DNA from: Nitrospira sp.
GTDB lineage: Bacteria > Nitrospirota > Nitrospiria > Nitrospirales > Nitrospiraceae
Direction: 5' to 3'
NCBI GenBank assembly: GCA_018242685.1
Contig: JAFEBM010000024.1
Location: forward strand, 1-64,000
DNA length: 64,000 nt
A program made the position numbers and the translations under genes. The notes beneath the pieces are model-generated. The model saw nothing but the letters and a program-made list of their open reading frames with translations, searched no databases and was not told the DNA's origin. Shown here piece by piece: positions 1 through 64,000 of this stretch; the first letter of the stretch is position 1; each line of letters starts with the position of its first letter.

Positions 1-54
1 GGCTAAATAGAAAACGCTCTAGCGAGTTTCTCAGATGGTATTCGCTATGCCAAG

Positions 55-720
55 TTGCATCAGCAAATCGCGACCCTATTCCCGGACATTCCGTCCAATA
101 CTATCCGTGGCGCGCTGCATAAATTCCGAACCGAGCTCCCGCCAGAAATCTATCAAGCCGCGAAGGGACTCTATCGCCATGTGTCCTTTCGCGAGGAGGT
201 CACAACGTCAGAGATTCTGCTACCGCCAAAATCTGCCGCGCCAAAAATTAAGGAAGACTCGTTCTATGAGCCTTTCGCAGAATGGCTCGTCAATGAACTT
301 GAAGAATGTACAAGCGCAATTGCGGTAGGCGGAAATGTTTTCCGTGATAAATGGGGAACACCCGACGTTATCGGGATTAGAGAAGCTAAAAGAAGCGACA
401 TCATCAAGCCGCCGACCGAGATTGTAACAGCCGAAATTAAGATCGACCTCAACGGCCTCATCACGGCATTCGGTCAATGCTGCTCGTACAAATTGTTCTC
501 ACACCGAGCGTACATTGTCGTCCCTCAGAACTCCGCCGAGGAAGACCTCTCGCGCTTGGACGCGCTGGCACGCATATTCGGCATCGGCTTCATCCTTTTC
601 GATGCGTCCAATCCGAAGCAACCTGGCTTTTCCATTCGGGTACGCGCGTCACGTCATGAGCCGGATGTTTTCTATGTCAACAAATACCTCAAGCTCATTG
701 AGGGTGATCTGTTCGGTTAA
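55..720 (+). CDS. winged-helix plus PD-(D/E)XK nuclease-like protein, probably 5'-truncated
   Basis: The translated protein has a winged-helix-like N-terminus (about residues 1-45, including PDIPSNTIRGAL) and a restriction-nuclease-like core: TPD with Asp104, then Glu127-Ile-Lys129, the PD...ExK signature of the PD-(D/E)XK fold, followed by hydrophobic strands (AYIVVP). It could act as a nuclease or nuclease-like regulator on DNA. The start is doubtful. The only usual start codon is TTG at 55, yet residues that look like the first helix of the winged helix (ALASFSDGIRYAKL) are encoded upstream in the same frame, back to a TAA at 4-6. The gene may therefore have lost its 5' end. It opens an accessory patch of small genes. 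The fold assignment is by motif only. Confidence 0.6.
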   Translation: MHQQIATLFPDIPSNTIRGALHKFRTELPPEIYQAAKGLYRHVSFREEVTTSEILLPPKSAAPKIKEDSFYEPFAEWLVNELEECTSAIAVGGNVFRDKWGTPDVIGIREAKRSDIIKPPTEIVTAEIKIDLNGLITAFGQCCSYKLFSHRAYIVVPQNSAEEDLSRLDALARIFGIGFILFDASNPKQPGFSIRVRASRHEPDVFYVNKYLKLIEGDLFG

Positions 721-785
721 GGTATGAAAGCCTGACCCTATTTGCGCTATTTCCCCATATGAACAGGAACCGGCAGATCCGGCTC

Positions 786-810
786 TTATGCCGATCGGTC
801 TAAACATAGT
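786..810 (+). repeat. TTATGCxGATCGG direct repeat, copy 1
   Basis: This 25-bp block (starts TTATGCCGATCGG, ends CTAAACATAGT) matches 23 of 25 bases with the block at 1816-1840. TTATGCC recurs directly after it at 811-817, so the site contains a short internal direct repeat, as sites bound by tyrosine recombinases often do. It lies just upstream of the gene at 835. Its function is inferred; no recombinase gene is in the window. Confidence 0.6.
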
Positions 811-834
811 TATGCCTCACGAAGAGGCAGCGTG

Positions 835-1146
835 ATGGGCTGGAACCTGGAAGACGCATTCCATGGCGCGATGCTCGAAATCTACGAACGCGCGAAGTCC
901 GAGTGTAATTATACGGCGACGAGGTTCATTCAGATGGTCAACGACCGCGGTGGCTTAAGCGCGGCCAAGCTGCTTCTCGCGGTGCCGCGCATGTCCGAAG
1001 GGTTAACCCGGTTGTGGGAAGAGAAACGATTGGACATCTCAATGGAAGCCACGATACTACGCGAACCGTGGCGCCAATTGTTTACTCCCGACGAGCTGGA
1101 AGTAGCTCGTAAGCGGCTCGAGAACCTCGGCTACACCGATCGGTGA
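835..1146 (+). CDS. small conserved protein of unknown function
   Basis: This encodes a soluble, mostly helical protein of 103 residues with no signal peptide or membrane segment. It resembles small uncharacterised proteins often seen beside restriction and toxin-antitoxin genes; that is recollection of the pattern (an N-terminal AMLEIYERAKSECNY helix, a C-terminal LFTPDEL segment), not a search. ATG 835 is preferred over GTG 832 because GAGG at 824-827 is 7 bases away. It is the first gene after repeat copy 1 and, together with the DUF433 gene, lies between the two direct repeat copies. No catalytic motif is visible, and no function is proposed. Confidence 0.65.
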   Translation: MGWNLEDAFHGAMLEIYERAKSECNYTATRFIQMVNDRGGLSAAKLLLAVPRMSEGLTRLWEEKRLDISMEATILREPWRQLFTPDELEVARKRLENLGYTDR

Positions 1147-1340
1147 TGCGTCTGTGGATTGGCGAGAATTCGAAGTGCTTGCACGCGCGGAGTGACAAAA
1201 CATTTCGTCGTGGTTCTCGAATCTGTGGAAGTGGGGTAAGAGGGTTATTGTGATCGCGGTGGCTAAAATGACGTGAGCCGTTCTCTCAAAATTGCACTCT
1301 GACTTCAATATTTCCTCTTCCCCAGGCTACTCTTCATCCT

Positions 1341-1568
1341 ATGGATTGGAAGAACCGCATAACCATTGATCCCGAGAAACGTGGCGGTAAGCCCTGCATC
1401 GGTGGCCTCCGCATGACCGTGTACGATGTGTTGGAGTACCTTGCTTCCGGAATGAGCGAAGGGGAAATTCTCAAAGACTTCCCCGATCTGACACGCGAGG
1501 ACATTCGTGCCTGCCTTGCCATTGCGGCTGACCGGGAGCGGAAACTTGTGTCGATTCCCCCGTCGTGA
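1341..1568 (+). CDS. DUF433 family antitoxin-like protein
   Basis: A 75-residue protein with the DUF433 signature: an N-terminal RITIDPEKRGGKPCI segment, then MTVYDVLEYLASGMSEGEIL and a helix-turn-helix-like DFPDLTREDIRACLAIAA. DUF433 proteins are DNA-binding antitoxins, usually paired with a DUF5615 PIN-like toxin. Here the toxin frame follows with a 4-base GTGA overlap but stops after 32 codons (1565-1663), so the antitoxin is orphaned. Such antitoxins commonly repress their own promoter; no operator is obvious in the 190 bases upstream. Confidence 0.8.
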   Translation: MDWKNRITIDPEKRGGKPCIGGLRMTVYDVLEYLASGMSEGEILKDFPDLTREDIRACLAIAADRERKLVSIPPS

Positions 1569-1663
1569 AGTTCCTCTTCGATCAGAATCTTTCCCATCGT
1601 CTCGTTCACGCTCTGCAGCAGGAATATCCTGACTCCCGGCACGTCCGCGAAGGACCGCATTGA
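1565..1663 (+). pseudogene. truncated DUF5615 PIN-like toxin remnant
   Basis: GTG at 1565 overlaps the DUF433 stop. It opens a frame beginning MKFLFDQNLSHRLVHALQQ, which is the N-terminus of DUF5615 toxins, with the first acidic residue Asp6. Family members are about 110 residues; this frame ends at TGA 1661-1663 after 32 codons, and the expected later acidic residues are missing. The break is followed within about 25 bases by an inverted copy of the TTATGC repeat, which suggests loss by recombination there. Confidence 0.7.
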
Positions 1664-1686
1664 ATCTATTCACGGGTTGATGTTGT

Positions 1687-1701
1687 GCCGATCCGCATAA
1701 G
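1687..1701 (-). repeat. inverted partial copy of the TTATGC repeat
   Basis: GCCGATCCGCATAAG is the exact reverse complement of bases 1815-1829, giving a 15-bp perfect inverted repeat with about 113 bases between the arms. It directly follows the broken DUF5615 frame. Confidence 0.6.
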
Positions 1702-1815
1702 AACTCGTGAAGAATGATCAGACGGGTGCACCTTGTGGAAATAACGATACAAGGGGCATATGATGTGCGAACGTTCATCGCGGGTTATGCGCGGTAACAC
1801 TGCCGGATGCCGCGC

Positions 1816-1840
1816 TTATGCGGATCGGCCTAAACATAGT
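1816..1840 (+). repeat. TTATGCxGATCGG direct repeat, copy 2
   Basis: This 25-bp block starts TTATGCGGATCGG and ends CTAAACATAGT; it differs from copy 1 only at two positions. A further TTATGC lies at 1784-1789, and GCGCGG...CCGCGC arms (about 1789-1815) can form a hairpin beside it. Copies 1 and 2 bound a 1,030-bp segment carrying the unknown gene at 835 and the DUF433 pair. Confidence 0.6.
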
Positions 1841-1876
1841 TTGGCGACTCCGCGCATTTTCTGTAGTCATCCCACC

Positions 1877-2158
1877 ATGCAATACGTTCTGATTATCCAC
1901 GAGGTCGCGGACTATCCTGTTTGGAAGAAGGTTTTCGACAGCGCCGCCGGCATTCGGAAAGACGCCGGTGAACGTTCTTATCAGATTCTCAAGTATCAGA
2001 ACGATCCAAACCGGATTGTTCATTTCTCGGTCTGGACTTCCATTGAGGACGCCAAGAGCTTTTTCGAGTCCCCTGAACTCGCCAAAATCAGAAGAGATGC
2101 AGGCGTCAAATCGCCTGAGTTCATTTACCTCGAACAACTCGAAGCGAGGACTCTATGA
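1877..2158 (+). CDS. antibiotic biosynthesis monooxygenase-like (dimeric alpha/beta barrel) protein
   Basis: This 93-residue protein begins MQYVLIIHEVADYPVWKKVF, the first strand and helix of the small ferredoxin-like fold shared by ABM-type monooxygenases, cyclases and EthD-like proteins. A second half (IVHFSVWTSIEDAKSFFESP) provides the matching strand-helix pair. Proteins of this type act as dimers, some oxidising aromatic or haem substrates without cofactor, but many are uncharacterised and no substrate can be named here. ATG 1877 begins the recognisable domain; a longer frame from 1760 would add unrelated residues across the repeat. It follows repeat copy 2 and may be a cassette passenger. 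Confidence 0.65.
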   Translation: MQYVLIIHEVADYPVWKKVFDSAAGIRKDAGERSYQILKYQNDPNRIVHFSVWTSIEDAKSFFESPELAKIRRDAGVKSPEFIYLEQLEARTL

Positions 2159-2257
2159 GTTTTCAACACTTGGAAATGTCTCACCATCAGATTGAGAAAG
2201 CGACGGCACGTCGCGCCTCTTACCTGAAGCGTTAGCCATCGGTTGGGCCGGAAGCTG

Positions 2258-2479
2258 TTACTGCTGATTCTGCGCAGACGATCGGTAGGTGTAGTAGAGG
2301 ATGATTCCGGCCAGGATTGAGACGAGAATTCCGAATCCCATCTGTGCCCCGAAGCTCACAGGGCCTACGTAAATCTTATACAATTGCAACAGAACGACCG
2401 GCAGGCCCACTGCCAGAGCGAGCGCGATGAGGTGCCGTCTCTGATAGATGGGCTCACCCGGTTTTCTCGTCCATTTCAT
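2258..2479 (-). CDS. small two-helix membrane protein
   Basis: A 73-residue protein with a basic N-terminus (MKWTRKPGEPIYQRR) and two hydrophobic segments, about residues 17-37 and 45-64, ending in a short polar tail. The positive N-terminus predicts both ends in the cytoplasm. I recognise no family. It is downstream of, and in the same direction as, the TIG-domain protein (gap about 25 bases), so the two may be cotranscribed. Confidence 0.55.
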   Translation of the reverse strand: MKWTRKPGEPIYQRRHLIALALAVGLPVVLLQLYKIYVGPVSFGAQMGFGILVSILAGIILYYTYRSSAQNQQ

Positions 2480-2504
2480 GCTGGAAAACCGCAGACCTGT
2501 TCGT

Positions 2505-3152
2505 TTATTTGACCAAGAATGGCTTGGAATCTTCTCCGGACGCCGTTGTGACGGTTACCATGACAAGGCCCTTACGGCCATCGGTTGGGACCGTTGCTAA
2601 GATGGTAGATTCATTTTCCATCGTAAAGGTGGATGCCTGGCCTGGCCCGAAGGACACGCCTCTCAAGCAGTCCAGCGAGCCGAACTCGGCCCCTGTGATC
2701 GTGACTTTCACACCGGGTTCTCCTTCATCAGGAACAAGTCTTTCGATCTGTGGCGCAACGCCGAAACAGGCGTTGCCCTCCGCCGCAGTTTCAGCTGTTT
2801 GAAACTTCGGTTCGATCTTGGGTTTGGCGGTCTCGGGTTGAACGGTCTCGGGTTTGGCGATCTCGGGTTGGACAGTCTTAGGTTGAACCGTCTCGGGTTT
2901 GACGATCTCGGGTTGGACGGTTTGGGGTGTGGCGATCTTGGGTTTCTCGATCTTGGGTTTCTCGCTTTTGGGTTTGACGGCCTTTGGTTTGACAGCCTTG
3001 GGCTTGACGGTCTTTGGTTTGACGGTCTTGGAGTGTGGTTTGGCCTGTGATTGCTGATCCGCTGCAGGCGCGAGTCCTGGATCGATTATCTGCAAGGACA
3101 GGGTCATGATCCCGATCGAAATTGCTGCCGCAAAAATCGTTAGTTTCTCCAT
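2505..3152 (-). CDS. secreted proline/lysine-repeat protein with a C-terminal IPT/TIG domain
   Basis: A 215-residue protein with three parts. Residues 1-31 form a signal peptide (hydrophobic core AAAISIGIMTLSL, with an APAADQ end). Residues 43-115 are about 15 pentapeptides of the type (T/A/I)VKPK or TVQPE, lysine-rich first and glutamate-rich later. Residues about 130-215 form an Ig-like IPT/TIG domain (APQIERLVPDEGEPGVKVTI, GAEFG, VMVTVTTASG). TIG domains bind ligands or assemble surface proteins. The proline-rich stretch resembles the rigid periplasm-spanning spacer of TonB, but no TonB C-terminal domain is present. The role is unknown; periplasmic or outer-membrane association is inferred. 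Confidence 0.7.
   Translation of the reverse strand: MEKLTIFAAAISIGIMTLSLQIIDPGLAPAADQQSQAKPHSKTVKPKTVKPKAVKPKAVKPKSEKPKIEKPKIATPQTVQPEIVKPETVQPKTVQPEIAKPETVQPETAKPKIEPKFQTAETAAEGNACFGVAPQIERLVPDEGEPGVKVTITGAEFGSLDCLRGVSFGPGQASTFTMENESTILATVPTDGRKGLVMVTVTTASGEDSKPFLVK
2808..3026 (-). repeat. 15-bp tandem repeats coding for KP/QP pentapeptides
   Basis: About 15 degenerate 15-bp units lie in the coding strand of the TIG protein. Units shift from KPK-type to QPE-type along the array, so the array is diverged and probably does not slip often. Confidence 0.75.
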
Positions 3153-3206
3153 TATGTCGTTCCCTTCACTCGGTTAGGCCCATATCGAATTTAACTTCTC
3201 TGTACG

Positions 3207-5096
3207 CTACTCTTCGATCGTCGAGATATCTCCTGGATCTTGCCCAAGCTCTTTGGCTTTCAATACGCGGCGCATGATTTTTCCTGACCGAGTCTTGGGG
3301 AGGGAGGAGACGATATCGATTTCAGCCGGGACGCCGATCTTGCCCAATTCTTTAAGGACCTGATCCTTGATCGACTTGATCAGCGCCGGGCTTTCCTGCT
3401 CCCCCTGTTTCAAGATGATGAAGGCCTTAATGGCTTCGCCGACCGTCTTGTGCGGTTTGCCGATCACGGCAGCCTCAGCGACGGCGGGATGACTGACCAA
3501 GGCGCTTTCCACTTCGGCAGTGCCGAGCCGATTGCCGGCGACTTTAATCACGTCATCCGCTCGGCCCATGAACCAGAAGTAACCGTCCGCATCTTTGTGG
3601 CAGACGTCGCCGGCCGTATAGCAATTGGGAATGGTGGACCAGTAGGCCTTATAACGCTCAGGATCCTTGTAAATGGTACGCATCATGGCCGGCCAGGGTT
3701 TTTTGATGACGGCAAAGCCGCCGGCGTGTGCGGGGAGACTGTTCCCCTCACGATCGACGACGTCGGCTTCAATGCCAAGAAACGGGCGCGTGGCCGAGCC
3801 TGGTTTCAACGGCACGGTGGGAAGCGGCGTGACCATGATCGATCCCGTTTCCGTCTGCCACCAGGTATCCATAATAGGTTTGTCTTCGCCGGTCATACGA
3901 TGGAACCATTCCCAGGCTTCCGGGTTGATCGGTTCCCCCACGCTCCCGAGGATACGAAGCGTTGAGAGATCGAATTTCTTCGGCCAGTCTTCGCCGTAGC
4001 GCATGAGCAGTCGGATCGCAGTCGGGGTCGTATAGAAAATCGAGACCCCATAGCGTTCAATGAGATCCCACCAGCGTCCGGGATTCGGATGATCCGGTTT
4101 CCCTTCCGCAGTCAGAATCGTTGCGCCATTGAGGAGAGGACCGTAGACGATATAGCTGTGGCCTGTGACCCATCCAGGATCAGCTACGCAGAAGTACACG
4201 TCATCATCTTTCAGGTCGAACACATACTTCGTCGTCGTATAGGTGCCGACCATGTACCCCCCATGGACATGAACAACGCCCTTCGGCCGACCGGTCGTGC
4301 CGGACGTATAGAGGATATAGAGCGGGGCTTCGGCATCCAGCTGCTCCGCTTCGCAAACCGGTCGTTCACTCTGGAGCCACTCATTCCAGTCGATTTCCTT
4401 TGGGGCAGAAAGGGGCGAACCTTGAATCTGACGGCGTACGACAACCACATGGTCGATCGTCGGACAGGTCTTCACGGCTTCATCCACGACGGCCTTCAAT
4501 TGGGTAGCCTTGCCGCGGTCGAACCCGACATCGGCGGTGATCACAACTTTGGACTCTGCATCGTTGATGCGGCTGGCGAGGGCAGGTGCACTGAAACCGG
4601 AATAGACGACGCTGTGGATCACGCCGATCCTGGCGCAAGCCAGCATGGCGATAACTTGCTCGGGTATCTTCGGCAGATAGATGGTGACACGATCCCCTCG
4701 CTGGAGGCCGAGTTTTTTGAGGGCGTTGGCGCAGCGGTTTACGTGTCGGTACAGTTCAGCATAGGTGAAGATTCGTTCCTGATCGTTTTCGCCCACCCAG
4801 ATCAACGCGACTTTGTTCTTGCGCCAGGTCTTGATGTGCCGGTCCAGGCAGTTGTAGGTGATGTTGCATCGTGCGCCGACAAACCATTTCGCCCATGGAT
4901 AATTCCACTCCAGGACCTTCTCCCAAGGAGAGAACCACTCCAACTCTTCGGCGGCATCGCTCCAAAATGTTTCAGGGTCCGCGATGGATTGTTTGTATGC
5001 GGTCTCGTAGTCTTTGATATAGGCAGCGGCTATCGTCTTGGCTGTCGGCTGGTATGTCCGACTTTCTTTCAACAGGGTCTCAATCTTTTCGCTCAT
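3207..5096 (-). CDS. acs: acetyl-CoA synthetase (AMP-forming)
   Basis: This enzyme activates acetate to acetyl-CoA through an acetyl-AMP intermediate in the cytoplasm. The 629 residues show the ANL-family signatures: the P-loop YTSGTTGRPKGVVHVHGG, DTWWQTETGS in the active site, AGDVCHKDADGYFWFMGRADDVIKVAGNR around the hinge (TAGD, R, D), and the C-terminal KTRSGKIMRR, whose Lys in SGK is the residue acetylated in other Acs enzymes. Length is normal for Acs (about 650). ATG 5096 (MSEKIETLL) is preferred over a longer frame to 5174 because GGAGAGG lies just upstream and family members begin near here. It is divergent from the caspase-like gene. A role in acetate assimilation is inferred from the family. 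Confidence 0.95.
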   Translation of the reverse strand: MSEKIETLLKESRTYQPTAKTIAAAYIKDYETAYKQSIADPETFWSDAAEELEWFSPWEKVLEWNYPWAKWFVGARCNITYNCLDRHIKTWRKNKVALIWVGENDQERIFTYAELYRHVNRCANALKKLGLQRGDRVTIYLPKIPEQVIAMLACARIGVIHSVVYSGFSAPALASRINDAESKVVITADVGFDRGKATQLKAVVDEAVKTCPTIDHVVVVRRQIQGSPLSAPKEIDWNEWLQSERPVCEAEQLDAEAPLYILYTSGTTGRPKGVVHVHGGYMVGTYTTTKYVFDLKDDDVYFCVADPGWVTGHSYIVYGPLLNGATILTAEGKPDHPNPGRWWDLIERYGVSIFYTTPTAIRLLMRYGEDWPKKFDLSTLRILGSVGEPINPEAWEWFHRMTGEDKPIMDTWWQTETGSIMVTPLPTVPLKPGSATRPFLGIEADVVDREGNSLPAHAGGFAVIKKPWPAMMRTIYKDPERYKAYWSTIPNCYTAGDVCHKDADGYFWFMGRADDVIKVAGNRLGTAEVESALVSHPAVAEAAVIGKPHKTVGEAIKAFIILKQGEQESPALIKSIKDQVLKELGKIGVPAEIDIVSSLPKTRSGKIMRRVLKAKELGQDPGDISTIEE

Positions 5097-5265
5097 GACA
5101 GCGGCCTCTCCTTCTTCAGCGCAGTCCCTTGTGGGCTCGTAATTATGGAGAAAGTCGCGGATGCCTGCAACCATACAGTTGGTCCGAGCTCAGCTCGTCG
5201 TGGCGCCTTGGTTTCTCTCGACTCCGTTCCTTGACACCTGTTTAGGCCGGAGATAGGCTGGCTCG

Positions 5266-6189
5266 ATGAACAGCGTACGACATGTTGGGAAAACCCTGTT
5301 GTTGATGTCCTTATGCCTGTTTCTATCGGGGGCTCACGTGATCGGCATGTTCTCGGTGATCGCCCTGCCGACCGCTGAGGCTCAATCGGGAAAGCCGGAA
5401 GACCTGTACTATAAGTCCTGGGCGATCATCATTGGAATCGAAAACTATGTCTTGGCTCCTCCCATTCCGGGAGCGATCACCGATGCCAAGAAGGTTGCCG
5501 AGGCATTTCGGCGGTTGGGGTTTGATGAAGTGGTCGAGTTCTACGACAAGGATGCAAGCTCGCGACGCCTCCATCAGCTTTTGAACGATATGTTGCCGAG
5601 AAAAGTGGGACGTATGGACCGGCTCGTCATCTTTTATGTGGGTCATGCGGGGTTTATGCAGGACTCCGATGGGCAAGAGCGAGGGTATCTGGTGCCGTTT
5701 GACGCACAGATCAACAACGCCGCGAAGTCGATCACGGTTGAGCACTTAAAAGAATTTACGAGACGTTCGGCTTCCAAACACACGCTCCTGATTCTCGATG
5801 CGCCGGTATTCGGATGGGAGACCACTGCGCCGGCGGAGCTGTCATTGGAAGGACGGATGGCGCCGGAATCGGATACGGATCGGCGTGCGGTTCAGGTCAT
5901 TAGCGCGGCAGGGAAAGGAGAGGCCGCTGTTCGCGTCGAGAAGAGCAGTCGTTTTGTTGAGACACTATTGATCGGGCTGTCCGGTGATGCGGATCTGGAC
6001 GGAAACGGTTGGCTCATGGCTTCCGAGTTGGGGGACTACCTCGTGCGACAGGTCAAGGCGGCTTCCAATGGTGCACAACGCCCATCGAGTCTACGGATCG
6101 ACGGTGATGGAGACACGGCGTTGATCGAAGGACGGAGATCGGCGTTTACGCTTGGCGCCGATCCTCAGACCCCTTCTGAACAGCAATAG
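5266..6189 (+). CDS. caspase-fold (peptidase C14-like) protein lacking the catalytic cysteine
   Basis: This 307-residue protein has a signal sequence (about residues 1-40) and then a caspase/metacaspase fold: KSWAIIIGIENY at the start, VIFYVGHAGF with the expected catalytic His, and a HTLLILDAPVFGWE strand where active members read LLILDACxSG. The cysteine position is Pro, so peptidase activity is not expected. Near the C-terminus GDADLDGNGWL resembles an EF-hand loop. The protein is probably exported to the periplasm. It lies upstream of the lipoprotein genes in the same direction, with a small minus-strand frame between, so a shared operon is possible but not shown. The reading frame stays open for 41 codons past its TAG stop. 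Confidence 0.8.
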   Translation: MNSVRHVGKTLLLMSLCLFLSGAHVIGMFSVIALPTAEAQSGKPEDLYYKSWAIIIGIENYVLAPPIPGAITDAKKVAEAFRRLGFDEVVEFYDKDASSRRLHQLLNDMLPRKVGRMDRLVIFYVGHAGFMQDSDGQERGYLVPFDAQINNAAKSITVEHLKEFTRRSASKHTLLILDAPVFGWETTAPAELSLEGRMAPESDTDRRAVQVISAAGKGEAAVRVEKSSRFVETLLIGLSGDADLDGNGWLMASELGDYLVRQVKAASNGAQRPSSLRIDGDGDTALIEGRRSAFTLGADPQTPSEQQ

Positions 6190-6271
6190 GAGGCAAAGGC
6201 TCAATACGAACGTGCCGTTGCGCTGCGCGGGTTCGAGCAACCGTCAACCAAGCCGATGGCGTTTCAGTGTC

Positions 6272-6484
6272 CTAACTATTCTCGCCACCTTTCAGATAGC
6301 CAAGGCCGATCTTGACCGCTCGACGGGTGATTTCCGCCCAACGTGCCTGGGGGTAAGCCTCGAGGACCGCCGCAGCCTTGGGGTCTTGGATCTCAAGGTT
6401 CAAAATTCTAATGATGCCGTCGTCAATCTGGATGTCTGCCACAGATCTCCCTTCCGAGATACGATGACCGCTCGAAGCGGGCAT
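6272..6484 (-). CDS. small hypothetical protein
   Basis: A possible 70-residue protein starting MPASSGHRISEGRSVAD. It is soluble, with the segment IRILNLEIQDPKAAAVLEAY and a helix WAEITRRAVKIGLGYL. It has no signal peptide. It lies on the opposite strand between the caspase-like gene and the LPP20 gene. Upstream in-frame methionines allow a start at 6556, but those residues look like non-coding sequence. I recognise no family; the helix pattern is somewhat like small DNA- or partner-binding proteins. It may also be a chance frame. Confidence 0.45.
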   Translation of the reverse strand: MPASSGHRISEGRSVADIQIDDGIIRILNLEIQDPKAAAVLEAYPQARWAEITRRAVKIGLGYLKGGENS

Positions 6485-6591
6485 TGCGTTGACTGATAAA
6501 AAAACGCATGCTAGCATAATTTCAGCGTTTTTCTCTGGATATGAGATAGTATACATGCAGCACTATGCCTAGTCACCTCAAGGAGGATTGT

Positions 6592-7158
6592 ATGATCAGG
6601 TCACAAACGATTCATTCAAGGCTGGTCGGCTCCGGTCTTGTCGTCCTTCTCATCATGGGACTTGCGGCTTGTGGTGGTCCTCCTAAATGGGTTTCAAAAG
6701 GGTCCGGAGTCTATAACGAAAAAGACAGCAAGGCCTTTTATGGTGTGGGGGCCGTCGCGGGGGTTCGTAACGCACCACTTGCTTGGGATACGGCTGAGAA
6801 TCGCGGGAGGGCCGAGATCGCCAAGACATTCGAAACTTACACTGGATATCTGATGAGAGACTATGCGGCCTCGACGACCGCCGGAGATTTTACCCGAAAT
6901 ACGGAAGAGCAGAATGTCGAGCGAGCCATCAAAACCATCACGACGACGACGCTCAGCGGAGTCCGGAAAATTGATCAGTACATGGATCCCAAGACCGACA
7001 CCTATTACGTGTTGACCAAATTGAGTTTGGAGGACATGAAGAACAACTTGGAACAAGCCAAAGAGCTGAATTCGCAAGTACGGGACTTCGTGCGGAAGAA
7101 TGCCGACCGTCTATTCGAACGATTGGAGAAGGAAGAGGAAAAGCGAGGCGTTCACTAA
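6592..7158 (+). CDS. LPP20-family lipoprotein
   Basis: ATG 6592 is preceded by AAGGAGG at 6580-6586 and begins a 188-residue lipoprotein. The signal peptide ends in LAAC with Cys27 as the lipid attachment site. The mature part starts PKWVSKGSG, continues through FYGVGAVAG and an AENRGRAEIAKTFETYTGYL helix, and matches the LPP20 family, which includes Helicobacter Lpp20 and the Vibrio flagellar FlgP. It ends in a charged coiled-coil (FVRKNADRLFERLEKEEEK). It is probably anchored in the outer membrane. It is the first of four clustered lipoprotein genes; no flagellar genes are in the window, so a flagellar role is not implied. Confidence 0.82.
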   Translation: MIRSQTIHSRLVGSGLVVLLIMGLAACGGPPKWVSKGSGVYNEKDSKAFYGVGAVAGVRNAPLAWDTAENRGRAEIAKTFETYTGYLMRDYAASTTAGDFTRNTEEQNVERAIKTITTTTLSGVRKIDQYMDPKTDTYYVLTKLSLEDMKNNLEQAKELNSQVRDFVRKNADRLFERLEKEEEKRGVH

Positions 7159-7202
7159 GCCCACATGGCGAATGCGAGTCCACCTCTTTTCGGAGGTTCA
7201 CC

Positions 7203-7814
7203 GTGATCCGGAATCATCGCTCTTCGCTTGTCGCCGGGGTAAGTGTCGTCCTCGCTCTGTCAGGATGCGGACAGGAAACAAAGGTGACTCGTGTCGATAC
7301 CGGGGTCGTGACTGATTTGAGCGGTCGGTGGAACGACACGGATTCTCGGATGGTCGCCGAAGCGATGGTCAAGGATGCGCTGCAATATCCGTGGCTGGGG
7401 AATTTTGAAAAGACGAACCAACGTCAGCCAGTCGTCATCGTGGGGACGGTCTTGAACAGCAGTCATGAACATATTAGCGTGCAAACCTTCATCACGGATT
7501 TGGAACGAGAACTCACCAATTCTCAGAAAGTCACGTTCGTGGCCGGTAAAGGCGAGCGCGACGAGGTGCGAAGCGAACGGAAAGAGCAAGCCATCTACGC
7601 GCTCGAAGAGACCCAGAAAGCCCCAGGAAAAGAGACAGGGGCTGATTTCATGATGAAGGGTACGATCGCCACCATTCTTGACGAAGCCGATGGAACCAAA
7701 GCGGTCTTCTACCAAGTGGATCTTCAGATGATCGATCTGGAGAGCAATGCAAAAGTCTGGTACGGGCAGAAGAAGATCAAGAAGGTGGTTGAAAGAAAAC
7801 GCACCATCTTTTAG
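7203..7814 (+). CDS. lpoB: LpoB-like penicillin-binding protein activator lipoprotein
   Basis: A 203-residue lipoprotein with GTG start (GGAGG at 7193-7197), lipobox LSGC and Cys22. The mature sequence VTRVDTGVVTDLSGRWNDTDSRMVAEAM and the later GADFMMKGTI and FYQVDLQMIDLESNAKVWYGQKKIKK are characteristic of the LpoB/PBP-activator family. In E. coli LpoB reaches from the outer membrane through the peptidoglycan to stimulate PBP1b. Here it begins 44 bases after the LPP20 gene and 15 bases before the COG3014-like gene. Function as a cell-wall synthase activator is inferred from family; the partner synthase is not in the window. Confidence 0.85.
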   Translation: MIRNHRSSLVAGVSVVLALSGCGQETKVTRVDTGVVTDLSGRWNDTDSRMVAEAMVKDALQYPWLGNFEKTNQRQPVVIVGTVLNSSHEHISVQTFITDLERELTNSQKVTFVAGKGERDEVRSERKEQAIYALEETQKAPGKETGADFMMKGTIATILDEADGTKAVFYQVDLQMIDLESNAKVWYGQKKIKKVVERKRTIF

Positions 7815-7829
7815 GTTCCACGGACGCTG

Positions 7830-9290
7830 TTGAACCCAATTCTCCCACGCTCTGCCCACGGGCTGATTTCGTTGCTGCCGTTTCTTGCCGTTCTCGTGCT
7901 GTTGACCGGGTGCGGTCCTTCCGTCAATCGTTACCTCCTCATTGAACAAAGCCTCGTTGCCGGTGATCCGCAACAGGCCGCGGCCATCGTCGAACAAACA
8001 GAGAACGAGTATGGAGCAAAGGGGCGGTTACTGTATGAAATGGATCGGGGAATGGTGCTGCAGCTGGCAGGTCGATACCAACAAAGCAGTGCGGTATTAG
8101 AACAAGCGGAAGAGGAGGTCGAGCGGCTCTATACCAGGACCATCCGTTCGGAAACCGCCGCATTTCTCACCAACGACAATGCCTTGCCGTACGAAGGCGA
8201 CGCCTATGAACATGTCATGATCAACGTGATCAAGGCGTTGAACTATGCGGCTCAGGGGCAACTTCAGGAAGCACTGGTGGAGGCGCGACGTATCGACCAT
8301 CGCTTGAATGTGCTCAGCGACCGAGTGACGGATGCCGATCGGTACCGGAATGACGGGTTTGCCCGGTATTTAAGCGGTATTCTGTACGAGGCAACCGGTG
8401 ATCTCAATAACGCGTTTATCGCCTATCGCAACGCATATGAAGCGTACGGATCGATGAGCGGGTGGTCGAAGATGTCCGTTCCTTCTTCCCTGCAGTCCGA
8501 TCTCTTGCGCACAACGGAGGCGCTCAACTTAACCACCGAGTTTGCCGGGTATCGACAGACTTTCCCTGAGGTCGAATGGCAGTCCAGTGCATCCCAAGAG
8601 CAGCTCGCCCAAGTCGTAATGATCAGCTATAATGGTCGCGCTCCGAGGAAAGAGGATCTGTTCTTGGATCTACCCATTAGTCTGGATGCGCTGCAGTTGG
8701 TCTTGATCAATCGTGGAGTCTTCCAGTCCCCCTATCAGCGAAATCGCGCAGTGGACAGCGTGCTCTATGGACTCAACGGGCAGGTCGTTCGCGTGGCGCT
8801 CCCGCGGTTAGTCCCGCAAAAAACACGGGTGGCGTTTGAAAATATGACGCTGACCGATTCGTCCGGCCACTCGGTCAGTGCACGATCGGAACTCGCGCAA
8901 AATGTGACGGCTCTTGCAGAAAAGAGCCTTTCGGAACGCTTGCCGGCGATCACTGTGAAAGCGCTCGCTCGAGCGGCGACGAAGTATGCGATAGCGGAAG
9001 GCATCACCAGAGGTGCGCAGCATGCGGCTGGAAGGGATGGCGCTCCCTGGGTTGGACTGCTGGTTGCGTTGCTGGCTCATGGGCTGGCCGTGGCCTCCGA
9101 AGAAGCCGACAAGCGAAGTTGGCAGACCTTGCCCGACGAAATTCATGTGGCCCGGACATGGGTATCGCCTGGTCAGTACCAGGTGTCCATTCAACCGCCG
9201 GGACAAGAGGTGCCGACCACGAAAGATGGACAAACGATCGCGCTGACTGCAGGCCAGACGATGTTCATCATTCAGCGTGTGATGCAATGA
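7830..9290 (+). CDS. COG3014-like lipoprotein
   Basis: A 486-residue lipoprotein with TTG start, lipobox LLTGC and Cys28. The N-terminal half is helical and TPR-like (YEMDRGMVLQLAGRYQQSSAVLEQAEEEVERL, LNYAAQGQLQEALVEARRI, YEATGDLNNAFIAYRNAYEAYG). The C-terminal half contains an alanine-rich hydrophobic stretch (about 395-425, PWVGLLVALLAHGLAVA) and a beta-rich tail with a FIIQRV end. This arrangement matches the uncharacterised COG3014 proteins, which I recall occurring beside LpoB and LPP20 genes in other proteobacteria. It probably forms part of the same envelope complex. The next gene starts within its last codons (ATG 9287, TGA 9288-9290), so translation is coupled. Confidence 0.75.
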   Translation: MNPILPRSAHGLISLLPFLAVLVLLTGCGPSVNRYLLIEQSLVAGDPQQAAAIVEQTENEYGAKGRLLYEMDRGMVLQLAGRYQQSSAVLEQAEEEVERLYTRTIRSETAAFLTNDNALPYEGDAYEHVMINVIKALNYAAQGQLQEALVEARRIDHRLNVLSDRVTDADRYRNDGFARYLSGILYEATGDLNNAFIAYRNAYEAYGSMSGWSKMSVPSSLQSDLLRTTEALNLTTEFAGYRQTFPEVEWQSSASQEQLAQVVMISYNGRAPRKEDLFLDLPISLDALQLVLINRGVFQSPYQRNRAVDSVLYGLNGQVVRVALPRLVPQKTRVAFENMTLTDSSGHSVSARSELAQNVTALAEKSLSERLPAITVKALARAATKYAIAEGITRGAQHAAGRDGAPWVGLLVALLAHGLAVASEEADKRSWQTLPDEIHVARTWVSPGQYQVSIQPPGQEVPTTKDGQTIALTAGQTMFIIQRVMQ

Positions 9291-10426
9291 TGCGTGCCGG
9301 TCAATCTTCTTTCCGACAAGGCATCGCGGGTTTCCTGTGCCTGTGGTTAATGGTGTCCGCATCAACGGCCTGTACCTGGTTCACTGGAACAGGGAAGCCG
9401 GGGTGGGTCGATGGCCGGAGTGTGGAATATCCATCGACTCAATACCTGACCGGTGTCGGTCAAGCGGACACTCGAAGCAATGCGGAGGATCAGGCCTATG
9501 CGGCCGTGGCCCGCATCTTCAAGGCGGAAGTCGCGGCGCAGGCTAAGGACTGGGAATCGTATCGGGTCGTTGAGAATCATGGTGTCTCCAACGCCGAGCG
9601 GCGGCTCACGATCGACAATGTGACGAAAGTCTCGACCGATAAAGTGCTTGAAAACGTCAGGATCGCCGATGTGTGGCACGACCCGGACAGCCGGTCGTAC
9701 TACGCTCTTGGCGTGATGAATCGTGCTCAGGCCGAGGCCGCGTTGCTGGAGAAGGTGACGGCGTTGGATGGGGCGATCGAGGCGGATGTCGCCGAGTCAC
9801 GACAAACGACCGACAAACTGGCGAAGGTCCGCGCGCTTCGGCGGGCCGACAGAAATCTCGTGCTGCGCGAGGTCTACAACACGGATTTGCGGGTAATCCG
9901 TCTCAACGGGCACGGTACCTCATCCGGCTATCAGGTAAACGAATTATCCGATGAGTTGGAGCAATTTCTTGCCACGAATCTGGTACTTGCGGTACAAGTG
10001 TCCGGCGACCATGCAGAACCGGTGGGGCGTGCATTGGCGGAAGGGTTGATCCGAGAAGGGCTTCACGTGACCACAAAGACGGAACATGAAGAGGTTGGCT
10101 CTCCGGAATTGATCGTCCGAGGCACTGTCCGCCTATTCCCCGTCGAGGTGCGGGACCCGAATTTCAAGTACGTTCGATGGTGTAGTGATTTTGAGATAGT
10201 GGAACCTGGGACGGGACGCGTCCTTGGAGCGGTGGCGCAGGGTGGAAAGGAAGGACATCTGACAGAGCGTGAAGCCACGGCGAAGACCCTGCGCGTGGTG
10301 CAACAAGAATTGTCGTCGGATGTCGCAAAGGCGATTGCCGCGCATATCTTCGGCGACGTCGCGCTGCCCGAGGCGGCCACGATACCGGCGGGTTGCCCAC
10401 GAGAAGAATCAGAGGTGAGGCGGTAA
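9287..10426 (+). CDS. large LPP20/FlgT-like lipoprotein
   Basis: A 379-residue lipoprotein with Cys29 after SASTA. The first part (PGWVDGRSVEYPSTQYLTGVG, then ADTRSNAEDQAYAAVARIF) repeats the LPP20 theme of the gene at 6592. The second part (from about residue 200: LREVYNTDLRVIRLNG, then ELIVRGTVRLFPVEV and FEIVEPGTGRVLGAV) resembles the CsgG/FlgT-type fold, in which small beta-alpha repeats sense or bind envelope components. It overlaps the COG3014-like gene by 4 bases, so both are likely made in fixed ratio. It ends the lipoprotein run; the next gene is an antitoxin-like protein 31 bases on. A long N-terminal extension from 9119 is rejected because it has no signal peptide. Confidence 0.72.
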   Translation: MMRAGQSSFRQGIAGFLCLWLMVSASTACTWFTGTGKPGWVDGRSVEYPSTQYLTGVGQADTRSNAEDQAYAAVARIFKAEVAAQAKDWESYRVVENHGVSNAERRLTIDNVTKVSTDKVLENVRIADVWHDPDSRSYYALGVMNRAQAEAALLEKVTALDGAIEADVAESRQTTDKLAKVRALRRADRNLVLREVYNTDLRVIRLNGHGTSSGYQVNELSDELEQFLATNLVLAVQVSGDHAEPVGRALAEGLIREGLHVTTKTEHEEVGSPELIVRGTVRLFPVEVRDPNFKYVRWCSDFEIVEPGTGRVLGAVAQGGKEGHLTEREATAKTLRVVQQELSSDVAKAIAAHIFGDVALPEAATIPAGCPREESEVRR

Positions 10427-10457
10427 ATGAACGTTCTTTCATGAGGAGGCAGCGATC

Positions 10458-10727
10458 GTGAAAAAGACCGACGAACTATCCACCAGCCGAGCCCCACGCA
10501 GCAGGGGGCGGGGATTGACCAAGTCAGGACAAAAGATTTCCAGCCGTCTGGCCAAGCGGCGATTGAACGACCGATTGAAGGAAGACACGGCGGCCTTCAA
10601 TAGCGGGAATCTCGCCGACACCTTGCGAAAAGAAGGGTACGAAGAGGTGCCGCTCGATGAACTCCAAGATAGGCTCTCCAAACTCCAAGGGCCGCTCGCG
10701 GAAATCATTCTGAAGGGGAGGGTATAA
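10458..10727 (+). CDS. antitoxin-like partner of the PIN protein
   Basis: A small basic protein (89 residues). The N-terminus is rich in Lys, Arg and Ser (APRSRGRGLTKSGQKISSRLAKRR), while the C-terminal half (YEEVPLDELQDRLSKLQGPLAEII) is acidic and helical. It ends 4 bases before the PIN-domain gene, with GGGGA between, and the pair has the usual antitoxin-first order. No ribbon-helix-helix or AbrB motif is visible, so the DNA-binding mode is unknown. GTG 10458 is the start; AGGAGG at 10442-10447 is 10 bases upstream. Confidence 0.6.
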   Translation: MKKTDELSTSRAPRSRGRGLTKSGQKISSRLAKRRLNDRLKEDTAAFNSGNLADTLRKEGYEEVPLDELQDRLSKLQGPLAEIILKGRV

Positions 10728-10731
10728 GGGG

Positions 10732-11175
10732 ATGCCATACTACTATTTCGACTCAACCGCACTCATTAAGCGCTACAGCATGGAACGGGGCACGAGGATC
10801 GTGAATAAGCTGATGGTGAAGCGCGGGAAGGTCGCGATCGTCCCGACATGGACCGTGACGGACTTCTATTCGATTCTGTGCGCACGCGCTCAAGAGGGGC
10901 AGATTACGCGGGATGATTGCTACTCGGTTCTCTATAAGTTCGAAATCGAATCCAAGCAGGGACTCTACCAGTTTGTCGCGCCGAAGATGGAAACCTACCT
11001 GGCCACGAAAGAATTGGTCTTGGAGTATCCGTTCCTGCGATCACCTCAGGTGATGCATCTGGCATTGGCATTGGAGCTGAAGCCGTTGCGACTGACCGTC
11101 GTCAGCGCGGATCCCCAGTTGCTGGCGGCGTCAAAAACCGCTGGACTGCATATTATCAATCCGGCAGAAGACTAA
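10732..11175 (+). CDS. PIN-domain protein (VapC-like toxin)
   Basis: A 147-residue PIN domain. The first acidic residue is Asp7 in YYYFDSTALIKRY, Asp44 follows in TVTDFYSIL, and the last is Asp127 in VVSADPQLLAAS. The usual mid-domain aspartate in the RxxDAxHLA motif is replaced (RSPQVMHLALAL), so one metal ligand of the RNase site is absent and activity may be weak or lost. PIN toxins cut tRNA or mRNA when free of antitoxin. It overlaps no gene and follows its partner by 4 bases. The pair sits directly behind the lipoprotein run and may be a later insertion. Confidence 0.75.
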   Translation: MPYYYFDSTALIKRYSMERGTRIVNKLMVKRGKVAIVPTWTVTDFYSILCARAQEGQITRDDCYSVLYKFEIESKQGLYQFVAPKMETYLATKELVLEYPFLRSPQVMHLALALELKPLRLTVVSADPQLLAASKTAGLHIINPAED

Positions 11176-11204
11176 TGATGCCGTACGTTTCGGAATGAGG
11201 GCGA

Positions 11205-12080
11205 TCATGTGGCTTGGATGTTGACCGATCGCCCGGGCGATGTCTCTTCCGAGGACTGTCTGAGCAATTCCATGACGGCGCGATTCCAACCGGCTGGGCC
11301 GATGCCCGGCGCACGAATGAGGTTCGGCAGGTTGATGTCGGGGTCGTACGAGCCGTCTGGTTTTTGCACCAACACTGGACGATCGACCGTCAGTAGGAGA
11401 GAGAGGTCGTTCAGGCTATCGCCGATACCGATGGTTTCGATGTCGTCCGGCAGGTCAGCCAGTCGCCCTTGTCGTTTGTAGCAGCGCAGAAGAATTTCTG
11501 CCGCGCGACCCTTGTCGTTGTTTCCCGTCAAGTGAAAGAAACGTCCACCCCTTGTCCAACTCAGACCTCGAGTCACGATTTGGCGACAGACTTCTTCGAT
11601 CAACTTGGGAGGGCCGTTCACCAAAAACGGCTCATCGAATTCCCGCAACATAGCCCGTAACGCGGCTTCTCGGGAGAGACCTGTGTTCGCCATGACTTCG
11701 TCGACCGACAGGTCGCCGAATCCTCGGAGCGGTGTGCCCACCGCGTCTTCGATTTGCCGGAGTACATCCCGGAGGAGCGCATAGGGCGTCCCGAGTTCGA
11801 TGATGTGATAACTGGAACGACGTCGTGACCGCTCCAGGGGGAAGTCAAAGGTATTGAGGGGCACAAAGACCGCCGCGCCGTTCTCGACGATGAAGGGATG
11901 GTGGTGATCAAGACGCTCTCGAAGCGGTTCGATTTCCGCGCGGGTTTTTCCGGAGACGAGAATAACCGGGATGTTCTCCAAACGAAGGGCCTCAAGGGCC
12001 GGTCTCGCCTCGTCAAAGGAATACGTGTGGTTGTCCAACAGACAACCGTCCAGGTCTGTAAATAGAATATAGCGTGACAT
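11205..12080 (-). CDS. mpgP: HAD-IIB phosphatase, mannosyl/glucosyl-3-phosphoglycerate phosphatase-like
   Basis: A 291-residue HAD-superfamily phosphatase. All four HAD motifs are visible: FTDLDGCLLD (nucleophile Asp9, acid Asp11), VSGKTR (motif II), GNNDKGRA (motif III Lys) and GIGDSLNDLSLL (motif IV). The VSGKTRAEIEPL start and NGAAVFVP segment fit the MPGP/GPGP subfamily, which removes the phosphate from sugar-3-phosphoglycerate to release mannosyl- or glucosylglycerate. It is the last gene of the minus-strand operon led by gpgS, which supports the glucosyl substrate. The sugar itself cannot be read from the sequence. Confidence 0.85.
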   Translation of the reverse strand: MSRYILFTDLDGCLLDNHTYSFDEARPALEALRLENIPVILVSGKTRAEIEPLRERLDHHHPFIVENGAAVFVPLNTFDFPLERSRRRSSYHIIELGTPYALLRDVLRQIEDAVGTPLRGFGDLSVDEVMANTGLSREAALRAMLREFDEPFLVNGPPKLIEEVCRQIVTRGLSWTRGGRFFHLTGNNDKGRAAEILLRCYKRQGRLADLPDDIETIGIGDSLNDLSLLLTVDRPVLVQKPDGSYDPDINLPNLIRAPGIGPAGWNRAVMELLRQSSEETSPGRSVNIQAT

Positions 12081-12084
12081 GGGT

Positions 12085-12792
12085 TTAGAGATGTCGTAGG
12101 TCCTCGTTGATCTGCGACCGGGAATGTCCGGCCAGACGTCGCTCCAGGAAATCCTTCGCCAGATCCCTACCGCCCAACCCCAGCGCCAGCGCGGCGGCTA
12201 AGACGAGGCCTCCCCAGGTAATCCCGAATCCAACGACGACGATGTGTTGGGCAATCCCCAGCTGCTCAAGCGCCATGGCCACCGTCAAGAGTTGAATGCC
12301 CCACCGGGTCCCGGCTGCGATCCAGCGGGCCGGAGGCAACCCCGCGTTCACGGCGGCGATGAGGACGGCCTGCGACACGAAATTCGAGACGAGATAGCCG
12401 CTGATCCCGATCACGGCCGCGGTGACCAAATGGGGGATATACGACAAGAGCGAGCGAGCCGCTTCATTGATCGGAGCCACGTCGAGGGCACTCAAGGATG
12501 CCGTGGTGGCGAAGATCACGATCAACCAGTAAGTAATGCGGCCGATAAGGTAGGATGGATCGGCTTTGATGCCTCCCCTCAGCAGAGCCGCGGCGATACC
12601 GATCCGATCGCAGAGTCGATCCAGGCCGATCACGCGAAGCAGTCGTTCCATCAAATGCCCCATGCCCCAGGCGGCGACCAGACCGACCAGCAAGAGAATC
12701 ATCATGGCCAGGACATTGGGAAGAATGGCGAAGACGCGTTCGCCGAGAGCAGCGACTGGTCCGAGTAACGTATGTTCCCAGTTTGAAGTCAT
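12085..12792 (-). CDS. conserved TM-helix (mechanosensitive-channel-like) membrane protein
   Basis: A 235-residue inner-membrane protein with about five hydrophobic segments: VLAMMILLLVGLVAAWGMGHL near residue 32, WLIVIFATTASLSAL near 90, HLVTAAVIGISGYLVSNF near 122, a weaker one near 165, and a glycine-rich last helix (VVGFGITWGGLVLAAALALGLGGRDLAKDFLERRL). The Gly/Ala pattern and the GLGGRDLAKDFLERRL end match the TM-helix domain of small MscS-related proteins. MscS-type channels release solutes on hypo-osmotic shock. ATG 12792 overlaps the stop of the upstream glycosyltransferase (ATGA) and follows AAAGGAG. Its place among osmolyte-synthesis genes suggests it lets out the solute made by the same operon. 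Confidence 0.75.
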   Translation of the reverse strand: MTSNWEHTLLGPVAALGERVFAILPNVLAMMILLLVGLVAAWGMGHLMERLLRVIGLDRLCDRIGIAAALLRGGIKADPSYLIGRITYWLIVIFATTASLSALDVAPINEAARSLLSYIPHLVTAAVIGISGYLVSNFVSQAVLIAAVNAGLPPARWIAAGTRWGIQLLTVAMALEQLGIAQHIVVVGFGITWGGLVLAAALALGLGGRDLAKDFLERRLAGHSRSQINEDLRHL

Positions 12793-14114
12793 GGCTGACT
12801 CCTTTCTGGCCTCGCGGGGGCAGCACCGATGACTTCCCGCGCATCTTGAGACTGAGGCCAACGTGCGACAAGATATTCTTTCTGTTTTTCGAACGTTCGG
12901 CAGAGCCCTTCGATGAGGTGTTCGGCTTCTGCAGTCGTCAACCCTTGACTATCCAGCACGAATGACGCGGTCTTCCCCAAATAGAGCGGGGTCAGCGCTT
13001 TCAGGAGATGCTCTTGTGGAAGCACGCTCTGATGATGCGCGAGGGCGGCATCATAAATAATTTGGGCCCACAGCGAATCGGGAATGCGGAAATCCCGTCT
13101 GGAGACGTCCCGAAGACGGGACAGCTGATCCAGCGCGTCTTCGGAGAGAATACGCGTCCAAATAGGGTGCAGGTCCGTCAGTCCGAGATGAAACAAATCC
13201 ACCATCCGTTCGACATTGACATTCACCGGCTCGACTCCCACCTCATACTGGAAGCCGAAGAGAGGCACCTTTCGTGAGTCTATGACGGGAAGCCAGCTGG
13301 AGGCATGGGCTTCCATCAAGGCGAATAAGGCGCCCACCACCTGTCGTAACATGGAGGACAGGTCGGCGGCAGGGTCCTTGGGGTCATGAATCTTGGCTCC
13401 GAGAAAACTCTGACACACCTTCGCACCGCTCGTAATGGCTTCGGTCGTCATCCAAATGTCGATCCCGAAGCGCGCGACATCGGACTCCCAGACATGCTTC
13501 TCGAGATAGTGTTGGGCCAGGTCTCCAGTGAATCCGAAATCTCCGCCGATCGGCTGACGGACTTCCTGCCCATAGAGGGCTCTGGTAAGCGGATAGGCAA
13601 TGCTGTTGGTGATGGTCCCGTCGTACTTGTGGCGTCGATAGTACGGGGCCACATAGTCGTAGCCTTCTTTGATGATCGGATGAAGGAGCAGTTCCATCCA
13701 CTCCGGTGTGATGCTGCGGACATCCGAATCGACGACGGCACAGGCTTTGACTTTGAGCCGCCGAGCGATCTCGAAAATCGTGCGAAACGCGCTGCCTTTG
13801 CCGGGGATTCCGTGATAGGGCGTGACAATCCGCTGGAGCGTGCTCTGCCGATCGCTGATAAAGAGGGGTTCCAGATCGACCATGGTGTGGGCGACGATGG
13901 CCGAAGTATCGTCGGTGGAGCCGCCGTCGGCATTCACCAGGACGGCACGATGGCCGGGAAAATATTTTGCCAGCCCCGCTCCCACGGCGCGAACGACATG
14001 TCCTATCGTGCCGGCATTATTGAAGCTGGGAATGCCGACCAGAATATCGGCGCTGCGCACCGTTCCCAGCAACTCTTCGGTTTCAGACGTGAGTGGAATC
14101 AGTCCGGTGTTCAT
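12789..14114 (-). CDS. glycosyltransferase (GT-A fold, glucosylglycerate/MGG synthase candidate)
   Basis: A 441-residue soluble glycosyltransferase. It begins with a GT-A nucleotide-binding strand (ADILVGIPSFNNAGTIGHVV), has NADGGSTDDTS, then the metal-binding DxD as DSD in CAVVDSDVRSITPEWM, and a GGDFGFTGDLAQHYLE acceptor-side loop. A helical C-terminal region follows from about residue 300. The start at 14114 overlaps the gpgS stop (ATGA). In other bacteria the second glycosyltransferase beside gpgS either makes glucosylglycerate directly or adds a second sugar to give mannosyl- or glucosyl-glucosylglycerate. Which reaction applies here is undecided. Confidence 0.8.
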   Translation of the reverse strand: MNTGLIPLTSETEELLGTVRSADILVGIPSFNNAGTIGHVVRAVGAGLAKYFPGHRAVLVNADGGSTDDTSAIVAHTMVDLEPLFISDRQSTLQRIVTPYHGIPGKGSAFRTIFEIARRLKVKACAVVDSDVRSITPEWMELLLHPIIKEGYDYVAPYYRRHKYDGTITNSIAYPLTRALYGQEVRQPIGGDFGFTGDLAQHYLEKHVWESDVARFGIDIWMTTEAITSGAKVCQSFLGAKIHDPKDPAADLSSMLRQVVGALFALMEAHASSWLPVIDSRKVPLFGFQYEVGVEPVNVNVERMVDLFHLGLTDLHPIWTRILSEDALDQLSRLRDVSRRDFRIPDSLWAQIIYDAALAHHQSVLPQEHLLKALTPLYLGKTASFVLDSQGLTTAEAEHLIEGLCRTFEKQKEYLVARWPQSQDAREVIGAAPARPERSQP

Positions 14115-15355
14115 GAGACGGGTTGCCGTGTTTCCGCTGCGGGATCCCAAGCATGGTCTTGTTCCACAGCATCCATGAGCCGATGAAAAATATCGGGTAC
14201 GGCGTGGGCGACGCGGCTCCAGTTCGAGATCATAGGGACGCCCAACGGGTCTCCGAGGAAACTGTCCGTCGCCAACGTCATGCCGCGCAAAAACACTTCG
14301 ACGGCGCGCCGTTCTTCATGGCGGTCAAAGCGCAAACTGTTGATCGCCGCGTCATTTTCATACCGGCTGATGGCTTCTTGCGCGGCTTGGAGATACGTGG
14401 CCCGCAATGTCTTGAGGGTGCTTTCCGACAAGACCAGCCCTTCACTCGCCAGGTTGCGGAATAGCGACTTGGTGATGTCCACGCACATTTTCAGCAACCC
14501 CGCATCCGGATTGTGCGTCGATAGCGTTTGATGCTTGTGCTCATAGGCATCGGCGATATCCGCTTGGCAGATCCGTCGGAGCGCGCAATTGCGGTACACT
14601 TCCGCCAGCATGCCGATTTCCAACCCCCAGTCGCCTGGAATACGGTTGATCCAGGCCAGATCTCGCACCATCGCAAATTCACCGGCCAGCGGGTATCGAA
14701 AGCTGTCCAGAAACGAGAGCATGGGGTGCGGTCCGACCAGCAGTTGCAGGCTGCGGATCAACGGAGTGATGAAGAGACGCGTCACCCGTCCATGCATCCG
14801 GTCCGTGACGCGGCTGTAGTATCCTTTACAAAATTCGTACGCGAGGTTCGGATTGGCGACGGGGTAACAGAGGCGAGCGAGGTACTGACGGTCGTAGCTC
14901 ACGATGTCGCAGTCATGAAGAGCGATCACCTGGCTCTCGCCTCGGGCCAGCACATAGCCGTAGGCCGTCCAACATCCGCGTCCTTTGCCCTGGAGCCCGA
15001 TGTCGATTTCATGTGAGACGAGCGTATTCAAGAGTGCCTGGATCCTGGTGCCGTCGTTCCAGATCACGCGGACGCGTTGGGGCAGCTGGGAAAAAAATTG
15101 CTTGGCCAGTCTGAACTCCAACGCGGAGGCTTGATCCAAGGAGATGACGATTTCGTTGACATACCGAACTTCGCTGAGGATTTCGACGATTCGCTTGAGA
15201 GCCGGCCGCTCCAGCTCCGCATAGAGCGATGGGAGGACCAAGGCGATCGGAGTCGTCTTCGCGTACCGTTCAAGCTCTTGCTCGAGCTGCTCGATATTGG
15301 ATTGCCCAAGACGGTGGAGAACGGTGACGACCCCATTTTGATAAAAATCAGACAC
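14111..15355 (-). CDS. gpgS: glucosyl-3-phosphoglycerate synthase (GT81-like)
   Basis: A 414-residue protein resembling GT81 glucosyl-3-phosphoglycerate synthase, which joins NDP-glucose and 3-phosphoglycerate. Visible features are IALVLPSLYAELERPALKRI at the start, VIWNDGTRI, GKGRGCWTAYGYVLARGESQVIALHDCDIVSYD with the DxD metal motif as DCD, and GEFAMVRDLAWINRIPGDWGLEIGML in the acceptor domain, a stretch well kept in GpgS enzymes. It is the first gene of a four-gene minus-strand operon with 4-base overlaps to the next two genes. The promoter should lie in 15356-15601. The product would be a compatible solute precursor for osmotic or nitrogen-limited conditions. Confidence 0.88.
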   Translation of the reverse strand: MSDFYQNGVVTVLHRLGQSNIEQLEQELERYAKTTPIALVLPSLYAELERPALKRIVEILSEVRYVNEIVISLDQASALEFRLAKQFFSQLPQRVRVIWNDGTRIQALLNTLVSHEIDIGLQGKGRGCWTAYGYVLARGESQVIALHDCDIVSYDRQYLARLCYPVANPNLAYEFCKGYYSRVTDRMHGRVTRLFITPLIRSLQLLVGPHPMLSFLDSFRYPLAGEFAMVRDLAWINRIPGDWGLEIGMLAEVYRNCALRRICQADIADAYEHKHQTLSTHNPDAGLLKMCVDITKSLFRNLASEGLVLSESTLKTLRATYLQAAQEAISRYENDAAINSLRFDRHEERRAVEVFLRGMTLATDSFLGDPLGVPMISNWSRVAHAVPDIFHRLMDAVEQDHAWDPAAETRQPVS

Positions 15356-15601
15356 AATATCCTCTTTGCGGATCCCTGATTATTGCTGAAAGCCGGTCTC
15401 GCGTAAAGCCGGAGAGACGAGAAAGTGCAGACTATACCCGGGACTCGCCTGGATGCAAACAGTGAGATTGCAGGGAGTATACCATCGTTGCCTATCGGCA
15501 AAACCCCTAGACATGATCGTTTCACGCATGATTGACCGGAAAGCTAGTGGAAATATCCTATGGAGATGTAGGGAAAAGCAGGCAGAAGTGGAGGGATTCT
15601 C

Positions 15602-17263
15602 CTATGGCTTATCCGTTGAAAGCTTCTTCCCCAGTCGCCTTGCCAGGCGGACCATGCCGGGAGATCGATCATTGGGGCTCAAGAGCACATTGAGGAGATG
15701 CAGCTGATGTTGGTCTGCAAAGGCAGCGGCAAGATGTTGTTCGAACTCTCTCTGTGTACTGACCCGCGAGCCTCGTCCACCCCCGATGAGGTCGCACACG
15801 TGATCGTATTGCCATTCATGCACATCGTTAAACGGACCGTCCAAAATTTCTCGTTCAGTCGAATAGCCGCGGTTATTGAGCACGATCACAATCGGAGTCT
15901 TCCCATAGCGGACGCAGCTCGCCAACTCAGTCCCGGTCATCTGAAAGGCGCCGTCTCCCACCAGGACGATAGGTCGCAGGCTGGGGTCGGCGAAGGAGGC
16001 TCCTAAGGCAGCGGGAACAGCGAATCCCATCGACGTGTAGTAGGCCGGCGACAGAAACTCGAATCGATGGCGTACGTGCAGGTCAGCCGCTGCAAAGAGC
16101 GATTCACCGACGTCTGCGATGACGACCGTCTTTTCTGTCAGTACCGTATCGAGATGGCGGAACAGCCCTTCCAACGTCACCGGCGCATCCAAGTCGGGCG
16201 CCGACGGCGCCGTCACAGCTCGGGTCGGGAGCGAGCGCTGGGAATGAGAGAAGGATGGGAGCGGCGATCGCACAAGGCCTTGAACAAAATCCTGAAACTT
16301 GATCGACTCATACCGATGGTGTTTGATGGCGACCCGGTCAGCGGTGGCGTGGATGGTGCGGCCCTCCGAGAGCAAGGGCGACGTGGCATCCAGATCTTCC
16401 ACATCCGACAAAATAGACCCCAGGATCAACAGGCAGTCGGAATCGTTGATGAACTGCTGCACTTCCTCGCGCCCGATCAGTCCTCCATACACGCCGACAT
16501 AGAGCGGATGGTCCTCTCGGATGATGGATTTTCCGAGCAGGGTCGAGGCAATGGGAATATTGAGGCGCTCCACCAGCCGGGCCAAATCGTCCTGAAGTCC
16601 GAACCGACCCACTTCCGCTCCAACGAGCATGGCCGGTCGTTTGGCCGAGGCGAGCATGATCCGTACTTCACCGATCGCTTCTTCCAGAGCGGCCGGGTCA
16701 CTCGGCGTATCTTCAATGCAGAACGGCTTCATGCCTCCTGTCAGCGGACAGTGGACCATGTCTCTGGGGATTTCGATATAAATCGGACGGCGGTAGCGCA
16801 ACAGGGCCGTAAAGGCCCGATCCATCTCCCGCTCCGCGGTCAGAGGATCATCCAGTGTTACTGCCGCAACGGTCATCCGTTCGAAGACTTCTCGTTGCGT
16901 CCCGAAGTCGCGAACCATATGATGCAGATAAGGAGTGCGAGTTCGTTCCGTGAGACCGGGTGATCCGGTCAACAGCACCACCGGCGATCGTTCGGCATAG
17001 GCGCAGGCAATGGCGTTGACGGTGTTGAGCCCGCCGACGCAGTAGGTGACACAGACGGCCCCGATGCCGTTGATGCGGGCATAGGCGTCCGCGGCAAAGC
17101 CGGCACAATCTTCCCTGGTTGTCACGATCTGCTGGATCGGTGAAGCCTCTATCATTTGATAGAGAGACAGGACATAGTCTCCCGGAATGCCGAAAATATG
17201 GCGGACGCCGAGACGATGCAGGCGATTCAATACCGCTGACCCGATCGTAGCTTTGTCGCTCAT
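15602..17263 (-). CDS. thiamine-diphosphate-dependent 2-oxoacid decarboxylase (pyruvate/indolepyruvate type)
   Basis: A 553-residue three-domain TPP enzyme. The PYR domain has the cofactor-activating Glu in VTTREDCAGFAADAYAR and an HH pair in YLHHMVRDFG, typical of the pyruvate/indolepyruvate/phenylpyruvate decarboxylase branch and absent from acetolactate synthase. The PP domain has GDGAFQMTGTEL ending in IVIVLNNRGY, the TPP-Mg motif. Such enzymes convert a 2-oxoacid to an aldehyde and CO2. The substrate is not readable; pyruvate or indolepyruvate are the known options. ATG 17263 is chosen because MSDKATIGSAVLNRL is the usual family start. It is divergent from the rlmI-like gene. Confidence 0.85.
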   Translation of the reverse strand: MSDKATIGSAVLNRLHRLGVRHIFGIPGDYVLSLYQMIEASPIQQIVTTREDCAGFAADAYARINGIGAVCVTYCVGGLNTVNAIACAYAERSPVVLLTGSPGLTERTRTPYLHHMVRDFGTQREVFERMTVAAVTLDDPLTAEREMDRAFTALLRYRRPIYIEIPRDMVHCPLTGGMKPFCIEDTPSDPAALEEAIGEVRIMLASAKRPAMLVGAEVGRFGLQDDLARLVERLNIPIASTLLGKSIIREDHPLYVGVYGGLIGREEVQQFINDSDCLLILGSILSDVEDLDATSPLLSEGRTIHATADRVAIKHHRYESIKFQDFVQGLVRSPLPSFSHSQRSLPTRAVTAPSAPDLDAPVTLEGLFRHLDTVLTEKTVVIADVGESLFAAADLHVRHRFEFLSPAYYTSMGFAVPAALGASFADPSLRPIVLVGDGAFQMTGTELASCVRYGKTPIVIVLNNRGYSTEREILDGPFNDVHEWQYDHVCDLIGGGRGSRVSTQREFEQHLAAAFADQHQLHLLNVLLSPNDRSPGMVRLARRLGKKLSTDKP

Positions 17264-17429
17264 GTGTATGCCCTTGATGGTGGCTCGTCGATCGTGATTC
17301 GATGCGCTGACTTCAGGAAAACATACCGGCGACACTTCGTCAAGCACAACCGGGCGGTCCGCGATGTTCCTCATCCGGTACTTGACCGCTCACTCAGAGA
17401 GTCAGATACAACATGGTAGGAGAAAAGGT

Positions 17430-18605
17430 ATGACGCAGACCGCACAGATTCGCCTCACTGCCTCACGCGGCCCTGAGAGTCGGCATCTCTGGCTCTATGC
17501 CGGCCACTTGGGACCGGTGGTCGGTGAACCGATAGTCGGCGATCTGATCGATGTCCTCACTTCAGACGGCCGATTCTACGGCCGCGGCCTCTATAACTCG
17601 GCCTCGAAAATCAGAGTCCGCCTGCTGACATTCCGGGATGAACCGATCGACGAGACGTTCTGGCTGGGGAGAATTCAACAGGCGATCCACTTACGGCAAC
17701 GCGTTGTCGCTCAGTCCAATGCCTATCGCCTAATTTATGGAGAAGGGGATCGACTGCCGGGGTTGATCGTCGATCGGTACGATCAGTTGCTGGTCATGCA
17801 GACCCTGTCTGCCGGGATGGACCGCAGAAAAGAACTGTTGGCCGACTTACTGATGAAGGAATTGAACGTCGCTGGTATCTATCTCCGGAACGACGCCAAG
17901 AGCCGGCAGCTCGAAGGATTGCCGCTTGAACGAGGATTTTTTCGCGGCAGTGGTTCGACAAAAGTTGAAATCCAAGAGGGACCTGCGAGGTTTGTCGTCG
18001 ATGTCGAACGGGGACAGAAGACCGGCTGGTTTTGCGATCAACGGGAAAATCGACTGGCCGTGGCCAAGTTCGCGGCAGGGGCCGAGATGCTGGAAGTGTT
18101 CTGCCATACCGGCGCCTTCGGCATTCATGCGGCCCTGGCTGGAGCGCGATCTGTGGAGAGTCTCGATGTCAGCCAAGACACATTGACGATGGCCAGACAG
18201 CACGCGGTGATGAATCAGGTAGAGAATCGTTGCATCTATCGCCAAGCCGATGCCTTCGAAGAAATGCGCCTTCTGGTGAAGGCTGGGCGACGCTATGATC
18301 TCGTGATCCTTGACCCCCCGGCTTTTGCTCGCAGCAAACAGGCCCTGTCGGGTGCGTTAGCCGGCTACAAGGACATCAACCTGCTGGGTTTAAAACTACT
18401 GAAGCCGGACGGGTTTCTAGTTACATCCAGTTGTTCTCATCCAGTATCTGAGGCGGATCTCTGGAACAGCATTCGCCTCGCTGCCCGCGACGCCAGGCGA
18501 GACATCCGGCTCATCGAACAACGTGGCCAAAGCGCCGATCATCCCGTCTTAGCCGGCATGTCGGAGACTCGTTATCTGAAGTGTTTTATTGTGCAGGTGT
18601 TCTAG
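17430..18605 (+). CDS. rlmI: class I SAM-dependent rRNA methyltransferase (RlmI-like)
   Basis: A 391-residue protein with an N-terminal PUA RNA-binding domain (residues 1-75, RGPESRHLWLYAGHLG and RGLYNSASKIRVRLL), a linking beta domain, and a Rossmann methyltransferase domain. SAM motif I is EMLEVFCHTGAFGIHAALAGA and the catalytic DPPAF motif lies in DLVILDPPAFARSK. RlmI makes m5C in 23S rRNA in E. coli; homologues vary in target. GGTAGGAGAAAAGGT lies just upstream of ATG 17430. Bases 18497-18544 recur as a diverged fragment at 21875-21922. Confidence 0.85.
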   Translation: MTQTAQIRLTASRGPESRHLWLYAGHLGPVVGEPIVGDLIDVLTSDGRFYGRGLYNSASKIRVRLLTFRDEPIDETFWLGRIQQAIHLRQRVVAQSNAYRLIYGEGDRLPGLIVDRYDQLLVMQTLSAGMDRRKELLADLLMKELNVAGIYLRNDAKSRQLEGLPLERGFFRGSGSTKVEIQEGPARFVVDVERGQKTGWFCDQRENRLAVAKFAAGAEMLEVFCHTGAFGIHAALAGARSVESLDVSQDTLTMARQHAVMNQVENRCIYRQADAFEEMRLLVKAGRRYDLVILDPPAFARSKQALSGALAGYKDINLLGLKLLKPDGFLVTSSCSHPVSEADLWNSIRLAARDARRDIRLIEQRGQSADHPVLAGMSETRYLKCFIVQVF

Positions 18606-18700
18606 CGAGCTGTTTCACCCGACGGGAGGTTACCAGTCCATCTATATCAACAGGGCCTCGTGTCGGCTGTTGACAGGGGCTCTATTCATGGGAGGTCAAC

Positions 18701-19141
18701 ATGGAGAAAGAAGCGATACGCAACAAGGTCAGGGCCGCTCGACTCGAAAAGAAGCTCACGATCGCGGATGTGGCGAAAACCGTTGGCAAGAACCCGACGT
18801 TCGTCGCGGCGGCGTTGAACGGCAATCACCGATTGACCCCGGACGAAGCGGTGAAGGTCGGCCAGCTTCTGGATTTGGATAACGAGGTCGTTCAGTCCTT
18901 GAGCCGATTTCCGGTACGCACGGATCTGCCGAACATGACGGACCCGTTCAAGTATCGGTTGCTCGAAATTGTCGGCCTGTACGGCGATTCTCTGCGTGAT
19001 GTGGCCAACGAGATGTTCGGCGACGGCATCATGAGCGCGATCGATTTCACGGTGGACATGGAAAAGGTCACCGGCAGCCAGGGTGAAACCCGCTGCAAAA
19101 TCACGCTGAACGGCAAATGGCTCGAGTACAAGACGTTTTGA
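18701..19141 (+). CDS. cynS: cyanase (cyanate hydratase)
   Basis: CynS breaks cyanate down with bicarbonate to ammonia and CO2, which can supply a nitrifier with ammonium. The 146-residue protein has an N-terminal helical DNA-binding-like domain (residues 1-75) and the catalytic C-terminal domain with Arg86, Glu89 and Ser112 (KYRLLEIV, IMSAIDF), the equivalents of E. coli R96, E99 and S122. GGAGGT at 18691-18696 is 4 bases before ATG. TTGACA at 18669-18674 could be a -35 element. No cynR or cynT is nearby. A fragment of a second cynS copy lies at 20980-21067. Confidence 0.95.
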   Translation: MEKEAIRNKVRAARLEKKLTIADVAKTVGKNPTFVAAALNGNHRLTPDEAVKVGQLLDLDNEVVQSLSRFPVRTDLPNMTDPFKYRLLEIVGLYGDSLRDVANEMFGDGIMSAIDFTVDMEKVTGSQGETRCKITLNGKWLEYKTF

Positions 19142-19175
19142 CGAGATGGACGCTGGCGTCGCTCGGATTCACCCA

Positions 19176-20327
19176 TCATCTGACGGACATCTCAAGGGGG
19201 ACCCCGTCATGCTTGACGGTCAACTGCGCCGGGAGCGTGACCGGATCCGACCAACTGCCGACCGGTCGATCATTGGATTCCATAATTTGATCACCCGGCT
19301 TGAGTCCGGCACGGAAGCCCGGTCCCCCGTGGAGGACGTCCAACACTTTGACGCCCTCCCCCGACCAACCGTGGTCCGGCACCAGTCCTAGCGGATTGTC
19401 ACCGAAGGCAGCCGTGAAAGCAGCCAAACCATAGGCGGCGGCTTCTTGGAGCAAGGGACGACGGGCGAGCGAGTCGGGCTTGGCGGATCGCTGGGCCCCG
19501 GTCGCGACCGGGGCCGGCGAGACCTGACTTGCCGAAACCGTTTGGCGGAATAGGGTGGTGCCGCTTTCAACCTTGAAGAGGCGGAGTTCAAATGCCGCTG
19601 AGAGCGGCATGTCCTCCGGCACGATCATCCGATAGATCAGCAAACTGTCCGCGCCGACAAGCCTCCCGATATGGATCGACGTCTCGTCATCGACCTGACC
19701 GCCGTATTGAATGCCCATCTCATTCAGCACCGCCTTCAGCTCCTCTCGTTCCACCAGCACCAAGTCTGGATGGCGTGTGCGCAGGAAATTCAAGGTGAGA
19801 TCGAGCCATGAGCTGATTTCGACATCAGACGACCCGTCGACAGGGATGATGGCCAGGCGCTGCGGCAGAGGGACGATGGGAGGAGGCATGAAGACCGGAA
19901 TCACCGAAATGCGAAGGCCTCCACGGACATGCTCTTTTCGATCGGAAGGAACCGGAGGCCCGCAGACGAGCCCAAGCAGGGGCTGAACGACGGTCGGCGT
20001 TCCCCACAGGCACAATTGATTGTCCTGCAACACAACATAATATGGATGTCCCACTTCGCCCGGAAAGTAGCAGTTCGGAAAAAACGGACAATGGATCAGA
20101 TAGGCGGTCCAATCGCCCTGTGGATAGAGCCGATACTCTAAAATGATCTGCCGACCCTCGTTCCGAACGATACGATTCGGTTTGCCCAACTGCTTGAGGA
20201 CCTGCTCCTTCGGCATCGACACGACCAATCGATCTTGTAATATCTGGGCATCGTACATATATGGAACGAGGACGCCGCATCCCCCCAGCCACAGAACAGA
20301 CAGAAGAGCGGTTATAGTTCGTTTCAT
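19176..20327 (-). CDS. three-module lipoprotein: BamE-like, CsgG-like and PDZ regions
   Basis: A 383-residue lipoprotein with LWLGGC and Cys17, preceded by GGAGGA. The first module, about residues 25-110, resembles SmpA/BamE (LVVSMPKEQVLKQLGKPNRI, IILEYRLYP, YYVVLQDNQLCLWG). The second, about 160-285, has a CsgG/TolB-like pattern (RLAIIPVDGSSDVEISSWLDL, LVLVEREELKAVLNEMGIQYGG, IGRLVGADSLLIYRM). The third, about 310-383, is a PDZ domain (GEGVKVLDVLHGGPGFRAGLKPGDQIMESNDRPVG). Such a protein would sit on the periplasmic side of a membrane and bind protein partners. It converges with cynS and diverges from the small lipoprotein gene at 20524. Confidence 0.7.
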   Translation of the reverse strand: MKRTITALLSVLWLGGCGVLVPYMYDAQILQDRLVVSMPKEQVLKQLGKPNRIVRNEGRQIILEYRLYPQGDWTAYLIHCPFFPNCYFPGEVGHPYYVVLQDNQLCLWGTPTVVQPLLGLVCGPPVPSDRKEHVRGGLRISVIPVFMPPPIVPLPQRLAIIPVDGSSDVEISSWLDLTLNFLRTRHPDLVLVEREELKAVLNEMGIQYGGQVDDETSIHIGRLVGADSLLIYRMIVPEDMPLSAAFELRLFKVESGTTLFRQTVSASQVSPAPVATGAQRSAKPDSLARRPLLQEAAAYGLAAFTAAFGDNPLGLVPDHGWSGEGVKVLDVLHGGPGFRAGLKPGDQIMESNDRPVGSWSDPVTLPAQLTVKHDGVPLEMSVR

Positions 20328-20523
20328 GGCGGTTCCTCCGATCCAGCTTGGCCCTCCCACTCGCTTGAGAGTTATTGTACGCCGGATTGTGGAGCCTGAG
20401 CTAGAGAGCCTATGGTCCAAGGAAGTCAATGCCGCAAGGGTGGCGTGATTAGATGAGCGGCACCCGTTGTTGATCGCGCAGACGTGCGGTAGCATAATAG
20501 GGGCAGATGAAAGGTTGGATAGT

Positions 20524-20859
20524 ATGCGGACTGTAACGCTCCTGTGCTTAGTCGGTCTCCTGTTCGCAACCGGATGCAACCGGGGCCTGTCGGCACAGCT
20601 TGATGCCGACTTTCCCAACTCAAATCAGGACCATCTGAACATCGCTTCCTATTACTCCCGACAGGCCGTGCTGTCCCGCCAAAAGGCGTCGGAACAAGCC
20701 AATCGCGCCTTGACTTATGAACAGCTCTTCGGACGCGATTCGGATTGGGTGGCCGGTGCGCAGATGCTCACGCAGTTTTATGAAGACGCGGCGCGCGAAC
20801 AGGACCGACAGGCTAACCTGCATCTGGAACTGGCCGGCAGACGACCCTCAAATCGTTAG
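20524..20859 (+). CDS. small lipoprotein of unknown function
   Basis: A 111-residue lipoprotein with lipobox FATGC and Cys18. The mature part is helical and polar (DHLNIASYYSRQAVLSRQKASEQANRALTYEQLF), with a second helix LTQFYEDAAREQDRQANLHLEL. This suggests a periplasmic coiled-coil or bundle protein. ATG 20524 gives a signal peptide at the right distance; a longer frame from 20467 adds unrelated residues. It is divergent from the three-module lipoprotein, and the intervening 200 bases should hold both promoters. I recognise no family. Confidence 0.65.
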   Translation: MRTVTLLCLVGLLFATGCNRGLSAQLDADFPNSNQDHLNIASYYSRQAVLSRQKASEQANRALTYEQLFGRDSDWVAGAQMLTQFYEDAAREQDRQANLHLELAGRRPSNR

Positions 20860-20979
20860 ATTCAACCAGCCTGAATGGTTCCTGAGACCTGTGCATCAAC
20901 ATTTCCCCTGCGCCAGATATTCGCCGGTCGCGCCGTTCGGAGCTACTCCGTCCCGAGTATCCCGGGAGGCGTCATCTGA

Positions 20980-21067
20980 ATGGAAAAGGTCACCGGCAGC
21001 AGGGTGAAGCCCTGCTGCAAAATCACGCTGGACGGCAAATGGCTCGAGTATAAGTCGTTCTGACGAG
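20980..21067 (+). pseudogene. cynS: remnant of a second cynS 3' end
   Basis: These 88 bases align with cynS bases 19058-19145 with about 85-90% identity, starting at ATGGAAAAGGTCACCGGCAG and running through the stop codon to TGACGAG. One base is deleted after GGCAG and one is added about 15 bases later, so the frame is restored and ends KITLDGKWLEYKSF. The rest of the gene is absent upstream. It is therefore a diverged fragment of a duplicated or transferred cyanase gene. Confidence 0.8.
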
Positions 21068-21110
21068 CGGTTTGTCCACAACTGGTCAACGCTATGATCG
21101 TGGTATCCCG

Positions 21111-21518
21111 TTAAGTAGTCAGCCACCGGACGGTGATCAGATGCTCAACCGCATGGAATTCAGGATCGCTCGTTAACACTGTTCCTGACAGGCGGTGGGC
21201 GGTAGCGATACAAAAGGCATCCGCGTAGGAAACAGCATACTGACCTTTGATCTCCGCTGCTTCTCGCACTAAAGGCAGGTCGACAGGAATAAGTTCAATG
21301 GGCAATTGTTCAAGGAGATGGAGAGCTTCCGCAGCCTGACCTCCTCCGACCTTGCGTTTGACGATATAAAAGAACTCGCCCCAATTGATCCAGTTCAGAA
21401 AGGCTTTAGTTCCGGCTCGCTGCTGTTCATACAGTGCAGTTCTGACTTTTTCCCACCCCGGTTCCTTATGAAACAGGCTGACTAACGCGAAGCTATCGAG
21501 GACGAGCTTTTTGCTCAC
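21111..21518 (-). CDS. vapC: PIN-domain toxin (VapC-like)
   Basis: A 135-residue PIN ribonuclease with a complete acidic set: Asp8 in KLVLDSFALVSL, Glu in INWGEFFYIVKRK, Asp in VSYADAFCIATAHR and Asp in VLTSDPEF. Free VapC-type toxins cut tRNA or rRNA and stop translation. It overlaps the upstream antitoxin gene by 26 bases in a different frame, the usual arrangement of vapBC. The module is flanked on both sides by fragments of cynS (20980) and rlmI (21875), so it may have come in with a rearrangement. Confidence 0.85.
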   Translation of the reverse strand: MSKKLVLDSFALVSLFHKEPGWEKVRTALYEQQRAGTKAFLNWINWGEFFYIVKRKVGGGQAAEALHLLEQLPIELIPVDLPLVREAAEIKGQYAVSYADAFCIATAHRLSGTVLTSDPEFHAVEHLITVRWLTT

Positions 21519-21744
21519 GGCGTGCCTCCTCTTGATGCTCGCGACGGAGGTCGTCCGTTAGGGAGAACTTGCCCGTGAGAAAACCGGTGGCCGCCGCGAT
21601 GGGATCGTCAGCAGCCGGCGTAATAACCAAGCGGCCGCCTTCCTCGATCAATTGGACCTTCCTCCCTGCTTTGAAGCCGAGTTTTCTTCGAAGTTGACGA
21701 GGAATGAGAATTTGCCCCTTTGATGAAATTTGGGAGACAGGCAT
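21493..21744 (-). CDS. AbrB/MazE-type antitoxin
   Basis: An 83-residue protein with an N-terminal SpoVT/AbrB swapped-hairpin domain (VSQISSKGQILIPRQLRRKL, KVQLIEEGGRLVI) and a C-terminal toxin-binding tail (FSLTDDLRREHQEEARREQK). Start ATG 21744 follows GGAGGTTTCT; an upstream in-frame start at 21774 lacks this. It should bind and neutralise the PIN toxin encoded just downstream and repress its own promoter in 21745-21850. Confidence 0.82.
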   Translation of the reverse strand: MPVSQISSKGQILIPRQLRRKLGFKAGRKVQLIEEGGRLVITPAADDPIAAATGFLTGKFSLTDDLRREHQEEARREQKARPR

Positions 21745-21874
21745 AGAAACCTCCATCGTTTTCTGGTTAAGCATACCAAATAAAGAAAACGTTGGGCAAT
21801 CAATAATTGTTTCGCCAAGACAGGAAAACTTGAAACTTCTTGAACTGATTCAACTGCCACTGACGCAAGATTTC

Positions 21875-21922
21875 GCGAGGCATTCGCTTGATCGAACAAC
21901 GTAGCCAAAGCGCCGACCATCC
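21875..21922 (+). pseudogene. remnant of the rlmI-like gene 3' region
   Basis: These 48 bases match 18497-18544 inside the rlmI-like gene at 41 of 48 positions, and in the same frame they encode IRLIEQRSQSADHP against IRLIEQRGQSADHP in the intact protein. Similarity is lost beyond both ends. The fragment lies downstream of the cynS remnant, the reverse of the intact gene order, with vapBC between. Confidence 0.65.
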
Positions 21923-21993
21923 GAAGAAAGAAAATGTACCGGGAGTCTTTTATTGGAGGTCGACAGCGCAAGCTATCGGTGCGCCACCGCGGT

Positions 21994-22716
21994 TCAGTCT
22001 TCCATGCCCATGCCGATCACGATGAGCACCGCATAGTCCTGCTTAGTGCAGCCCTCGACCGGAGGCATCGTTCCCCCTGGCGCAACCGGAAATGCCGTCT
22101 GTTTCGCGTGAGCCGGTGAGCACGAACCGCCCACCGTCGCCGCGGTATAACGCGCGGAACGGCAAGCCAGGTGCGTTACGTCGTAGAGCGTCGCGCCTTG
22201 ATCGAGCTCCCAGCGCCTGTCGCCATGGCTGTCGGTGGGATGAATGGTCAGCACTGCCGTCACCTTGCGGGCGCCCGTAACCAGATATTTGCCGGGAGGG
22301 AGTGGAACGGTCGGTTGCTCCATGATTAAGCCGTGTTCCTCCAGCCACCAGTCCGTCTCGTCGAACTTCCAGCGTGCCGGGGCGACGCCACCGGAATTTT
22401 TTAGTGATTGATAGCGGTTCAGCTTCACGCCTCGAGGACCCGGGTCCAGCGGCCACAGACCCCACAATTGCGCGCCGCTCCCTGAGGTCGCATCTGGATT
22501 GCCCAAAGCCGCGATGTACTGAGTCGAGATACGCCTGAACTTCGTCTGGCCCTCGCCTGCGGCGTGCACCGGCTGAGCCGAGGCGGTGATCGTCACCAGC
22601 AATGCCGTTGCAAGGCAGGCGCGGCTGATGAGGCGCTCCGTGCTTCTCGTTCGCTCCGACGCGGTATCTCGTGGTACATGGGTGCGCATCCTGATCGTCC
22701 TGAGTGTTGACATCAT
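21994..22716 (-). CDS. secreted hypothetical protein
   Basis: A protein of up to 240 residues with a long basic N-terminus, then a signal-peptide core (ACLATALLVTITASAQPVHA) ending near residue 53. The mature part contains GAQLWGLWPLDPGPRGVKL, RWKFDETDWWLEEHGLIME, GKYLVTGARKVTAVLTI, and two cysteine pairs (LACRS..GGSCSP and VEGCTK). It is probably periplasmic with disulfides. I recall similar uncharacterised secreted proteins, but no function. ATG 22716 or 22692 could be the start; the latter shortens the atypical N-terminus. Confidence 0.6.
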   Translation of the reverse strand: MMSTLRTIRMRTHVPRDTASERTRSTERLISRACLATALLVTITASAQPVHAAGEGQTKFRRISTQYIAALGNPDATSGSGAQLWGLWPLDPGPRGVKLNRYQSLKNSGGVAPARWKFDETDWWLEEHGLIMEQPTVPLPPGKYLVTGARKVTAVLTIHPTDSHGDRRWELDQGATLYDVTHLACRSARYTAATVGGSCSPAHAKQTAFPVAPGGTMPPVEGCTKQDYAVLIVIGMGMED

Positions 22717-22793
22717 CGCGCAACATTCCTTTCAGGGCGGGTCAGCAACAACCAGATCACCGTCATCTTTTACCAGCCCGGACGTACGGATAT

Positions 22794-22982
22794 CTAGGAG
22801 CCTGTCCGACATTGACCTTTCTACTGCGGCGAAGGATGTACCGGCATCTGCTTCGTTCTCGGCCACGAACAATCCTCAACGTATTCCAGCGAATACGCTT
22901 CCGGTTCTTCGCGGCCTGTGGACTTGCATCTACCCGCACCTCCTTCACCTCGTCACGAAGGCAATGTCAGACAGGCTCCTAG
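22794..22982. mobile_element. 189-bp MITE-like element with 21-bp terminal inverted repeats
   Basis: The ends CTAGGAGCCTGTCCGACATTG (first 20 of 21 bases pair) and its partner at 22962-22982 are inverted repeats with one mismatch. Each end carries a TA at the outer edge (CTAGGAG...CTCCTAG), as left by IS630/Tc1-type insertion. Inside are smaller hairpins such as CGTATTC-CAGC-GAATACG and TTCGT...ACGAA. It has no convincing gene and occupies most of the 460-base gap 22717-23177. It is probably a non-autonomous element moved by a transposase elsewhere. Copy number in the genome is unknown. Confidence 0.65.
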
Positions 22983-23177
22983 AATGACATCAACCTCGAG
23001 ATGCGGGACTAGTACTTCAGAGAGGACTTCTTGGAGAGAGGAAAAGGAGCCTGGAGTCTGTGTGTGATCACATTTGCGGTATCCCAAGCGGTCGGTGACG
23101 GGATGAAGTTGAGTTCCAGCCCCCAGACCAAGAAAGCATTGAAATCCACTACCAATAACTGACAGACTGACTTTGTC

Positions 23178-23936
23178 ATGACAAGCACGGTTCCCCTATT
23201 TACCGACACCCACGCGACTCTCTTAACGCGCTTCCTCTCTTCACCGCTGCGTCCCAAGGACACCCTGACGTATCCCCAATTGGCCGGCTTCTTGTTTTGT
23301 TTGGCGAATGGGCCGGAGTTGATCCCACCTTCCGAATGGATTCCACTGGTCTTCAACGATCAGGAGGCCAATTCTGAGACGCAAGATGAAGCAGAGCAGG
23401 TGCTCCAGGCGATGATGGCGCTCTACGACGAGTGCATTCGTGAACGATCCGTTGGTGGTGTCTCGCTCCCGGCTGGGTGCGAAATACGACCGTGGGCGAT
23501 GGACAACTTGAGTGCCGATGCGCCGTTGAGTCAGTGGGCACAAGGGTTTTCAATCGGCTGCGACTACCTTGAGGAGGTGTGGAACGAGTACACGCCGGAT
23601 GAACTCGATGAGGAATTTGGAGCGTTGCTGATGACACTCACGTTCTTCACCTCTCCGAAACTCGCCGAGGTGTACCATCAGGAAACGAAGGGGAACGGAA
23701 CTCTGGAGCAGTTGGCCCAATCGGTGATGGAGAACTTTCCGGAGGCGATGAGTGAGTATGCCCACCTGGGACGATCGATCTATCAAGCGCGACTCGAAGT
23801 AGGTGACCTCGATCTAGAGCACTCAGCTCGCACAAAGATCGGGCGGAACGATCCCTGTCCATGCGGCAGCGGAAAGAAGTTTAAGAAGTGCTGTGGCCTG
23901 ACGAAAGGAACGAATTCTGGCCCGGTCTTCCACTGA
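23178..23936 (+). CDS. UPF0149/YecA-like protein with SEC-C zinc motif
   Basis: A 252-residue cytoplasmic protein. Residues about 15-190 are a helical UPF0149/YecA-type region ([36 protein letters not shown]), and the C-terminus carries the SEC-C zinc-binding motif [18 protein letters not shown], as in SecA and YecA. Family members associate with ribosomes or SecA-related pathways, though the exact role is not settled. The start has no strong ribosome site. It follows the MITE-like element by 195 bases. Confidence 0.82.
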
Positions 23937-24003
23937 CACACTGTCCTGTTGAAGGTGCTCATTCCCTGAGACTTTCGGACGGGCAGGGCGATGGATTCGC
24001 GGC

Positions 24004-24225
24004 ATGTCTGATCGATCTGATTCCATCGGTTCCTTTTCAACTGAGTCTCGTCGCATCTTCTACGAAGATCATCGGTCGCTGACCCTATTCATGCTTTTGA
24101 TCGTATTTATGGCGCCGTTTGCGGGACTCTACGTGGCAGGGCTTTTGGGTGTGGTGGTGGGGGTGTTAGTCTCAGCTGCCGCCTATGTACTCACGCCCGG
24201 CCTCTGGAAGTGGCTCGGCGGCTGA
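24004..24225 (+). CDS. small two-helix membrane protein
   Basis: A 73-residue protein with a polar N-terminal stretch (MSDRSDSIGSFSTESRRIFYEDHRS) and two adjacent hydrophobic helices (LTLFMLLIVFMAPFAGLYVAG and LGVVVGVLVSAAAYVLTPGLW) separated by a short turn. The family is unknown to me. It follows the SEC-C gene by 67 bases in the same direction and converges with the Tim44-like gene. Confidence 0.55.
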   Translation: MSDRSDSIGSFSTESRRIFYEDHRSLTLFMLLIVFMAPFAGLYVAGLLGVVVGVLVSAAAYVLTPGLWKWLGG

Positions 24226-24255
24226 CTCACAGAATCAGCCGCCTTCTCTCGGAGA

Positions 24256-25272
24256 TTATTGCTGAATGGCCGATAGGAGCCAACGTCCATCCCGCACGCG
24301 CATGAAGGTCCAGACTTCGTAAGATTCGGTCGGCGTTTCTTCACTGCCTTCAATCAGGTAACCTGGCTCTCCACGTGGGATCGTCGTGGAGACTGTGTAG
24401 TCCCTGGCATTCCAGCGTAGGTCCACAGTTGCATAGTCCTGGTCGTTTTCGGACCAGGCTTCTCGCACATCTCCCTTGAGCAACTCGACTCCTTCCACGT
24501 GATTCTGCACGCCTCGACTGCTGTCCTCGGCCAACGCGGTGCTGAAATAGCTCAGCATTTCCGGCGTCAAAAATGGTCTCAAGGCCGCCACGTCTTGGGC
24601 GCTCCAAGCGGATTGAATGTCGGTCAGCAGCTGCTGAAAGGCTGTCTTATCTTCGGTAGTCACGGTATAGGTCGTATCCGTTGTCGGCATGTCGGTGGAG
24701 CTGTTGGACGAGATATCGAGCAGGCTTCCCCTCGCCGCCGTTCCACGTGAGAGTCCGGTGAACACCGGAGCAGGGTTCTGACGGACTTTTTTGAAATAGT
24801 AGAATGCACCGGCTCCTACCAACATCAACAGGAGAACCAGCCCAAAGGAGCTGCCTGCTGAGTTGGATGTCGATCCCGACTCTGCGTCCGTGGTCTTGGC
24901 GCTGCTCTCTGTCGCGCCAAAGAGCATATGGCCGATCCAGGTTCCGGCGAGACCACCGGCGATTCCGGCGAGGAGGGGATTGCGTTGCCACCAGGATGAC
25001 GGCGTGGCTGGAGCCGGTTGCATCGGCGGAGCGCCCGATGCATTCGGTGGCGGTGTCGTCGAGGGTTTGGCTGTGGTGGACTGTTCGATCGGCTTGGCGC
25101 CGTTGTCTTGGTAGGTACGGGATCCTCGGCTACCCATACCCATTGATGAGTTTCCGCCGCGAGCTCCGCTAGAAAACCCTCCTCCCCCTCGCGCCTTCGC
25201 AAACGAAAGGGTCGGTAGGCCGATGAGCGAAGCGATGAGAAAGACCGCGATGAGTTGTGGATGTTTCGCCAT
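24256..25272 (-). CDS. Tim44-like domain membrane protein
   Basis: A 338-residue protein. A signal sequence (residues 1-25, FLIASLIGLPTLSFA) is followed by a Gly/Ser/Pro-rich low-complexity stretch (about 26-100), a first hydrophobic segment (NPLLAGIAGGLAGTWIGHMLFG), a second (SFGLVLLLMLVGAGAFYYFKKV, about 150-170), and a C-terminal Tim44/MRPL45-like alpha/beta domain (about 200-338). This layout is common in bacterial Tim44-domain proteins with a periplasmic glycine-rich part. The role of bacterial members is unclear. ATG 25272 is used because it starts the signal peptide. Confidence 0.78.
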   Translation of the reverse strand: MAKHPQLIAVFLIASLIGLPTLSFAKARGGGGFSSGARGGNSSMGMGSRGSRTYQDNGAKPIEQSTTAKPSTTPPPNASGAPPMQPAPATPSSWWQRNPLLAGIAGGLAGTWIGHMLFGATESSAKTTDAESGSTSNSAGSSFGLVLLLMLVGAGAFYYFKKVRQNPAPVFTGLSRGTAARGSLLDISSNSSTDMPTTDTTYTVTTEDKTAFQQLLTDIQSAWSAQDVAALRPFLTPEMLSYFSTALAEDSSRGVQNHVEGVELLKGDVREAWSENDQDYATVDLRWNARDYTVSTTIPRGEPGYLIEGSEETPTESYEVWTFMRVRDGRWLLSAIQQ

Positions 25273-25439
25273 GACGTTTCCTTTCACAAGAAGGATGGGA
25301 CTTTTGATAGGCACAGGCTTCATCCTAGCAGGATTGTGCGGAGAAAACCTACCATTCACTGCTGGGATGAACACAGCGAGCGCTGACTGATCTGCATCAG
25401 TTTTTTTACAAGATGTGTTGGGCAGAGATCCAAGCCAGG

Positions 25440-25922
25440 TCAACAGGTCGCCACGGACTGGCGGTGGAATTCGGCTACGACGGGAAACACCAACGCGGCA
25501 AAATCCCAATAGCGCATACGGATCGCTTCCGAATGGGTCCCCCCTTCAAAGACGATCTCTTCATCACCAGTGAGCGACCGATCGACATACACCGGAAGTC
25601 CATAGAGTGTCCCGAGGGGCGGCATGGCGCCCAATTCGCAGTCTGGAAAGAGCTTCGCGATCTCTTGCTCCGTCGCCAGCCGCACGTGATGTGTTCCGAA
25701 GAGTTTTCGCAGGCGCAGAACGTCCACTTTCGCCGTTGCCGGCAGCACCGTCGTGACGAATTGCTCCTTCACTTTCACGATGACGACTTTCGCCATCTCC
25801 TGTATCGGGAGGTGGAGTGTCCGTGCGACGGCAAGAGCACGGAACGTCTGTGAGTGCGGCAAGACATCGTAATGAACATGTTCACGATCGAGATGGCTTT
25901 TCAGCGTCCATGGAATGGGCAT
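25440..25922 (-). CDS. YbaK/ProX-like aminoacyl-tRNA deacylase domain protein
   Basis: A 160-residue YbaK/EbsC-type protein. It keeps the family layout: HVHYDVLPHSQTFRALAVA at the start, MAKVVIVKVKEQFVTTVLPA with the conserved substrate-binding Lys, and LGAMPPLGTLYGLPVYVDRSL with the GxxxP loop. Proteins of this fold hydrolyse mischarged tRNAs such as Cys- or Ala-tRNAPro; the exact substrate here is not set by the sequence. ATG 25922 follows AGGAGGT. Upstream lie a hairpin (26026-26052), a sigma-70-like promoter (26073-26100) and a 26-bp palindrome (26109-26134), all oriented to serve it. Confidence 0.82.
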   Translation of the reverse strand: MPIPWTLKSHLDREHVHYDVLPHSQTFRALAVARTLHLPIQEMAKVVIVKVKEQFVTTVLPATAKVDVLRLRKLFGTHHVRLATEQEIAKLFPDCELGAMPPLGTLYGLPVYVDRSLTGDEEIVFEGGTHSEAIRMRYWDFAALVFPVVAEFHRQSVATC

Positions 25923-26025
25923 GATGACACCTCCTGTGGCGCCGACCCCCAAACGGAGATCGTTGGTGGGTGATAGGGACAGAGAACTGCAATGGGGACG
26001 AGAGGACGGTGGTCGAAATGAAGTT

Positions 26026-26052
26026 CATGACTACGACTCCACGTAGGTCATG
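26026..26052 (-). other. hairpin in the leader of the ybaK-like gene
   Basis: CATGACTACG (26026-26035) pairs with CGTAGGTCATG (26042-26052), a 10-bp stem with one bulged base and a 6-base loop. It lies about 10-40 bases downstream of the predicted transcript start of the ybaK-like gene, within a roughly 145-base leader. It has no following T-run, so it is not a standard terminator. Confidence 0.4.
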
Positions 26053-26072
26053 AGGATCGGCAATGTCGTTTG

Positions 26073-26100
26073 ATTATATGCTTTTTGATCGCTCGCGCAA
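26073..26100 (-). promoter_or_regulatory. sigma-70-like promoter for the ybaK-like gene
   Basis: On the minus strand TTGCGC (26100-26095) is followed 16 bases later by a perfect TATAAT (26078-26073). It is oriented toward the ybaK-like gene at 25922. Confidence 0.5.
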
Positions 26101-26108
26101 GATATATT

Positions 26109-26134
26109 GGATAGATCCAATTGGATCTATCCAG
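26109..26134. promoter_or_regulatory. perfect 26-bp palindrome, candidate operator
   Basis: TGGATAGATCCAA and its exact reverse complement TTGGATCTATCCA abut with no spacer. The centre is about 56 bases upstream of the predicted start of transcription and the nearer edge is 8 bases from the -35 element, a position typical of an activator or repressor dimer site. It also lies downstream of sthA, so it could alternatively act as a transcript-end hairpin, but no T-run follows. Confidence 0.5.
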
Positions 26135-26169
26135 CAGGTCTTTTGTCGGAGGTCCGTCGGCAAGAGGAT

Positions 26170-27573
26170 TCAACGTGACGGGGGATGGTGGTGCAGCCGA
26201 TTCAGTCCGTCGAGGGCTGCGGTGCGGTAGCATTCGGCCATCGTGGGATAATTAAAAACGTTGTGGACGAAGTATTCCACGGTTCCTCCATAGGTCAAGA
26301 CCGATTGGCCGATGTGAATCAATTCGGTGGCGCTGGGTCCGATGATATGGACACCCAACAGCGCGTGCGTCCCTCTGTGAAAGATCACTTTTAAGAGACC
26401 GTGGAGGTCGCCGCTGATGTGGCCGCGCGCCATTTCTCGGAAAAAGGCTCTGCCGGTGGCGTGTGGGACATCGGCCGCGGTGAGCTCCTCCTCGGTTTTG
26501 CCCACCATCGAAACCTCGGGAATACTGTAGATGCCGTACGGAATCACCTTGATGTCGTGCGACTCGGAGACGTGAAACGCGTGACAGGCGGCGAGACGGC
26601 CTTGTTCCATCGCCGTCGCAGCGAGCGCAGGAAAGCCGATGACATCGCCTGTCGCGTAGATGTGGGGAATGGCCGTTTGGTACTGGGCGTTGACCGAGAG
26701 TTGCCCCTGTTGATCGGTCGTCAGGCCGATGGCGGAGAGATTCAACGCCTCTGTATTGCCGATCCGTCCCATCGTGTAGAGCACCATGTCGGCTGTCACT
26801 ATGTCGCCGTCTTGAAGCCGGACCACCGGGTATCCGGCTTCGTTCACGGAAATGTCCAGATGTTCCTGGCCGAGCCGCATCGTGACCCCATTCTGTTGCA
26901 TCTGGGAATCGAGAGCTTGCGCGATTTCCTGGTCCAAGAACCGCAAGAGCTGAGTCCGCCGATCGATGAGGGTGACCCTGATCCCGAAGGCGGCCAACAT
27001 CGAAGTATATTCTGCGCCGATGACACCTCCGCCGATGACGATGATGCTGGCAGGGTTCTTGGTCGTACGGAGAAACGAGTCGGAATCGCACACGATCAGG
27101 TCGTCGAAGGGAACGTCACCGGGACGGCGTGGGCGTGACCCTGTGGCGAGGACGATGGTCGAGGCATGGACATGATCGACGTGTCCGTCCGAACTCACCA
27201 CGCTCAAGGTATGGGGATCGACAAAGCCGGCTGTGCCCTGGATGATCTCGATGCTGTTACGCCGTAGTTGATTGGTGATGACGGCCACTTCGGTCTCGAT
27301 CACCTGGTCTTTGCGTGTCATCAGGTCGGGGAGCGTCAGCTGCTTGGTGAGTTCGGCGCCCAGGTGGTGTAATCCTCGCCGCCCCAATCCATGAATATAT
27401 TCGATCGTGTCTTTCAGGGTTTTGCTGGGGAGGGTTCCGGTATTGAGGGACGTCCCGCCCAGCTGTGACGCCTTCTCGATGACGGCCACGCGCTTGGACA
27501 GTTTCGCCGCTTGGACGGCTGCTTTCTGGCCGGCCGGTCCACTGCCGACCACCACCATGTCGTAGGATCGCAT
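26170..27573 (-). CDS. sthA: soluble pyridine nucleotide transhydrogenase-like flavoprotein
   Basis: A 467-residue flavoprotein of the pyridine nucleotide-disulfide reductase family. It has the FAD motif VVVGSGPAGQKAA, the second nucleotide-binding motif IIVIGGGVIGAEYTSM, the FAD-contact IYATGDVIGFP and a C-terminal dimerisation domain with LLGVHIIGPSATELIHIG. In place of the redox-active cysteine pair it reads GGTSLNTGTLPSKTL, so it is not a disulfide reductase; this fits the SthA branch, which moves electrons between NADPH and NAD. ATG 27573 starts just before the FAD motif. It precedes the ybaK-like gene on the same strand, with a palindrome between. Confidence 0.85.
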   Translation of the reverse strand: MRSYDMVVVGSGPAGQKAAVQAAKLSKRVAVIEKASQLGGTSLNTGTLPSKTLKDTIEYIHGLGRRGLHHLGAELTKQLTLPDLMTRKDQVIETEVAVITNQLRRNSIEIIQGTAGFVDPHTLSVVSSDGHVDHVHASTIVLATGSRPRRPGDVPFDDLIVCDSDSFLRTTKNPASIIVIGGGVIGAEYTSMLAAFGIRVTLIDRRTQLLRFLDQEIAQALDSQMQQNGVTMRLGQEHLDISVNEAGYPVVRLQDGDIVTADMVLYTMGRIGNTEALNLSAIGLTTDQQGQLSVNAQYQTAIPHIYATGDVIGFPALAATAMEQGRLAACHAFHVSESHDIKVIPYGIYSIPEVSMVGKTEEELTAADVPHATGRAFFREMARGHISGDLHGLLKVIFHRGTHALLGVHIIGPSATELIHIGQSVLTYGGTVEYFVHNVFNYPTMAECYRTAALDGLNRLHHHPPSR

Positions 27574-27816
27574 AGGGGATCTCGATGATCTGTCGTATCG
27601 GTACGTAGCGCCTACCATATCGTGACGAGCGCCACCCACCAAGAGAATAGATGAAGTCTGAAGTGGAGTCTGATGAAGGAACTTTGCGGATCTACATGTC
27701 GGTCAATAGACATCAGGCAGACGCCCTGATGTTGCCATCGCCGCTTGAATAGGCGACGGATGAGTTGTTACGGTGGAAGGCTCTCACGCCGTTGCCGAGC
27801 GGAACGGAGGAATCTT

Positions 27817-27966
27817 GTGAAAGAGGGTTATCGTCTCCTGCTGGTCGATAAGGACGGCGTGCTGGTCAGTGAATTTCAATTGACGGAAAACGCCCTGGCT
27901 CAGTCGGAGGCCTTTGTGGCGGGGCTACGAGATGCGATTGAGTCTATCGAAGAAGAAGAGCCTTGA
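27817..27966 (+). CDS. 49-residue small hypothetical protein
   Basis: GTG 27817 follows ACGGAGGAATCTT (GGAGG 7 bases upstream) and encodes a 49-residue acidic protein, MKEGYRLLLVDKDGVLVSEF then a helix ending IESIEEEEP. The beta-then-helix pattern suggests a tiny alpha/beta domain. The longer frame from 27745 has no ribosome site and an unlikely N-terminus. It converges with the gene at 28033, and a stem-loop lies between. Family unknown. Confidence 0.6.
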   Translation: MKEGYRLLLVDKDGVLVSEFQLTENALAQSEAFVAGLRDAIESIEEEEP

Positions 27967-27992
27967 AGATGGCGCGAGTCAGGGCAACGACA

Positions 27993-28015
27993 CGGGCAGG
28001 GAAGTCCCCTGCCCG
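27993..28015. terminator. intergenic stem-loop, possible bidirectional terminator
   Basis: CGGGCAGGG (27993-28001) pairs perfectly with CCCTGCCCG (28007-28015) around a 5-base loop. It sits between two convergent genes. The GC-rich stem is strong but no T-run follows on either strand. Confidence 0.5.
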
Positions 28016-28032
28016 GATCGTCTCGCTCACAG

Positions 28033-28449
28033 TCAGTTGCCCACTTTCAGGAGCCAACCATCGGTCTTGTCACAGTCGCTGGGTCCTTTGGCGAAAATAT
28101 CGAGCCGGATGTAGCTGCCTTTGATGCTTGCGGGCAGTTTCCCTTTAACCTGGAACCCGTTATTGATCGGAGTGACGGTGACCGGAACTTTTTCGTCCTT
28201 GATCTTTACGGTGATGCTTGGGAAAAGAACGGTCTTGGAAGCAAGGAAGGAAAATTCCGATTTCGGCGCCACCGCGACATTATTCTTATCCACGGAGAAG
28301 GGAGGAGGTGTGAAGGCGGAAAAGATGACGTTGGCGCAAGCGTCCACGCCGCTACTGATGTTCGGACTGGCGTCATACGCCCAGACTTGGCCGACGGTGC
28401 CGTACACACCCACTGCAACAACAAGTCGGAAAAGATTTTTCAGACTCAC
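28033..28449 (-). CDS. periplasmic hypothetical protein
   Basis: A 138-residue protein with a clear signal peptide (MSLKNLFRLVVAVGVYGTVGQVWA, cut before YDAS). The mature part is beta-rich (SFLASKTVLFPSITVKIKD, VPVTVTPINNGFQVKGKL, GSYIRLDIFAKG) with cysteines at about residues 38 and 125 that could form one disulfide. The pattern suggests a small exported beta-sandwich. I recognise no family and no operon partner. Confidence 0.65.
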   Translation of the reverse strand: MSLKNLFRLVVAVGVYGTVGQVWAYDASPNISSGVDACANVIFSAFTPPPFSVDKNNVAVAPKSEFSFLASKTVLFPSITVKIKDEKVPVTVTPINNGFQVKGKLPASIKGSYIRLDIFAKGPSDCDKTDGWLLKVGN

Positions 28450-28707
28450 GGTTATGCCTCTCTATTAGTGAGGGTTGATGATGGGACCAGCATGAGCAAC
28501 GCGGCGGTATTTTGTACGCCTCACAGAGAAAAAACAACCCCCTTTGTGTCCCGCCAGGAATGACGCAAGCATTTTGTGGCCTTCCGTACGCGGTGTTTCT
28601 CTTCAGTGGCGGGGGGCGGGTGGTGTGACTGGATCATGCGATGGGGCTATCGAAGAGCAAGCTCAACGGATCGTATGATGAGAACACCATACTGGGAGAT
28701 GGCACGA

Positions 28708-29097
28708 TCAGAATGAGAAAGGAGTATAGAGCTGCAGTTCCGGGATCCTCTTGAAGTGGGCATCCAGGCTATAGACCTGGCAGTTCTGTTCGATCGCCAA
28801 CGCGGCGATCACGAGATCCGACAACGGCAGGGTGATGCCCCTGCGGAGCAAGGGGGCTGAAAGATCACCGGCCTGCAACCAAGTGGATTGCGTGACTTCA
28901 TAGTAGGGCAGGGCAAGGAGTGCATCGGCGAGCATGTCCCGCTCAGAGCGATCTCGGCAACCTTGAAGTAACTCGGCCAGCACGATGCCGACTAAGGCCA
29001 CCTCTTCAGCGTCGATCAGCAGGTCGAGCGCAGCTTTCTCGGAAGAACCCGGTCGATTGAAGAACGGAATCCAGACGGAAGTGTCAGCGATGACCAT
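28708..29097 (-). CDS. vapC: PIN-domain toxin (VapC)
   Basis: A 129-residue PIN ribonuclease with all acidic residues in place: Asp5 in MVIADTSVWIPFF, Glu in GIVLAELLQGCRD, Asp in LPLSDLVIAALAI and Asp in VYSLDAHF. It overlaps its antitoxin gene by 14 bases. With the modules at 1341, 10458 and 21111 it is one of four toxin-antitoxin loci in the window; it precedes the restriction-modification island by about 500 bases. Confidence 0.88.
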   Translation of the reverse strand: MVIADTSVWIPFFNRPGSSEKAALDLLIDAEEVALVGIVLAELLQGCRDRSERDMLADALLALPYYEVTQSTWLQAGDLSAPLLRRGITLPLSDLVIAALAIEQNCQVYSLDAHFKRIPELQLYTPFSF

Positions 29098-29323
29098 GCC
29101 GGCGTCGCCGCAAAGAAGTTTGATGGTGGATCTCCGTCTGCTCCAGTTTCTTCCAATCCAGATCGAGGCGAATCTTGCCGCTCAACGACTTGAGGCGATC
29201 CAGCTTTCTTTTGCGTATCAATTCTGATGCCGCTTGATGGATCGCCTCGGTCTTTGTCTTGGCCGATGTGACATCCATGAGTTCACGGATAAGTTTCTCA
29301 TTGAGGTCCAAGGTCGTGCGCAT
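29084..29323 (-). CDS. vapB: VapB-family antitoxin
   Basis: A 79-residue protein starting MRTTLDLNEKLIRELMDVTSAKTKTEAI, the ribbon-helix-helix-like N-terminus of VapB antitoxins, with a basic C-terminal tail. It is followed directly by the PIN toxin gene, overlapping by 14 bases. ATG 29323 with GGGGGTACG upstream is preferred over 29350. It should bind the toxin and control the shared promoter in 29324-29602. Confidence 0.85.
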   Translation of the reverse strand: MRTTLDLNEKLIRELMDVTSAKTKTEAIHQAASELIRKRKLDRLKSLSGKIRLDLDWKKLEQTEIHHQTSLRRRRHGHR

Positions 29324-29602
29324 AGGCGTACCCCCTTTGATATGCCTCAATCGTATGCATTGACCATGCAGATGTCAATGGTTGCCGCCGAAAGTCACCG
29401 GTAAAGTTTGAATGTTTGGTGAGCCAATACTCGTGATGAGCAGCATAACTTTTGCCAGTACCTGCTGAAACGTTGCGCAGATTTTTCCGTTATCGGAGTC
29501 ATTGCATTTCTCAGGGAAAGGCGGTATGCCTCTCCGCTGATTTATTCTTATTCAAGAGAGGAGAGGATAGCGTACGAGTGATACAGTGAAAAGGAAACCC
29601 GC

Positions 29603-30073
29603 ATGATCACCGGTGACATCAAGAATCAGATCGATCGGATTTGGGACTCCTTCTGGTCAGGTGGGATCTCGAATCCGCTGGAGGTGATCGAGCAGATCAC
29701 CTATCTGCTCTTTATTCGCCGACTCGACGATCTGCACCAGCTGGAAGAGAACAGGGCCAATCGCCTCAAGCAGCCGATGGAGCGTCGAATCTTCCCAGCA
29801 GGGAATGATTCCAAGGGACGCCCGTACCAAGACTTCCGCTGGTCTCGCTTCAAACACTTCGCCCCAGCCGAGATGTTCACCGTCGTCGGTGAGCATCTGT
29901 TCCCCTTCCTCCGCGCCGACCTTGCGCGCCAGCTCGGCAATGGCGACTCGACCTACGCTCACCACATGAAGGACGCGCGGTTCACCATCCCGACGCCTGC
30001 GTTGCTGGCGAAGGTGGTGGACATGCTCGACCACGTACCGATGGAAGATCGTGACACCAAGGGCGATGTCTAG
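29603..30073 (+). CDS. hsdM: HsdM N-terminal fragment (type I DNA methyltransferase, cut by amber codon)
   Basis: The first 156 residues of a type I modification subunit: the helical N-terminal recognition domain (IKNQIDRIWDSFWSGGISNPLEVIEQITYLLFIRRLDD, FTIPTPALLAKVVDMLDHVPMEDRDTKGDV). It stops at TAG 30071-30073 where other HsdM proteins read GDxYEYML, so one base change from TAC or TAT would explain the stop. The next codons in the same frame continue HsdM without loss, and the catalytic domain is encoded from 30080. ATG 29603 follows AAAGGAAA. Confidence 0.85.
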   Translation: MITGDIKNQIDRIWDSFWSGGISNPLEVIEQITYLLFIRRLDDLHQLEENRANRLKQPMERRIFPAGNDSKGRPYQDFRWSRFKHFAPAEMFTVVGEHLFPFLRADLARQLGNGDSTYAHHMKDARFTIPTPALLAKVVDMLDHVPMEDRDTKGDV

Positions 30074-30079
30074 GAGTAC

Positions 30080-31189
30080 ATGCTGGCCAAGATCGCCACC
30101 GCGGGGCAGAACGGCCAGTTCCGCACCCCGCGTCACATCATCCGGCTGATGGTCGAGCTGACTGCTCCGACTCCTGCTGATGTCATCTGCGATCCGGCCT
30201 GCGGCACGGCGGGCTTTCTGGTGGCAGCGGGTGAGTATTTGCGCGAGCGGCATCCGAACCTACTGCACGACGCGAAGCAGCGAGAGCACTTCCACCACCG
30301 GATGTTCCACGGCTTCGACTTCGACAACACGATGTTGCGCATCGGCAGCATGAATATGCTGTTGCACGGAGTGGAGAGCCCGGACATCCGCTACCGCGAC
30401 TCGCTTGCGCAGGACCATGTGGGCGAGGAGGAGAAATACACGCTGGTACTCGCCAATCCGCCGTTTGCCGGGAGCCTCGATTACGAGAACACCGCCAAAG
30501 ACCTGCTCCAGATCGTCAAGACCAAGAAAACTGAGCTGCTCTTCCTCGCCCTCTTCCTACGCCTGCTCAAGCCCGGCGGGCGCGCCGCAGTCATCGTGCC
30601 CGACGGCGTGCTGTTCGGCTCAAGCAAGGCGCACAAGGAGCTGCGCCGCATCCTGGTGGAAGATCAGAAGCTCGATGCAGTGATTAAGCTGCCTGGCGGA
30701 GTGTTCAAACCCTACGCAGGTGTCTCGACAGCGATCCTGGTTTTCACCAAGACGAACTCGGGCGGCACCGACTTCGTCTGGTTCTACGAGGTCGAGGCCG
30801 ATGGCTGGAGCCTCGACGACAAACGCACGCCGCTCCTGTCCGAAGAGAAGCTCGGCCCAGTGCCCTCATTCCTTCGTCATTCCCGCGAAAGCGGGAATCC
30901 ACGGTCTCTATCCGATGACGAACATGCGAAAAACAACCTCCCTGACGTACTCGCGCGCTGGGTGAACCGCGTCGAGATTGAGTGTGAGCGGCCACGCACC
31001 GCGCAGAGCTTCTGCGTGCCGAAGGCCGACATCGCAACACAGGGCTATGACCTCTCACTCAATCGTTACAAAGAAGTCGTGCATGAGGTAGTCGAGCACC
31101 GTCCGCCGAAAGAGATCCTCGCGGAGCTGGCGAAGCTGGAGGAGGAGATCCAGCAGGGGATGAAGGAGTTGGAGAGTATGCTCGGATGA
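30080..31189 (+). CDS. hsdM: HsdM catalytic domain fragment (N6-adenine methyltransferase)
   Basis: A 369-residue continuation of HsdM in the same frame. It holds the SAM-binding motif DPACGTAGFLVAAG and the catalytic NPPF in LVLANPPFAGSLD, plus DGVLFGSSKAHKELR and a C-terminal region to residue 369. ATG 30080 lies 6 bases after the amber stop and AGGAG (30072-30076) just before it, so restart or independent translation is possible. An in-frame palindromic insert (around 30866-30915) adds SFLRHSRESGNP to the protein, after the methylase core. Overlaps hsdS by 4 bases (ATGA). Whether the two pieces join into a working methylase is not known. Confidence 0.85.
   Translation: MLAKIATAGQNGQFRTPRHIIRLMVELTAPTPADVICDPACGTAGFLVAAGEYLRERHPNLLHDAKQREHFHHRMFHGFDFDNTMLRIGSMNMLLHGVESPDIRYRDSLAQDHVGEEEKYTLVLANPPFAGSLDYENTAKDLLQIVKTKKTELLFLALFLRLLKPGGRAAVIVPDGVLFGSSKAHKELRRILVEDQKLDAVIKLPGGVFKPYAGVSTAILVFTKTNSGGTDFVWFYEVEADGWSLDDKRTPLLSEEKLGPVPSFLRHSRESGNPRSLSDDEHAKNNLPDVLARWVNRVEIECERPRTAQSFCVPKADIATQGYDLSLNRYKEVVHEVVEHRPPKEILAELAKLEEEIQQGMKELESMLG
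30879..30898. repeat. in-frame REP-like palindrome inside hsdM
   Basis: ATTCCCGC and GCGGGAAT flank a GAAA loop. The block TCGTCATTCCCGCGAAAGCG resembles a widespread short palindromic repeat (compare neisserial dRS3) that gives RHSRESGNP when translated. Here the frame remains open through it. Confidence 0.65.
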
Positions 31190-32346
31190 GCACCCCGCAG
31201 TTAAGTCCAATTAGCGAGCTGGTGGAGCCGGTCTCCTCATGGACTCCTGAGCGTGAAGATCCAAATAACGTGTTTACTTACATTGATCTGAGCGCAGTCG
31301 ATCAAGATGCGAAGATCATTTCGGGAACACGCGAACTTGCGTGCTCTGATGCGCCGAGCAGGGCGCGTCAACTGATACGTGGTGGTGATGTACTTGTCTC
31401 AACGGTGAGGCCCAACTTGAACGGAGTTGCACGTGTACCACCAGAGTTCGACGGCGCAACAGCGTCGACAGGTTTCTGTGTGCTCCGCCCGAAGGCAGAT
31501 CGGTTGGACAGTCAGTATCTCTATCAGTGGGTCAAATCTCCGCTCTTTGTGAGCGACATGGTGCGCAAAGCAACGGGCGCCAGCTACCCAGCCGTCTCCG
31601 ATCGCATCGTCTGTGAATCGAAGCTTCCTCTCCCGCCTCTTCCCGAACAGCGGCGGATTGCGGTGATTCTGGACAAGGCGGACGAATTGCGGGCCAAGCG
31701 CCGCACCGCCCTCACGAAGCTCGACCGCCTCACCCAATCTATCTTCCTTGACATGTTCGGCGATCCCGTCACGAATCCGAAGGGATGGCCAATTTGTACG
31801 ATCGGCGATGTCGTCGATATTATTGTGCCCACGCGCGACAAGCCAAAAAGCTTCACCGGCGATATACCGTGGGTAACCTTGCCAGACCTCACGAGGCTTT
31901 TTGTCACTGGCGCAAAAAACTTACTTTCTGAGCGCGAAGCCGCTCAAGTTGGAAACCGATTGATCCCGTGTGGAAGTGTGCTGCTTAGTTGTGCTGCGAC
32001 GGTAGGTCGCGTGGCAATTGTCCGGCGATCGGTTTATGCGAATCAACAGTTCTATGGGCTTGTTCCTCGAAAAGATCTGGTGGTACCCGAGTATATCGCG
32101 TTGTGTCTCGAAGCAATGGGCGATCTGTATTTCAAACAATTGGGTGGCTCTTTCACGATTTCTTTCTTTAGTAGGGATAAGACCCTCAGCATTCCGCTAC
32201 CGCTTCCGCCTCTCGAAAGACAATTGCAACTCACCGGGCTCATTGATGCGGTTGAGACGCTACGTGCGAGGCAGGAGGAATCGTTAGAAAAGTTTGATGC
32301 TGCTTTCGAATCCCTGCGACACCGCGCCTTCCGAGGAGAACTCTAG
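31186..32346 (+). CDS. hsdS: type I restriction specificity subunit HsdS
   Basis: A 386-residue specificity subunit with two target-recognition domains (about residues 1-150 and 190-345), each followed by a helical spacer: LPPLPEQRRIAVILDKADELRAKRRTAL and PLPPLERQLQLTGLIDAVETLRARQEES. HsdS tells the complex which two half-sites of a bipartite DNA sequence to bind. It begins within the hsdM stop (ATGA), so the two are coupled. The recognition sequence cannot be deduced. It is followed by a fic fragment and fic before hsdR. Confidence 0.9.
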   Translation: MSTPQLSPISELVEPVSSWTPEREDPNNVFTYIDLSAVDQDAKIISGTRELACSDAPSRARQLIRGGDVLVSTVRPNLNGVARVPPEFDGATASTGFCVLRPKADRLDSQYLYQWVKSPLFVSDMVRKATGASYPAVSDRIVCESKLPLPPLPEQRRIAVILDKADELRAKRRTALTKLDRLTQSIFLDMFGDPVTNPKGWPICTIGDVVDIIVPTRDKPKSFTGDIPWVTLPDLTRLFVTGAKNLLSEREAAQVGNRLIPCGSVLLSCAATVGRVAIVRRSVYANQQFYGLVPRKDLVVPEYIALCLEAMGDLYFKQLGGSFTISFFSRDKTLSIPLPLPPLERQLQLTGLIDAVETLRARQEESLEKFDAAFESLRHRAFRGEL

Positions 32347-32348
32347 CC

Positions 32349-32438
32349 ATGCCCTTCACCCCGCGCTTCACAATCACCAATGCTCCGGCGAGCCTCAATC
32401 AAGTTCGCCCATTGATTTACTTTCTTGGCACATCCTAA
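32349..32438 (+). pseudogene. N-terminal remnant of another fic-type gene
   Basis: Directly after hsdS, ATG 32349 begins MPFTPRFTITN, the typical start of many Fic-family proteins, but the following residues do not match and the frame stops at 32438. The intact fic gene downstream starts differently, so this is a leftover of a second Fic gene. Confidence 0.5.
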
Positions 32439-32462
32439 AATAACGACCATTCTTATTTTAGG
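32434..32462. promoter_or_regulatory. perfect 10-bp inverted repeat upstream of fic, candidate operator
   Basis: CCTAAAATAA and TTATTTTAGG are exact inverted repeats 9 bases apart, ending 12 bases before the fic ATG at 32475. The Fic protein has a winged-helix C-terminus, so autoregulation is a natural guess. Confidence 0.6.
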
Positions 32463-32474
32463 TTGGTTGTCGCC

Positions 32475-33641
32475 ATGCACAGACGCCCACCTGGAACATA
32501 CGTCGAGGTCGCGACGACCGACGAGCGGTTCAAGGCGTTCGTGCCGGCGCCACTGCCGCCCGAGCCGGCCATCGCCTGGTCGCCTACGCTACGGCGGTGC
32601 TTCGACGATGCGCTGATGGCATTGGGTCGCCTGGATGCGCTCTCTGCGCACCTGCCCAATGCCGCGTTGCTGCTCTATAGCTTCATCCGCAAGGAGGCGG
32701 TGCTGTCCTCGCAGATCGAGGGCACGCAATCCTCGCTTGCGGATCTCTTGCTCTATGAGATCGACGAGCAGCCAGGCGTACCGGTGGAGGATGCGCGTGA
32801 AGTGAGCCGCTGTGTGGCGGCGCTCGAACAGGGACTGAAATCGTTGCGCGGCGGGCTGCCGCTCTCCATGCGGCTGCTGTGCGGCATGCACAAGGTCTTG
32901 ATGTCGCATCCCGGAGGCCGCGGGAAGACGCCTGGGGAGGTGCGACGCTCGCAGGTCTGGATCGGCGGCACGCGGCCGGGGAACGCCGCGTTCGTGCCGC
33001 CCCCGGTCAACGCCTTGGCGGACTGTCTCAAGCTATTCGAACAATTCTTGAACGACGTGCCCGAGCCGACGCCGCCGCTCATCAAGGCGGCGCTCGCGCA
33101 TGTGCAGTTCGAGACCATCCATCCTTTTCTGGATGGAAATGGTCGCCTGGGGCGGCTGCTGATCGTGCTGCAGCTGGTCGCCGATGGTGTGCTGCGCGCC
33201 CCGATGCTCTACCCCAGCCTGTACTTCAAGACGCACCGCGCGTTGTATTACGACCTGCTCAACGCGGTGCGTCTTCACGGAGACTGGGAACGCTGGCTGG
33301 ACTTTTTCGCTGAGGGTGTGCAGGTCAGTGCCTCGCAGGCGACGGGTACGGCGAATGCGCTGCTGGCGCTGGTTAACACCGATCGTGACCGCATCGCAAG
33401 TCTGGGCCGGGCGGTGCCGTCTGCCATCGCCGTGCATCAGGCCATGCAGAAGCAACCGCTGGCGACGTCCGCTGCACTCGTCAAGGCTACGCGGTTGACA
33501 CCTGCAACGGTGAATAAGTCGCTCGCCCATTTGGAGCGTCTCGGTATTGTCGCTGAGTTGACCAACCGGCAGCGTGACCGAGTGTTCAGCTACCGACGCT
33601 ATGTGGACGAACTGACAGCGGAACTGGAGAGCACACCGTGA
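32475..33641 (+). CDS. Fic-domain protein with winged-helix C-terminus
   Basis: A 388-residue Fic protein. The core motif [12 protein letters not shown] (near residue 216) has the catalytic His and the phosphate-binding Asn-Gly-Arg. The inhibitory helix motif SxxxEG is present as SSQIEG (about 78-83), so self-inhibition through Glu82 is expected. The C-terminal 70 residues form a winged helix ([26 protein letters not shown]). Fic enzymes usually attach AMP to target proteins. It starts after the inverted repeat and its stop overlaps the hsdR start by 4 bases. It may regulate the restriction subunit or be a passenger. Confidence 0.88.
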
Positions 33642-36600
33642 GCCAGTTCATTTTCCTCCAGCGCGAATGGGCCGCCGTCTTCGAGGCGGCATCGAAGGCT
33701 GAAGCGGCTGTGCATGCCGATCCACGGACTGCCTGCTTCTACGCCCGTCGCACGCTGGAGCTGGCGGTAAGCTGGGCCTACAAGCACGATGCGGCGCTGA
33801 AGCTCCCGTATCAAGATAACCTATCGGCGCTGATCCACGAACCAAGTTTCAAGCTGGTGGCAGGCGAAGCTGTCTTCAGCAAAGCACGGGTGATCTGCAC
33901 GCTCGGTAACCGCGCGGTGCACAGCCATCGTCCTGTGCCGGAGTCGGATGCGCTGGCTGCCGTCCGCGAGCTGTTCCACGTCGCCTACTGGTTCGCCCGC
34001 ACCTACGCCCGTTCCGCGAGACCAGATGCCGGACTCGTATTCGATCCCTCGGCGATTCCCCGGCCTGTGCCAACCACCACGAACACCTCCGAACAGTTGC
34101 AGGCGATGGAGGCGCGTCTGCGCGAGCAGGACGAGAGCCTCGCAGCGCTGCTTGCCGACAAGACTGCGCTGGATGATGAACTGAAGCGCCTCCGTGTCGA
34201 AATTACGAAAGCCAAGCAATCGGCTGCGGCCCAGCCGGACGAGCACGACTACTCCGAAGCTGAAACGCGCGACTACTTCATCGATCTGCTGCTCAAAGAA
34301 GCAGGCTGGCTGCTCGACCAGCCACGTGATCGGGAGTTCGAGGTCAGCGGCATGCCGAACGATCAGGGTAAGGGCTTCGTGGATTATGTGCTGTGGGGTG
34401 ACGATGGCAAGCCGCTGGGGCTGGTGGAGGCCAAACGTACCCGCCGCGATGCGAGAGTTGGGCAACAGCAGGCGAAACTCTATGCAGATTGCTTGGAGCA
34501 GCAGTTTGGCCGACGTCCGGTCATCTTCTACTCGAACGGCTACGAGCACTGGATCTGGGACGATGCTCGCTACCCGCCACGCCAGGTGCAGGGGTTCTAT
34601 AAGAAAGCCGAGCTTGAGTTATTAATCCAGCGTCGTGAGACGCGGCGATTGCTAGGGGAGGCGCCGATAAACTCGACAATCGTCGAGCGCCATTACCAGA
34701 CGCGGGCCATCCGGCGCATGGCCGAGGCATTCGAGCGCGATCACGACCGCAAGGCGCTGCTGGTCATGGCGACCGGCGCCGGCAAGACTCGCACGGTGAT
34801 CGCCCTCTGCGACCTGCTGATGCGCTGCAATTGGGCCAAGCGCGTGCTCTTCCTTGCAGACCGCGTGGCGCTGGTCAATCAAGCTGTCAATGCTTTCAAG
34901 CGCCATTTGCCTGATGCTTCACCCGTGAACTTGGTCACCGAAAAGGACGGCGAGGGGCGCGTCTATGTCTCAACCTATCCGACCATAATGGGGATGATCG
35001 ACGAGACGGCGGATAGCCAGCGGCGTTTCGGCGTGGGACATTTTGATCTCGTGATCATCGACGAGGCGCACCGCTCGGTGTTCCAGAAGTACCGCGCGAT
35101 CTTCGATTACTTCGATTCTTTGCTCGTCGGGTTGACGGCCACGCCGAAGGACGAGGTCGATCGCAACACCTACAGCCTCTTCGATCTCGAAAATGGTGTG
35201 CCGACCGATGCCTACTCGCTGGAGGAGGCAGTACGTGACGGCTTTCTCGTGCAGCCACAGGCTGTTTCGGTTCCGCTCAAGTTCCAGCGCGAGGGCATCA
35301 CGTACGCCGAGCTGTCGGAGGAAGAAAAAGACCAGTGGGACGCGCTTGAGTGGGACGACGATGGCACCGTGCCAAGCCGGGTGGAGTCTGAGGCGGTGAA
35401 CAAGTGGCTCTTCAACAAGGACACGGTAGACAAAGTGTTGGAACACCTGATGACGCGCGGGCTCAAGGTTGCCGGTGGCGACAGGTTGGGCAAGACGATC
35501 ATCTTCGCCAAGAATCAGCAACATGCGGACTTCATCGCCGAACGCTTTAATGCCAACTATCCGCACTACAAGGGTGAGTTTGCACGGGTCATCACCTTCA
35601 AGACCGAGTATGCACAGAGCCTGATCGATAATTTCTCGAACAAGGACAAGGCGCCGCACATCGCGATCTCGGTCGACATGCTCGATACGGGTATCGACGT
35701 GCCGGAGGTTCTGAATCTGGTCTTCTTCAAACTGGTGCGGTCGAAGACGAAGTTCTGGCAGATGGTCGGGCGTGGTACGAGACTTTGTCCCGACTTGCTC
35801 GGGCCAGGGCAACACAAGGAGTTTTTCTATCTTTTCGACTACTGCCGAAATCTCGAGTACTTCAGTCAGGACATTCCTGAGACTGAGGGGATGGTGGGCG
35901 CTTCGCTGGGGAAGCGGCTCTTCAATGCACGATTGGAACTTCTTGGAGCACTGGATAGTGCTTCGCACGAAAAGCTGGTGACGGCGGTGAAGGAAGCGTT
36001 GGCGACGTATGGTGGCCCGGCGACGAAGGAGGACATGAGACGATCCGTTGCGGATCTGCTGCAACGGGAAGTTGCCGCTATGAACCTTGACAACTTTGTT
36101 GTGCGGCCGCATCGGCGACTGGTCGAAAAATACGCGAAGCCTGAAGCCTGGGTCGTGCTCGCGAACGAAGCGCTGGCTGAACTTTCACATGAGATAGCGG
36201 GACTGCCCTCTGAACTCGATCCCGAGAATGAAGAAGCGAAACGCTTCGATCTGCTCGCCTTGAGTCTACAACTCGCCTTGCTGCGGGCCGAGCCAGGGTT
36301 TGCACGTTTGCGCGACCGGGTCAGGGAGATCGCTGCGTTACTGGAGGAGAAGAGCGCCATTCCGATGGTCCGCGAGCAGATGGCCCTGATTCAAGATGTG
36401 CAGAGTGATGAGTGGTGGCAGGATGTGACGGTGCCTATGCTGGAAGTGATGCGCCGTCGCTTGCGCGGGTTGGTACAGTTCATCGACAAGCGCCAACGCA
36501 AGCCCGTTTACACGGACTTCGAGGACCTGATGGGAGGCGAGATCGGTATCACCTTGCCCGGCCTCGCTGTGGGTACCGATCAAGCCAAGTTTGTCGCCAA

Positions 36601-37051
36601 AGCGCGAGCGTTCTTAAGACAGCACCTTGATCATGTTGTGGTTGCCAAGCTGCGGATGAATAAGCCGCTGACCTCCTCGGACCTCGCGGAGCTGGAGCTG
36701 TTGTTGGGCAAGAGCGGCACTGGTGAGCCGGACGACATCCGCCGAGCGACAGTCGCATCCAAAGGGCTTGGGCTATTCGTACGGTCTCTGGTTGGGATGG
36801 ATCGGAGTGCTGCCAAGGAAGCATTGGCGGGATTTATCACCGGCAAGACATTCACTGCCAACCAGCTGGAATTCGTCAATCTGATCGTGGATCACCTCAC
36901 GGAGCACGGCGTGATGGAACCGGCTCGACTCTACGAATCACCCTTCACGGATCTTACGCCGTGCGGACCGGAAGGCTTGTTCCAGTCAGCGGAAATGGAT
37001 GAGCTGATCCGAGTTCTTGAAACCGTCCGGGCAACAGCTTCGGCAGCGTGA
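33638..37051 (+). CDS. hsdR: type I restriction endonuclease subunit HsdR
   Basis: A 1,137-residue motor/nuclease subunit. An N-terminal DUF4145-like region (about 1-140) and coiled coil are followed by the nuclease core with [18 protein letters not shown] (Glu-x-Lys near 264), then the SF2 helicase domain: Walker [15 protein letters not shown] (near 380), DEAH box [11 protein letters not shown] (near 475), GLTATP, and motif VI-like [12 protein letters not shown]-terminal EcoEI-type domain completes it. It pumps DNA and cuts it when the site is unmethylated. GTG 33638 overlaps the fic stop. With hsdM interrupted, an active HsdR would be risky, so either the methylase still works or R is inactive. 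Confidence 0.93.
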
Positions 37052-37145
37052 CCTATCCCCCCCTCTTTCGGCTAGTTACAACTCATCGGCATTTTCGTGC
37101 AGATTCCACCCGGCCAGTTTTGAAGCCGGTTTGACGAGGACTTTC

Positions 37146-37174
37146 TTGACAGCCACCCGACAGCCTCTTAGACT
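37146..37174 (+). promoter_or_regulatory. sigma-70-like promoter upstream of the 37273 gene
   Basis: TTGACA (37146-37151) and TAGACT (37169-37174) are separated by 17 bases. It is oriented toward the gene at 37273 and may start a transcript through to the RTX gene. A weak CCGGC/GCCGG hairpin at 37110-37129 may end the hsdR transcript. Confidence 0.5.
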
Positions 37175-37272
37175 CACGCACCTTTTATATTAGGAACACA
37201 AATGTATCCAGCCGTTCCTATGTTGTCGGCATCCTCTTGATCCTTCACGCGCTACAAAAGGAGTGTGAGCCA

Positions 37273-37590
37273 ATGAGCGAACCTAAAGACACCACGATTG
37301 CGTTGAATGTGCGATTGAAACCTTCCGAATCCTCCGCTCACCCACGTGCAGCGAATTACACCAACGTCAGCGTCGCGCAGGGCATTGCCTATCTGGATTT
37401 CGGCTTCATCGAGCCTTCACTACTGGCTGCCATTGCGAAAGCCGCGAAGAATGGCCAAGCGCCACCGAAAGGCCTGGACGGCCATCTCGTCACCCGCGTC
37501 GCGATGGATGTCGGTTCGCTCGCTCGGTTGCAGCAGCAGATTCAACAGGTGTTGGTGGGGTTGCGCGCGGTGCAGAAGCCAAAAAGGTAG
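37273..37590 (+). CDS. small conserved protein (possible DUF3467-like)
   Basis: A 105-residue soluble protein starting MSEPKDTTIALNVRLKPSE. The order AANYTNVSVAQGIAYLDFGFIEPSLL then HLVTRVAMDVGSLARLQQQIQQVL resembles the small DUF3467 domain (Asp-Phe-Gly strand, then an RVxM strand and a C-terminal helix), but this is by eye only. AAAGGAG lies 10 bases upstream of ATG 37273. It follows a promoter-like sequence and precedes the membrane protein and RTX genes by 80 bases. Function unknown. Confidence 0.6.
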   Translation: MSEPKDTTIALNVRLKPSESSAHPRAANYTNVSVAQGIAYLDFGFIEPSLLAAIAKAAKNGQAPPKGLDGHLVTRVAMDVGSLARLQQQIQQVLVGLRAVQKPKR

Positions 37591-37669
37591 GGGTGCCAAA
37601 GAACACATATAGGATGCGACCGTGTCCATATAGAAACTTTCAGAGGGATGACGCCGGTATCGGCGAAAG

Positions 37670-38221
37670 GTGGCATGGATGTTTGGACTAGCGGTACTTG
37701 TTGCACTCGGCCTGTATATCTATCTGGCAAAGATGGCAGCGCAGTTCATTAGGAAACGTACCGACAGCAAGCTCGCCACGTATGCCACGGTTGCAATCTT
37801 TGTGTTGATCCCAACGTGGGACATTATTCCGGGACGACTCTACCATCGTCATGTCTGTGAGACGGAGGGAGGGGTCAAGATCTCTAAGACGGTCGAGGTC
37901 GACAGCACCTATTTCCTGCCTAATGGACGGCCAGATGAGAAGAAATTACTCGAACGATTCGAATGGCACACGACCACGGATCGCGCCTTCTCGAAAGTGT
38001 TTCACATAACAAAACATCAGGGAGTTCTCCTTGACAAGGAAAATGGAGAGCCGTTGGGTATGGCTACAGATTTTTGGTACTACGGCGGGTGGCTCCACAC
38101 TACGATTCTCATTGAGGCTCCTGCAGACTCCTGTCCTCAGTACCCACACCACACGGTTTCTGGCGACCTGTGGCGTCAAGTCATTCGTCCCAAAATAGAT
38201 ACGCAACTAGGAGGAAAATAG
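37670..38221 (+). CDS. membrane-anchored hypothetical protein upstream of the RTX gene
   Basis: A 183-residue protein with two hydrophobic segments (MFGLAVLVALGLYIYLAKMAAQF and LATYATVAIFVLIPTWDIIPG) followed by a polar domain (about residues 60-183) with cysteines in HVCETEGG and DSCPQYPHH, placing that domain in the periplasm if the disulfide is real. GTG 37670 or ATG 37679 could be the start. Its stop is 1 base from the RTX start and its last codons carry the AGGAGG that serves the RTX gene, so the two are coupled. It might help fold or secrete the RTX protein. No family recognised. Confidence 0.65.
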   Translation: MAWMFGLAVLVALGLYIYLAKMAAQFIRKRTDSKLATYATVAIFVLIPTWDIIPGRLYHRHVCETEGGVKISKTVEVDSTYFLPNGRPDEKKLLERFEWHTTTDRAFSKVFHITKHQGVLLDKENGEPLGMATDFWYYGGWLHTTILIEAPADSCPQYPHHTVSGDLWRQVIRPKIDTQLGGK

Positions 38222-38222
38222 C

Positions 38223-41200
38223 ATGAGCGATCCTATCGGGATTTTGTATGAACATGCTCAACTCTCCGATGCGGCCTATGCCGATCTGACAGTCGGGATG
38301 TCCAGGGGTGAGTGTGAAGACGCCTTGATTGCGAGAGGCTTCGGATCGCTTCAGGCAACCGAGTTTGCGAACCGCTACTCGATTGTCAGCACATATAGCG
38401 ACAGTGCCACCGGCTTTTCGGCGACTTTATTTCAACGGAACGGCACGAACGAGAAGGTTCTCGCGATTCGTGGAACGGATGACATCGTCGATCTTCTCGT
38501 GTCCGACCTTCAACTAGGCCTGCTTGGCATGGCCAATCAATATGAATCCCTCAACGCATTCTATCTGCAACTCGTCACTGAAGGGAAACTACTTTCGACG
38601 GATATGCTGACGGTCACCGGACATTCACTGGGTGGATTCTTAGCGCAAGCATTCACCGTAGATCACCCCATGATCGTCACCCATACCTATACCTATAACG
38701 CGCCAGGCTTTGGTGGGGTTCTGGTCAATCCTTTTGGGTCTCTGAGCATTGCCGGAACGTCCATACCTGACAGCTTGATTACCAACATCATCGCTCAAGG
38801 TCCTTCGTTTGTGTCGAGTCAGGGCCGACAAATTGGAGGACCAGAATATGCGTTTATCGAAACGACACTCAACCCTCTGACGAATCATGGTGTCCGGTCT
38901 TTAGTAGACGCGTTGGCCCTCTACGATCTCGTTGCTCGGATTGATCCCACGGTAGCTGTCTCAAACGTGACCGATATTCTTAACGCCGCTTCTGCAACGG
39001 CTGTGGCTAGCTTGGAGACCGGTCTCGACGCTTTGCGAAGAGTGTTCCAGGGTTCCACGGTGACCGCCACTCCAGGAGGGGATCGCGACGCGTACTACAA
39101 TAATCTTCTCGCCTTCCGAGCGAGCTTTTTGCCCGAATCAGTCACGCCATATCGCATTGTGAGTTTGGTGGGCATTGAACAGACTGCGGCAAATCTCGCG
39201 AAGAACCAATCACCTGAGGGCCTTGCCTATCGGTATGCGCTACACGAACTGAATCCGTTTGCAGTGATCGGCGCGAACTATGCGGCGCACAATGTCGGAG
39301 GTTCGTTAGATCTGTACGATGCCAAAACCGGTACGGGGACAATGACGGCGGTGTATCTGTCGGATCGGGCCGACCTGCTCGCGACGCGTCTTCAGGTCAA
39401 CGTCATCGATGGCGGCACGATCCAAACCGATACCCACTATGTGGATCTGCAGACCGGCTTCGAAGTGGGGAATACATCGTCAACGAACGAAGTGATCTTT
39501 GGCGACGACCGTGTGGGTGATGTGCTCGTCGGCAATGCCGGTGCTGATCATCTCTATGGCCGTGATGGCGCCGATACGATCGAAGGCCATGACGGGAATG
39601 ACTATCTTGAAGGTGGCATGGGCAATGATGTTCGCCTGAGTGGAGGCGTAGGAAATGACATCATTCTCGGCCAGCAGGGCGACGACCAACTCTATGGAGA
39701 CGCCGATAACGATCGGCTCAATGGTGGCCTCGGTGATGATCGGTTGGAAGGAGGGACCGGCTCCGATCAGTACACCTATTTTACAGGCCAAGGGCAAGAT
39801 ACGATCGGCGACTCTGATAAATCAGGGAGCATCCTTTTTGATCGTCAAACCCTGGTCGGTGGTATTCGGCGGCAAGGGACGCCCGCTGATACCTGGATCA
39901 GTCCCGATGGCGCGTTTACCTTTGTAAAATCCGGCACCGATCTGGTCGTCAACGACACGCTCACGATTGAGAATTTCAACTTCACCACCGGCGCTCTCGG
40001 GATCAAACTCGCCGATGCGGGCGATCTCGTCGACAGCGCCGGGCCCACTCTTAACTATACCAACGGCCAGCCGACGGTGAGCTGGGATGGTGATGTGACG
40101 GACAATCAGCCGATCTTTGCCGCCGGCGCCAATCACATCGCCCGCGGCTTCGGCGGGAACGACATTCTGAACTTCGAGGGCAGCAGCGCGACTTTCAACC
40201 ATCAGATCTATGGCGGCGATGGCCACGATGAACTCCACGGAGGCTCGGGCCATGACCGGATCTATGGGGAAGCCGGGTGTGATTTGATGATCGGTGTGGA
40301 AGGTGACGACGTCATGGACGGCGGCGGCGACATCGATCTGATCAAAGGCGGCATCGGTCACGATGTTCTCTCCGGCGGTTTGGGGAACGACGGCTTAGAC
40401 GGCGGTTCCGGAGACGATGTGCTCTTCGGCGGCGATGACAACGACGTGTTGTCGGGCGAATCGATTGCCTTCGGCGCCACCACGACCGGGAACGATTACC
40501 TCGACGGCGAAGCGGGCGACGACTGGGTGCTGGGGCTGCGCGGGGACGATGTGCTCTACGGTGGCACCGGCGCCGACTTTCTGCTCGGCGATCAAGTCAC
40601 AGCCGTCGCGCCCAACTTCGAGCTGACCTATCCCGGACTCGTGACCACGTTGCCGGGTCGAGCTTTCAATAGCGTGACGGGCGGTGCGGACTATCTCGAT
40701 GGCGGTGAGGGAGCCGATTATCTCCAGGGTGATGCGGGCGACGATGTGCTGCTGGGTGGCGAGGGAGTTGATGAACTTTGGGGCGACGATCAACAAACGG
40801 CGGTGCTCGAGGAAGGCGACGACTGGCTCGAAGGCGAAGGCGGTAACGATACGCTGGTCGGCAGTGGCGGAGAAGATGCGCTCTTCGGCGGCGACGGGGA
40901 GGATGTGTTGGTCGGCGACTATGCCAACAATCCCACCCTCGGCTTCGACGACACGCTGGATGGGGGAGCGGGGAATGATGAACTGCAAGGCGGTGGTGGA
41001 GACGATCTCTTAGAAGGCGGGACGGAGAACGATACCCTCTTTGGGAACGACGGGGACGACAGCCTCTATGGCGGGACCGGGGACGACCGGTTGCAGGGCG
41101 GCGATGGTTACGATGTGCTCGTCGGAGAAGAGGGCATCGATACCTTGTTCGGCGAAGGCGGGGACGACCTCCTCTTTGGCGATGACGGGAGAGATACGCT

Positions 41201-44200
41201 GGTCGGAGGAGCTGGATTCGACGAACTCGATGGCGGCGACGGGGATGATCTCCTGGCCAGCGGGGATGATGCTGATGTGCTGTTGGGAGACGCCGGCAAC
41301 GACGAATTACAGGGGGGAAATGGAGCCGATCTGTTGGCAGGCGAGGACGGCGATGATCGGCTGTTCGGTGAGGCCGGGGCGGATGAGCTCTTCGGCGACA
41401 GCGGGGCGGATGTTCTGGTGGGCGGGGTCGATGCCGATGTGTTGATCGGTGGCGCAGGCAACGATCAGCTCCTCGGAGACAGTGGCGACGATCAGCTCTT
41501 TGGGGATGAAGGTGTCGATACCCTGGTCGGGGGAGCCGGCGCGGACATTTTCGAAGGCGGGCAAGGAAACGATTCATTGAGCGGCGACGCAGGAGGGGAC
41601 ACGTACCAATTCGGTCTGGGCGATGGAGCCGATACGATTATTGATTCAGCAAGCGAGGGTAATCGAATAGTGTTCGGCCTCGGTATCACGGCCGATTCGA
41701 TCCGCGTGGGTGCGGGATCAAACGACTCGCTTGTCATGAGAGTCGGTTCAGGTGGCGACTCGCTCTTCCTGGCCAACTTCGGAGCTACGAATATGGCTGG
41801 ACCACACACAATCGACACGTTTCAACTGTTTGATGGGACGATTGTGCCCTACAGCGCTCTCTACGACCGTGGGCTGCAAAGTTTTGGAACCGCAGGGCCC
41901 GACAATCTGGACGGGACAGATAATCGAGATGAGGTATTCGCTGGAGAGGGGAACGATACCGTCTCTGGGTTGGGTGGGGACGATGCCTTGTCTGGAGAGG
42001 AAGGAGACGACGTTCTATTCGGCGGGAGTGGTAATGATGGACTCAACGGTGAAAGTGGGAATGATGTCGTATTTGGAGAAGCTGGCGCTGATCAATTATT
42101 CGCCGGGACCGGCGATGACGTTATGCGGGGTGGCGATGGCGATGATGTGCTGAACGGCGAGGCCGGAAATGACAGCCTCGAAGGCGAGGTGGGTGACGAT
42201 GTGCTGACCGGCGGCATCGGGGACGATCAGCTGTACGGCGGAGGGGGTAGTGATACGTACCGTTTTAATATTGGAGATGGGTTTGATTCCTTATTCGATT
42301 CTGGTCCAGGCAGCGATACCGATACGGTGGTGTTTGGAAGCGGAATCACGTCGAATTCGGTCTCACTCTCCTCACAGTTTGGACAGATCGTGATCAACGT
42401 GGGGGCTGGATCGGATGGGATTCGATTTGGGTCAGTGTTCGATGTCTTTGGTTCACAGACGATCGAGCAACTTCAATTTGTGGACGGGACGTCGATCACC
42501 TACGAGGACCTCGTCGCCCGTGGCTTTACCATCGACGGCACCGAGTTCGACGATGTCCTCATCGGGACCAACCTTGCGGATCGCTTCCAAGGCGGGCTCG
42601 GCAATGACCGAGTTGAAGGTGGAGAAGGGAACGATTCCTACTTTTTCAATGTCGGCGACGGGATCGACACGATCGTCGATTCTGCATCAGCCGAAGCAGG
42701 CAACGAGGTTGCCTTCGGTGTCGGCATCACGTCAACCGATCTCCGCCTTGATCTCGCTCCCGATCAATCCGATATCAATCAGCGCGATTTGCTGATTCGT
42801 GTCGGGACGAACGGCGATGCGATTCAGCTTGATCTGGTTGAGCGTGAGAATGTGTTGGGTCCGCGCAGCGTGGAGTTGTTCCGGTTCGCTGATGGCAGCA
42901 CGATGACCTACGATCAACTTCTTGCGCAAGGATTTGATCTAACTGGGACCGACGACGATGACCAGATCACCGGCACAAACGCGATGGATCGGATTGTTGC
43001 CGGCGCCGGGGCCGATGTCTTGCGAGGGGGATTGGGCGATGACCAGCTCGATGGCGGGTTGGGTACTGACCGGTTGATCGGTGGACGGGGCAACGACACG
43101 TATCTCTTTGGCCCAGGGGCCGGTCAGGACACGATTGTAGAATTTCAGGGCAGCTTAGATGTGATTCGTATGGCAACCGGAGTGGCTTCCTCAGATGTTG
43201 TCGTGACTCGTAATAACAATGACCTTATCCTGAGTCTCAGCGGGGGCGCCGACCGACTGACCCTGTCTCTCTACTTCCTCGCCCCTCCGTTTCAGACCGA
43301 GCTGGTGCAATTTGCCGACGGCATGGTTTGGGATCAAGAGTTCATCAATAACCTCGTCCAACCCACTATCACGGGAACAGAGGGACCGGATTCCCTCGTT
43401 GGCACGAGTGGTGATGATCGTTTGGTCGGCCTCGCCGGTGACGATCAACTGACCGGGTTGTCGGGTCACGATTTGTTAGATGGAGGTACCGGGGCAGATC
43501 AACTGACGGGCGGAGTCGGCAACGATACTTACGTCATTGATTCAGCCGGAGATGTCATCACCGAGAATCAGAATGAAGGTATCGATACAGCGCTGTCAGC
43601 CGTCAGCTATCAGCTGTCCGCCAATGTGGAAAATCTCACGCTGACAGGGATGGCCGCTATCAATAGTATCGGCAATGAGATGAACAACGTGCTGACCGGG
43701 AACAGCGCCACTAATGTCCTCACAGGCGGGGTAGGTGACGACACCTACGTGGTCGGCGCAGGCGATACGGTGGTAGAGCTGGACGGAGAAGGAATAGACA
43801 CAGTGCTCAGTGATAGGACCTATGCTCTAGGGCCCGCCGTTGAAAATCTCACCTTAATCGGGAATCAAATCATCAATGGAGTCGGAAACGACCTGGACAA
43901 TCGGCTGCGTGGTAACGGTGCGCCGAATATATTGAGCGGACGCCTGGGCGACGACACCTATCGCGTTGGAGCTGGTGACACCGTCGTGGAGTTGCCTGAC
44001 GAAGGGACGGACACGATTGAAGCGACGGATTCGTGCCAGTTGGGAGCCAACCTGGAAAATCTTACGCTCCTCGACGGAGGAATAATCATCGGTGTGGATG
44101 GAATTCGTCTCACGGGCAATGAGCTGAACAATGTGCTGACTGGGAATCGCTCGTCCAATATTTTGGATGGAGGGAAGGGCGCCGATGTGCTGGCTGGTGG

Positions 44201-47200
44201 AAATGGCGATGACCTGTACCTCATCGATCATGTCGGAGATACCGTTGCGGAAGGATTCTCAGCTGGATCCGATACGGTGCAAAGCCTTGTGGACTTTGCG
44301 TTAGGAACCAATGTTGAGGTCCTTGATTTATCGACCGGCGCTGCTCACTCCGGGACCGGGAATGAATTAGATAATCGCCTCTATGGGAATGATGGCGACA
44401 ACATTCTTGACGGAGGCGCAGGCAACGATTATGTAGCCGGGGGTTCTGGATCCGACACCTATCTATTCGGACCAGGATCTGGTCGAGATACCCTGCAAGA
44501 TACTGTTCCCGGCGAAGTGGACACGATTCTTCTGGCTCCTGACGTGACTCCGGATGATGTCGCCGTGACGACCGGTTATCCATTTTCCTTTACCGCGCTG
44601 GTCATTCGAATCGTGAGCACCGGTGATGAGATTACCATTCCCGATTTCTTCAACAGTCCTGCGCACCAGCAAACCAAAGCTGTCCAATTCGCGGATGGCA
44701 CGGTGTGGAATGGCGACACACTTGCCCTCCAAGCGGGTGCGTATCCTCGAACAACCCAGTCGGGCAACGCCCTTGATAACGTTCTCTCCGGCGGCATCGG
44801 AGACGATGAGATGTTTGGAAACCGCGGCAATGATCAATTGAGTGGCGAGGCCGGGGACGACACGTTGCAAGGAGGCGACGATAACGATGTGTTGCGAGGG
44901 GGGCTTGGGAATGATCGTCTCTATGGTGACACGTTCTATTTTAGCGGCGTCCCTCTCAATGCGGATGATGTCCTCTTCGGTGAGGCGGGTGATGACTTGC
45001 TGTCTGGTGAGTATGGAAATGACACGCTCCATGGAGGAGAGGGCAACGATATATTAGGCGGAGGAGATGGAAACGATGTCTTGGACGGCGGGTCTGGAAA
45101 CGATTCTCTTGATGGCGGATTGGGGAGTGATGTCTTTGTATTCGGCCGTGGGTACGGCCGTGATGTGACAGGGACTTATGATCTTGCATCCGACGTGATC
45201 CGCTTCACATCCGATGTCACGCCATCCGATGTCATCGTCACCAGAAACAGCACAGCCCTGATGCTGAGGATTGAGGGGACCGAAGATGAATTTGTCACCT
45301 ATCTGGATCCGGATGATGCATCCCTCCGGATCGCACAGGTCGAGTTTGCCGATGGCATGGTCTGGAGCCAGACAACGTTGTTTCAAGAAGCTCGTTCGAT
45401 CATCGGCACAGCCGGTCCAGACTTCCTGAGCGGCACGAATCTTCAGGAAACTCTGTCAGGCGGGCAAGGGGATGACACCTATGATGCGTTTGATGGACAG
45501 GATACGATCAGTGAAGCGTCCGGTGAAGGTATTGATACGGTGATAGCCATGAGCGGTGTGACGCTTCCCGCGAATGTGGAAAATCTGACGTTATCTGAAG
45601 ACGGCACGTTAGTCGGCGGGGCCGAGCAGGGGACAGGTAATGCGCTGAACAATATCTTGATTGGAAATCACGCGGACAATGTGCTCGATGGAGGGGCGGG
45701 CAACGATACGCTGATCGGCGGGTATGTCGTGATTTTTGATGGCGGTGGTGCGGCGGGCGATGGCAGTGACATTCTCATCGGCGGAGAGGGCGACGATTTT
45801 CTGCAAGCCCGCGGAGCTGACTATAGCACTGAAGAAAATATCTTCGGCGAGGATTTGTTGATCGGGGGAGAAGGAAACGATACGTATCGCGTGGTCGGTC
45901 TGCAAGAAGAGATCATCGAACGGCTTGATGAAGGGACCGATACTGTCGTTACAGGAATCGACTATATACTGGGTGATGACGTTGAAAATCTGACACTGGT
46001 CGGATTTAGCGATGCGAGTGGAGCAGGTAATCAACTCGATAACGTACTCATCGGGAATGTGGCCGGCAATGAGTTGTGGGGTGGTGATGGTTCTGATGTC
46101 CTCTGGGGCGGAAGTGGTGTAGATTCGGATCAGGATTCGGGAGAAGTTGCTCTGGGCAATGACTTCCTTGTCGGTGGTACAGGACACGACACCTATCTCT
46201 TCAATCTCGGTGACGGCATCGATACGATCGAGGATGTCGCCGTTGTCGGCGAGGGGAACCGAATCCAATTCGGCGCAGGGATCAGCCGGAATGACCTTAT
46301 CGTAAGGCATGATGAAGTCGCTCGAACGCTCACCATTCAAATCGGCACAAGTGGGACAGATCGACTGGTACTGAACAATTTCGATCTCACAGGTGAGAAC
46401 GGTTCGCTGGTGGCGGAGACCTTAGCCTTTGCGGATGGCAGCACGACAAGTCTCGCCGGTTTCTTCGGACCGACCATCACTGAAGGGAACGACACGATCA
46501 CGACTGCTGCCGAAGATGACGTCATCGATGCGCTTGGTGGCGATGACATTGTGGATGCCGGTGCCGGCAACGACATCATTGTCGGAGGAACCGGAAACGA
46601 TACGCTTCTGGGCGGTTCCGGCGACGATACCTACGTCTATAATATTGGTGACGGTGTCGACCGGATCGATGATGCGAGCCTACCTGGCGGTACGAATACT
46701 CTTGAATTTGGTGCGGGGATCGATCCCACTGATCTCAGCCTGGATGTAGGTTCGCTGCTGATGCGTATCGGCACCGGCGGCGACGCTCTTCATCTGTCCA
46801 ATTTCGATCCAAACAATGTGTTGGGGCCGCGCACGATTGAAACCTTCCGATTTGCCGATGGTATCGTCCTGTCCTATGATCAGCTTGTCCAACGAGGGTT
46901 TGATCTGACGGGGACCGACGGCAATGATGCCATCACCGGGACGAATGTCGTTGATCGGATCGCGGCTCTTGCAGGGGACGATATCTTGGCCGGAGGGCGC
47001 GGCAACGATTCACTGACGGGCGGGGTCGGCAACGACACCTACATCTTCAACATCGGAGATGGCAGCGACAGGATTGATGATACGGCGCTGCTCGGGGCAG
47101 GGAATCGAATTCGATTCGGGGCCGGCATCAGTCAAGATGACTTGATCTTCACGCAGGACGAGACCGCGCACACCCTGACCATTCACGTCGGAACCGATCG

Positions 47201-49103
47201 ACTGGTGCTTGCCGATTTTGACCCCCGTGGCGCGAACGGTTCCCTGGTGGTATCGGCATTGGAGTTTGCCGACGGGAACGTGGTGAATCTGATTGACCTC
47301 TATCCTCCGAACCATACCCCGACGGTGACTGTTCCTGTGGCAGACCAGATCGGTGCCGAAGACTCACCGTTCCTTTTTACGATTCCCAGTACTACCTTCA
47401 CCGATCCAGATCAGGTCCACGGCGATGAATTATCTTATGAAGCGACGTTGGCCACCGGCAGCCCGCTGCCGCCATGGCTGGGTTTCGATCCGATCACCCG
47501 CACGTTCAGCGGTACGCCAGGCGCCGGCGATGCCGCGGTGCTGCAGCTCGCCGTCACAGCCACAGACCAGGGCCAGCTCAGCACGACCGATTTCTTCACG
47601 CTTTCTATCTCTGGGCCTCTGCCTCAAACACTCGTAGGCACGCTGGAAAACGATGTGCTGATCAGCGGCCGAGGCGACGATACGTTGCGCGGGCTGGCAG
47701 GCAACGATATGTTGAACGGCGCTGCCGGCGACGATCTTCTCGATGGCGGATCCGGCACAGACATGATGCGGGGCGGGACCGGCAACGATAGCTACGTTGT
47801 CGATGTCGTCGGCGATGTCGTAATAGAATTGGTAGACGAGGGAACCGATACGGTGCAGACCTCGCTCCTCAGCTACACATTGGATGTGAATATCGAGAAC
47901 CTAACGCTGACAGGTACGGGACCAAGCACTGGTATCGGCAATGCTTTGACCAATCAATTGGCTGGCAACAGTGGGGCGAACCTGCTGGACGGCAAGGCCG
48001 GAGCCGATACGATGGCTGGTGGTATGGGGAATGACCTGTATGTAGTGGATCAGGTAGGGGATGTCGTGACTGAAGCGACAAACGAAGGCTTCGACACAGT
48101 CTTCAGCTCCGTGACGTATGGTCTCGGGGTGAATGTAGAAAACCTGGTCTTGACCGGCTCGGCGGCGATCAATGGGAGCGGCAACGATCTTGACAACATG
48201 CTCACGGGCAATAGCGCGGCCAATGTGCTGACGGGGCTGGCGGGCAACGACGCCTATGTGATCGGCGGCGGCGATACGGTCGTCGAAGCGGTGGACAACG
48301 GCACGGACACGGTGATCAGCAGCCATACGTACACTCTTGCAGCCAACGTGGAACATCTCACCCTTGTCGGTTTTAATCCGATTAGTGGAACCGGCAACGG
48401 TTTGGACAATGTGCTCAACGGGTTGCTCAATCTTGCGAGCAATACCTTAGCTGGAGGAGCCGGCAACGATACGTACGTCATGGGTTCTGGCGACAAGGTG
48501 GTGGAGGCTGCGGGCGAGGGAATAGATACGGTTCAGACCAGCCTGTCCCATACCCTCGGCGCCAACGTGGAACATCTCACGTTGAGTGGAGCCAATGCCG
48601 TCAATGGAACGGGCAATGGGCTCAATAATACGCTCACCGGCAACGGTGCCGACAATGTCCTTAATGGCGGAAACGGCAACGACATACTATCCGGCGAACT
48701 GGGCAACGATGTGCTCATCGGAGGGACAGGGAACGATACCTTCCTGTTCTCTCGCGGTGAGGGGCAAGATGTGGTGCGGGACAATAGCGGGTCGGCGGAC
48801 CAGATTCTCTACGATGCCGGCATCGATCCTCTTGATCTCGTGATCAGCCGTCAGGCTCATGATCTCCGGCTTGCCATGCATGGTTCGGCAAACCAAGTGA
48901 CGGTGAAAGACTGGTATCTCAACAGTCATAATCGAATTGAGACGATTCAGGCAGGCAACGGCGAAATTCTGCTCAGTACACAAGTGGACCAGCTGATTCA
49001 GGCGATGGCGGGTTTTACGCAACAGACCGGCCTCACGTGGGATCAAGCCATCGATCAGCGGCCGCAGGATGTACAGGCCGTGCTCGCCGCCAGCTGGCAA
49101 TAG
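38223..49103 (+). CDS. giant RTX protein with N-terminal lipase domain
   Basis: A 3,626-residue secreted protein. Residues 1-420 form an alpha/beta hydrolase lipase domain with nucleophile elbow G133-H-S135-L-G137 (VTGHSLGGFLAQAF). From residue about 428, RTX repeats (GGxGxDxLx, binding Ca2+) run in several blocks, interleaved with beta-rich FADGT modules and about ten NVENLTL-type modules (nt 43.6-48.6 kb). One Ig/cadherin-like domain lies at residues 3030-3130 (DQIGAEDSPFLFTI ... GTPGAGDAAVLQLAV). The protein ends AVLAASWQ, like C-terminal signals of type I secretion substrates. No type I secretion genes are in the window. Roles could be lipid hydrolysis or adhesion in the outside medium. 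Secretion is inferred. Confidence 0.92.
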   Translation: MSDPIGILYEHAQLSDAAYADLTVGMSRGECEDALIARGFGSLQATEFANRYSIVSTYSDSATGFSATLFQRNGTNEKVLAIRGTDDIVDLLVSDLQLGLLGMANQYESLNAFYLQLVTEGKLLSTDMLTVTGHSLGGFLAQAFTVDHPMIVTHTYTYNAPGFGGVLVNPFGSLSIAGTSIPDSLITNIIAQGPSFVSSQGRQIGGPEYAFIETTLNPLTNHGVRSLVDALALYDLVARIDPTVAVSNVTDILNAASATAVASLETGLDALRRVFQGSTVTATPGGDRDAYYNNLLAFRASFLPESVTPYRIVSLVGIEQTAANLAKNQSPEGLAYRYALHELNPFAVIGANYAAHNVGGSLDLYDAKTGTGTMTAVYLSDRADLLATRLQVNVIDGGTIQTDTHYVDLQTGFEVGNTSSTNEVIFGDDRVGDVLVGNAGADHLYGRDGADTIEGHDGNDYLEGGMGNDVRLSGGVGNDIILGQQGDDQLYGDADNDRLNGGLGDDRLEGGTGSDQYTYFTGQGQDTIGDSDKSGSILFDRQTLVGGIRRQGTPADTWISPDGAFTFVKSGTDLVVNDTLTIENFNFTTGALGIKLADAGDLVDSAGPTLNYTNGQPTVSWDGDVTDNQPIFAAGANHIARGFGGNDILNFEGSSATFNHQIYGGDGHDELHGGSGHDRIYGEAGCDLMIGVEGDDVMDGGGDIDLIKGGIGHDVLSGGLGNDGLDGGSGDDVLFGGDDNDVLSGESIAFGATTTGNDYLDGEAGDDWVLGLRGDDVLYGGTGADFLLGDQVTAVAPNFELTYPGLVTTLPGRAFNSVTGGADYLDGGEGADYLQGDAGDDVLLGGEGVDELWGDDQQTAVLEEGDDWLEGEGGNDTLVGSGGEDALFGGDGEDVLVGDYANNPTLGFDDTLDGGAGNDELQGGGGDDLLEGGTENDTLFGNDGDDSLYGGTGDDRLQGGDGYDVLVGEEGIDTLFGEGGDDLLFGDDGRDTLVGGAGFDELDGGDGDDLLASGDDADVLLGDAGNDELQGGNGADLLAGEDGDDRLFGEAGADELFGDSGADVLVGGVDADVLIGGAGNDQLLGDSGDDQLFGDEGVDTLVGGAGADIFEGGQGNDSLSGDAGGDTYQFGLGDGADTIIDSASEGNRIVFGLGITADSIRVGAGSNDSLVMRVGSGGDSLFLANFGATNMAGPHTIDTFQLFDGTIVPYSALYDRGLQSFGTAGPDNLDGTDNRDEVFAGEGNDTVSGLGGDDALSGEEGDDVLFGGSGNDGLNGESGNDVVFGEAGADQLFAGTGDDVMRGGDGDDVLNGEAGNDSLEGEVGDDVLTGGIGDDQLYGGGGSDTYRFNIGDGFDSLFDSGPGSDTDTVVFGSGITSNSVSLSSQFGQIVINVGAGSDGIRFGSVFDVFGSQTIEQLQFVDGTSITYEDLVARGFTIDGTEFDDVLIGTNLADRFQGGLGNDRVEGGEGNDSYFFNVGDGIDTIVDSASAEAGNEVAFGVGITSTDLRLDLAPDQSDINQRDLLIRVGTNGDAIQLDLVERENVLGPRSVELFRFADGSTMTYDQLLAQGFDLTGTDDDDQITGTNAMDRIVAGAGADVLRGGLGDDQLDGGLGTDRLIGGRGNDTYLFGPGAGQDTIVEFQGSLDVIRMATGVASSDVVVTRNNNDLILSLSGGADRLTLSLYFLAPPFQTELVQFADGMVWDQEFINNLVQPTITGTEGPDSLVGTSGDDRLVGLAGDDQLTGLSGHDLLDGGTGADQLTGGVGNDTYVIDSAGDVITENQNEGIDTALSAVSYQLSANVENLTLTGMAAINSIGNEMNNVLTGNSATNVLTGGVGDDTYVVGAGDTVVELDGEGIDTVLSDRTYALGPAVENLTLIGNQIINGVGNDLDNRLRGNGAPNILSGRLGDDTYRVGAGDTVVELPDEGTDTIEATDSCQLGANLENLTLLDGGIIIGVDGIRLTGNELNNVLTGNRSSNILDGGKGADVLAGGNGDDLYLIDHVGDTVAEGFSAGSDTVQSLVDFALGTNVEVLDLSTGAAHSGTGNELDNRLYGNDGDNILDGGAGNDYVAGGSGSDTYLFGPGSGRDTLQDTVPGEVDTILLAPDVTPDDVAVTTGYPFSFTALVIRIVSTGDEITIPDFFNSPAHQQTKAVQFADGTVWNGDTLALQAGAYPRTTQSGNALDNVLSGGIGDDEMFGNRGNDQLSGEAGDDTLQGGDDNDVLRGGLGNDRLYGDTFYFSGVPLNADDVLFGEAGDDLLSGEYGNDTLHGGEGNDILGGGDGNDVLDGGSGNDSLDGGLGSDVFVFGRGYGRDVTGTYDLASDVIRFTSDVTPSDVIVTRNSTALMLRIEGTEDEFVTYLDPDDASLRIAQVEFADGMVWSQTTLFQEARSIIGTAGPDFLSGTNLQETLSGGQGDDTYDAFDGQDTISEASGEGIDTVIAMSGVTLPANVENLTLSEDGTLVGGAEQGTGNALNNILIGNHADNVLDGGAGNDTLIGGYVVIFDGGGAAGDGSDILIGGEGDDFLQARGADYSTEENIFGEDLLIGGEGNDTYRVVGLQEEIIERLDEGTDTVVTGIDYILGDDVENLTLVGFSDASGAGNQLDNVLIGNVAGNELWGGDGSDVLWGGSGVDSDQDSGEVALGNDFLVGGTGHDTYLFNLGDGIDTIEDVAVVGEGNRIQFGAGISRNDLIVRHDEVARTLTIQIGTSGTDRLVLNNFDLTGENGSLVAETLAFADGSTTSLAGFFGPTITEGNDTITTAAEDDVIDALGGDDIVDAGAGNDIIVGGTGNDTLLGGSGDDTYVYNIGDGVDRIDDASLPGGTNTLEFGAGIDPTDLSLDVGSLLMRIGTGGDALHLSNFDPNNVLGPRTIETFRFADGIVLSYDQLVQRGFDLTGTDGNDAITGTNVVDRIAALAGDDILAGGRGNDSLTGGVGNDTYIFNIGDGSDRIDDTALLGAGNRIRFGAGISQDDLIFTQDETAHTLTIHVGTDRLVLADFDPRGANGSLVVSALEFADGNVVNLIDLYPPNHTPTVTVPVADQIGAEDSPFLFTIPSTTFTDPDQVHGDELSYEATLATGSPLPPWLGFDPITRTFSGTPGAGDAAVLQLAVTATDQGQLSTTDFFTLSISGPLPQTLVGTLENDVLISGRGDDTLRGLAGNDMLNGAAGDDLLDGGSGTDMMRGGTGNDSYVVDVVGDVVIELVDEGTDTVQTSLLSYTLDVNIENLTLTGTGPSTGIGNALTNQLAGNSGANLLDGKAGADTMAGGMGNDLYVVDQVGDVVTEATNEGFDTVFSSVTYGLGVNVENLVLTGSAAINGSGNDLDNMLTGNSAANVLTGLAGNDAYVIGGGDTVVEAVDNGTDTVISSHTYTLAANVEHLTLVGFNPISGTGNGLDNVLNGLLNLASNTLAGGAGNDTYVMGSGDKVVEAAGEGIDTVQTSLSHTLGANVEHLTLSGANAVNGTGNGLNNTLTGNGADNVLNGGNGNDILSGELGNDVLIGGTGNDTFLFSRGEGQDVVRDNSGSADQILYDAGIDPLDLVISRQAHDLRLAMHGSANQVTVKDWYLNSHNRIETIQAGNGEILLSTQVDQLIQAMAGFTQQTGLTWDQAIDQRPQDVQAVLAASWQ
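39480..41580 (+). repeat. main RTX nonapeptide array in the RTX gene
   Basis: Tandem GGxGxDxLx units, densest from about 40.35 to 41.56 kb, where units run almost without break. Further arrays lie at about 41.9-42.2 kb, 43.0, 44.8-45.1 and 48.6 kb. Confidence 0.85.
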
Positions 49104-49142
49104 ATGAAGAGTCGGATTGGCTCGAGCGGTTCAGGCAGCCGC

Positions 49143-49604
49143 CTAATCACTGGGAGGTTCGAAGTGTCCCGAAGGGCGTTGTTGCCAGGGCACGGTCGCT
49201 TGCCGAGATTGTTTCACCAAACTGCGTAGGCTCATTTCGGCGGCCCGCAAAAGCTTTGGATCGCCTGCTTGTATAAGTGTCGTTAAAAGGACATAGAGTG
49301 ATCGATCGGTGTGAGATCCGGCCAAGATTCGATCCGTCACTGGATCAAACTGAGACCTGTCCGGCTCCTCATCCTCCGCTGAGTCTGTGAATAGATGTTC
49401 GAAGGACCGGGGGTTGTCGAACAGCCAAGAGGGAGGTACACGGAGTGCGGACGCAAGGGCTTCAATCGTAGCTGTTGAGGGGTCTGCCTGATCTGACTCG
49501 ATCTGTTCTAGGAGCGCAGTGGGAATTCGTGCTGCGTCTGATAATGATTCTACGGAGTGATTTCTTGAGAGTCTCCAGCCTTGGATAAATAGCCCTATCG
49601 ACAT
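49143..49604 (-). CDS. XRE-family HTH regulator
   Basis: A 153-residue protein. The N-terminal HTH_3 domain (IGLFIQGWRLSRNHSVESLSDAARIPTALLEQIESDQADPSTATIEALASAL, residues about 3-58) binds DNA; the C-terminal part (HLFTDSAEDEE..., LTTLIQAGDPKLLRAAEMSLRSLVKQ) is probably for oligomers or ligand. ATG 49604 (MSIGLFIQGWRL) is used. It converges with the RTX gene and diverges from the coiled-coil gene at 49766. It may control one of these; the AT-rich gap 49620-49765 is the likely site. Confidence 0.75.
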   Translation of the reverse strand: MSIGLFIQGWRLSRNHSVESLSDAARIPTALLEQIESDQADPSTATIEALASALRVPPSWLFDNPRSFEHLFTDSAEDEEPDRSQFDPVTDRILAGSHTDRSLYVLLTTLIQAGDPKLLRAAEMSLRSLVKQSRQATVPWQQRPSGHFEPPSD

Positions 49605-49695
49605 GAGGGCATGATACACAATGAAGGAGTGAGCTTCAATAAATTGTCCGATGAAAATGAGATTTATAAAATAAAATCAATACATTAGGGGCTAT

Positions 49696-49724
49696 TTAAA
49701 GATCAGGCATGAAATCGGTATAAT
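49696..49724 (+). promoter_or_regulatory. promoter-like -10 upstream of the 49766 gene
   Basis: TATAAT at 49719-49724 matches the -10 consensus; the -35 (TTAAAG at 49696-49701, 17 bases away) is weak. It is in the AT-rich gap and points to the gene at 49766. Confidence 0.35.
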
Positions 49725-49765
49725 ACTGACGCCAGTTTCATCGCGTCGTAAGGAGGTAGGGAGCT

Positions 49766-50107
49766 ATGTTAGGAACCGATATTCGAGGCATCATGGCTGA
49801 AGAAGAAGAGGTCCAACGTCGTCAAGAGGCCCTTAAATCTCTCATGACGATGAGGGCCAGGCAACTTCGAGAATCCCTAGAGGATCGAATCAAGCGTGCC
49901 AGGAGCAGCGGAGACTGGACACAGCTGTCCAAGGCGGAATGCGCAAGTCTGCATAAGCGGGAAAAAGCCCACTTGAAGTCTCAGCTTGAACAGTTGCAGT
50001 TCGAACAAACTCGGACTCGGGGAAAATTGACTGCACTGAAGCGAGCCAAGGCAAGGGCGCAGCGTATCCGTGCTGCGGAAGCCGCCTCTGAACGAAGGCG
50101 CCGGTGA
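49766..50107 (+). CDS. coiled-coil hypothetical protein
   Basis: A 113-residue highly charged, nearly all-helical protein (EEEVQRRQEALKSLMTMRARQLRESLEDRIKRAR; then HKREKAHLKSQLEQLQFEQTRTRGKLTALKRAKARAQRIRAAEAASERRRR). It has no membrane segment and a strongly basic C-terminus, which might bind nucleic acid or a protein partner. AAGGAGG at 49751-49757 is 8 bases before ATG. It precedes the SpoU methyltransferase gene. Family unknown. Confidence 0.7.
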   Translation: MLGTDIRGIMAEEEEVQRRQEALKSLMTMRARQLRESLEDRIKRARSSGDWTQLSKAECASLHKREKAHLKSQLEQLQFEQTRTRGKLTALKRAKARAQRIRAAEAASERRRR

Positions 50108-50168
50108 TCGACTGCCGAGGGTGTCTTGAGTGTTTTCTTCAGCGAGATGACGGGGGTATACGGGTCTA

Positions 50169-51014
50169 GTGGGTGCGGTGCAGCGTCTACCGATTCTCAG
50201 TCGTGCACAGGCCTCGCTGATCCGGCAACTGCTTCGCGATAAGCGAAGCAGATCCAGAGAAAGAGCTTTTGTTCTTGAAGGGACCAAGTCCTGTCTGGAT
50301 CTGATCTATCGGTACCCACAGTCTATTCTCACCGTGGTCGTCTCGCCGCGTTTTCTTGGTGTCGAGACCGAGGCAGACCGAAGGGCGCGTACAAAATTAC
50401 CTGCGCGCCAGTTTATTTGCCTCGACACCGGCTTTGAAAAACTCACCGATGTGGAGGCGTCGCAGGGGATTCTGGCCGTCGTGCGACAGCCTGTGTGGGA
50501 CGAGGCGCAGGTGTTCAGGCAAACGAGCGTGTTGGGCATCTATGGGGATCGGTTACAAGATCCGGCCAATGTCGGCACGATTATTCGGACCGCAGCGGCC
50601 TTGAACCTATCCGGAGTGTGGTTAAGCGCCGATTCAGCGGATCCTTTCAGCCCTAAGGTTGTCCGTGCCACGGCCGGCGCCATCTTGAATCTTCCGATCT
50701 TTCATGTTCGGGGCTTTCAGGCATTTTCTTCGTATGGATGTGAAATCTACTCGGCGGTCCTGGCTTCGGCTGATATAGTCCCCATCAGGAGCGTTCGGAC
50801 AATACCCAACCGTCTCATGATTGCAGTCGGAAACGAGGGAGGGGGGGTGGCTCCGGATATCGTGAAGGCGTCCAGCGTCAGGTTTTCCATTCCATTGGCC
50901 GAGGGGGTGGAGTCGTTGAATGTCGCGTCGGCAGCAGCGATTTCGGCATTCTACTTCAGCGGATTGCGACCCGATTCCGGCGTTGGATCGACGAGATCGC
51001 GCCGTTCGGCGTAG
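50169..51014 (+). CDS. SpoU/TrmH-family RNA 2'-O-methyltransferase
   Basis: A 281-residue SPOUT methyltransferase. The N-terminal substrate-binding domain (about 1-95: SRAQASLIRQLLRDKRSRSRERAFVLEGTK) precedes the trefoil-knot catalytic domain with its motifs: motif 1 IYGDRLQDPANVGTIIRTAAAL, motif 2 LMIAVGNEGGGVAPDIV and motif 3 IPLAEGVESLNVASAAAISAF. The target is a 2'-OH in rRNA or tRNA; which one cannot be read. GTG 50169 is the start. It is not tightly linked to its neighbours. Confidence 0.85.
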   Translation: MGAVQRLPILSRAQASLIRQLLRDKRSRSRERAFVLEGTKSCLDLIYRYPQSILTVVVSPRFLGVETEADRRARTKLPARQFICLDTGFEKLTDVEASQGILAVVRQPVWDEAQVFRQTSVLGIYGDRLQDPANVGTIIRTAAALNLSGVWLSADSADPFSPKVVRATAGAILNLPIFHVRGFQAFSSYGCEIYSAVLASADIVPIRSVRTIPNRLMIAVGNEGGGVAPDIVKASSVRFSIPLAEGVESLNVASAAAISAFYFSGLRPDSGVGSTRSRRSA

Positions 51015-51084
51015 AGATTTGAAATAATATGGAATATATTCGGCCTACTATATGCGGTTCATGATGTCTAAACAGGAGACAAGA

Positions 51085-52383
51085 ATGCGGGTAGGTTTCG
51101 TGCTAGTGTGTGCGGTCAGTCTCGGGCTTGACGTGGCCACGGCCTCTTCCCAATCCAGCTTTGACAAGGCGACGGCCTCTGTCCAATCCAATGCACAGCC
51201 GTACAGTCTCGACATGATCATTGTTCTCGCGTTGGCGAAAAACCCTGTCGTCGGCTTGACTGAAGGAAACATCGAACAGCAGAAGGGGCAGCAGACAGCA
51301 GCCGGTGCCTATCCGAATCCCACTGTGACTGGAAACGGAGGGCACGGCAACCTTCGCGATGCGGGTCGGGCGAATATTAACGAGTTTGCCGCTCGTGATT
51401 CGCTTACCGAATCGAACCTGGTAATCGGTCAACCCATCGAATGGCCGTCAATGCGCGCAGCTCGGCAACGAGTTGCGGATCTCGGGGTGACGACAGCCAA
51501 CGTCGGGATGTTGGAGACCCGATTGAATTTGGCGTCGCAGGTCAAAGTCGGCTTCTATGATCTGCTGCTGGCTCAGCAGGGCGCCGATCTCGCACGCCAG
51601 AACTTCGACATTGTCGAGGGTGTGGCTCGGATCGTGAAGGCCAGGGTCAAGTCGGGCGAAGCGCCTCAATTCGAATCCATCAAGGCAGAGGTGGAAGTTC
51701 TAAAGGCTCGGCAGCAACTGGTCCGCGCGGATAATCTGGTTCGCATCAGCCGCGTTGCCGTTGACACCTTGACGGGTGGTGCGCTCGGGCCGACTTATAT
51801 GGTCTACGGCGAATTCAGGATCCTTCCTCGTGATCTGCACATTGAAGGGTTGATGGCCCGCATGGTGGAGCAGCATCCGACTATCCAACGTTTGATGAAG
51901 TCCGTCGAGCAATCGGACTGGAAGGTTGAATTTGAACGGCAATCGCGGGTGCCGACCATCACCGTCCAGGGCTCTTATTGGCGCGAAATCGGACGGGAAG
52001 CGTATCAAGCGGGAGCATCTATGCCGGTGCCGCTCTGGTACCGGCGCCAGGGAGAAATCGCTTCAGCGTTAGGCGCGAAGCGTCGTGAGGAAGCCGAGCT
52101 GCTCCGGATGCGTAATGAACTGGGGCGAGCCGTCTATCAACACTATCAAGATGTCCGCACCACGGCGGAGTTGATCGATGTGTTCGATAAAGGGTTGCTG
52201 AAGCAGGGCCAGGAGGCTTTGCGGCTCGCCCAGTTTAGTTTCCAGCAAGGAGCTTCCAGCTTACTCGAGGTTTTCGATGCACAGCGTGTACAACGGCAGA
52301 TCCTACTGGACTATGCCCAAGCGCGACACGACCTCTCTGTCTCGCTGGCTCGGCTTGAACAGGCGGTGGGAGGGACATTGTGA
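51085..52383 (+). CDS. outer membrane efflux protein (TolC/CzcC-like)
   Basis: A 432-residue outer-membrane factor with signal peptide (VGFVLVCAVSLGLDVATA) and two OEP repeats of long helices (LNLASQVKVGFYDLLLAQQGADLARQNF, then ELGRAVYQHYQDVRTTAELIDVF and AQFSFQQGASSLLEVFDAQRVQRQI). It forms the channel of a tripartite pump with the adaptor and RND genes directly downstream. ATG 51085 after AGGAGA is preferred over 51052. The adaptor start overlaps its stop by 4 bases. Confidence 0.88.
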   Translation: MRVGFVLVCAVSLGLDVATASSQSSFDKATASVQSNAQPYSLDMIIVLALAKNPVVGLTEGNIEQQKGQQTAAGAYPNPTVTGNGGHGNLRDAGRANINEFAARDSLTESNLVIGQPIEWPSMRAARQRVADLGVTTANVGMLETRLNLASQVKVGFYDLLLAQQGADLARQNFDIVEGVARIVKARVKSGEAPQFESIKAEVEVLKARQQLVRADNLVRISRVAVDTLTGGALGPTYMVYGEFRILPRDLHIEGLMARMVEQHPTIQRLMKSVEQSDWKVEFERQSRVPTITVQGSYWREIGREAYQAGASMPVPLWYRRQGEIASALGAKRREEAELLRMRNELGRAVYQHYQDVRTTAELIDVFDKGLLKQGQEALRLAQFSFQQGASSLLEVFDAQRVQRQILLDYAQARHDLSVSLARLEQAVGGTL

Positions 52384-53630
52384 AAGACCGCTTCAGTGGC
52401 ACGATTCGAGCGGGGGGTGGGAGGATTGTTGTGAGGAAAGATCATCGGCCGATCAGACTGATTCGCATTCGCGTCTGTTTTGTCATCGGTCTCATGATCG
52501 GGACTATGGGTTGCGATTCTCCTTCTTCCGGGGACGCAGCTGTGAAGCCTTCGATCCCAAAACCGTCTGAGGGAGTGGTCCGATTGCCGGACGATCAGGT
52601 AGCCGGCGCAGGAATAGAGGTCCATCCCGTCACTCGCAAGGAATTTCGAACCCATCGGGATTTCCCCGGCACGATAGCGCCGAACCAGCATGCCTTGGCG
52701 GAAGTGACGACGCTGGTACGTGGACGAGTCACAGAGGTGTATGCGGATCTAGGCCAACAGGTCAAGGCGGGTGACCTGCTCGCCCTCTTATACAGCGGCG
52801 AATTGGGCATGGCGCAATCGGCTTATCTGAAAGCGGTCGCCAGACTGTATGTCGCCGAACAATCCTATGAGCGGGCAAAAATGTTGTTGGCGGAAAAAGT
52901 CATCGGTTTGGCTGAGTCTCAACGGCGTAAGGGAGAAATGCTCAGTATTCGCGCGGAAAAACGAGAAGCTCGAGATCGGTTGGAACTGTATGGAATGTCG
53001 GAGAAGCAGATTCGCCAACTCGATGGCGACCACTCGATTCGATCGTTCGTGCCGATCGTGGCGCCGTTCGACGGCCGGGTGATCGCCCGGAATCTGACCA
53101 AAGGAGAGGTCGTCGAGACGACAGAGAAGTTGTTCGTCGTCGCGGATCTTTCGGAGGTATGGGTGCTTGCCAACATTCCCGAAAAAGACATTCCATATAT
53201 CAGTGGGGGTCCGACCCCGGAAGATCAGCGCGTCGAAGTGCTCGTCAACGCCTATCCGAACCAAGTCTTCCACGGGAAAATCACGTATGTCGGCGACGTG
53301 CTCGATATCGCCACGAGGACAATGAATCTGCGGCTTGAACTCCCCAATCTGGACAAAAAGCTGAAGCCGGAAATGTTCGCGACCATTCGGGTGTATTCCG
53401 AGCCGGAGCCGAACGTCTTGGTCGTGGCGGAAGCCGCCGTCCAGCGAGATCGGGAAAGAAAATTTGTGTTTGTACAACGTGAGCCGAGCGTCTTCGAGGC
53501 CCGCGAGGTGAAGCTGGGCGATTCCAACGGCCGTGAGGTCAAGGTGCTGGATGGGCTCCGAGAAGGAGAATCGGTTGTGACGAAGGGCGCGTTTGTTCTC
53601 AAGTCCGAGCTGCTCGGGGAGCAGGTCTAG
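52380..53630 (+). CDS. RND efflux periplasmic adaptor (CusB/CzcB-like) lipoprotein
   Basis: A membrane-fusion protein of up to 416 residues. The N-terminus has a signal with MGC lipobox, so lipid anchoring to the inner membrane is likely. The rest shows the hairpin and barrel-sandwich domains: RGRVTEVYADLGQQVKAGDLLALLYSGEL, SFVPIVAPFDGRVIARNLTKGEVVETTEKLFVVADLSEVWVLANIPEKDI. GTG 52380 overlaps the TolC stop; GTG 52431 with GGGAGGATT would give a more typical signal peptide. It links the RND pump to the outer-membrane channel. Confidence 0.87.
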   Translation: MKDRFSGTIRAGGGRIVVRKDHRPIRLIRIRVCFVIGLMIGTMGCDSPSSGDAAVKPSIPKPSEGVVRLPDDQVAGAGIEVHPVTRKEFRTHRDFPGTIAPNQHALAEVTTLVRGRVTEVYADLGQQVKAGDLLALLYSGELGMAQSAYLKAVARLYVAEQSYERAKMLLAEKVIGLAESQRRKGEMLSIRAEKREARDRLELYGMSEKQIRQLDGDHSIRSFVPIVAPFDGRVIARNLTKGEVVETTEKLFVVADLSEVWVLANIPEKDIPYISGGPTPEDQRVEVLVNAYPNQVFHGKITYVGDVLDIATRTMNLRLELPNLDKKLKPEMFATIRVYSEPEPNVLVVAEAAVQRDRERKFVFVQREPSVFEAREVKLGDSNGREVKVLDGLREGESVVTKGAFVLKSELLGEQV

Positions 53631-53634
53631 CCGG

Positions 53635-56600
53635 ATGCTCGCTTCCATTCTGGAGTTCTCTCTCCGTCAGCGTGTTCTCGTCGTCGCGTTGACCTGCCTG
53701 CTTGGCGCCGGAGGGTTCTATGCCTTTCGGACCATCGCGATCGATGCCTTTCCCGATGTGACCACGGTGTTGGTGCAAGTGGTCACCAAGGCTCCGGGAC
53801 TTTCACCCGCTGAAATCGAACGACTCGTGACGTTTCCCATCGAGTTGCAATTGACCGGGGCTCCGGGACTCACCGATATCCGATCGTTGTCCAAGGTGGG
53901 CTTGTCCATGATTACCGTGACCTTTCGAGACGACATCGATATTTATCTGGCTCGCCAAGTCGTCCTTGAACGCGTCCTCGAGGTTCAAGAACTGCTCCCA
54001 CCGGGGGCCGTCTCACAGCTTGTTCCGAACTCGACAGGGTTGGGAGAGGTGTATCAATTTTATCTGGAAGGACCTTACGACAATCAGCCTGGGTTCATGA
54101 TCACGGAAGAGGATCTCATGGAACGGCGCACACTTGAAGACTGGGTGATCAGACCCCTGCTCAAAGCGCTGCCGGACGTTGTGGACGTCAATTCGATGGG
54201 CGGTTTCGTCAAACAGTACCAGGTGCTTGTTGAACCAGGATTGCTCAGGAAATACGGTCTTGCGCTGCACGAAGTGTTTGCTGCCGTCGCCCAAAACAAC
54301 GCCAATGCCGGAGGAAACATTCTTGAGAAGGACGGCGAGAAGTATGTGGTCCGCGGAGTGGGGCTCATTAAGACTCTGGAAGATATTGGGAATATCGTCG
54401 TCAAAGAGGCACATGGAATACCGGTCTATGTCCGTGAGGTGGCGGAAGTGCGGATCGGTCACGCCGTTCGGCATGGCGCCGTCGTTGTCAACGGTGACCG
54501 TGAAGCGGTCGCCGGTATTGTGTTGATGCTCCGAGGCGGCAATGCCAGAGATGTGGTGCAATCCATCAAGGACAAAGTGGACGAAATCCACCAAAATGGC
54601 ATCTTGCCCGGAGGCCTGCGCATCGTGCCGTTTTATGACCGCATCGAACTGATCACCGCGGCGTTAAGCACGGTCTATAAGGCGTTGATGGAAGGCATCG
54701 TCCTGGTGGTGGCGATCTTATTCTTGTTCCTCGGCAATGTGCGCAGCGCGCTCATCGTAACCGCCACGTTGATCGTGACGCCGCTGGTCACCTTTATCAT
54801 CATGGACCGCGCAGGGCTGACGGCCAATCTCATGTCGCTCGGCGGGTTGGTCATTGCCGTCGGGATGATGGTGGACGGCTCCGTGGTCGTTGTCGAAAAC
54901 GTGTATCGTCATCTATCTGAACATCGCGGGCCTCAGGGGGACCGAAGCGGCCTCATCATCCGGGCAGTGACTGAAGTGGGGCAGCCCGTCATCTTCGGGA
55001 TTCTGATCATCATTCTCGTTTTCCTGCCGATTCTCACGTTGCAAGGGATGGAAGGGAAAATGTTCCAGCCGTTGGCCTATACGATCATGATTGCGCTGAT
55101 CGTGTCGCTAGCGTTTTCGCTGACGTTGTCTCCGGTGCTCTGCGCCATGGCGCTGACCAAGGGGAGCGAAGAGGACACCTGGCTGTTACGATCGATCAAA
55201 TGTGCGTATCTTCCCATGCTGAATTGGGCCATGGCCCATCGCCGCACGGTCTTGACGAGTGCGTTGGTGCTCCTCGGAGCCAGCTTGTCCCTGTTCCCGT
55301 TCCTGGGGGGTGAGTTCATCCCGATCCTCAACGAAGCGGCCATCTCTCCGCAAACGATCCGGTACCCGAGTATGGCATTGGACCAATCCATCGAGATCGA
55401 GAAGCAAATGCAGCGGGCTGTGCTCGATCTGCCCGAAGTTCGGATGGTGGTCTCCAAGATCGGGCGCACTGAGCTTGGGAACGACCCCCAGGAACCGAAC
55501 GCCAGCGATCCGGTGATCAGCCTGGCCCCGATAGATCAATGGACGACGGCCAAAACCAAGGCGGAACTCGATGACGTCGTCCGCAAACGCATTGAGAAGG
55601 TGCCTGGCGCGAACTTCCTCCTCAGCCAGCCGATTCAGCAGCGGGTTGACGAGTTGGTCTCAGGAGTCCGATCTGAAGCGACGGTGAAAATTCTTGGTGA
55701 CGACCTGAAGATGTTGCGAACTTTTGCGGAACAAGTTCAGGCGATCATGAGCACCATACGAGGCGTCGGCGATATTCGTGTCGAGCAATTGTTCGGTCAG
55801 ACCTACCTGACGATCGATATCAATCGCAGCAAGATCGCCCGGTACGGTATTAATGTCGCGCATATTCAGGAAATCATCACGACGGCGATCGGCCAAGAAG
55901 CGGCCACTCGTGTCTATGAGGGGCAAAAGCGCTTTGACTTGACGTTCCGGTACCCTGAAAAATACCGGAACAGCGTCGAGACGATCAGCAATATTCTCCT
56001 GACGACGCCCACCGGGGCGCTGATTCCGCTTGGCGATCTCGCCACGATCGAGCTACGCGAAGGACCCGCCCTCATCAGCCGGGAAGGGCTGCAACGGCGG
56101 ATCTACGTGGGGTTCAACACGGTCGGGCGCGACATCGAGAGCATCGTTGCGGAAGCCCAAGCCAGGATCGACAAGGAGATCAAACTTCCGTTCGGCTACC
56201 AGATCACGTGGGGAGGGTCCTTCGAGAACATGCAGCGAGCCATGGCAAGGCTCAAAATCATCTTGCCGATCACCATTGGTTTGATTTTTTTGTTGTTGTT
56301 CGCCTCTTTCAATTCACTGCGACATGCGACACTGATCATCTTGAACCTGCCGTTCTCCCTGATTGGAGGCATCGTCGCCCTCTGGCTGACAGGAGAATAT
56401 CTCAGCGTGCCGGCGTCGGTCGGCTTCATCAATCTCTTCGGCGTGGCGGTGTTGAACGGGATTGTGCTCGTCTCCTATATGAATAAATTGCGAGAGGACG
56501 GCCATAGTTTGGACGACGCCGTCACCTCGGGCGCGCTGCTTCGGCTGCGTCCCGTCTTGATGACGGCGTTGGTGGCGCTTTTGGGGTTAGTCCCACTGGC

Positions 56601-56862
56601 GTTTGCCAATGGGATCGGCTCGGAGGTGCAGCGCCCGTTGGCGGTGGTCGTCATCGGCGGTCTTGTGAGTTCGACGCTGCTGACCTTGATCATGCTGCCG
56701 GTCCTCTATCGGTGGCTCGAAGGCCGTTCGGAGGACCCGATGCGTCGAGGGGAGCCACAAACCGGATCGACATTTGCTGGACATCAAACAGCGGGCGAAG
56801 CTCCTCATGGTAACGGTGAACCACGCTTCTCTCGCCACCCCGGCGAGATCCCATCGATGTGA
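53635..56862 (+). CDS. heavy-metal RND efflux pump (CusA/CzcA family)
   Basis: A 1,075-residue inner-membrane pump driven by the proton gradient. It has the RND N-terminus (LRQRVLVVALTCLLGAGGFYAFRTIAIDAFPDVTTVLVQV), 12 predicted membrane helices and two periplasmic loops. In the fourth helix the charge-relay region reads GLVIAVGMMVDGSVVVVEN: the DFG motif of CzcA (Zn/Co) is replaced by AVG, closer to CusA (Cu/Ag). ATG 53635 follows the adaptor stop by 2 bases. Metal specificity is inferred only from the motif and is uncertain. Confidence 0.9.
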   Translation: MLASILEFSLRQRVLVVALTCLLGAGGFYAFRTIAIDAFPDVTTVLVQVVTKAPGLSPAEIERLVTFPIELQLTGAPGLTDIRSLSKVGLSMITVTFRDDIDIYLARQVVLERVLEVQELLPPGAVSQLVPNSTGLGEVYQFYLEGPYDNQPGFMITEEDLMERRTLEDWVIRPLLKALPDVVDVNSMGGFVKQYQVLVEPGLLRKYGLALHEVFAAVAQNNANAGGNILEKDGEKYVVRGVGLIKTLEDIGNIVVKEAHGIPVYVREVAEVRIGHAVRHGAVVVNGDREAVAGIVLMLRGGNARDVVQSIKDKVDEIHQNGILPGGLRIVPFYDRIELITAALSTVYKALMEGIVLVVAILFLFLGNVRSALIVTATLIVTPLVTFIIMDRAGLTANLMSLGGLVIAVGMMVDGSVVVVENVYRHLSEHRGPQGDRSGLIIRAVTEVGQPVIFGILIIILVFLPILTLQGMEGKMFQPLAYTIMIALIVSLAFSLTLSPVLCAMALTKGSEEDTWLLRSIKCAYLPMLNWAMAHRRTVLTSALVLLGASLSLFPFLGGEFIPILNEAAISPQTIRYPSMALDQSIEIEKQMQRAVLDLPEVRMVVSKIGRTELGNDPQEPNASDPVISLAPIDQWTTAKTKAELDDVVRKRIEKVPGANFLLSQPIQQRVDELVSGVRSEATVKILGDDLKMLRTFAEQVQAIMSTIRGVGDIRVEQLFGQTYLTIDINRSKIARYGINVAHIQEIITTAIGQEAATRVYEGQKRFDLTFRYPEKYRNSVETISNILLTTPTGALIPLGDLATIELREGPALISREGLQRRIYVGFNTVGRDIESIVAEAQARIDKEIKLPFGYQITWGGSFENMQRAMARLKIILPITIGLIFLLLFASFNSLRHATLIILNLPFSLIGGIVALWLTGEYLSVPASVGFINLFGVAVLNGIVLVSYMNKLREDGHSLDDAVTSGALLRLRPVLMTALVALLGLVPLAFANGIGSEVQRPLAVVVIGGLVSSTLLTLIMLPVLYRWLEGRSEDPMRRGEPQTGSTFAGHQTAGEAPHGNGEPRFSRHPGEIPSM

Positions 56863-56876
56863 TGGGTGAATCGACT

Positions 56877-56892
56877 GGCAAGGGGTCTTGCC
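56877..56892. terminator. weak stem-loop after the RND operon
   Basis: GGCAAG and CTTGCC pair around GGGT, followed by TTGATCC rather than a T-run. Confidence 0.3.
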
Positions 56893-57046
56893 TTGATCCG
56901 GCCGAATCCGCGGCTCGAACCACGCGTCAGTTTCCTGTCAAAACCAATCGCACAGATTTCTCAAGGCATTCTTTGCCGGAGGTTGAGTCTGTGGAGTTGT
57001 CGGTATTGCCGACATCATCAATGCACATGTAGTAACTGGATTGAAA

Positions 57047-57122
57047 TGGTGCCGAGGGACAGAATCGAACTGTCGACACCAGCCTTTTCAGGGCTGTGCT
57101 CTGCCAACTGAGCTACCTCGGC
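57047..57122 (-). tRNA. tRNA-Phe (GAA anticodon)
   Basis: On the minus strand the 76 bases fold as a complete cloverleaf: acceptor GCCGAGG/CCTCGGC, D stem GCTC/GAGC, anticodon stem CAGCC/GGCTG with loop CTGAAAA (anticodon GAA), T stem GACAG/CTGTC, and an encoded 3' CCA. No repeat of its 3' end was seen elsewhere in the window. Confidence 0.95.
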
Positions 57123-57372
57123 ACAGGAGGGGTTTGATCTTTCAGCGCTGGATGGTTCTCATATTCGTGTGAACTGACGGTGTCCTACGTATCTTACCAA
57201 GGTCGCACATCTGACTTCCACATCTTTTGCACGTGTGCATCGTTTCTTGTCGGCGTACTGCTTGTATGAGTTTTATCGCGTTTCGCATGCAACGCAATGA
57301 GCACTCAGGGTAAAAGGTTCATTGCCTGGAGAAGCGGCAGTTGGGGCATACGGGGCTTGTGGGTAAAGGTAG

Positions 57373-58056
57373 TTAGACCGGCGTGGTGCGGAACTGATGC
57401 GCGTGGACCAGGAGCTTCTGGCGATTGGGTACGCCGACCTTGTCGAAAATGCTCGTCATGTGATGCCGGACCGTGCTGTCGCTAATCGACAGCTTGTAGG
57501 CGATGTCTTTGTTTGAGAGTCCCTGCCTCACTAATCGGATAATTTCGCGTTCCCGCTCGGTCAAGTCCTCGGGCCATGCAGGCCGCGGTGGGTCGGATTC
57601 CACCTGCTTCGTGAGGGCAGACCCGAGACCCATCCCCCCCGCTCTATCCCGTTCCGGAGAGGCCATGGGCTTCACAGAGGCCGATAGCGCTGCGATCACC
57701 GCGAGCACGACTTCCGGCGGTTGAACCTTGAGGATGATGCCGTCGACACCCGCGGCAAACGCCTCGCGTGTGCGATCCTGGTCCTCGAGTCCGCATAACA
57801 ATACGATCTTACTGATCGGGGCGGCTTCCCGAATCTGTTTGAGGGTACTAAGGGCGTCGCGTTCGGTCTCCAGATCAATGATGAACACGTCGGGGCTGCA
57901 CTCGGCGCGGAGCAAGTCAAATGTGCTTCCAGGGTAGGGGTGCACAACCTTTGGGACAGTCGCGCTGCTCTCGAGAATTTTCTGCAAACCCAACCACACG
58001 AGACACTGACTGCTTATAATCGCGATCGTAAGGGGTGGTATTGTGGTGTTGGGCAT
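57373..58056 (-). CDS. NarL/LuxR-type response regulator with degenerate receiver
   Basis: A 227-residue regulator. The receiver domain (about 8-125) keeps the phospho-acceptor Asp61 (PDVFIIDLE) and Lys110 (GIILKVQPPE), but the first-strand acidic pair of normal receivers is replaced by Ser-Ser-Gln (IAIISSQCLVWLGL) and the usual Thr/Ser of strand four reads Cys (IVLLCG). The C-terminal GerE helix-turn-helix (LTEREREIIRLVRQGLSNKDIAYKLSISDSTVRHHM) is intact. Without the acidic pair Mg2+ and phosphate would bind poorly, so it may work without phosphorylation. It is divergent from the exopolysaccharide genes and is a likely regulator of them. Confidence 0.85.
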   Translation of the reverse strand: MPNTTIPPLTIAIISSQCLVWLGLQKILESSATVPKVVHPYPGSTFDLLRAECSPDVFIIDLETERDALSTLKQIREAAPISKIVLLCGLEDQDRTREAFAAGVDGIILKVQPPEVVLAVIAALSASVKPMASPERDRAGGMGLGSALTKQVESDPPRPAWPEDLTEREREIIRLVRQGLSNKDIAYKLSISDSTVRHHMTSIFDKVGVPNRQKLLVHAHQFRTTPV

Positions 58057-58621
58057 ACTGTCTACAGGTTCAAGAGAGAAGACTCGTGCCTATTAAGATT
58101 GTCCTCTGAGGGTTCGGTCGTTCCGTGTCCAAATGAAAGGATTCCGACGTCCGGCTACCGTTGTTTGTGTATTTGCCTGAACACCCTTTCTCAAACGGTC
58201 AAGGTTTTCTCCTCTAAATAGGTACAAATGGTATCCCTCATTAGTAGGGCATACAGAGCTGGCCTACCTCGCATATCCAAACTATTGAATTCGCAATTGT
58301 ATTCTCATTTTTTTCTTGGGTCGCGCGATCTCTCGCGAGGTCTATCAGTAAGGAACTCGTATTGATAGGCGCGATGACCGTCGCAGATCAACTGAATCAA
58401 ATTGTCAATGGAATGAACGGTCAGAGGGTCACTCGATCTTGCACTATCGTGTTTCAAGACTTGATCGGATGTGGTGGTTGAAGCGATGAATCATTCAGAC
58501 AAATGTGCTGGTGGTACTACACGAAAACTCGACATTTATCTTATGGTTTAAGGCTAATAGTCCCTGGTACTAGTAGGGCCCAATAGTTGTTGCTGCTTCA
58601 GGATTGAACAGCTGTAGTTGT
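58057..58621. promoter_or_regulatory. 565-base intergenic control region between the regulator and the EPS genes
   Basis: No gene is evident. It holds two related sites, TCCCTCATTAGTAGGGC (58234-58250) and TCCCTGGTACTAGTAGGGC (58561-58579), each an imperfect CCCT...AGGG inverted repeat, the first flanked by GTAT/ATAC. A further CTATCA...TGATAG pair lies at 58342-58368 and an 8-bp palindrome CTCGCGAG near 58333. These are candidate binding sites for the divergent response regulator. Confidence 0.4.
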
Positions 58622-59230
58622 ATGAAAAGAGACTGGGACTCACGGGGCGAAGCTATGGTCACTACCTGTAAAGAAGAGCCAGCTGCACGGTATGCACAGG
58701 CAAGGGTACCGCAGATGGAACAAGTAACGGTCGCGAAGACCGATCGCCGATGGTATGCCCTCCAGACCCATTCTCGCCATGAGAAACAAGTTCGGGACCG
58801 ACTGTTGGCAGTGGGGATAGAACCCTTGCTTCCGTTGGGTAAGCAACGCCGCCAATGGTCCGATCGCAAAGTGTGGACGATGCTCCCATTATTCAGCGGG
58901 TATTGCTTTGCCAACTTTGCGTTAGACACGAGCCTGGCTGTTCTACAAACACCGGGTATCGTTCGCATTGTCGGCACGTTGAGACCCGAACCCATTCCAG
59001 CAGAAGAAATCGCCGTTCTCCAGCAAGTTTCGTCGGTCAACCCCATGATGGAACCGTGCGACTACCTGACCGAAGGCGCATGGGTGGAAGTGATACGAGG
59101 TCCGCTTGTCGGTCTCCGCGGCCAACTCGTACGACGGGCGAATCACCACGGATTGGTGATCCGCGCCTCCCTCCTTCAGCAAGCTGCGCTCATCCACATA
59201 GGAATCGACGAGGTTGTCCCTGTGCAGTGA
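58622..59230 (+). CDS. NusG/RfaH-like transcription antiterminator
   Basis: A roughly 200-residue NusG-type protein. The NGN domain begins at about residue 38 (RRWYALQTHSRHEKQVRDRLLAVGIEPLLPLGK, then LFSGYCFANFAL), and the C-terminal KOW domain reads GAWVEVIRGPLVGLRGQLVRR. Such RfaH/UpxY-like proteins let polymerase read through long polysaccharide operons. The exact start is uncertain (ATG 58622, 58655 or 58715); none has a strong ribosome site. It opens the plus-strand EPS genes. Confidence 0.82.
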   Translation: MKRDWDSRGEAMVTTCKEEPAARYAQARVPQMEQVTVAKTDRRWYALQTHSRHEKQVRDRLLAVGIEPLLPLGKQRRQWSDRKVWTMLPLFSGYCFANFALDTSLAVLQTPGIVRIVGTLRPEPIPAEEIAVLQQVSSVNPMMEPCDYLTEGAWVEVIRGPLVGLRGQLVRRANHHGLVIRASLLQQAALIHIGIDEVVPVQ

Positions 59231-59293
59231 ACCTTCCATTTTCCCTTCCCCGCCTCCCGCGAATGTGGGTTGACGACAGGGAAACCGACAGTC

Positions 59294-59575
59294 ATGCCCA
59301 AACTCCGCTTTACCCGAGATCAGATAAAAGTCATGGTCCTGGAACTAGACGCCGGTCAGATGGTCGGAGAGATCTCACGGCGGTATGGTATTTCCGTGAG
59401 CACCCTCTACCGGTGGCGGGCGAAGTTGGCCAACGAACAACAACCGGATGATAAAGAGCGGTTACGTTCATTAGAGGATGAACATCGACGGCTGAAAAAG
59501 CAATTTGCCGAGCTCACGCTCGATTACGCAACGCTTCGGGCGGCCTTGATCAGAGATGTGAGGGGAGACTGTTAG
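59294..59575 (+). CDS. orphan IS3 OrfA-like helix-turn-helix protein
   Basis: A 93-residue protein. Residues about 1-50 (LRFTRDQIKVMVLELDAGQMVGEISRRYGISVSTLYRWRAKL) match the helix-turn-helix of IS3-family OrfA transposase subunits, followed by a coiled-coil (LRSLEDEHRRLKKQFAELTLDYATLRAAL). No OrfB, no inverted repeats and no frameshift signal are visible, so it is not an active element. It lies inside the EPS gene run and may have become a regulator, or be a remnant. Confidence 0.75.
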   Translation: MPKLRFTRDQIKVMVLELDAGQMVGEISRRYGISVSTLYRWRAKLANEQQPDDKERLRSLEDEHRRLKKQFAELTLDYATLRAALIRDVRGDC

Positions 59576-59684
59576 CAGGCAATTGTCGTCAACGAAGTGA
59601 ACAGTTATGCCTATAGCTCTTCAGTGAAGTGATGAATCTGGATGATCAGATCGTTGCGGCCTCAAAATCCATGAGGCTCTCGTC

Positions 59685-60323
59685 ATGAAAAGGAAAAGGA
59701 TGCGCATGGCCAAAGCGTTCATCGGTGCACTGATTTTCGCGATGACGATGAACGCAGTCGGTTGCGCTGGCCCATCGGAGGAAGTCATCGCGGAAGCCAA
59801 TAGCGCCAATAATGATTTTTTATTGGGACCTGAGGACGTGCTCGACATCACAGTGTGGCGCAGCGAAGATCTGACGCAGAAAGGCCTCGTGGTGCGACCA
59901 GATGGTTATATTTCAATGCCGTTGATTGGAGAGGTCGAGGTGAACGGGCGAACAGCCAAGGAACTGGCTGCACACATTGCTGAGCGGTTGAAAGATTACA
60001 GGGAAAAACCATTAGTTCACGTCAAAGTCGAAGAGGTCAACAGCTACTATGTGTATGTTTTCGGGGATGTTGTGAAGCCGGGCAAGTATCAACTCAAGTC
60101 GCACGCGACGGTCCTGCAAGCCATCGCAATGGCAGGGGGATTCACCCCCTATGCTGCGAAGAACAATGTGCACGTACGCCGTACTGTGGTCGGGCCACCC
60201 GGCCACGTCAAAGAATTCAAGATTCCTGCTCGGTATGATGAGCTGTTGTCCGGAGACGGAGAAATTAAAGACTTTGTATTGAAGACCGGCGACATGGTCG
60301 TGGTGCCCGGCAGAGCATGGTAA
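59685..60323 (+). CDS. polysaccharide export lipoprotein (Wza-like)
   Basis: A 212-residue lipoprotein (lipobox VGC) with the polysaccharide biosynthesis/export domain (FLLGPEDVLDITVWRSEDLTQKGLVVRPDGYISMPLIGEVEVNGRTAKEL) and a SLBB-type second part (YVYVFGDVVKPGKYQLKSHATVLQAIAMAGGF). It is shorter than Wza (about 380), as in XrtA/PEP-CTERM-type export proteins. It should form part of an outer-membrane export ring. The next gene begins 7 bases after its stop. Confidence 0.88.
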   Translation: MKRKRMRMAKAFIGALIFAMTMNAVGCAGPSEEVIAEANSANNDFLLGPEDVLDITVWRSEDLTQKGLVVRPDGYISMPLIGEVEVNGRTAKELAAHIAERLKDYREKPLVHVKVEEVNSYYVYVFGDVVKPGKYQLKSHATVLQAIAMAGGFTPYAAKNNVHVRRTVVGPPGHVKEFKIPARYDELLSGDGEIKDFVLKTGDMVVVPGRAW

Positions 60324-60329
60324 CGAGGC

Positions 60330-61607
60330 ATGGTGTGGCAAGGCCGTGGTATTAGAAGCTGCCTCGCGCTGGTCGCTATGCATGGAATGATGATGCAAAT
60401 TTCCAATCAGGCGCTGGCACAATTCCCTACCACATCGGTGTCGAATAACAAATCGGTTGGCGAACCAGAGACGCATATCATTCCCTCACTCAGCATCGCG
60501 GAGCGGTATGACAGCAATATCTTCTTCGTGCCTGGGAAAAATCTTGAGGACTATGTCACAACGGTTTCGCCGCAACTCAGGTTGAATCACCGGAGTCGGT
60601 GGATAGATGGAGTAGTTAGAGGAGGACCGATAGGGGCATTTTATGCTAAGAATTCCGGGCTCAATTACGTGGGAGGCAATGGAACTGTGGACTTGAACCT
60701 GGACGGTGCGATGAACCGGCTTGTTCAGGGATTGGGATTACGCATCGTAGATTCAATCTATTACGCGCCTCAATTGTCGGCATATGGAGCTCCTTCCAAT
60801 GCGGGGCAAGGTAACGAGACCTTTGTCCGAGGGCTCCAAGCGCAGCGTGCCAACGCCTTCAGGAATACCGCCACGGTGCAGGGCTCCTATTCCCTCTCTG
60901 AATGGATAAGCGTCACCTCGACCTATACCGACCAACGATTGCGATTTGGGAAGCCAATTGCCGATTCAAGCGAATCCGCGCAGGGACGCCTCATCGATAC
61001 CGATTTCCAAACTGTGGCGTCAGGACCAGTCATCAATCTAACGCCATCCGACACCCTTTCGTTCGTCCATCTCTATCAACAAGGTGCGTTCGGGATCGGG
61101 GGGACACAAGGATCTTTTTCTGTTCAAGGAGCCAGTGGGAAATGGTCCAGATTGATGACTTCGGCTCTCCAGGCTACAGTCGAAGGAGGGTTTGTTGTAA
61201 TAAGTCCAAGTAGTAGCGTGCAGGCAGTGGGCGCCGCCTCTTTGACATGGCGGAGTCAGTATACGACCTTCATGGTGTCCTATTCGCGATCCATCATGCC
61301 GAGCTTTTTGGTTGTGTCGTCCCCACTGGTGAGCGAGATCGTGACCGGAACAGTGCAACGGAAGATAACCGATCCTTTGTCTCTGTCGGTGATGGGGAGT
61401 TATGCGATCAATGAGTCTGTGGCGAGTAGTCGTCTCTTACGGGTTGAATCCTATGCGATCTCATCCAGCATCAATTACGCGATTAGTAAGACGTTCGGGG
61501 CTACACTGTCCTATACCCACAGCCAATTCGAGCAGATCGTAGATTCAGGGACCATCCCCTTTGACCGGAATATCGTCCAGCTCAGCTTGACGGCGGGGTG
61601 GGAATGA
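60330..61607 (+). CDS. outer membrane beta-barrel protein of the EPS locus
   Basis: A 425-residue protein with signal sequence and then a chain of amphipathic strands (HIIPSLSIAERYDSNIFF, TTVSPQLRLNHRSRW, YTTFMVSYSRS, NIVQLSLTAGWE). The last strand ends in Trp-Glu. The HIIPSLSIAERYDSN and D-N-I-F-F start match the PEP-CTERM-associated barrel proteins found next to Wza-like genes. It probably sits beside the export lipoprotein in the outer membrane. It overlaps the next gene at ATGA 61604. Confidence 0.8.
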   Translation: MVWQGRGIRSCLALVAMHGMMMQISNQALAQFPTTSVSNNKSVGEPETHIIPSLSIAERYDSNIFFVPGKNLEDYVTTVSPQLRLNHRSRWIDGVVRGGPIGAFYAKNSGLNYVGGNGTVDLNLDGAMNRLVQGLGLRIVDSIYYAPQLSAYGAPSNAGQGNETFVRGLQAQRANAFRNTATVQGSYSLSEWISVTSTYTDQRLRFGKPIADSSESAQGRLIDTDFQTVASGPVINLTPSDTLSFVHLYQQGAFGIGGTQGSFSVQGASGKWSRLMTSALQATVEGGFVVISPSSSVQAVGAASLTWRSQYTTFMVSYSRSIMPSFLVVSSPLVSEIVTGTVQRKITDPLSLSVMGSYAINESVASSRLLRVESYAISSSINYAISKTFGATLSYTHSQFEQIVDSGTIPFDRNIVQLSLTAGWE

Positions 61608-63955
61608 GCATGAGCGAAATCACGGAGCCCCTTACGTCTGATCCACCGGGAGAGCCGCTATCGGTGAAAATTCTTGAATATTGGGGCAACATCCGCCGCC
61701 GAAAATGGCTTGTGCTCTGCTCTATCGTGGCTGGGGTCGCCATCGCGGCCATGCTCTGCGTAGTCCTGCCGAAAAGCTATCGCTCCAACACCCTGATCCT
61801 GATTGAAAATCAGAAGATTCCTGAGGATTACGTCAAGGGCATCGGAGGGGCCAGCGTCGAGCAACGTCTGACGATGATCCAGCAACAAGTGATGAGCCGG
61901 ACGATCCTGAGTCAGATTTTGGACGAATACGACCTCTATGAGAGACAGGTCAAACGGGAGGGCATCGAGTCGACCATCGAAACATTGCGCAAAATGATCA
62001 AGGTGGAGACCGTAGGCACCCTCGGCGCGTGGGGTAAGAGTGTCGAGGCGATCACTCTTTCATTCGCCCATGAAGATCCGGCGACGGCCATGAAGGTGAC
62101 GGCAAAGCTCGCGTCGTTGTTCATCGAGGAAAATGTCAAAGTGCGGGAACAACTCGTGACAGGGGTGTCCGTCTTTCTCGAACAAGAATTGTTTGAGGCG
62201 AAGAAAGCCCTGGAGGCGCAAGAAGAGGCCATCAGCAAGTACAAGACAAAATTTATGGGCCAGTTGCCGGAGCAAATGGAGGCGAACCTACGAGCATTAG
62301 ATCGTCTGCAAGCGGAACTGAATTCGACGGACGATCTGCTGCACGGCCAAAGCGATCGGTTGAGCAGAGTCGAAAAGTCGATCATGGAGTACGAAACCAG
62401 CGGGGGAACCACTGCGGATTCCGACAATCCCAAGTCCGTGAATTCGGCGATGGATCCCCTGGTGGCTCGCTTGCGCGAATTGGAGAGGCGGCTGACCTCG
62501 CTCCGTGCCGAGTGGAAAGAGACTTACCCCGATATCGCCGACACGAAGCAGGAGATTGATGACGTCAAGGCTCAGCTGGCTGAGAAATACAGCGCGCAGG
62601 CGACCGATAAGGACGGCGAGGGAGCAAAAAGCTATGATCCCTATCTGAGAGAGCTGCTGAAGCAGCGAAACGAATTGCGCGCTGATCTGTCAGCGATCAG
62701 GGATCGTCGAGCCAGGCTTGTGGAACAAATCAAGGATATGGAACGGCGTGTGGAACAGATACCGTCGCGCGAACAAGAGCTCATGATCTTGGTGCGCGAC
62801 TACGAAAACAGGAAAAAGAATTACCAAGCCTTACTGGATAAACGCTTGAATGCCCATGTGGCGGAGAACCTTGAAAAACGTCAACAGGGGGAACAGTTTC
62901 GTGTGCTGGACGAAGCGAATTTACCGCAGAAGCCGGAGAAACCAAATCGGTTAGTGATCATGATGTTTGGCCTGATAGGAGGATGCGCACTCGGTGTCGG
63001 TCTTGCGGTCGGCCTCGAACACTTGAATCCGACCTTTCGGCGCCGAGAAGAAGTGGAGATCTTGCCGGGCATGCAAGTGTTGGCGACCGTACCCCAGTTC
63101 TTCACCTTGAACCCTCAGATCAGCGCAATGCCGAAGACTGGTGCTCGAATGGCCGGCCAGGGGAGCCTTGGCGTGCCGGCGGTAAAAATAGCATCGCAGG
63201 GCACGCCTTGGGTCCCATTCGGAAACGGAAACGAGATCAATCCAGTAAGCCTGAATCTAGTCGCCAAGTGGCAACCCCGTTCGATTGCCGCCGAACAATA
63301 TCGGATGGCCGCCACGAAACTGGTTCTCTCAACCGAGGGACGCCGTTCTACGGTTGTCGAAATCACCAGTGCGTTGATGGGCGAGGGTAAGACGACCACG
63401 GTGGTAAATTTAGGTTACACGATTGCGCGTGACTTCAGGAAAAAGACGCTGCTCATCGATTGTGACTTTCAACGGCCGGCCCTCCATCACTATGTCAGGG
63501 TACTCTCGCGAGGAGGATTGATCGAGTTTTTAGATAGTCAGGCTTCCCTCGATGACTGTGTGTCCGTGATCGATGAATGTCCGTGCTTTGTCATGGCAGC
63601 CAGCGGAGCGGTTGGAACGGGTCGCGAATGGAATGAATTTGGGAGGATTCAACAGCTGAAAGCGATGCTGCCGGAGCTTCGCGCGAAATTTCAGTATCTC
63701 ATCATCAATACACCGCCCGTCTTGTCCAGCGCGACCATGGGCATCTTGGCGACTCTGGCAGATGAACTTGTGTGGGTGATCCGCGCGGGGCATTCGCCCA
63801 AGCATCTGGTGCAAAAGGCCTTCACGATGTTGGGGCAGACAGCGCAACGGCGAGTGATTCTCAACGGGCTCGATCCGCATAGTATGCCGCACCATTTGTA
63901 TGGTTATACCATGCCCTACGGTCGCGACCGTTCGGTTGAGAGTGTGAGGCACTAG
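61604..63955 (+). CDS. polysaccharide co-polymerase/tyrosine kinase-like protein (Wzz-BY kinase)
   Basis: A 783-residue inner-membrane protein. The Wzz part has two membrane helices (WLVLCSIVAGVAIAAMLCVVLP and MMFGLIGGCALGVGLAVGL) around long coiled coils (about 170-420). The cytoplasmic BY-kinase/ATPase part has Walker A (SALMGEGKTTTVVNLGY), Walker A' (LLIDCDFQRP) and Walker B (YLIINTPPVL). The C-terminus has three tyrosines (LYGYTMPYGRD) as possible autophosphorylation sites. It sets chain length of the polysaccharide. ATG 61604 overlaps the barrel gene stop. Confidence 0.88.
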   Translation: MSMSEITEPLTSDPPGEPLSVKILEYWGNIRRRKWLVLCSIVAGVAIAAMLCVVLPKSYRSNTLILIENQKIPEDYVKGIGGASVEQRLTMIQQQVMSRTILSQILDEYDLYERQVKREGIESTIETLRKMIKVETVGTLGAWGKSVEAITLSFAHEDPATAMKVTAKLASLFIEENVKVREQLVTGVSVFLEQELFEAKKALEAQEEAISKYKTKFMGQLPEQMEANLRALDRLQAELNSTDDLLHGQSDRLSRVEKSIMEYETSGGTTADSDNPKSVNSAMDPLVARLRELERRLTSLRAEWKETYPDIADTKQEIDDVKAQLAEKYSAQATDKDGEGAKSYDPYLRELLKQRNELRADLSAIRDRRARLVEQIKDMERRVEQIPSREQELMILVRDYENRKKNYQALLDKRLNAHVAENLEKRQQGEQFRVLDEANLPQKPEKPNRLVIMMFGLIGGCALGVGLAVGLEHLNPTFRRREEVEILPGMQVLATVPQFFTLNPQISAMPKTGARMAGQGSLGVPAVKIASQGTPWVPFGNGNEINPVSLNLVAKWQPRSIAAEQYRMAATKLVLSTEGRRSTVVEITSALMGEGKTTTVVNLGYTIARDFRKKTLLIDCDFQRPALHHYVRVLSRGGLIEFLDSQASLDDCVSVIDECPCFVMAASGAVGTGREWNEFGRIQQLKAMLPELRAKFQYLIINTPPVLSSATMGILATLADELVWVIRAGHSPKHLVQKAFTMLGQTAQRRVILNGLDPHSMPHHLYGYTMPYGRDRSVESVRH

Positions 63956-64000
63956 GGCATAAGAGGCATCCTCCCAGCTCAAGTCACCAACTATCGCCTG

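Follow-up and report, generated by a model that had tools for sequence, protein, structure and literature searches.

A conserved four-lipoprotein run of LpoB, COG3014 and LPP20 type in Nitrospirota, and the secreted pseudo-caspase beside it in the Nitrospira family

Does a caspase-fold protein lacking the catalytic cysteine belong, together with the four lipoproteins encoded behind it, to a system that regulates the bacterial cell wall? The question is raised by positions 5266–10426 of a 64,000-nt stretch of DNA, referred to here as the window, from Nitrospira sp. (GCA_018242685.1, contig JAFEBM010000024.1), which a first-pass annotation had read as a possible undescribed envelope system. The features of the locus are collected in Table 1.

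Table 1. Features of the caspase and lipoprotein locus (window positions)
Feature	Position	Strand	Basis or remark
acs, acetyl-CoA synthetase	3207..5174	-	divergent neighbour of cluster
Putative caspase promoter, TTGACA-N17-TAGGCT	5231..5259	+	consensus match, alignment of 65 loci
Secreted pseudo-caspase, 307 aa	5266..6189	+	PF00656, signal peptide
Remnant of TPR domain, in frame past caspase stop codon	6190..6225	+	26-residue match
Opposite-strand gene, 56 residues, GTG start behind AGGGAG	6272..6442	-	protein conservation
Putative lipoprotein-operon promoter, TTGACT-N17-TAGCAT, TG before -10	6489..6517	+	motif conserved
LPP20a, short LPP20-family lipoprotein, lipobox ..MGLAAC	6592..7158	+	PF02169 near cut-off
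LpoB-like lipoprotein, GTG start	7203..7814	+	PF13036
COG3014-like lipoprotein	7830..9290	+	weak TPR matches; hhalign to Aeromonas protein
LPP20b, two-domain lipoprotein, longer than LPP20a	9287..10426	+	PF02169; HP1454 fold match
89-aa protein	10458..10727	+	kept downstream in Nitrospira family
147-aa protein, PIN-like by eye only	10732..11175	+	kept downstream in Nitrospira family

The four lipoprotein genes proved genuine and, as had been described, follow closely on one another on the same strand, with spacings of 44 bp and 15 bp followed by a 4-bp ATGA overlap of the last pair. A lipobox-type cysteine is present in all four proteins and is invariant across the alignments. Gene order in related genomes had been proposed as the check, with an order not kept in any of them counting against the system; it was kept in every genome of the Nitrospira family with enough contig. 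Order and strand are identical in every locus across the Nitrospirota that holds all four genes, namely 73/73 named loci of the Nitrospira family and 17/17 loci from same-genus genomes (the two sets overlap in genomes, so that these counts are not independent), 12/12 loci of three other families and all six deeper Nitrospirota loci. Because the order is kept throughout the Nitrospira family, the cluster is not a chance arrangement. LpoB and COG3014 genes also adjoin in L167, L170, L177 and L178, where the LPP20 genes were not found. One contig, carrying L060 and L102, shows a doubled, mixed cluster that probably arose in assembly; L102 was excluded from the caspase count. Downstream of the run, profile searches gave no family match for the 89-aa protein, and the 147-aa protein matched neither a family nor a PDB entry.

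For the individual lipoproteins, profile searches, predicted structures and fold searches were combined. LPP20a, whose start codon is most likely the one at 6592, preceded by AAGGAGG, rather than that at 6565, scored 25.2 bits against PF02169, below the cut-off of 25.9, though nearly the whole model was aligned. The LpoB-like protein passed the PF13036 cut-off (22.3 bits) with 134.1 bits (4.5e-39). The COG3014-like protein gave weak TPR matches only; its N-terminal half is helical and of TPR type, retrieving general TPR proteins only in a fold search, and its C-terminal half is predicted to be mixed beta/helical. The COG3014 and LpoB profiles matched nothing meaningful among PDB sequences. LPP20b scored 42.7 bits (7.6e-11) against PF02169, over the same cut-off of 25.9, and its predicted structure comprises an LPP20 domain and a C-terminal domain of CsgG/TolB-N/LptE/PelC-like fold. 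The best Foldseek match of this model was HP1454 of Helicobacter pylori (E 1.4e-6), with 238 residues aligned to an HP1454 chain of 242 (Z 11.0, rmsd 5.1; sequence E 0.018).

The first-pass annotation had placed caspase and lipoproteins in one set, and within the Nitrospira family their order is indeed kept: the caspase sits between acs and LPP20a in 58/58 loci. The two parts are separated by about 400 bp, which hold both the opposite-strand gene and the second promoter-like site. The motif and spacing of this site are identical in 69/72 loci and occur also in L022, L023, L024 and L182, and the caspase has a conserved promoter-like site of its own upstream. The opposite-strand gene, which had no Pfam match, is conserved as a protein and is also present in relatives without the caspase, which rules out a chance reading frame. 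On account of the intervening opposite-strand gene and of a conserved promoter-like site for each part, a lipoprotein operon that begins with the caspase was rejected as improbable. The caspase was also missing from every relative sampled beyond the Nitrospira family in which the four lipoproteins are kept. A single five-gene system led by the caspase is therefore not supported.

These same observations are what would be expected if the pseudo-caspase were a mere syntenic neighbour with an unrelated periplasmic task, held in place by the stability of this part of the chromosome in the family, a serious possibility that we place a little short of an even chance. acs adjoins the cluster throughout the Nitrospira family, as it does in several caspase-less families, and is probably a syntenic neighbour only. 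Since acs and the opposite-strand gene accompany the operon no less constantly than the caspase does, linkage by itself gives the caspase no special standing. The idea that secreted caspases regularly accompany LPP20 or LpoB genes was rejected after inspection of five loci of caspase paralogs, two from the window's genome and three from relatives, none of which has such a neighbour. Speaking against simple stability of the region, the stretch from acs through caspase and lipoproteins to the PIN-like gene is intact in 6/6 genomes of other genera, in which most nearby gene pairs tested were separated, although one non-operon pair (15602–17374 with 17364–18605) was still together in four of the six.

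Comparison with described systems was then used to place the lipoproteins. In Aeromonas, genes for COG3014, DUF1425/YcfL and LpoB stand in a row at the lpoB locus, and the COG3014 protein encoded there is homologous to that of Nitrospira (hhalign E 3.5e-27); the linkage of COG3014 and LpoB is thus present in two phyla, with one Aeromonas record as the comparison outside the Nitrospirota and Nitrospirota loci making up the rest. With the LpoB–PBP1B system of E. coli (lpoB locus: ycfL, lpoB, thiK) the Nitrospira genome shares an LpoB-family lipoprotein and a UB2H class A synthase, and the equivalent Aeromonas locus holds COG3014, as the Nitrospira run does. In contrast to the E. coli locus, the Nitrospira run comprises four lipoproteins, two of them LPP20 proteins, and lacks YcfL, and its LpoB-like protein remains under the NCBI equivalog cut-off (TIGR02722; 89 bits versus 110.55).

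A TPR lipoprotein and an LpoB-type lipoprotein are likewise encoded in one operon in Campylobacter jejuni (cj0089–cj0090–cj0091), for which a role in adherence has been described (PMC3100323); the likeness, drawn from the published description, extends to this pair, whereas gene order and the third gene differ. In H. pylori, HP0018 is a 469-aa TPR lipoprotein whose deletion leads to hypervesiculation and with which two wall hydrolases, MltD and AmiA, were recovered in a pull-down; the LpoB homolog HP1457 adjoins HP0018 homologs in enterohepatic Helicobacter (PMC11394524). HP1456 is Lpp20 itself, and HP1454 is a candidate counterpart of LPP20b, judged by the fold match over nearly its whole chain. 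HP0018 stands alone in H. pylori, unlike the clustered COG3014-like gene of Nitrospira, and no caspase is mentioned in the cited Helicobacter work. The lipoprotein run is thus partly known already from its relatives in Campylobacter and Helicobacter, and "undescribed" was too strong a word for this part of the locus. Judged from sequence, the four lipoproteins are a real, ancient cluster common to distant bacteria.

A wall-related role of the lipoproteins is supported by the LpoB match, by the Aeromonas lpoB locus, by the work on HP0018 (PMC11394524) and by a candidate synthase partner. The window's genome encodes a class A synthase (L191) with Transgly, Transpeptidase and UB2H domains, the last barely over its cut-off (27.2 versus 27 bits). 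Among relatives that share the lipoprotein run, several (families f2, f3 and f4) gave either no UB2H match or matches confined to frames as large as Mfd or UvrB, of which one was read and identified as UvrB. As no UB2H synthase was found in these relatives, the synthase partner is not universal. The wall-module explanation is also weakened by two observations in H. pylori (PMC11756786): a two-hybrid assay showed no interaction between HP1454 and HP1456, and bacitracin resistance was at wild-type level in a mutant of hp1456.

The lipoproteins might instead form an outer-membrane disk like that of FlgP/FlgT, or an outer-membrane complex related to secretion or LPS. FlgP has the LPP20-family fold, two motor proteins, FlgP and FapH, are interaction partners of H. 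pylori HP1456/HP1454 (PMC11756786), and the C-terminal domain of LPP20b resembles CsgG, PelC and LptE. This fold is, however, common in outer-membrane lipoproteins and carries little functional meaning, no flagellar, secretion or LPS genes were seen among the immediate neighbours, and the tight linkage is to LpoB and COG3014, including at the Aeromonas lpoB locus. We regard such a function as unlikely.

The caspase-fold protein passed the PF00656 cut-off of 21.4 with 49.7 bits (5e-13). It looks secreted, with a signal peptide ending near ...AEAQ, and is not a lipoprotein. The catalytic histidine is retained (His127) and the cysteine position is occupied by Pro180; among the aligned orthologs (n = 86) the histidine is present in 86/86 and the cysteine in none, which agrees with the first-pass reading of a dead caspase, as predicted from the active-site residues. 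The protein therefore lacks the His and Cys pair of active caspases and orthocaspases and falls under the definition of a pseudo-orthocaspase, a p20 domain without the His–Cys dyad (PMC6426788). The pseudo-orthocaspases described there come nearly all from Alphaproteobacteria and Cyanobacteria, with Tyr–Ser the commonest pair, and TPR tails are known from one group of them (PMC6426788), whereas Nitrospira keeps the histidine and replaces the cysteine by Pro, Ala or Asn. That the protein is another enzyme, whose histidine and conserved surroundings (an invariant Gly before the His and Gly-Trp behind the Cys position) catalyse a reaction independent of cysteine, is very improbable, since at the Cys position Pro, Ala, Asn, Gly and Glu all occur, as expected where no catalysis takes place. 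The window's protein is a shortened form; most orthologs have a C-terminal TPR domain, of which a remnant lies in frame past the stop codon, recognised by a 26-residue match, 69–81% identical, that runs across the stop. A median dN/dS of about 0.16 indicates purifying selection and rules out a decayed pseudogene. What ties the caspase to the lipoproteins is conserved linkage and purifying selection.

Based on these results, we consider it an evenly balanced proposition that the locus encodes an outer-membrane module of LpoB type that would steer a class A synthase and wall hydrolases and that would have gained, in one family, a dead partner of caspase fold. The four lipoproteins would be made as one operon from their own promoter and form an outer-membrane-anchored periplasmic module around the LpoB-type activator, which may act on the UB2H domain of the class A peptidoglycan synthase to stimulate that enzyme. 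As a TPR scaffold, the COG3014 protein could gather wall enzymes, both synthase and hydrolases, at the outer membrane, where LPP20a and LPP20b would be structural partners comparable to HP1456 and HP1454. A secreted, TPR-tailed protein of caspase fold would have come to adjoin this operon in the ancestor of the Nitrospira family; if it is in the module at all, the pseudo-caspase would be a proteolytically dead periplasmic binding protein expressed from its own promoter. Contacts between the proteins, a function at the wall and a part for the caspase in this module are all inferred.

Outer-membrane lipoproteins of the COG3014 and LPP20 kinds are widespread, with no consensus on their role, and their fixed linkage to LpoB in two phyla makes a role with wall synthases directly testable. 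The pseudo-caspase offers a clear example of a caspase fold that has been kept under selection across the family after loss of the cysteine and, repeatedly, of the TPR tail, which raises the question of what use such a fold has without proteolysis. That this proteolytically dead protein is a dedicated periplasmic partner of the LpoB/COG3014/LPP20 module in the Nitrospira family is doubtful at present, and if true, it would mean that a caspase fold regulates cell-wall synthesis.

Re-checking of the locus returned the ORF positions of the first-pass annotation at the same coordinates, and the tight lipoprotein run with one overlapping pair that it described was likewise recovered: the four genes are close-packed, and the COG3014-like and LPP20b genes, the last pair, overlap by ATGA. 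Several starts at the locus have ribosome-binding sequences 5'.

Features of the caspase–lipoprotein locus and other observations in the window
Feature	Position	Strand	Match or detail
Protein with TIG domain and long (VKPK..)n repeat	2505-3152	-	
acs (acetyl-CoA synthetase)	3207-5174	-	
Promoter-like site of caspase gene, conserved	5231-5259		TTGACA-N17-TAGGCT
Caspase-fold ORF	5266-6189		PF00656
Small conserved gene between caspase and LPP20a	6272-6442	-	protein of ~56 residues, GTG or ATG start
Promoter-like site 5' of LPP20a	6489-6517		TTGACT-N17-TAGCAT, TG before second box
LPP20a (short first LPP20 lipoprotein)	6592-7158		PF02169, slightly below cut-off
LpoB-like lipoprotein	7203-7814		PF13036
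COG3014-like lipoprotein	7830-9290		weak TPR matches only
LPP20b (longer, two-domain LPP20 lipoprotein)	9287-10426		PF02169
Two small downstream genes	10458-11175		kept throughout Nitrospira family
PIN-like gene (second of the two)	10732-11175	+	
ORF run beside the 3626-codon ORF	29603-37051		looks like type I restriction-modification or similar island
Single ORF	38223-49103		3626 codons

The gene order put forward as a possible undescribed wall-regulating envelope system is kept in related genomes. Lipoprotein order and strand were the same in 73/73 Nitrospira-family loci holding all four genes, in 17/17 loci from same-genus genomes and 3/3 from other genera, in 12/12 complete loci from three further families in the order, and in 6/6 complete deeper loci, these sets sharing some genomes. 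The caspase gene lay between acs and LPP20a in 58/58 Nitrospira-family, 17/17 same-genus and 3/3 other-genera loci, and in 0/6 loci of other families and 0/1 of the deeper set. When 15 window proteins, fused into one query, were compared with ten genomes, acs, caspase, COG3014 and the PIN-like gene stayed together in 6/6 other-genera genomes, whereas most nearby gene pairs were split there (one non-operon pair was still joined in 4/6); thus the acs-to-PIN-like stretch is retained better than its surroundings. The PIN-like gene and acs are retained as well as the caspase gene. The former, PIN-like by eye and without a match in Pfam, NCBIfam or PDB, had the lowest dN/dS among the genes measured (0.033). 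Two clusters of mixed affinities on one contig, NEWS02000004.1 (loci L060 and L102), are probably an assembly chimera.

The lipoproteins do follow the caspase gene in location, but not as a continuous run. The small gene between them was on the opposite strand in 58/58 Nitrospira-family loci showing both acs and LPP20a, is also present in relatives without the caspase, and in many full-length relatives its stop overlaps that of the caspase gene; its 56-residue product, encoded opposite to its neighbours, was assigned to no family. The LPP20a promoter-like motif was found with identical spacing in 69/72 loci, and also in four loci from caspase-less families. Because of the opposite-strand gene and the separate conserved promoter-like sites, caspase and lipoproteins most likely form two transcription units. 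With its anatomy so corrected, the original observation is real.

The active site of the caspase is dead, as first read. Across 86 aligned orthologs the catalytic His was retained in all and Cys in none, the position holding Pro (52), Ala (27), Asn (5), Gly (1) or Glu (1); one further row, which did not cover the site, was excluded. The median dN/dS of 0.16 (21 pairs) shows that the gene is under purifying selection; values for LPP20a, LpoB, COG3014 and LPP20b were 0.067, 0.09, 0.14 and 0.17. Most orthologs run to ~460 residues and carry a TPR domain at the C-terminus; the window's protein has 307, with a TPR remnant in frame directly 3' of the stop. The caspase-domain tree required five TPR-label changes, at least two forced by well-supported branches, and the TPR tail is lost while the caspase domain persists. 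At locus L065 (2717-6244) the pseudo-caspase gene is duplicated in tandem. Dyad-less prokaryotic homologs are already known: in a 2012 survey only 57% of the Nitrospirae caspase-homolog sequences retained the dyad (PMC3501461), and a 2019 survey coined the term pseudo-orthocaspases, 90% coming from Alphaproteobacteria and Cyanobacteria (PMC6426788).

In Aeromonas caviae, the sole non-Nitrospirota record compared, COG3014, DUF1425 (YcfL) and LpoB are consecutive, followed by an apparent ThiK-type kinase. Sequence comparison gives solid support for homology of the two COG3014 proteins (hhalign probability 99.7, E 3.5e-27), which therefore places COG3014 in an lpoB locus of another phylum. By published description alone, the Campylobacter operon cj0089-cj0091, encoding a TPR lipoprotein, a small lipoprotein and an HP1457 homolog (PMC3100323), fits this linkage, as does HP1457, termed an LpoB homolog, which adjoins HP0018 homologs in enterohepatic Helicobacter (PMC11394524). 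The literature search found no description of COG3014 together with LPP20 and LpoB, or of a caspase with all three; the lipoprotein part is a new form of a set already described in part. The LPP20b model (mean pLDDT 77.5) had HP1454 of H. pylori as its top Foldseek match (E 1.4e-6; by a second aligner 238 residues, Z 11.0, rmsd 5.1), its C-terminal domain also resembling CsgG, PelC, LptE and TolB-N, a fold widespread among outer-membrane lipoproteins. In the COG3014 model (mean pLDDT 77.1), the N-terminal half is TPR-type and matched general TPR proteins.

In E. coli PBP1B, LpoB docks on the UB2H domain. The window's own genome encodes a class A synthase that carries UB2H, with a domain score barely above cut-off, and same-genus genomes gave stronger matches; relatives with the lipoprotein run from three further families (f2, f3, f4) gave matches in Mfd/UvrB-sized frames only, or none, and the one such match read was UvrB. 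A UB2H synthase is thus a plausible LpoB partner here, and such a partner is not universal among carriers of the run. A second PF13036 match in this genome (L192, contig C26, 2522-3769) is lipoprotein-like, with CsgG/LpoB-like and PDZ domains.

Most likely, the operon would specify an outer-membrane module in which LpoB activates a wall synthase, COG3014 is a scaffold collecting wall enzymes and the LPP20 proteins are structural partners. Outside Nitrospira, this view is supported by the hypervesiculation of an hp0018 mutant and the pull-down of the hydrolases MltD and AmiA by HP0018 (PMC11394524). The caspase is a well-conserved neighbour; its linkage and the selection on it suggest that it may be a periplasmic binding partner of the module, acquired in the Nitrospira family.
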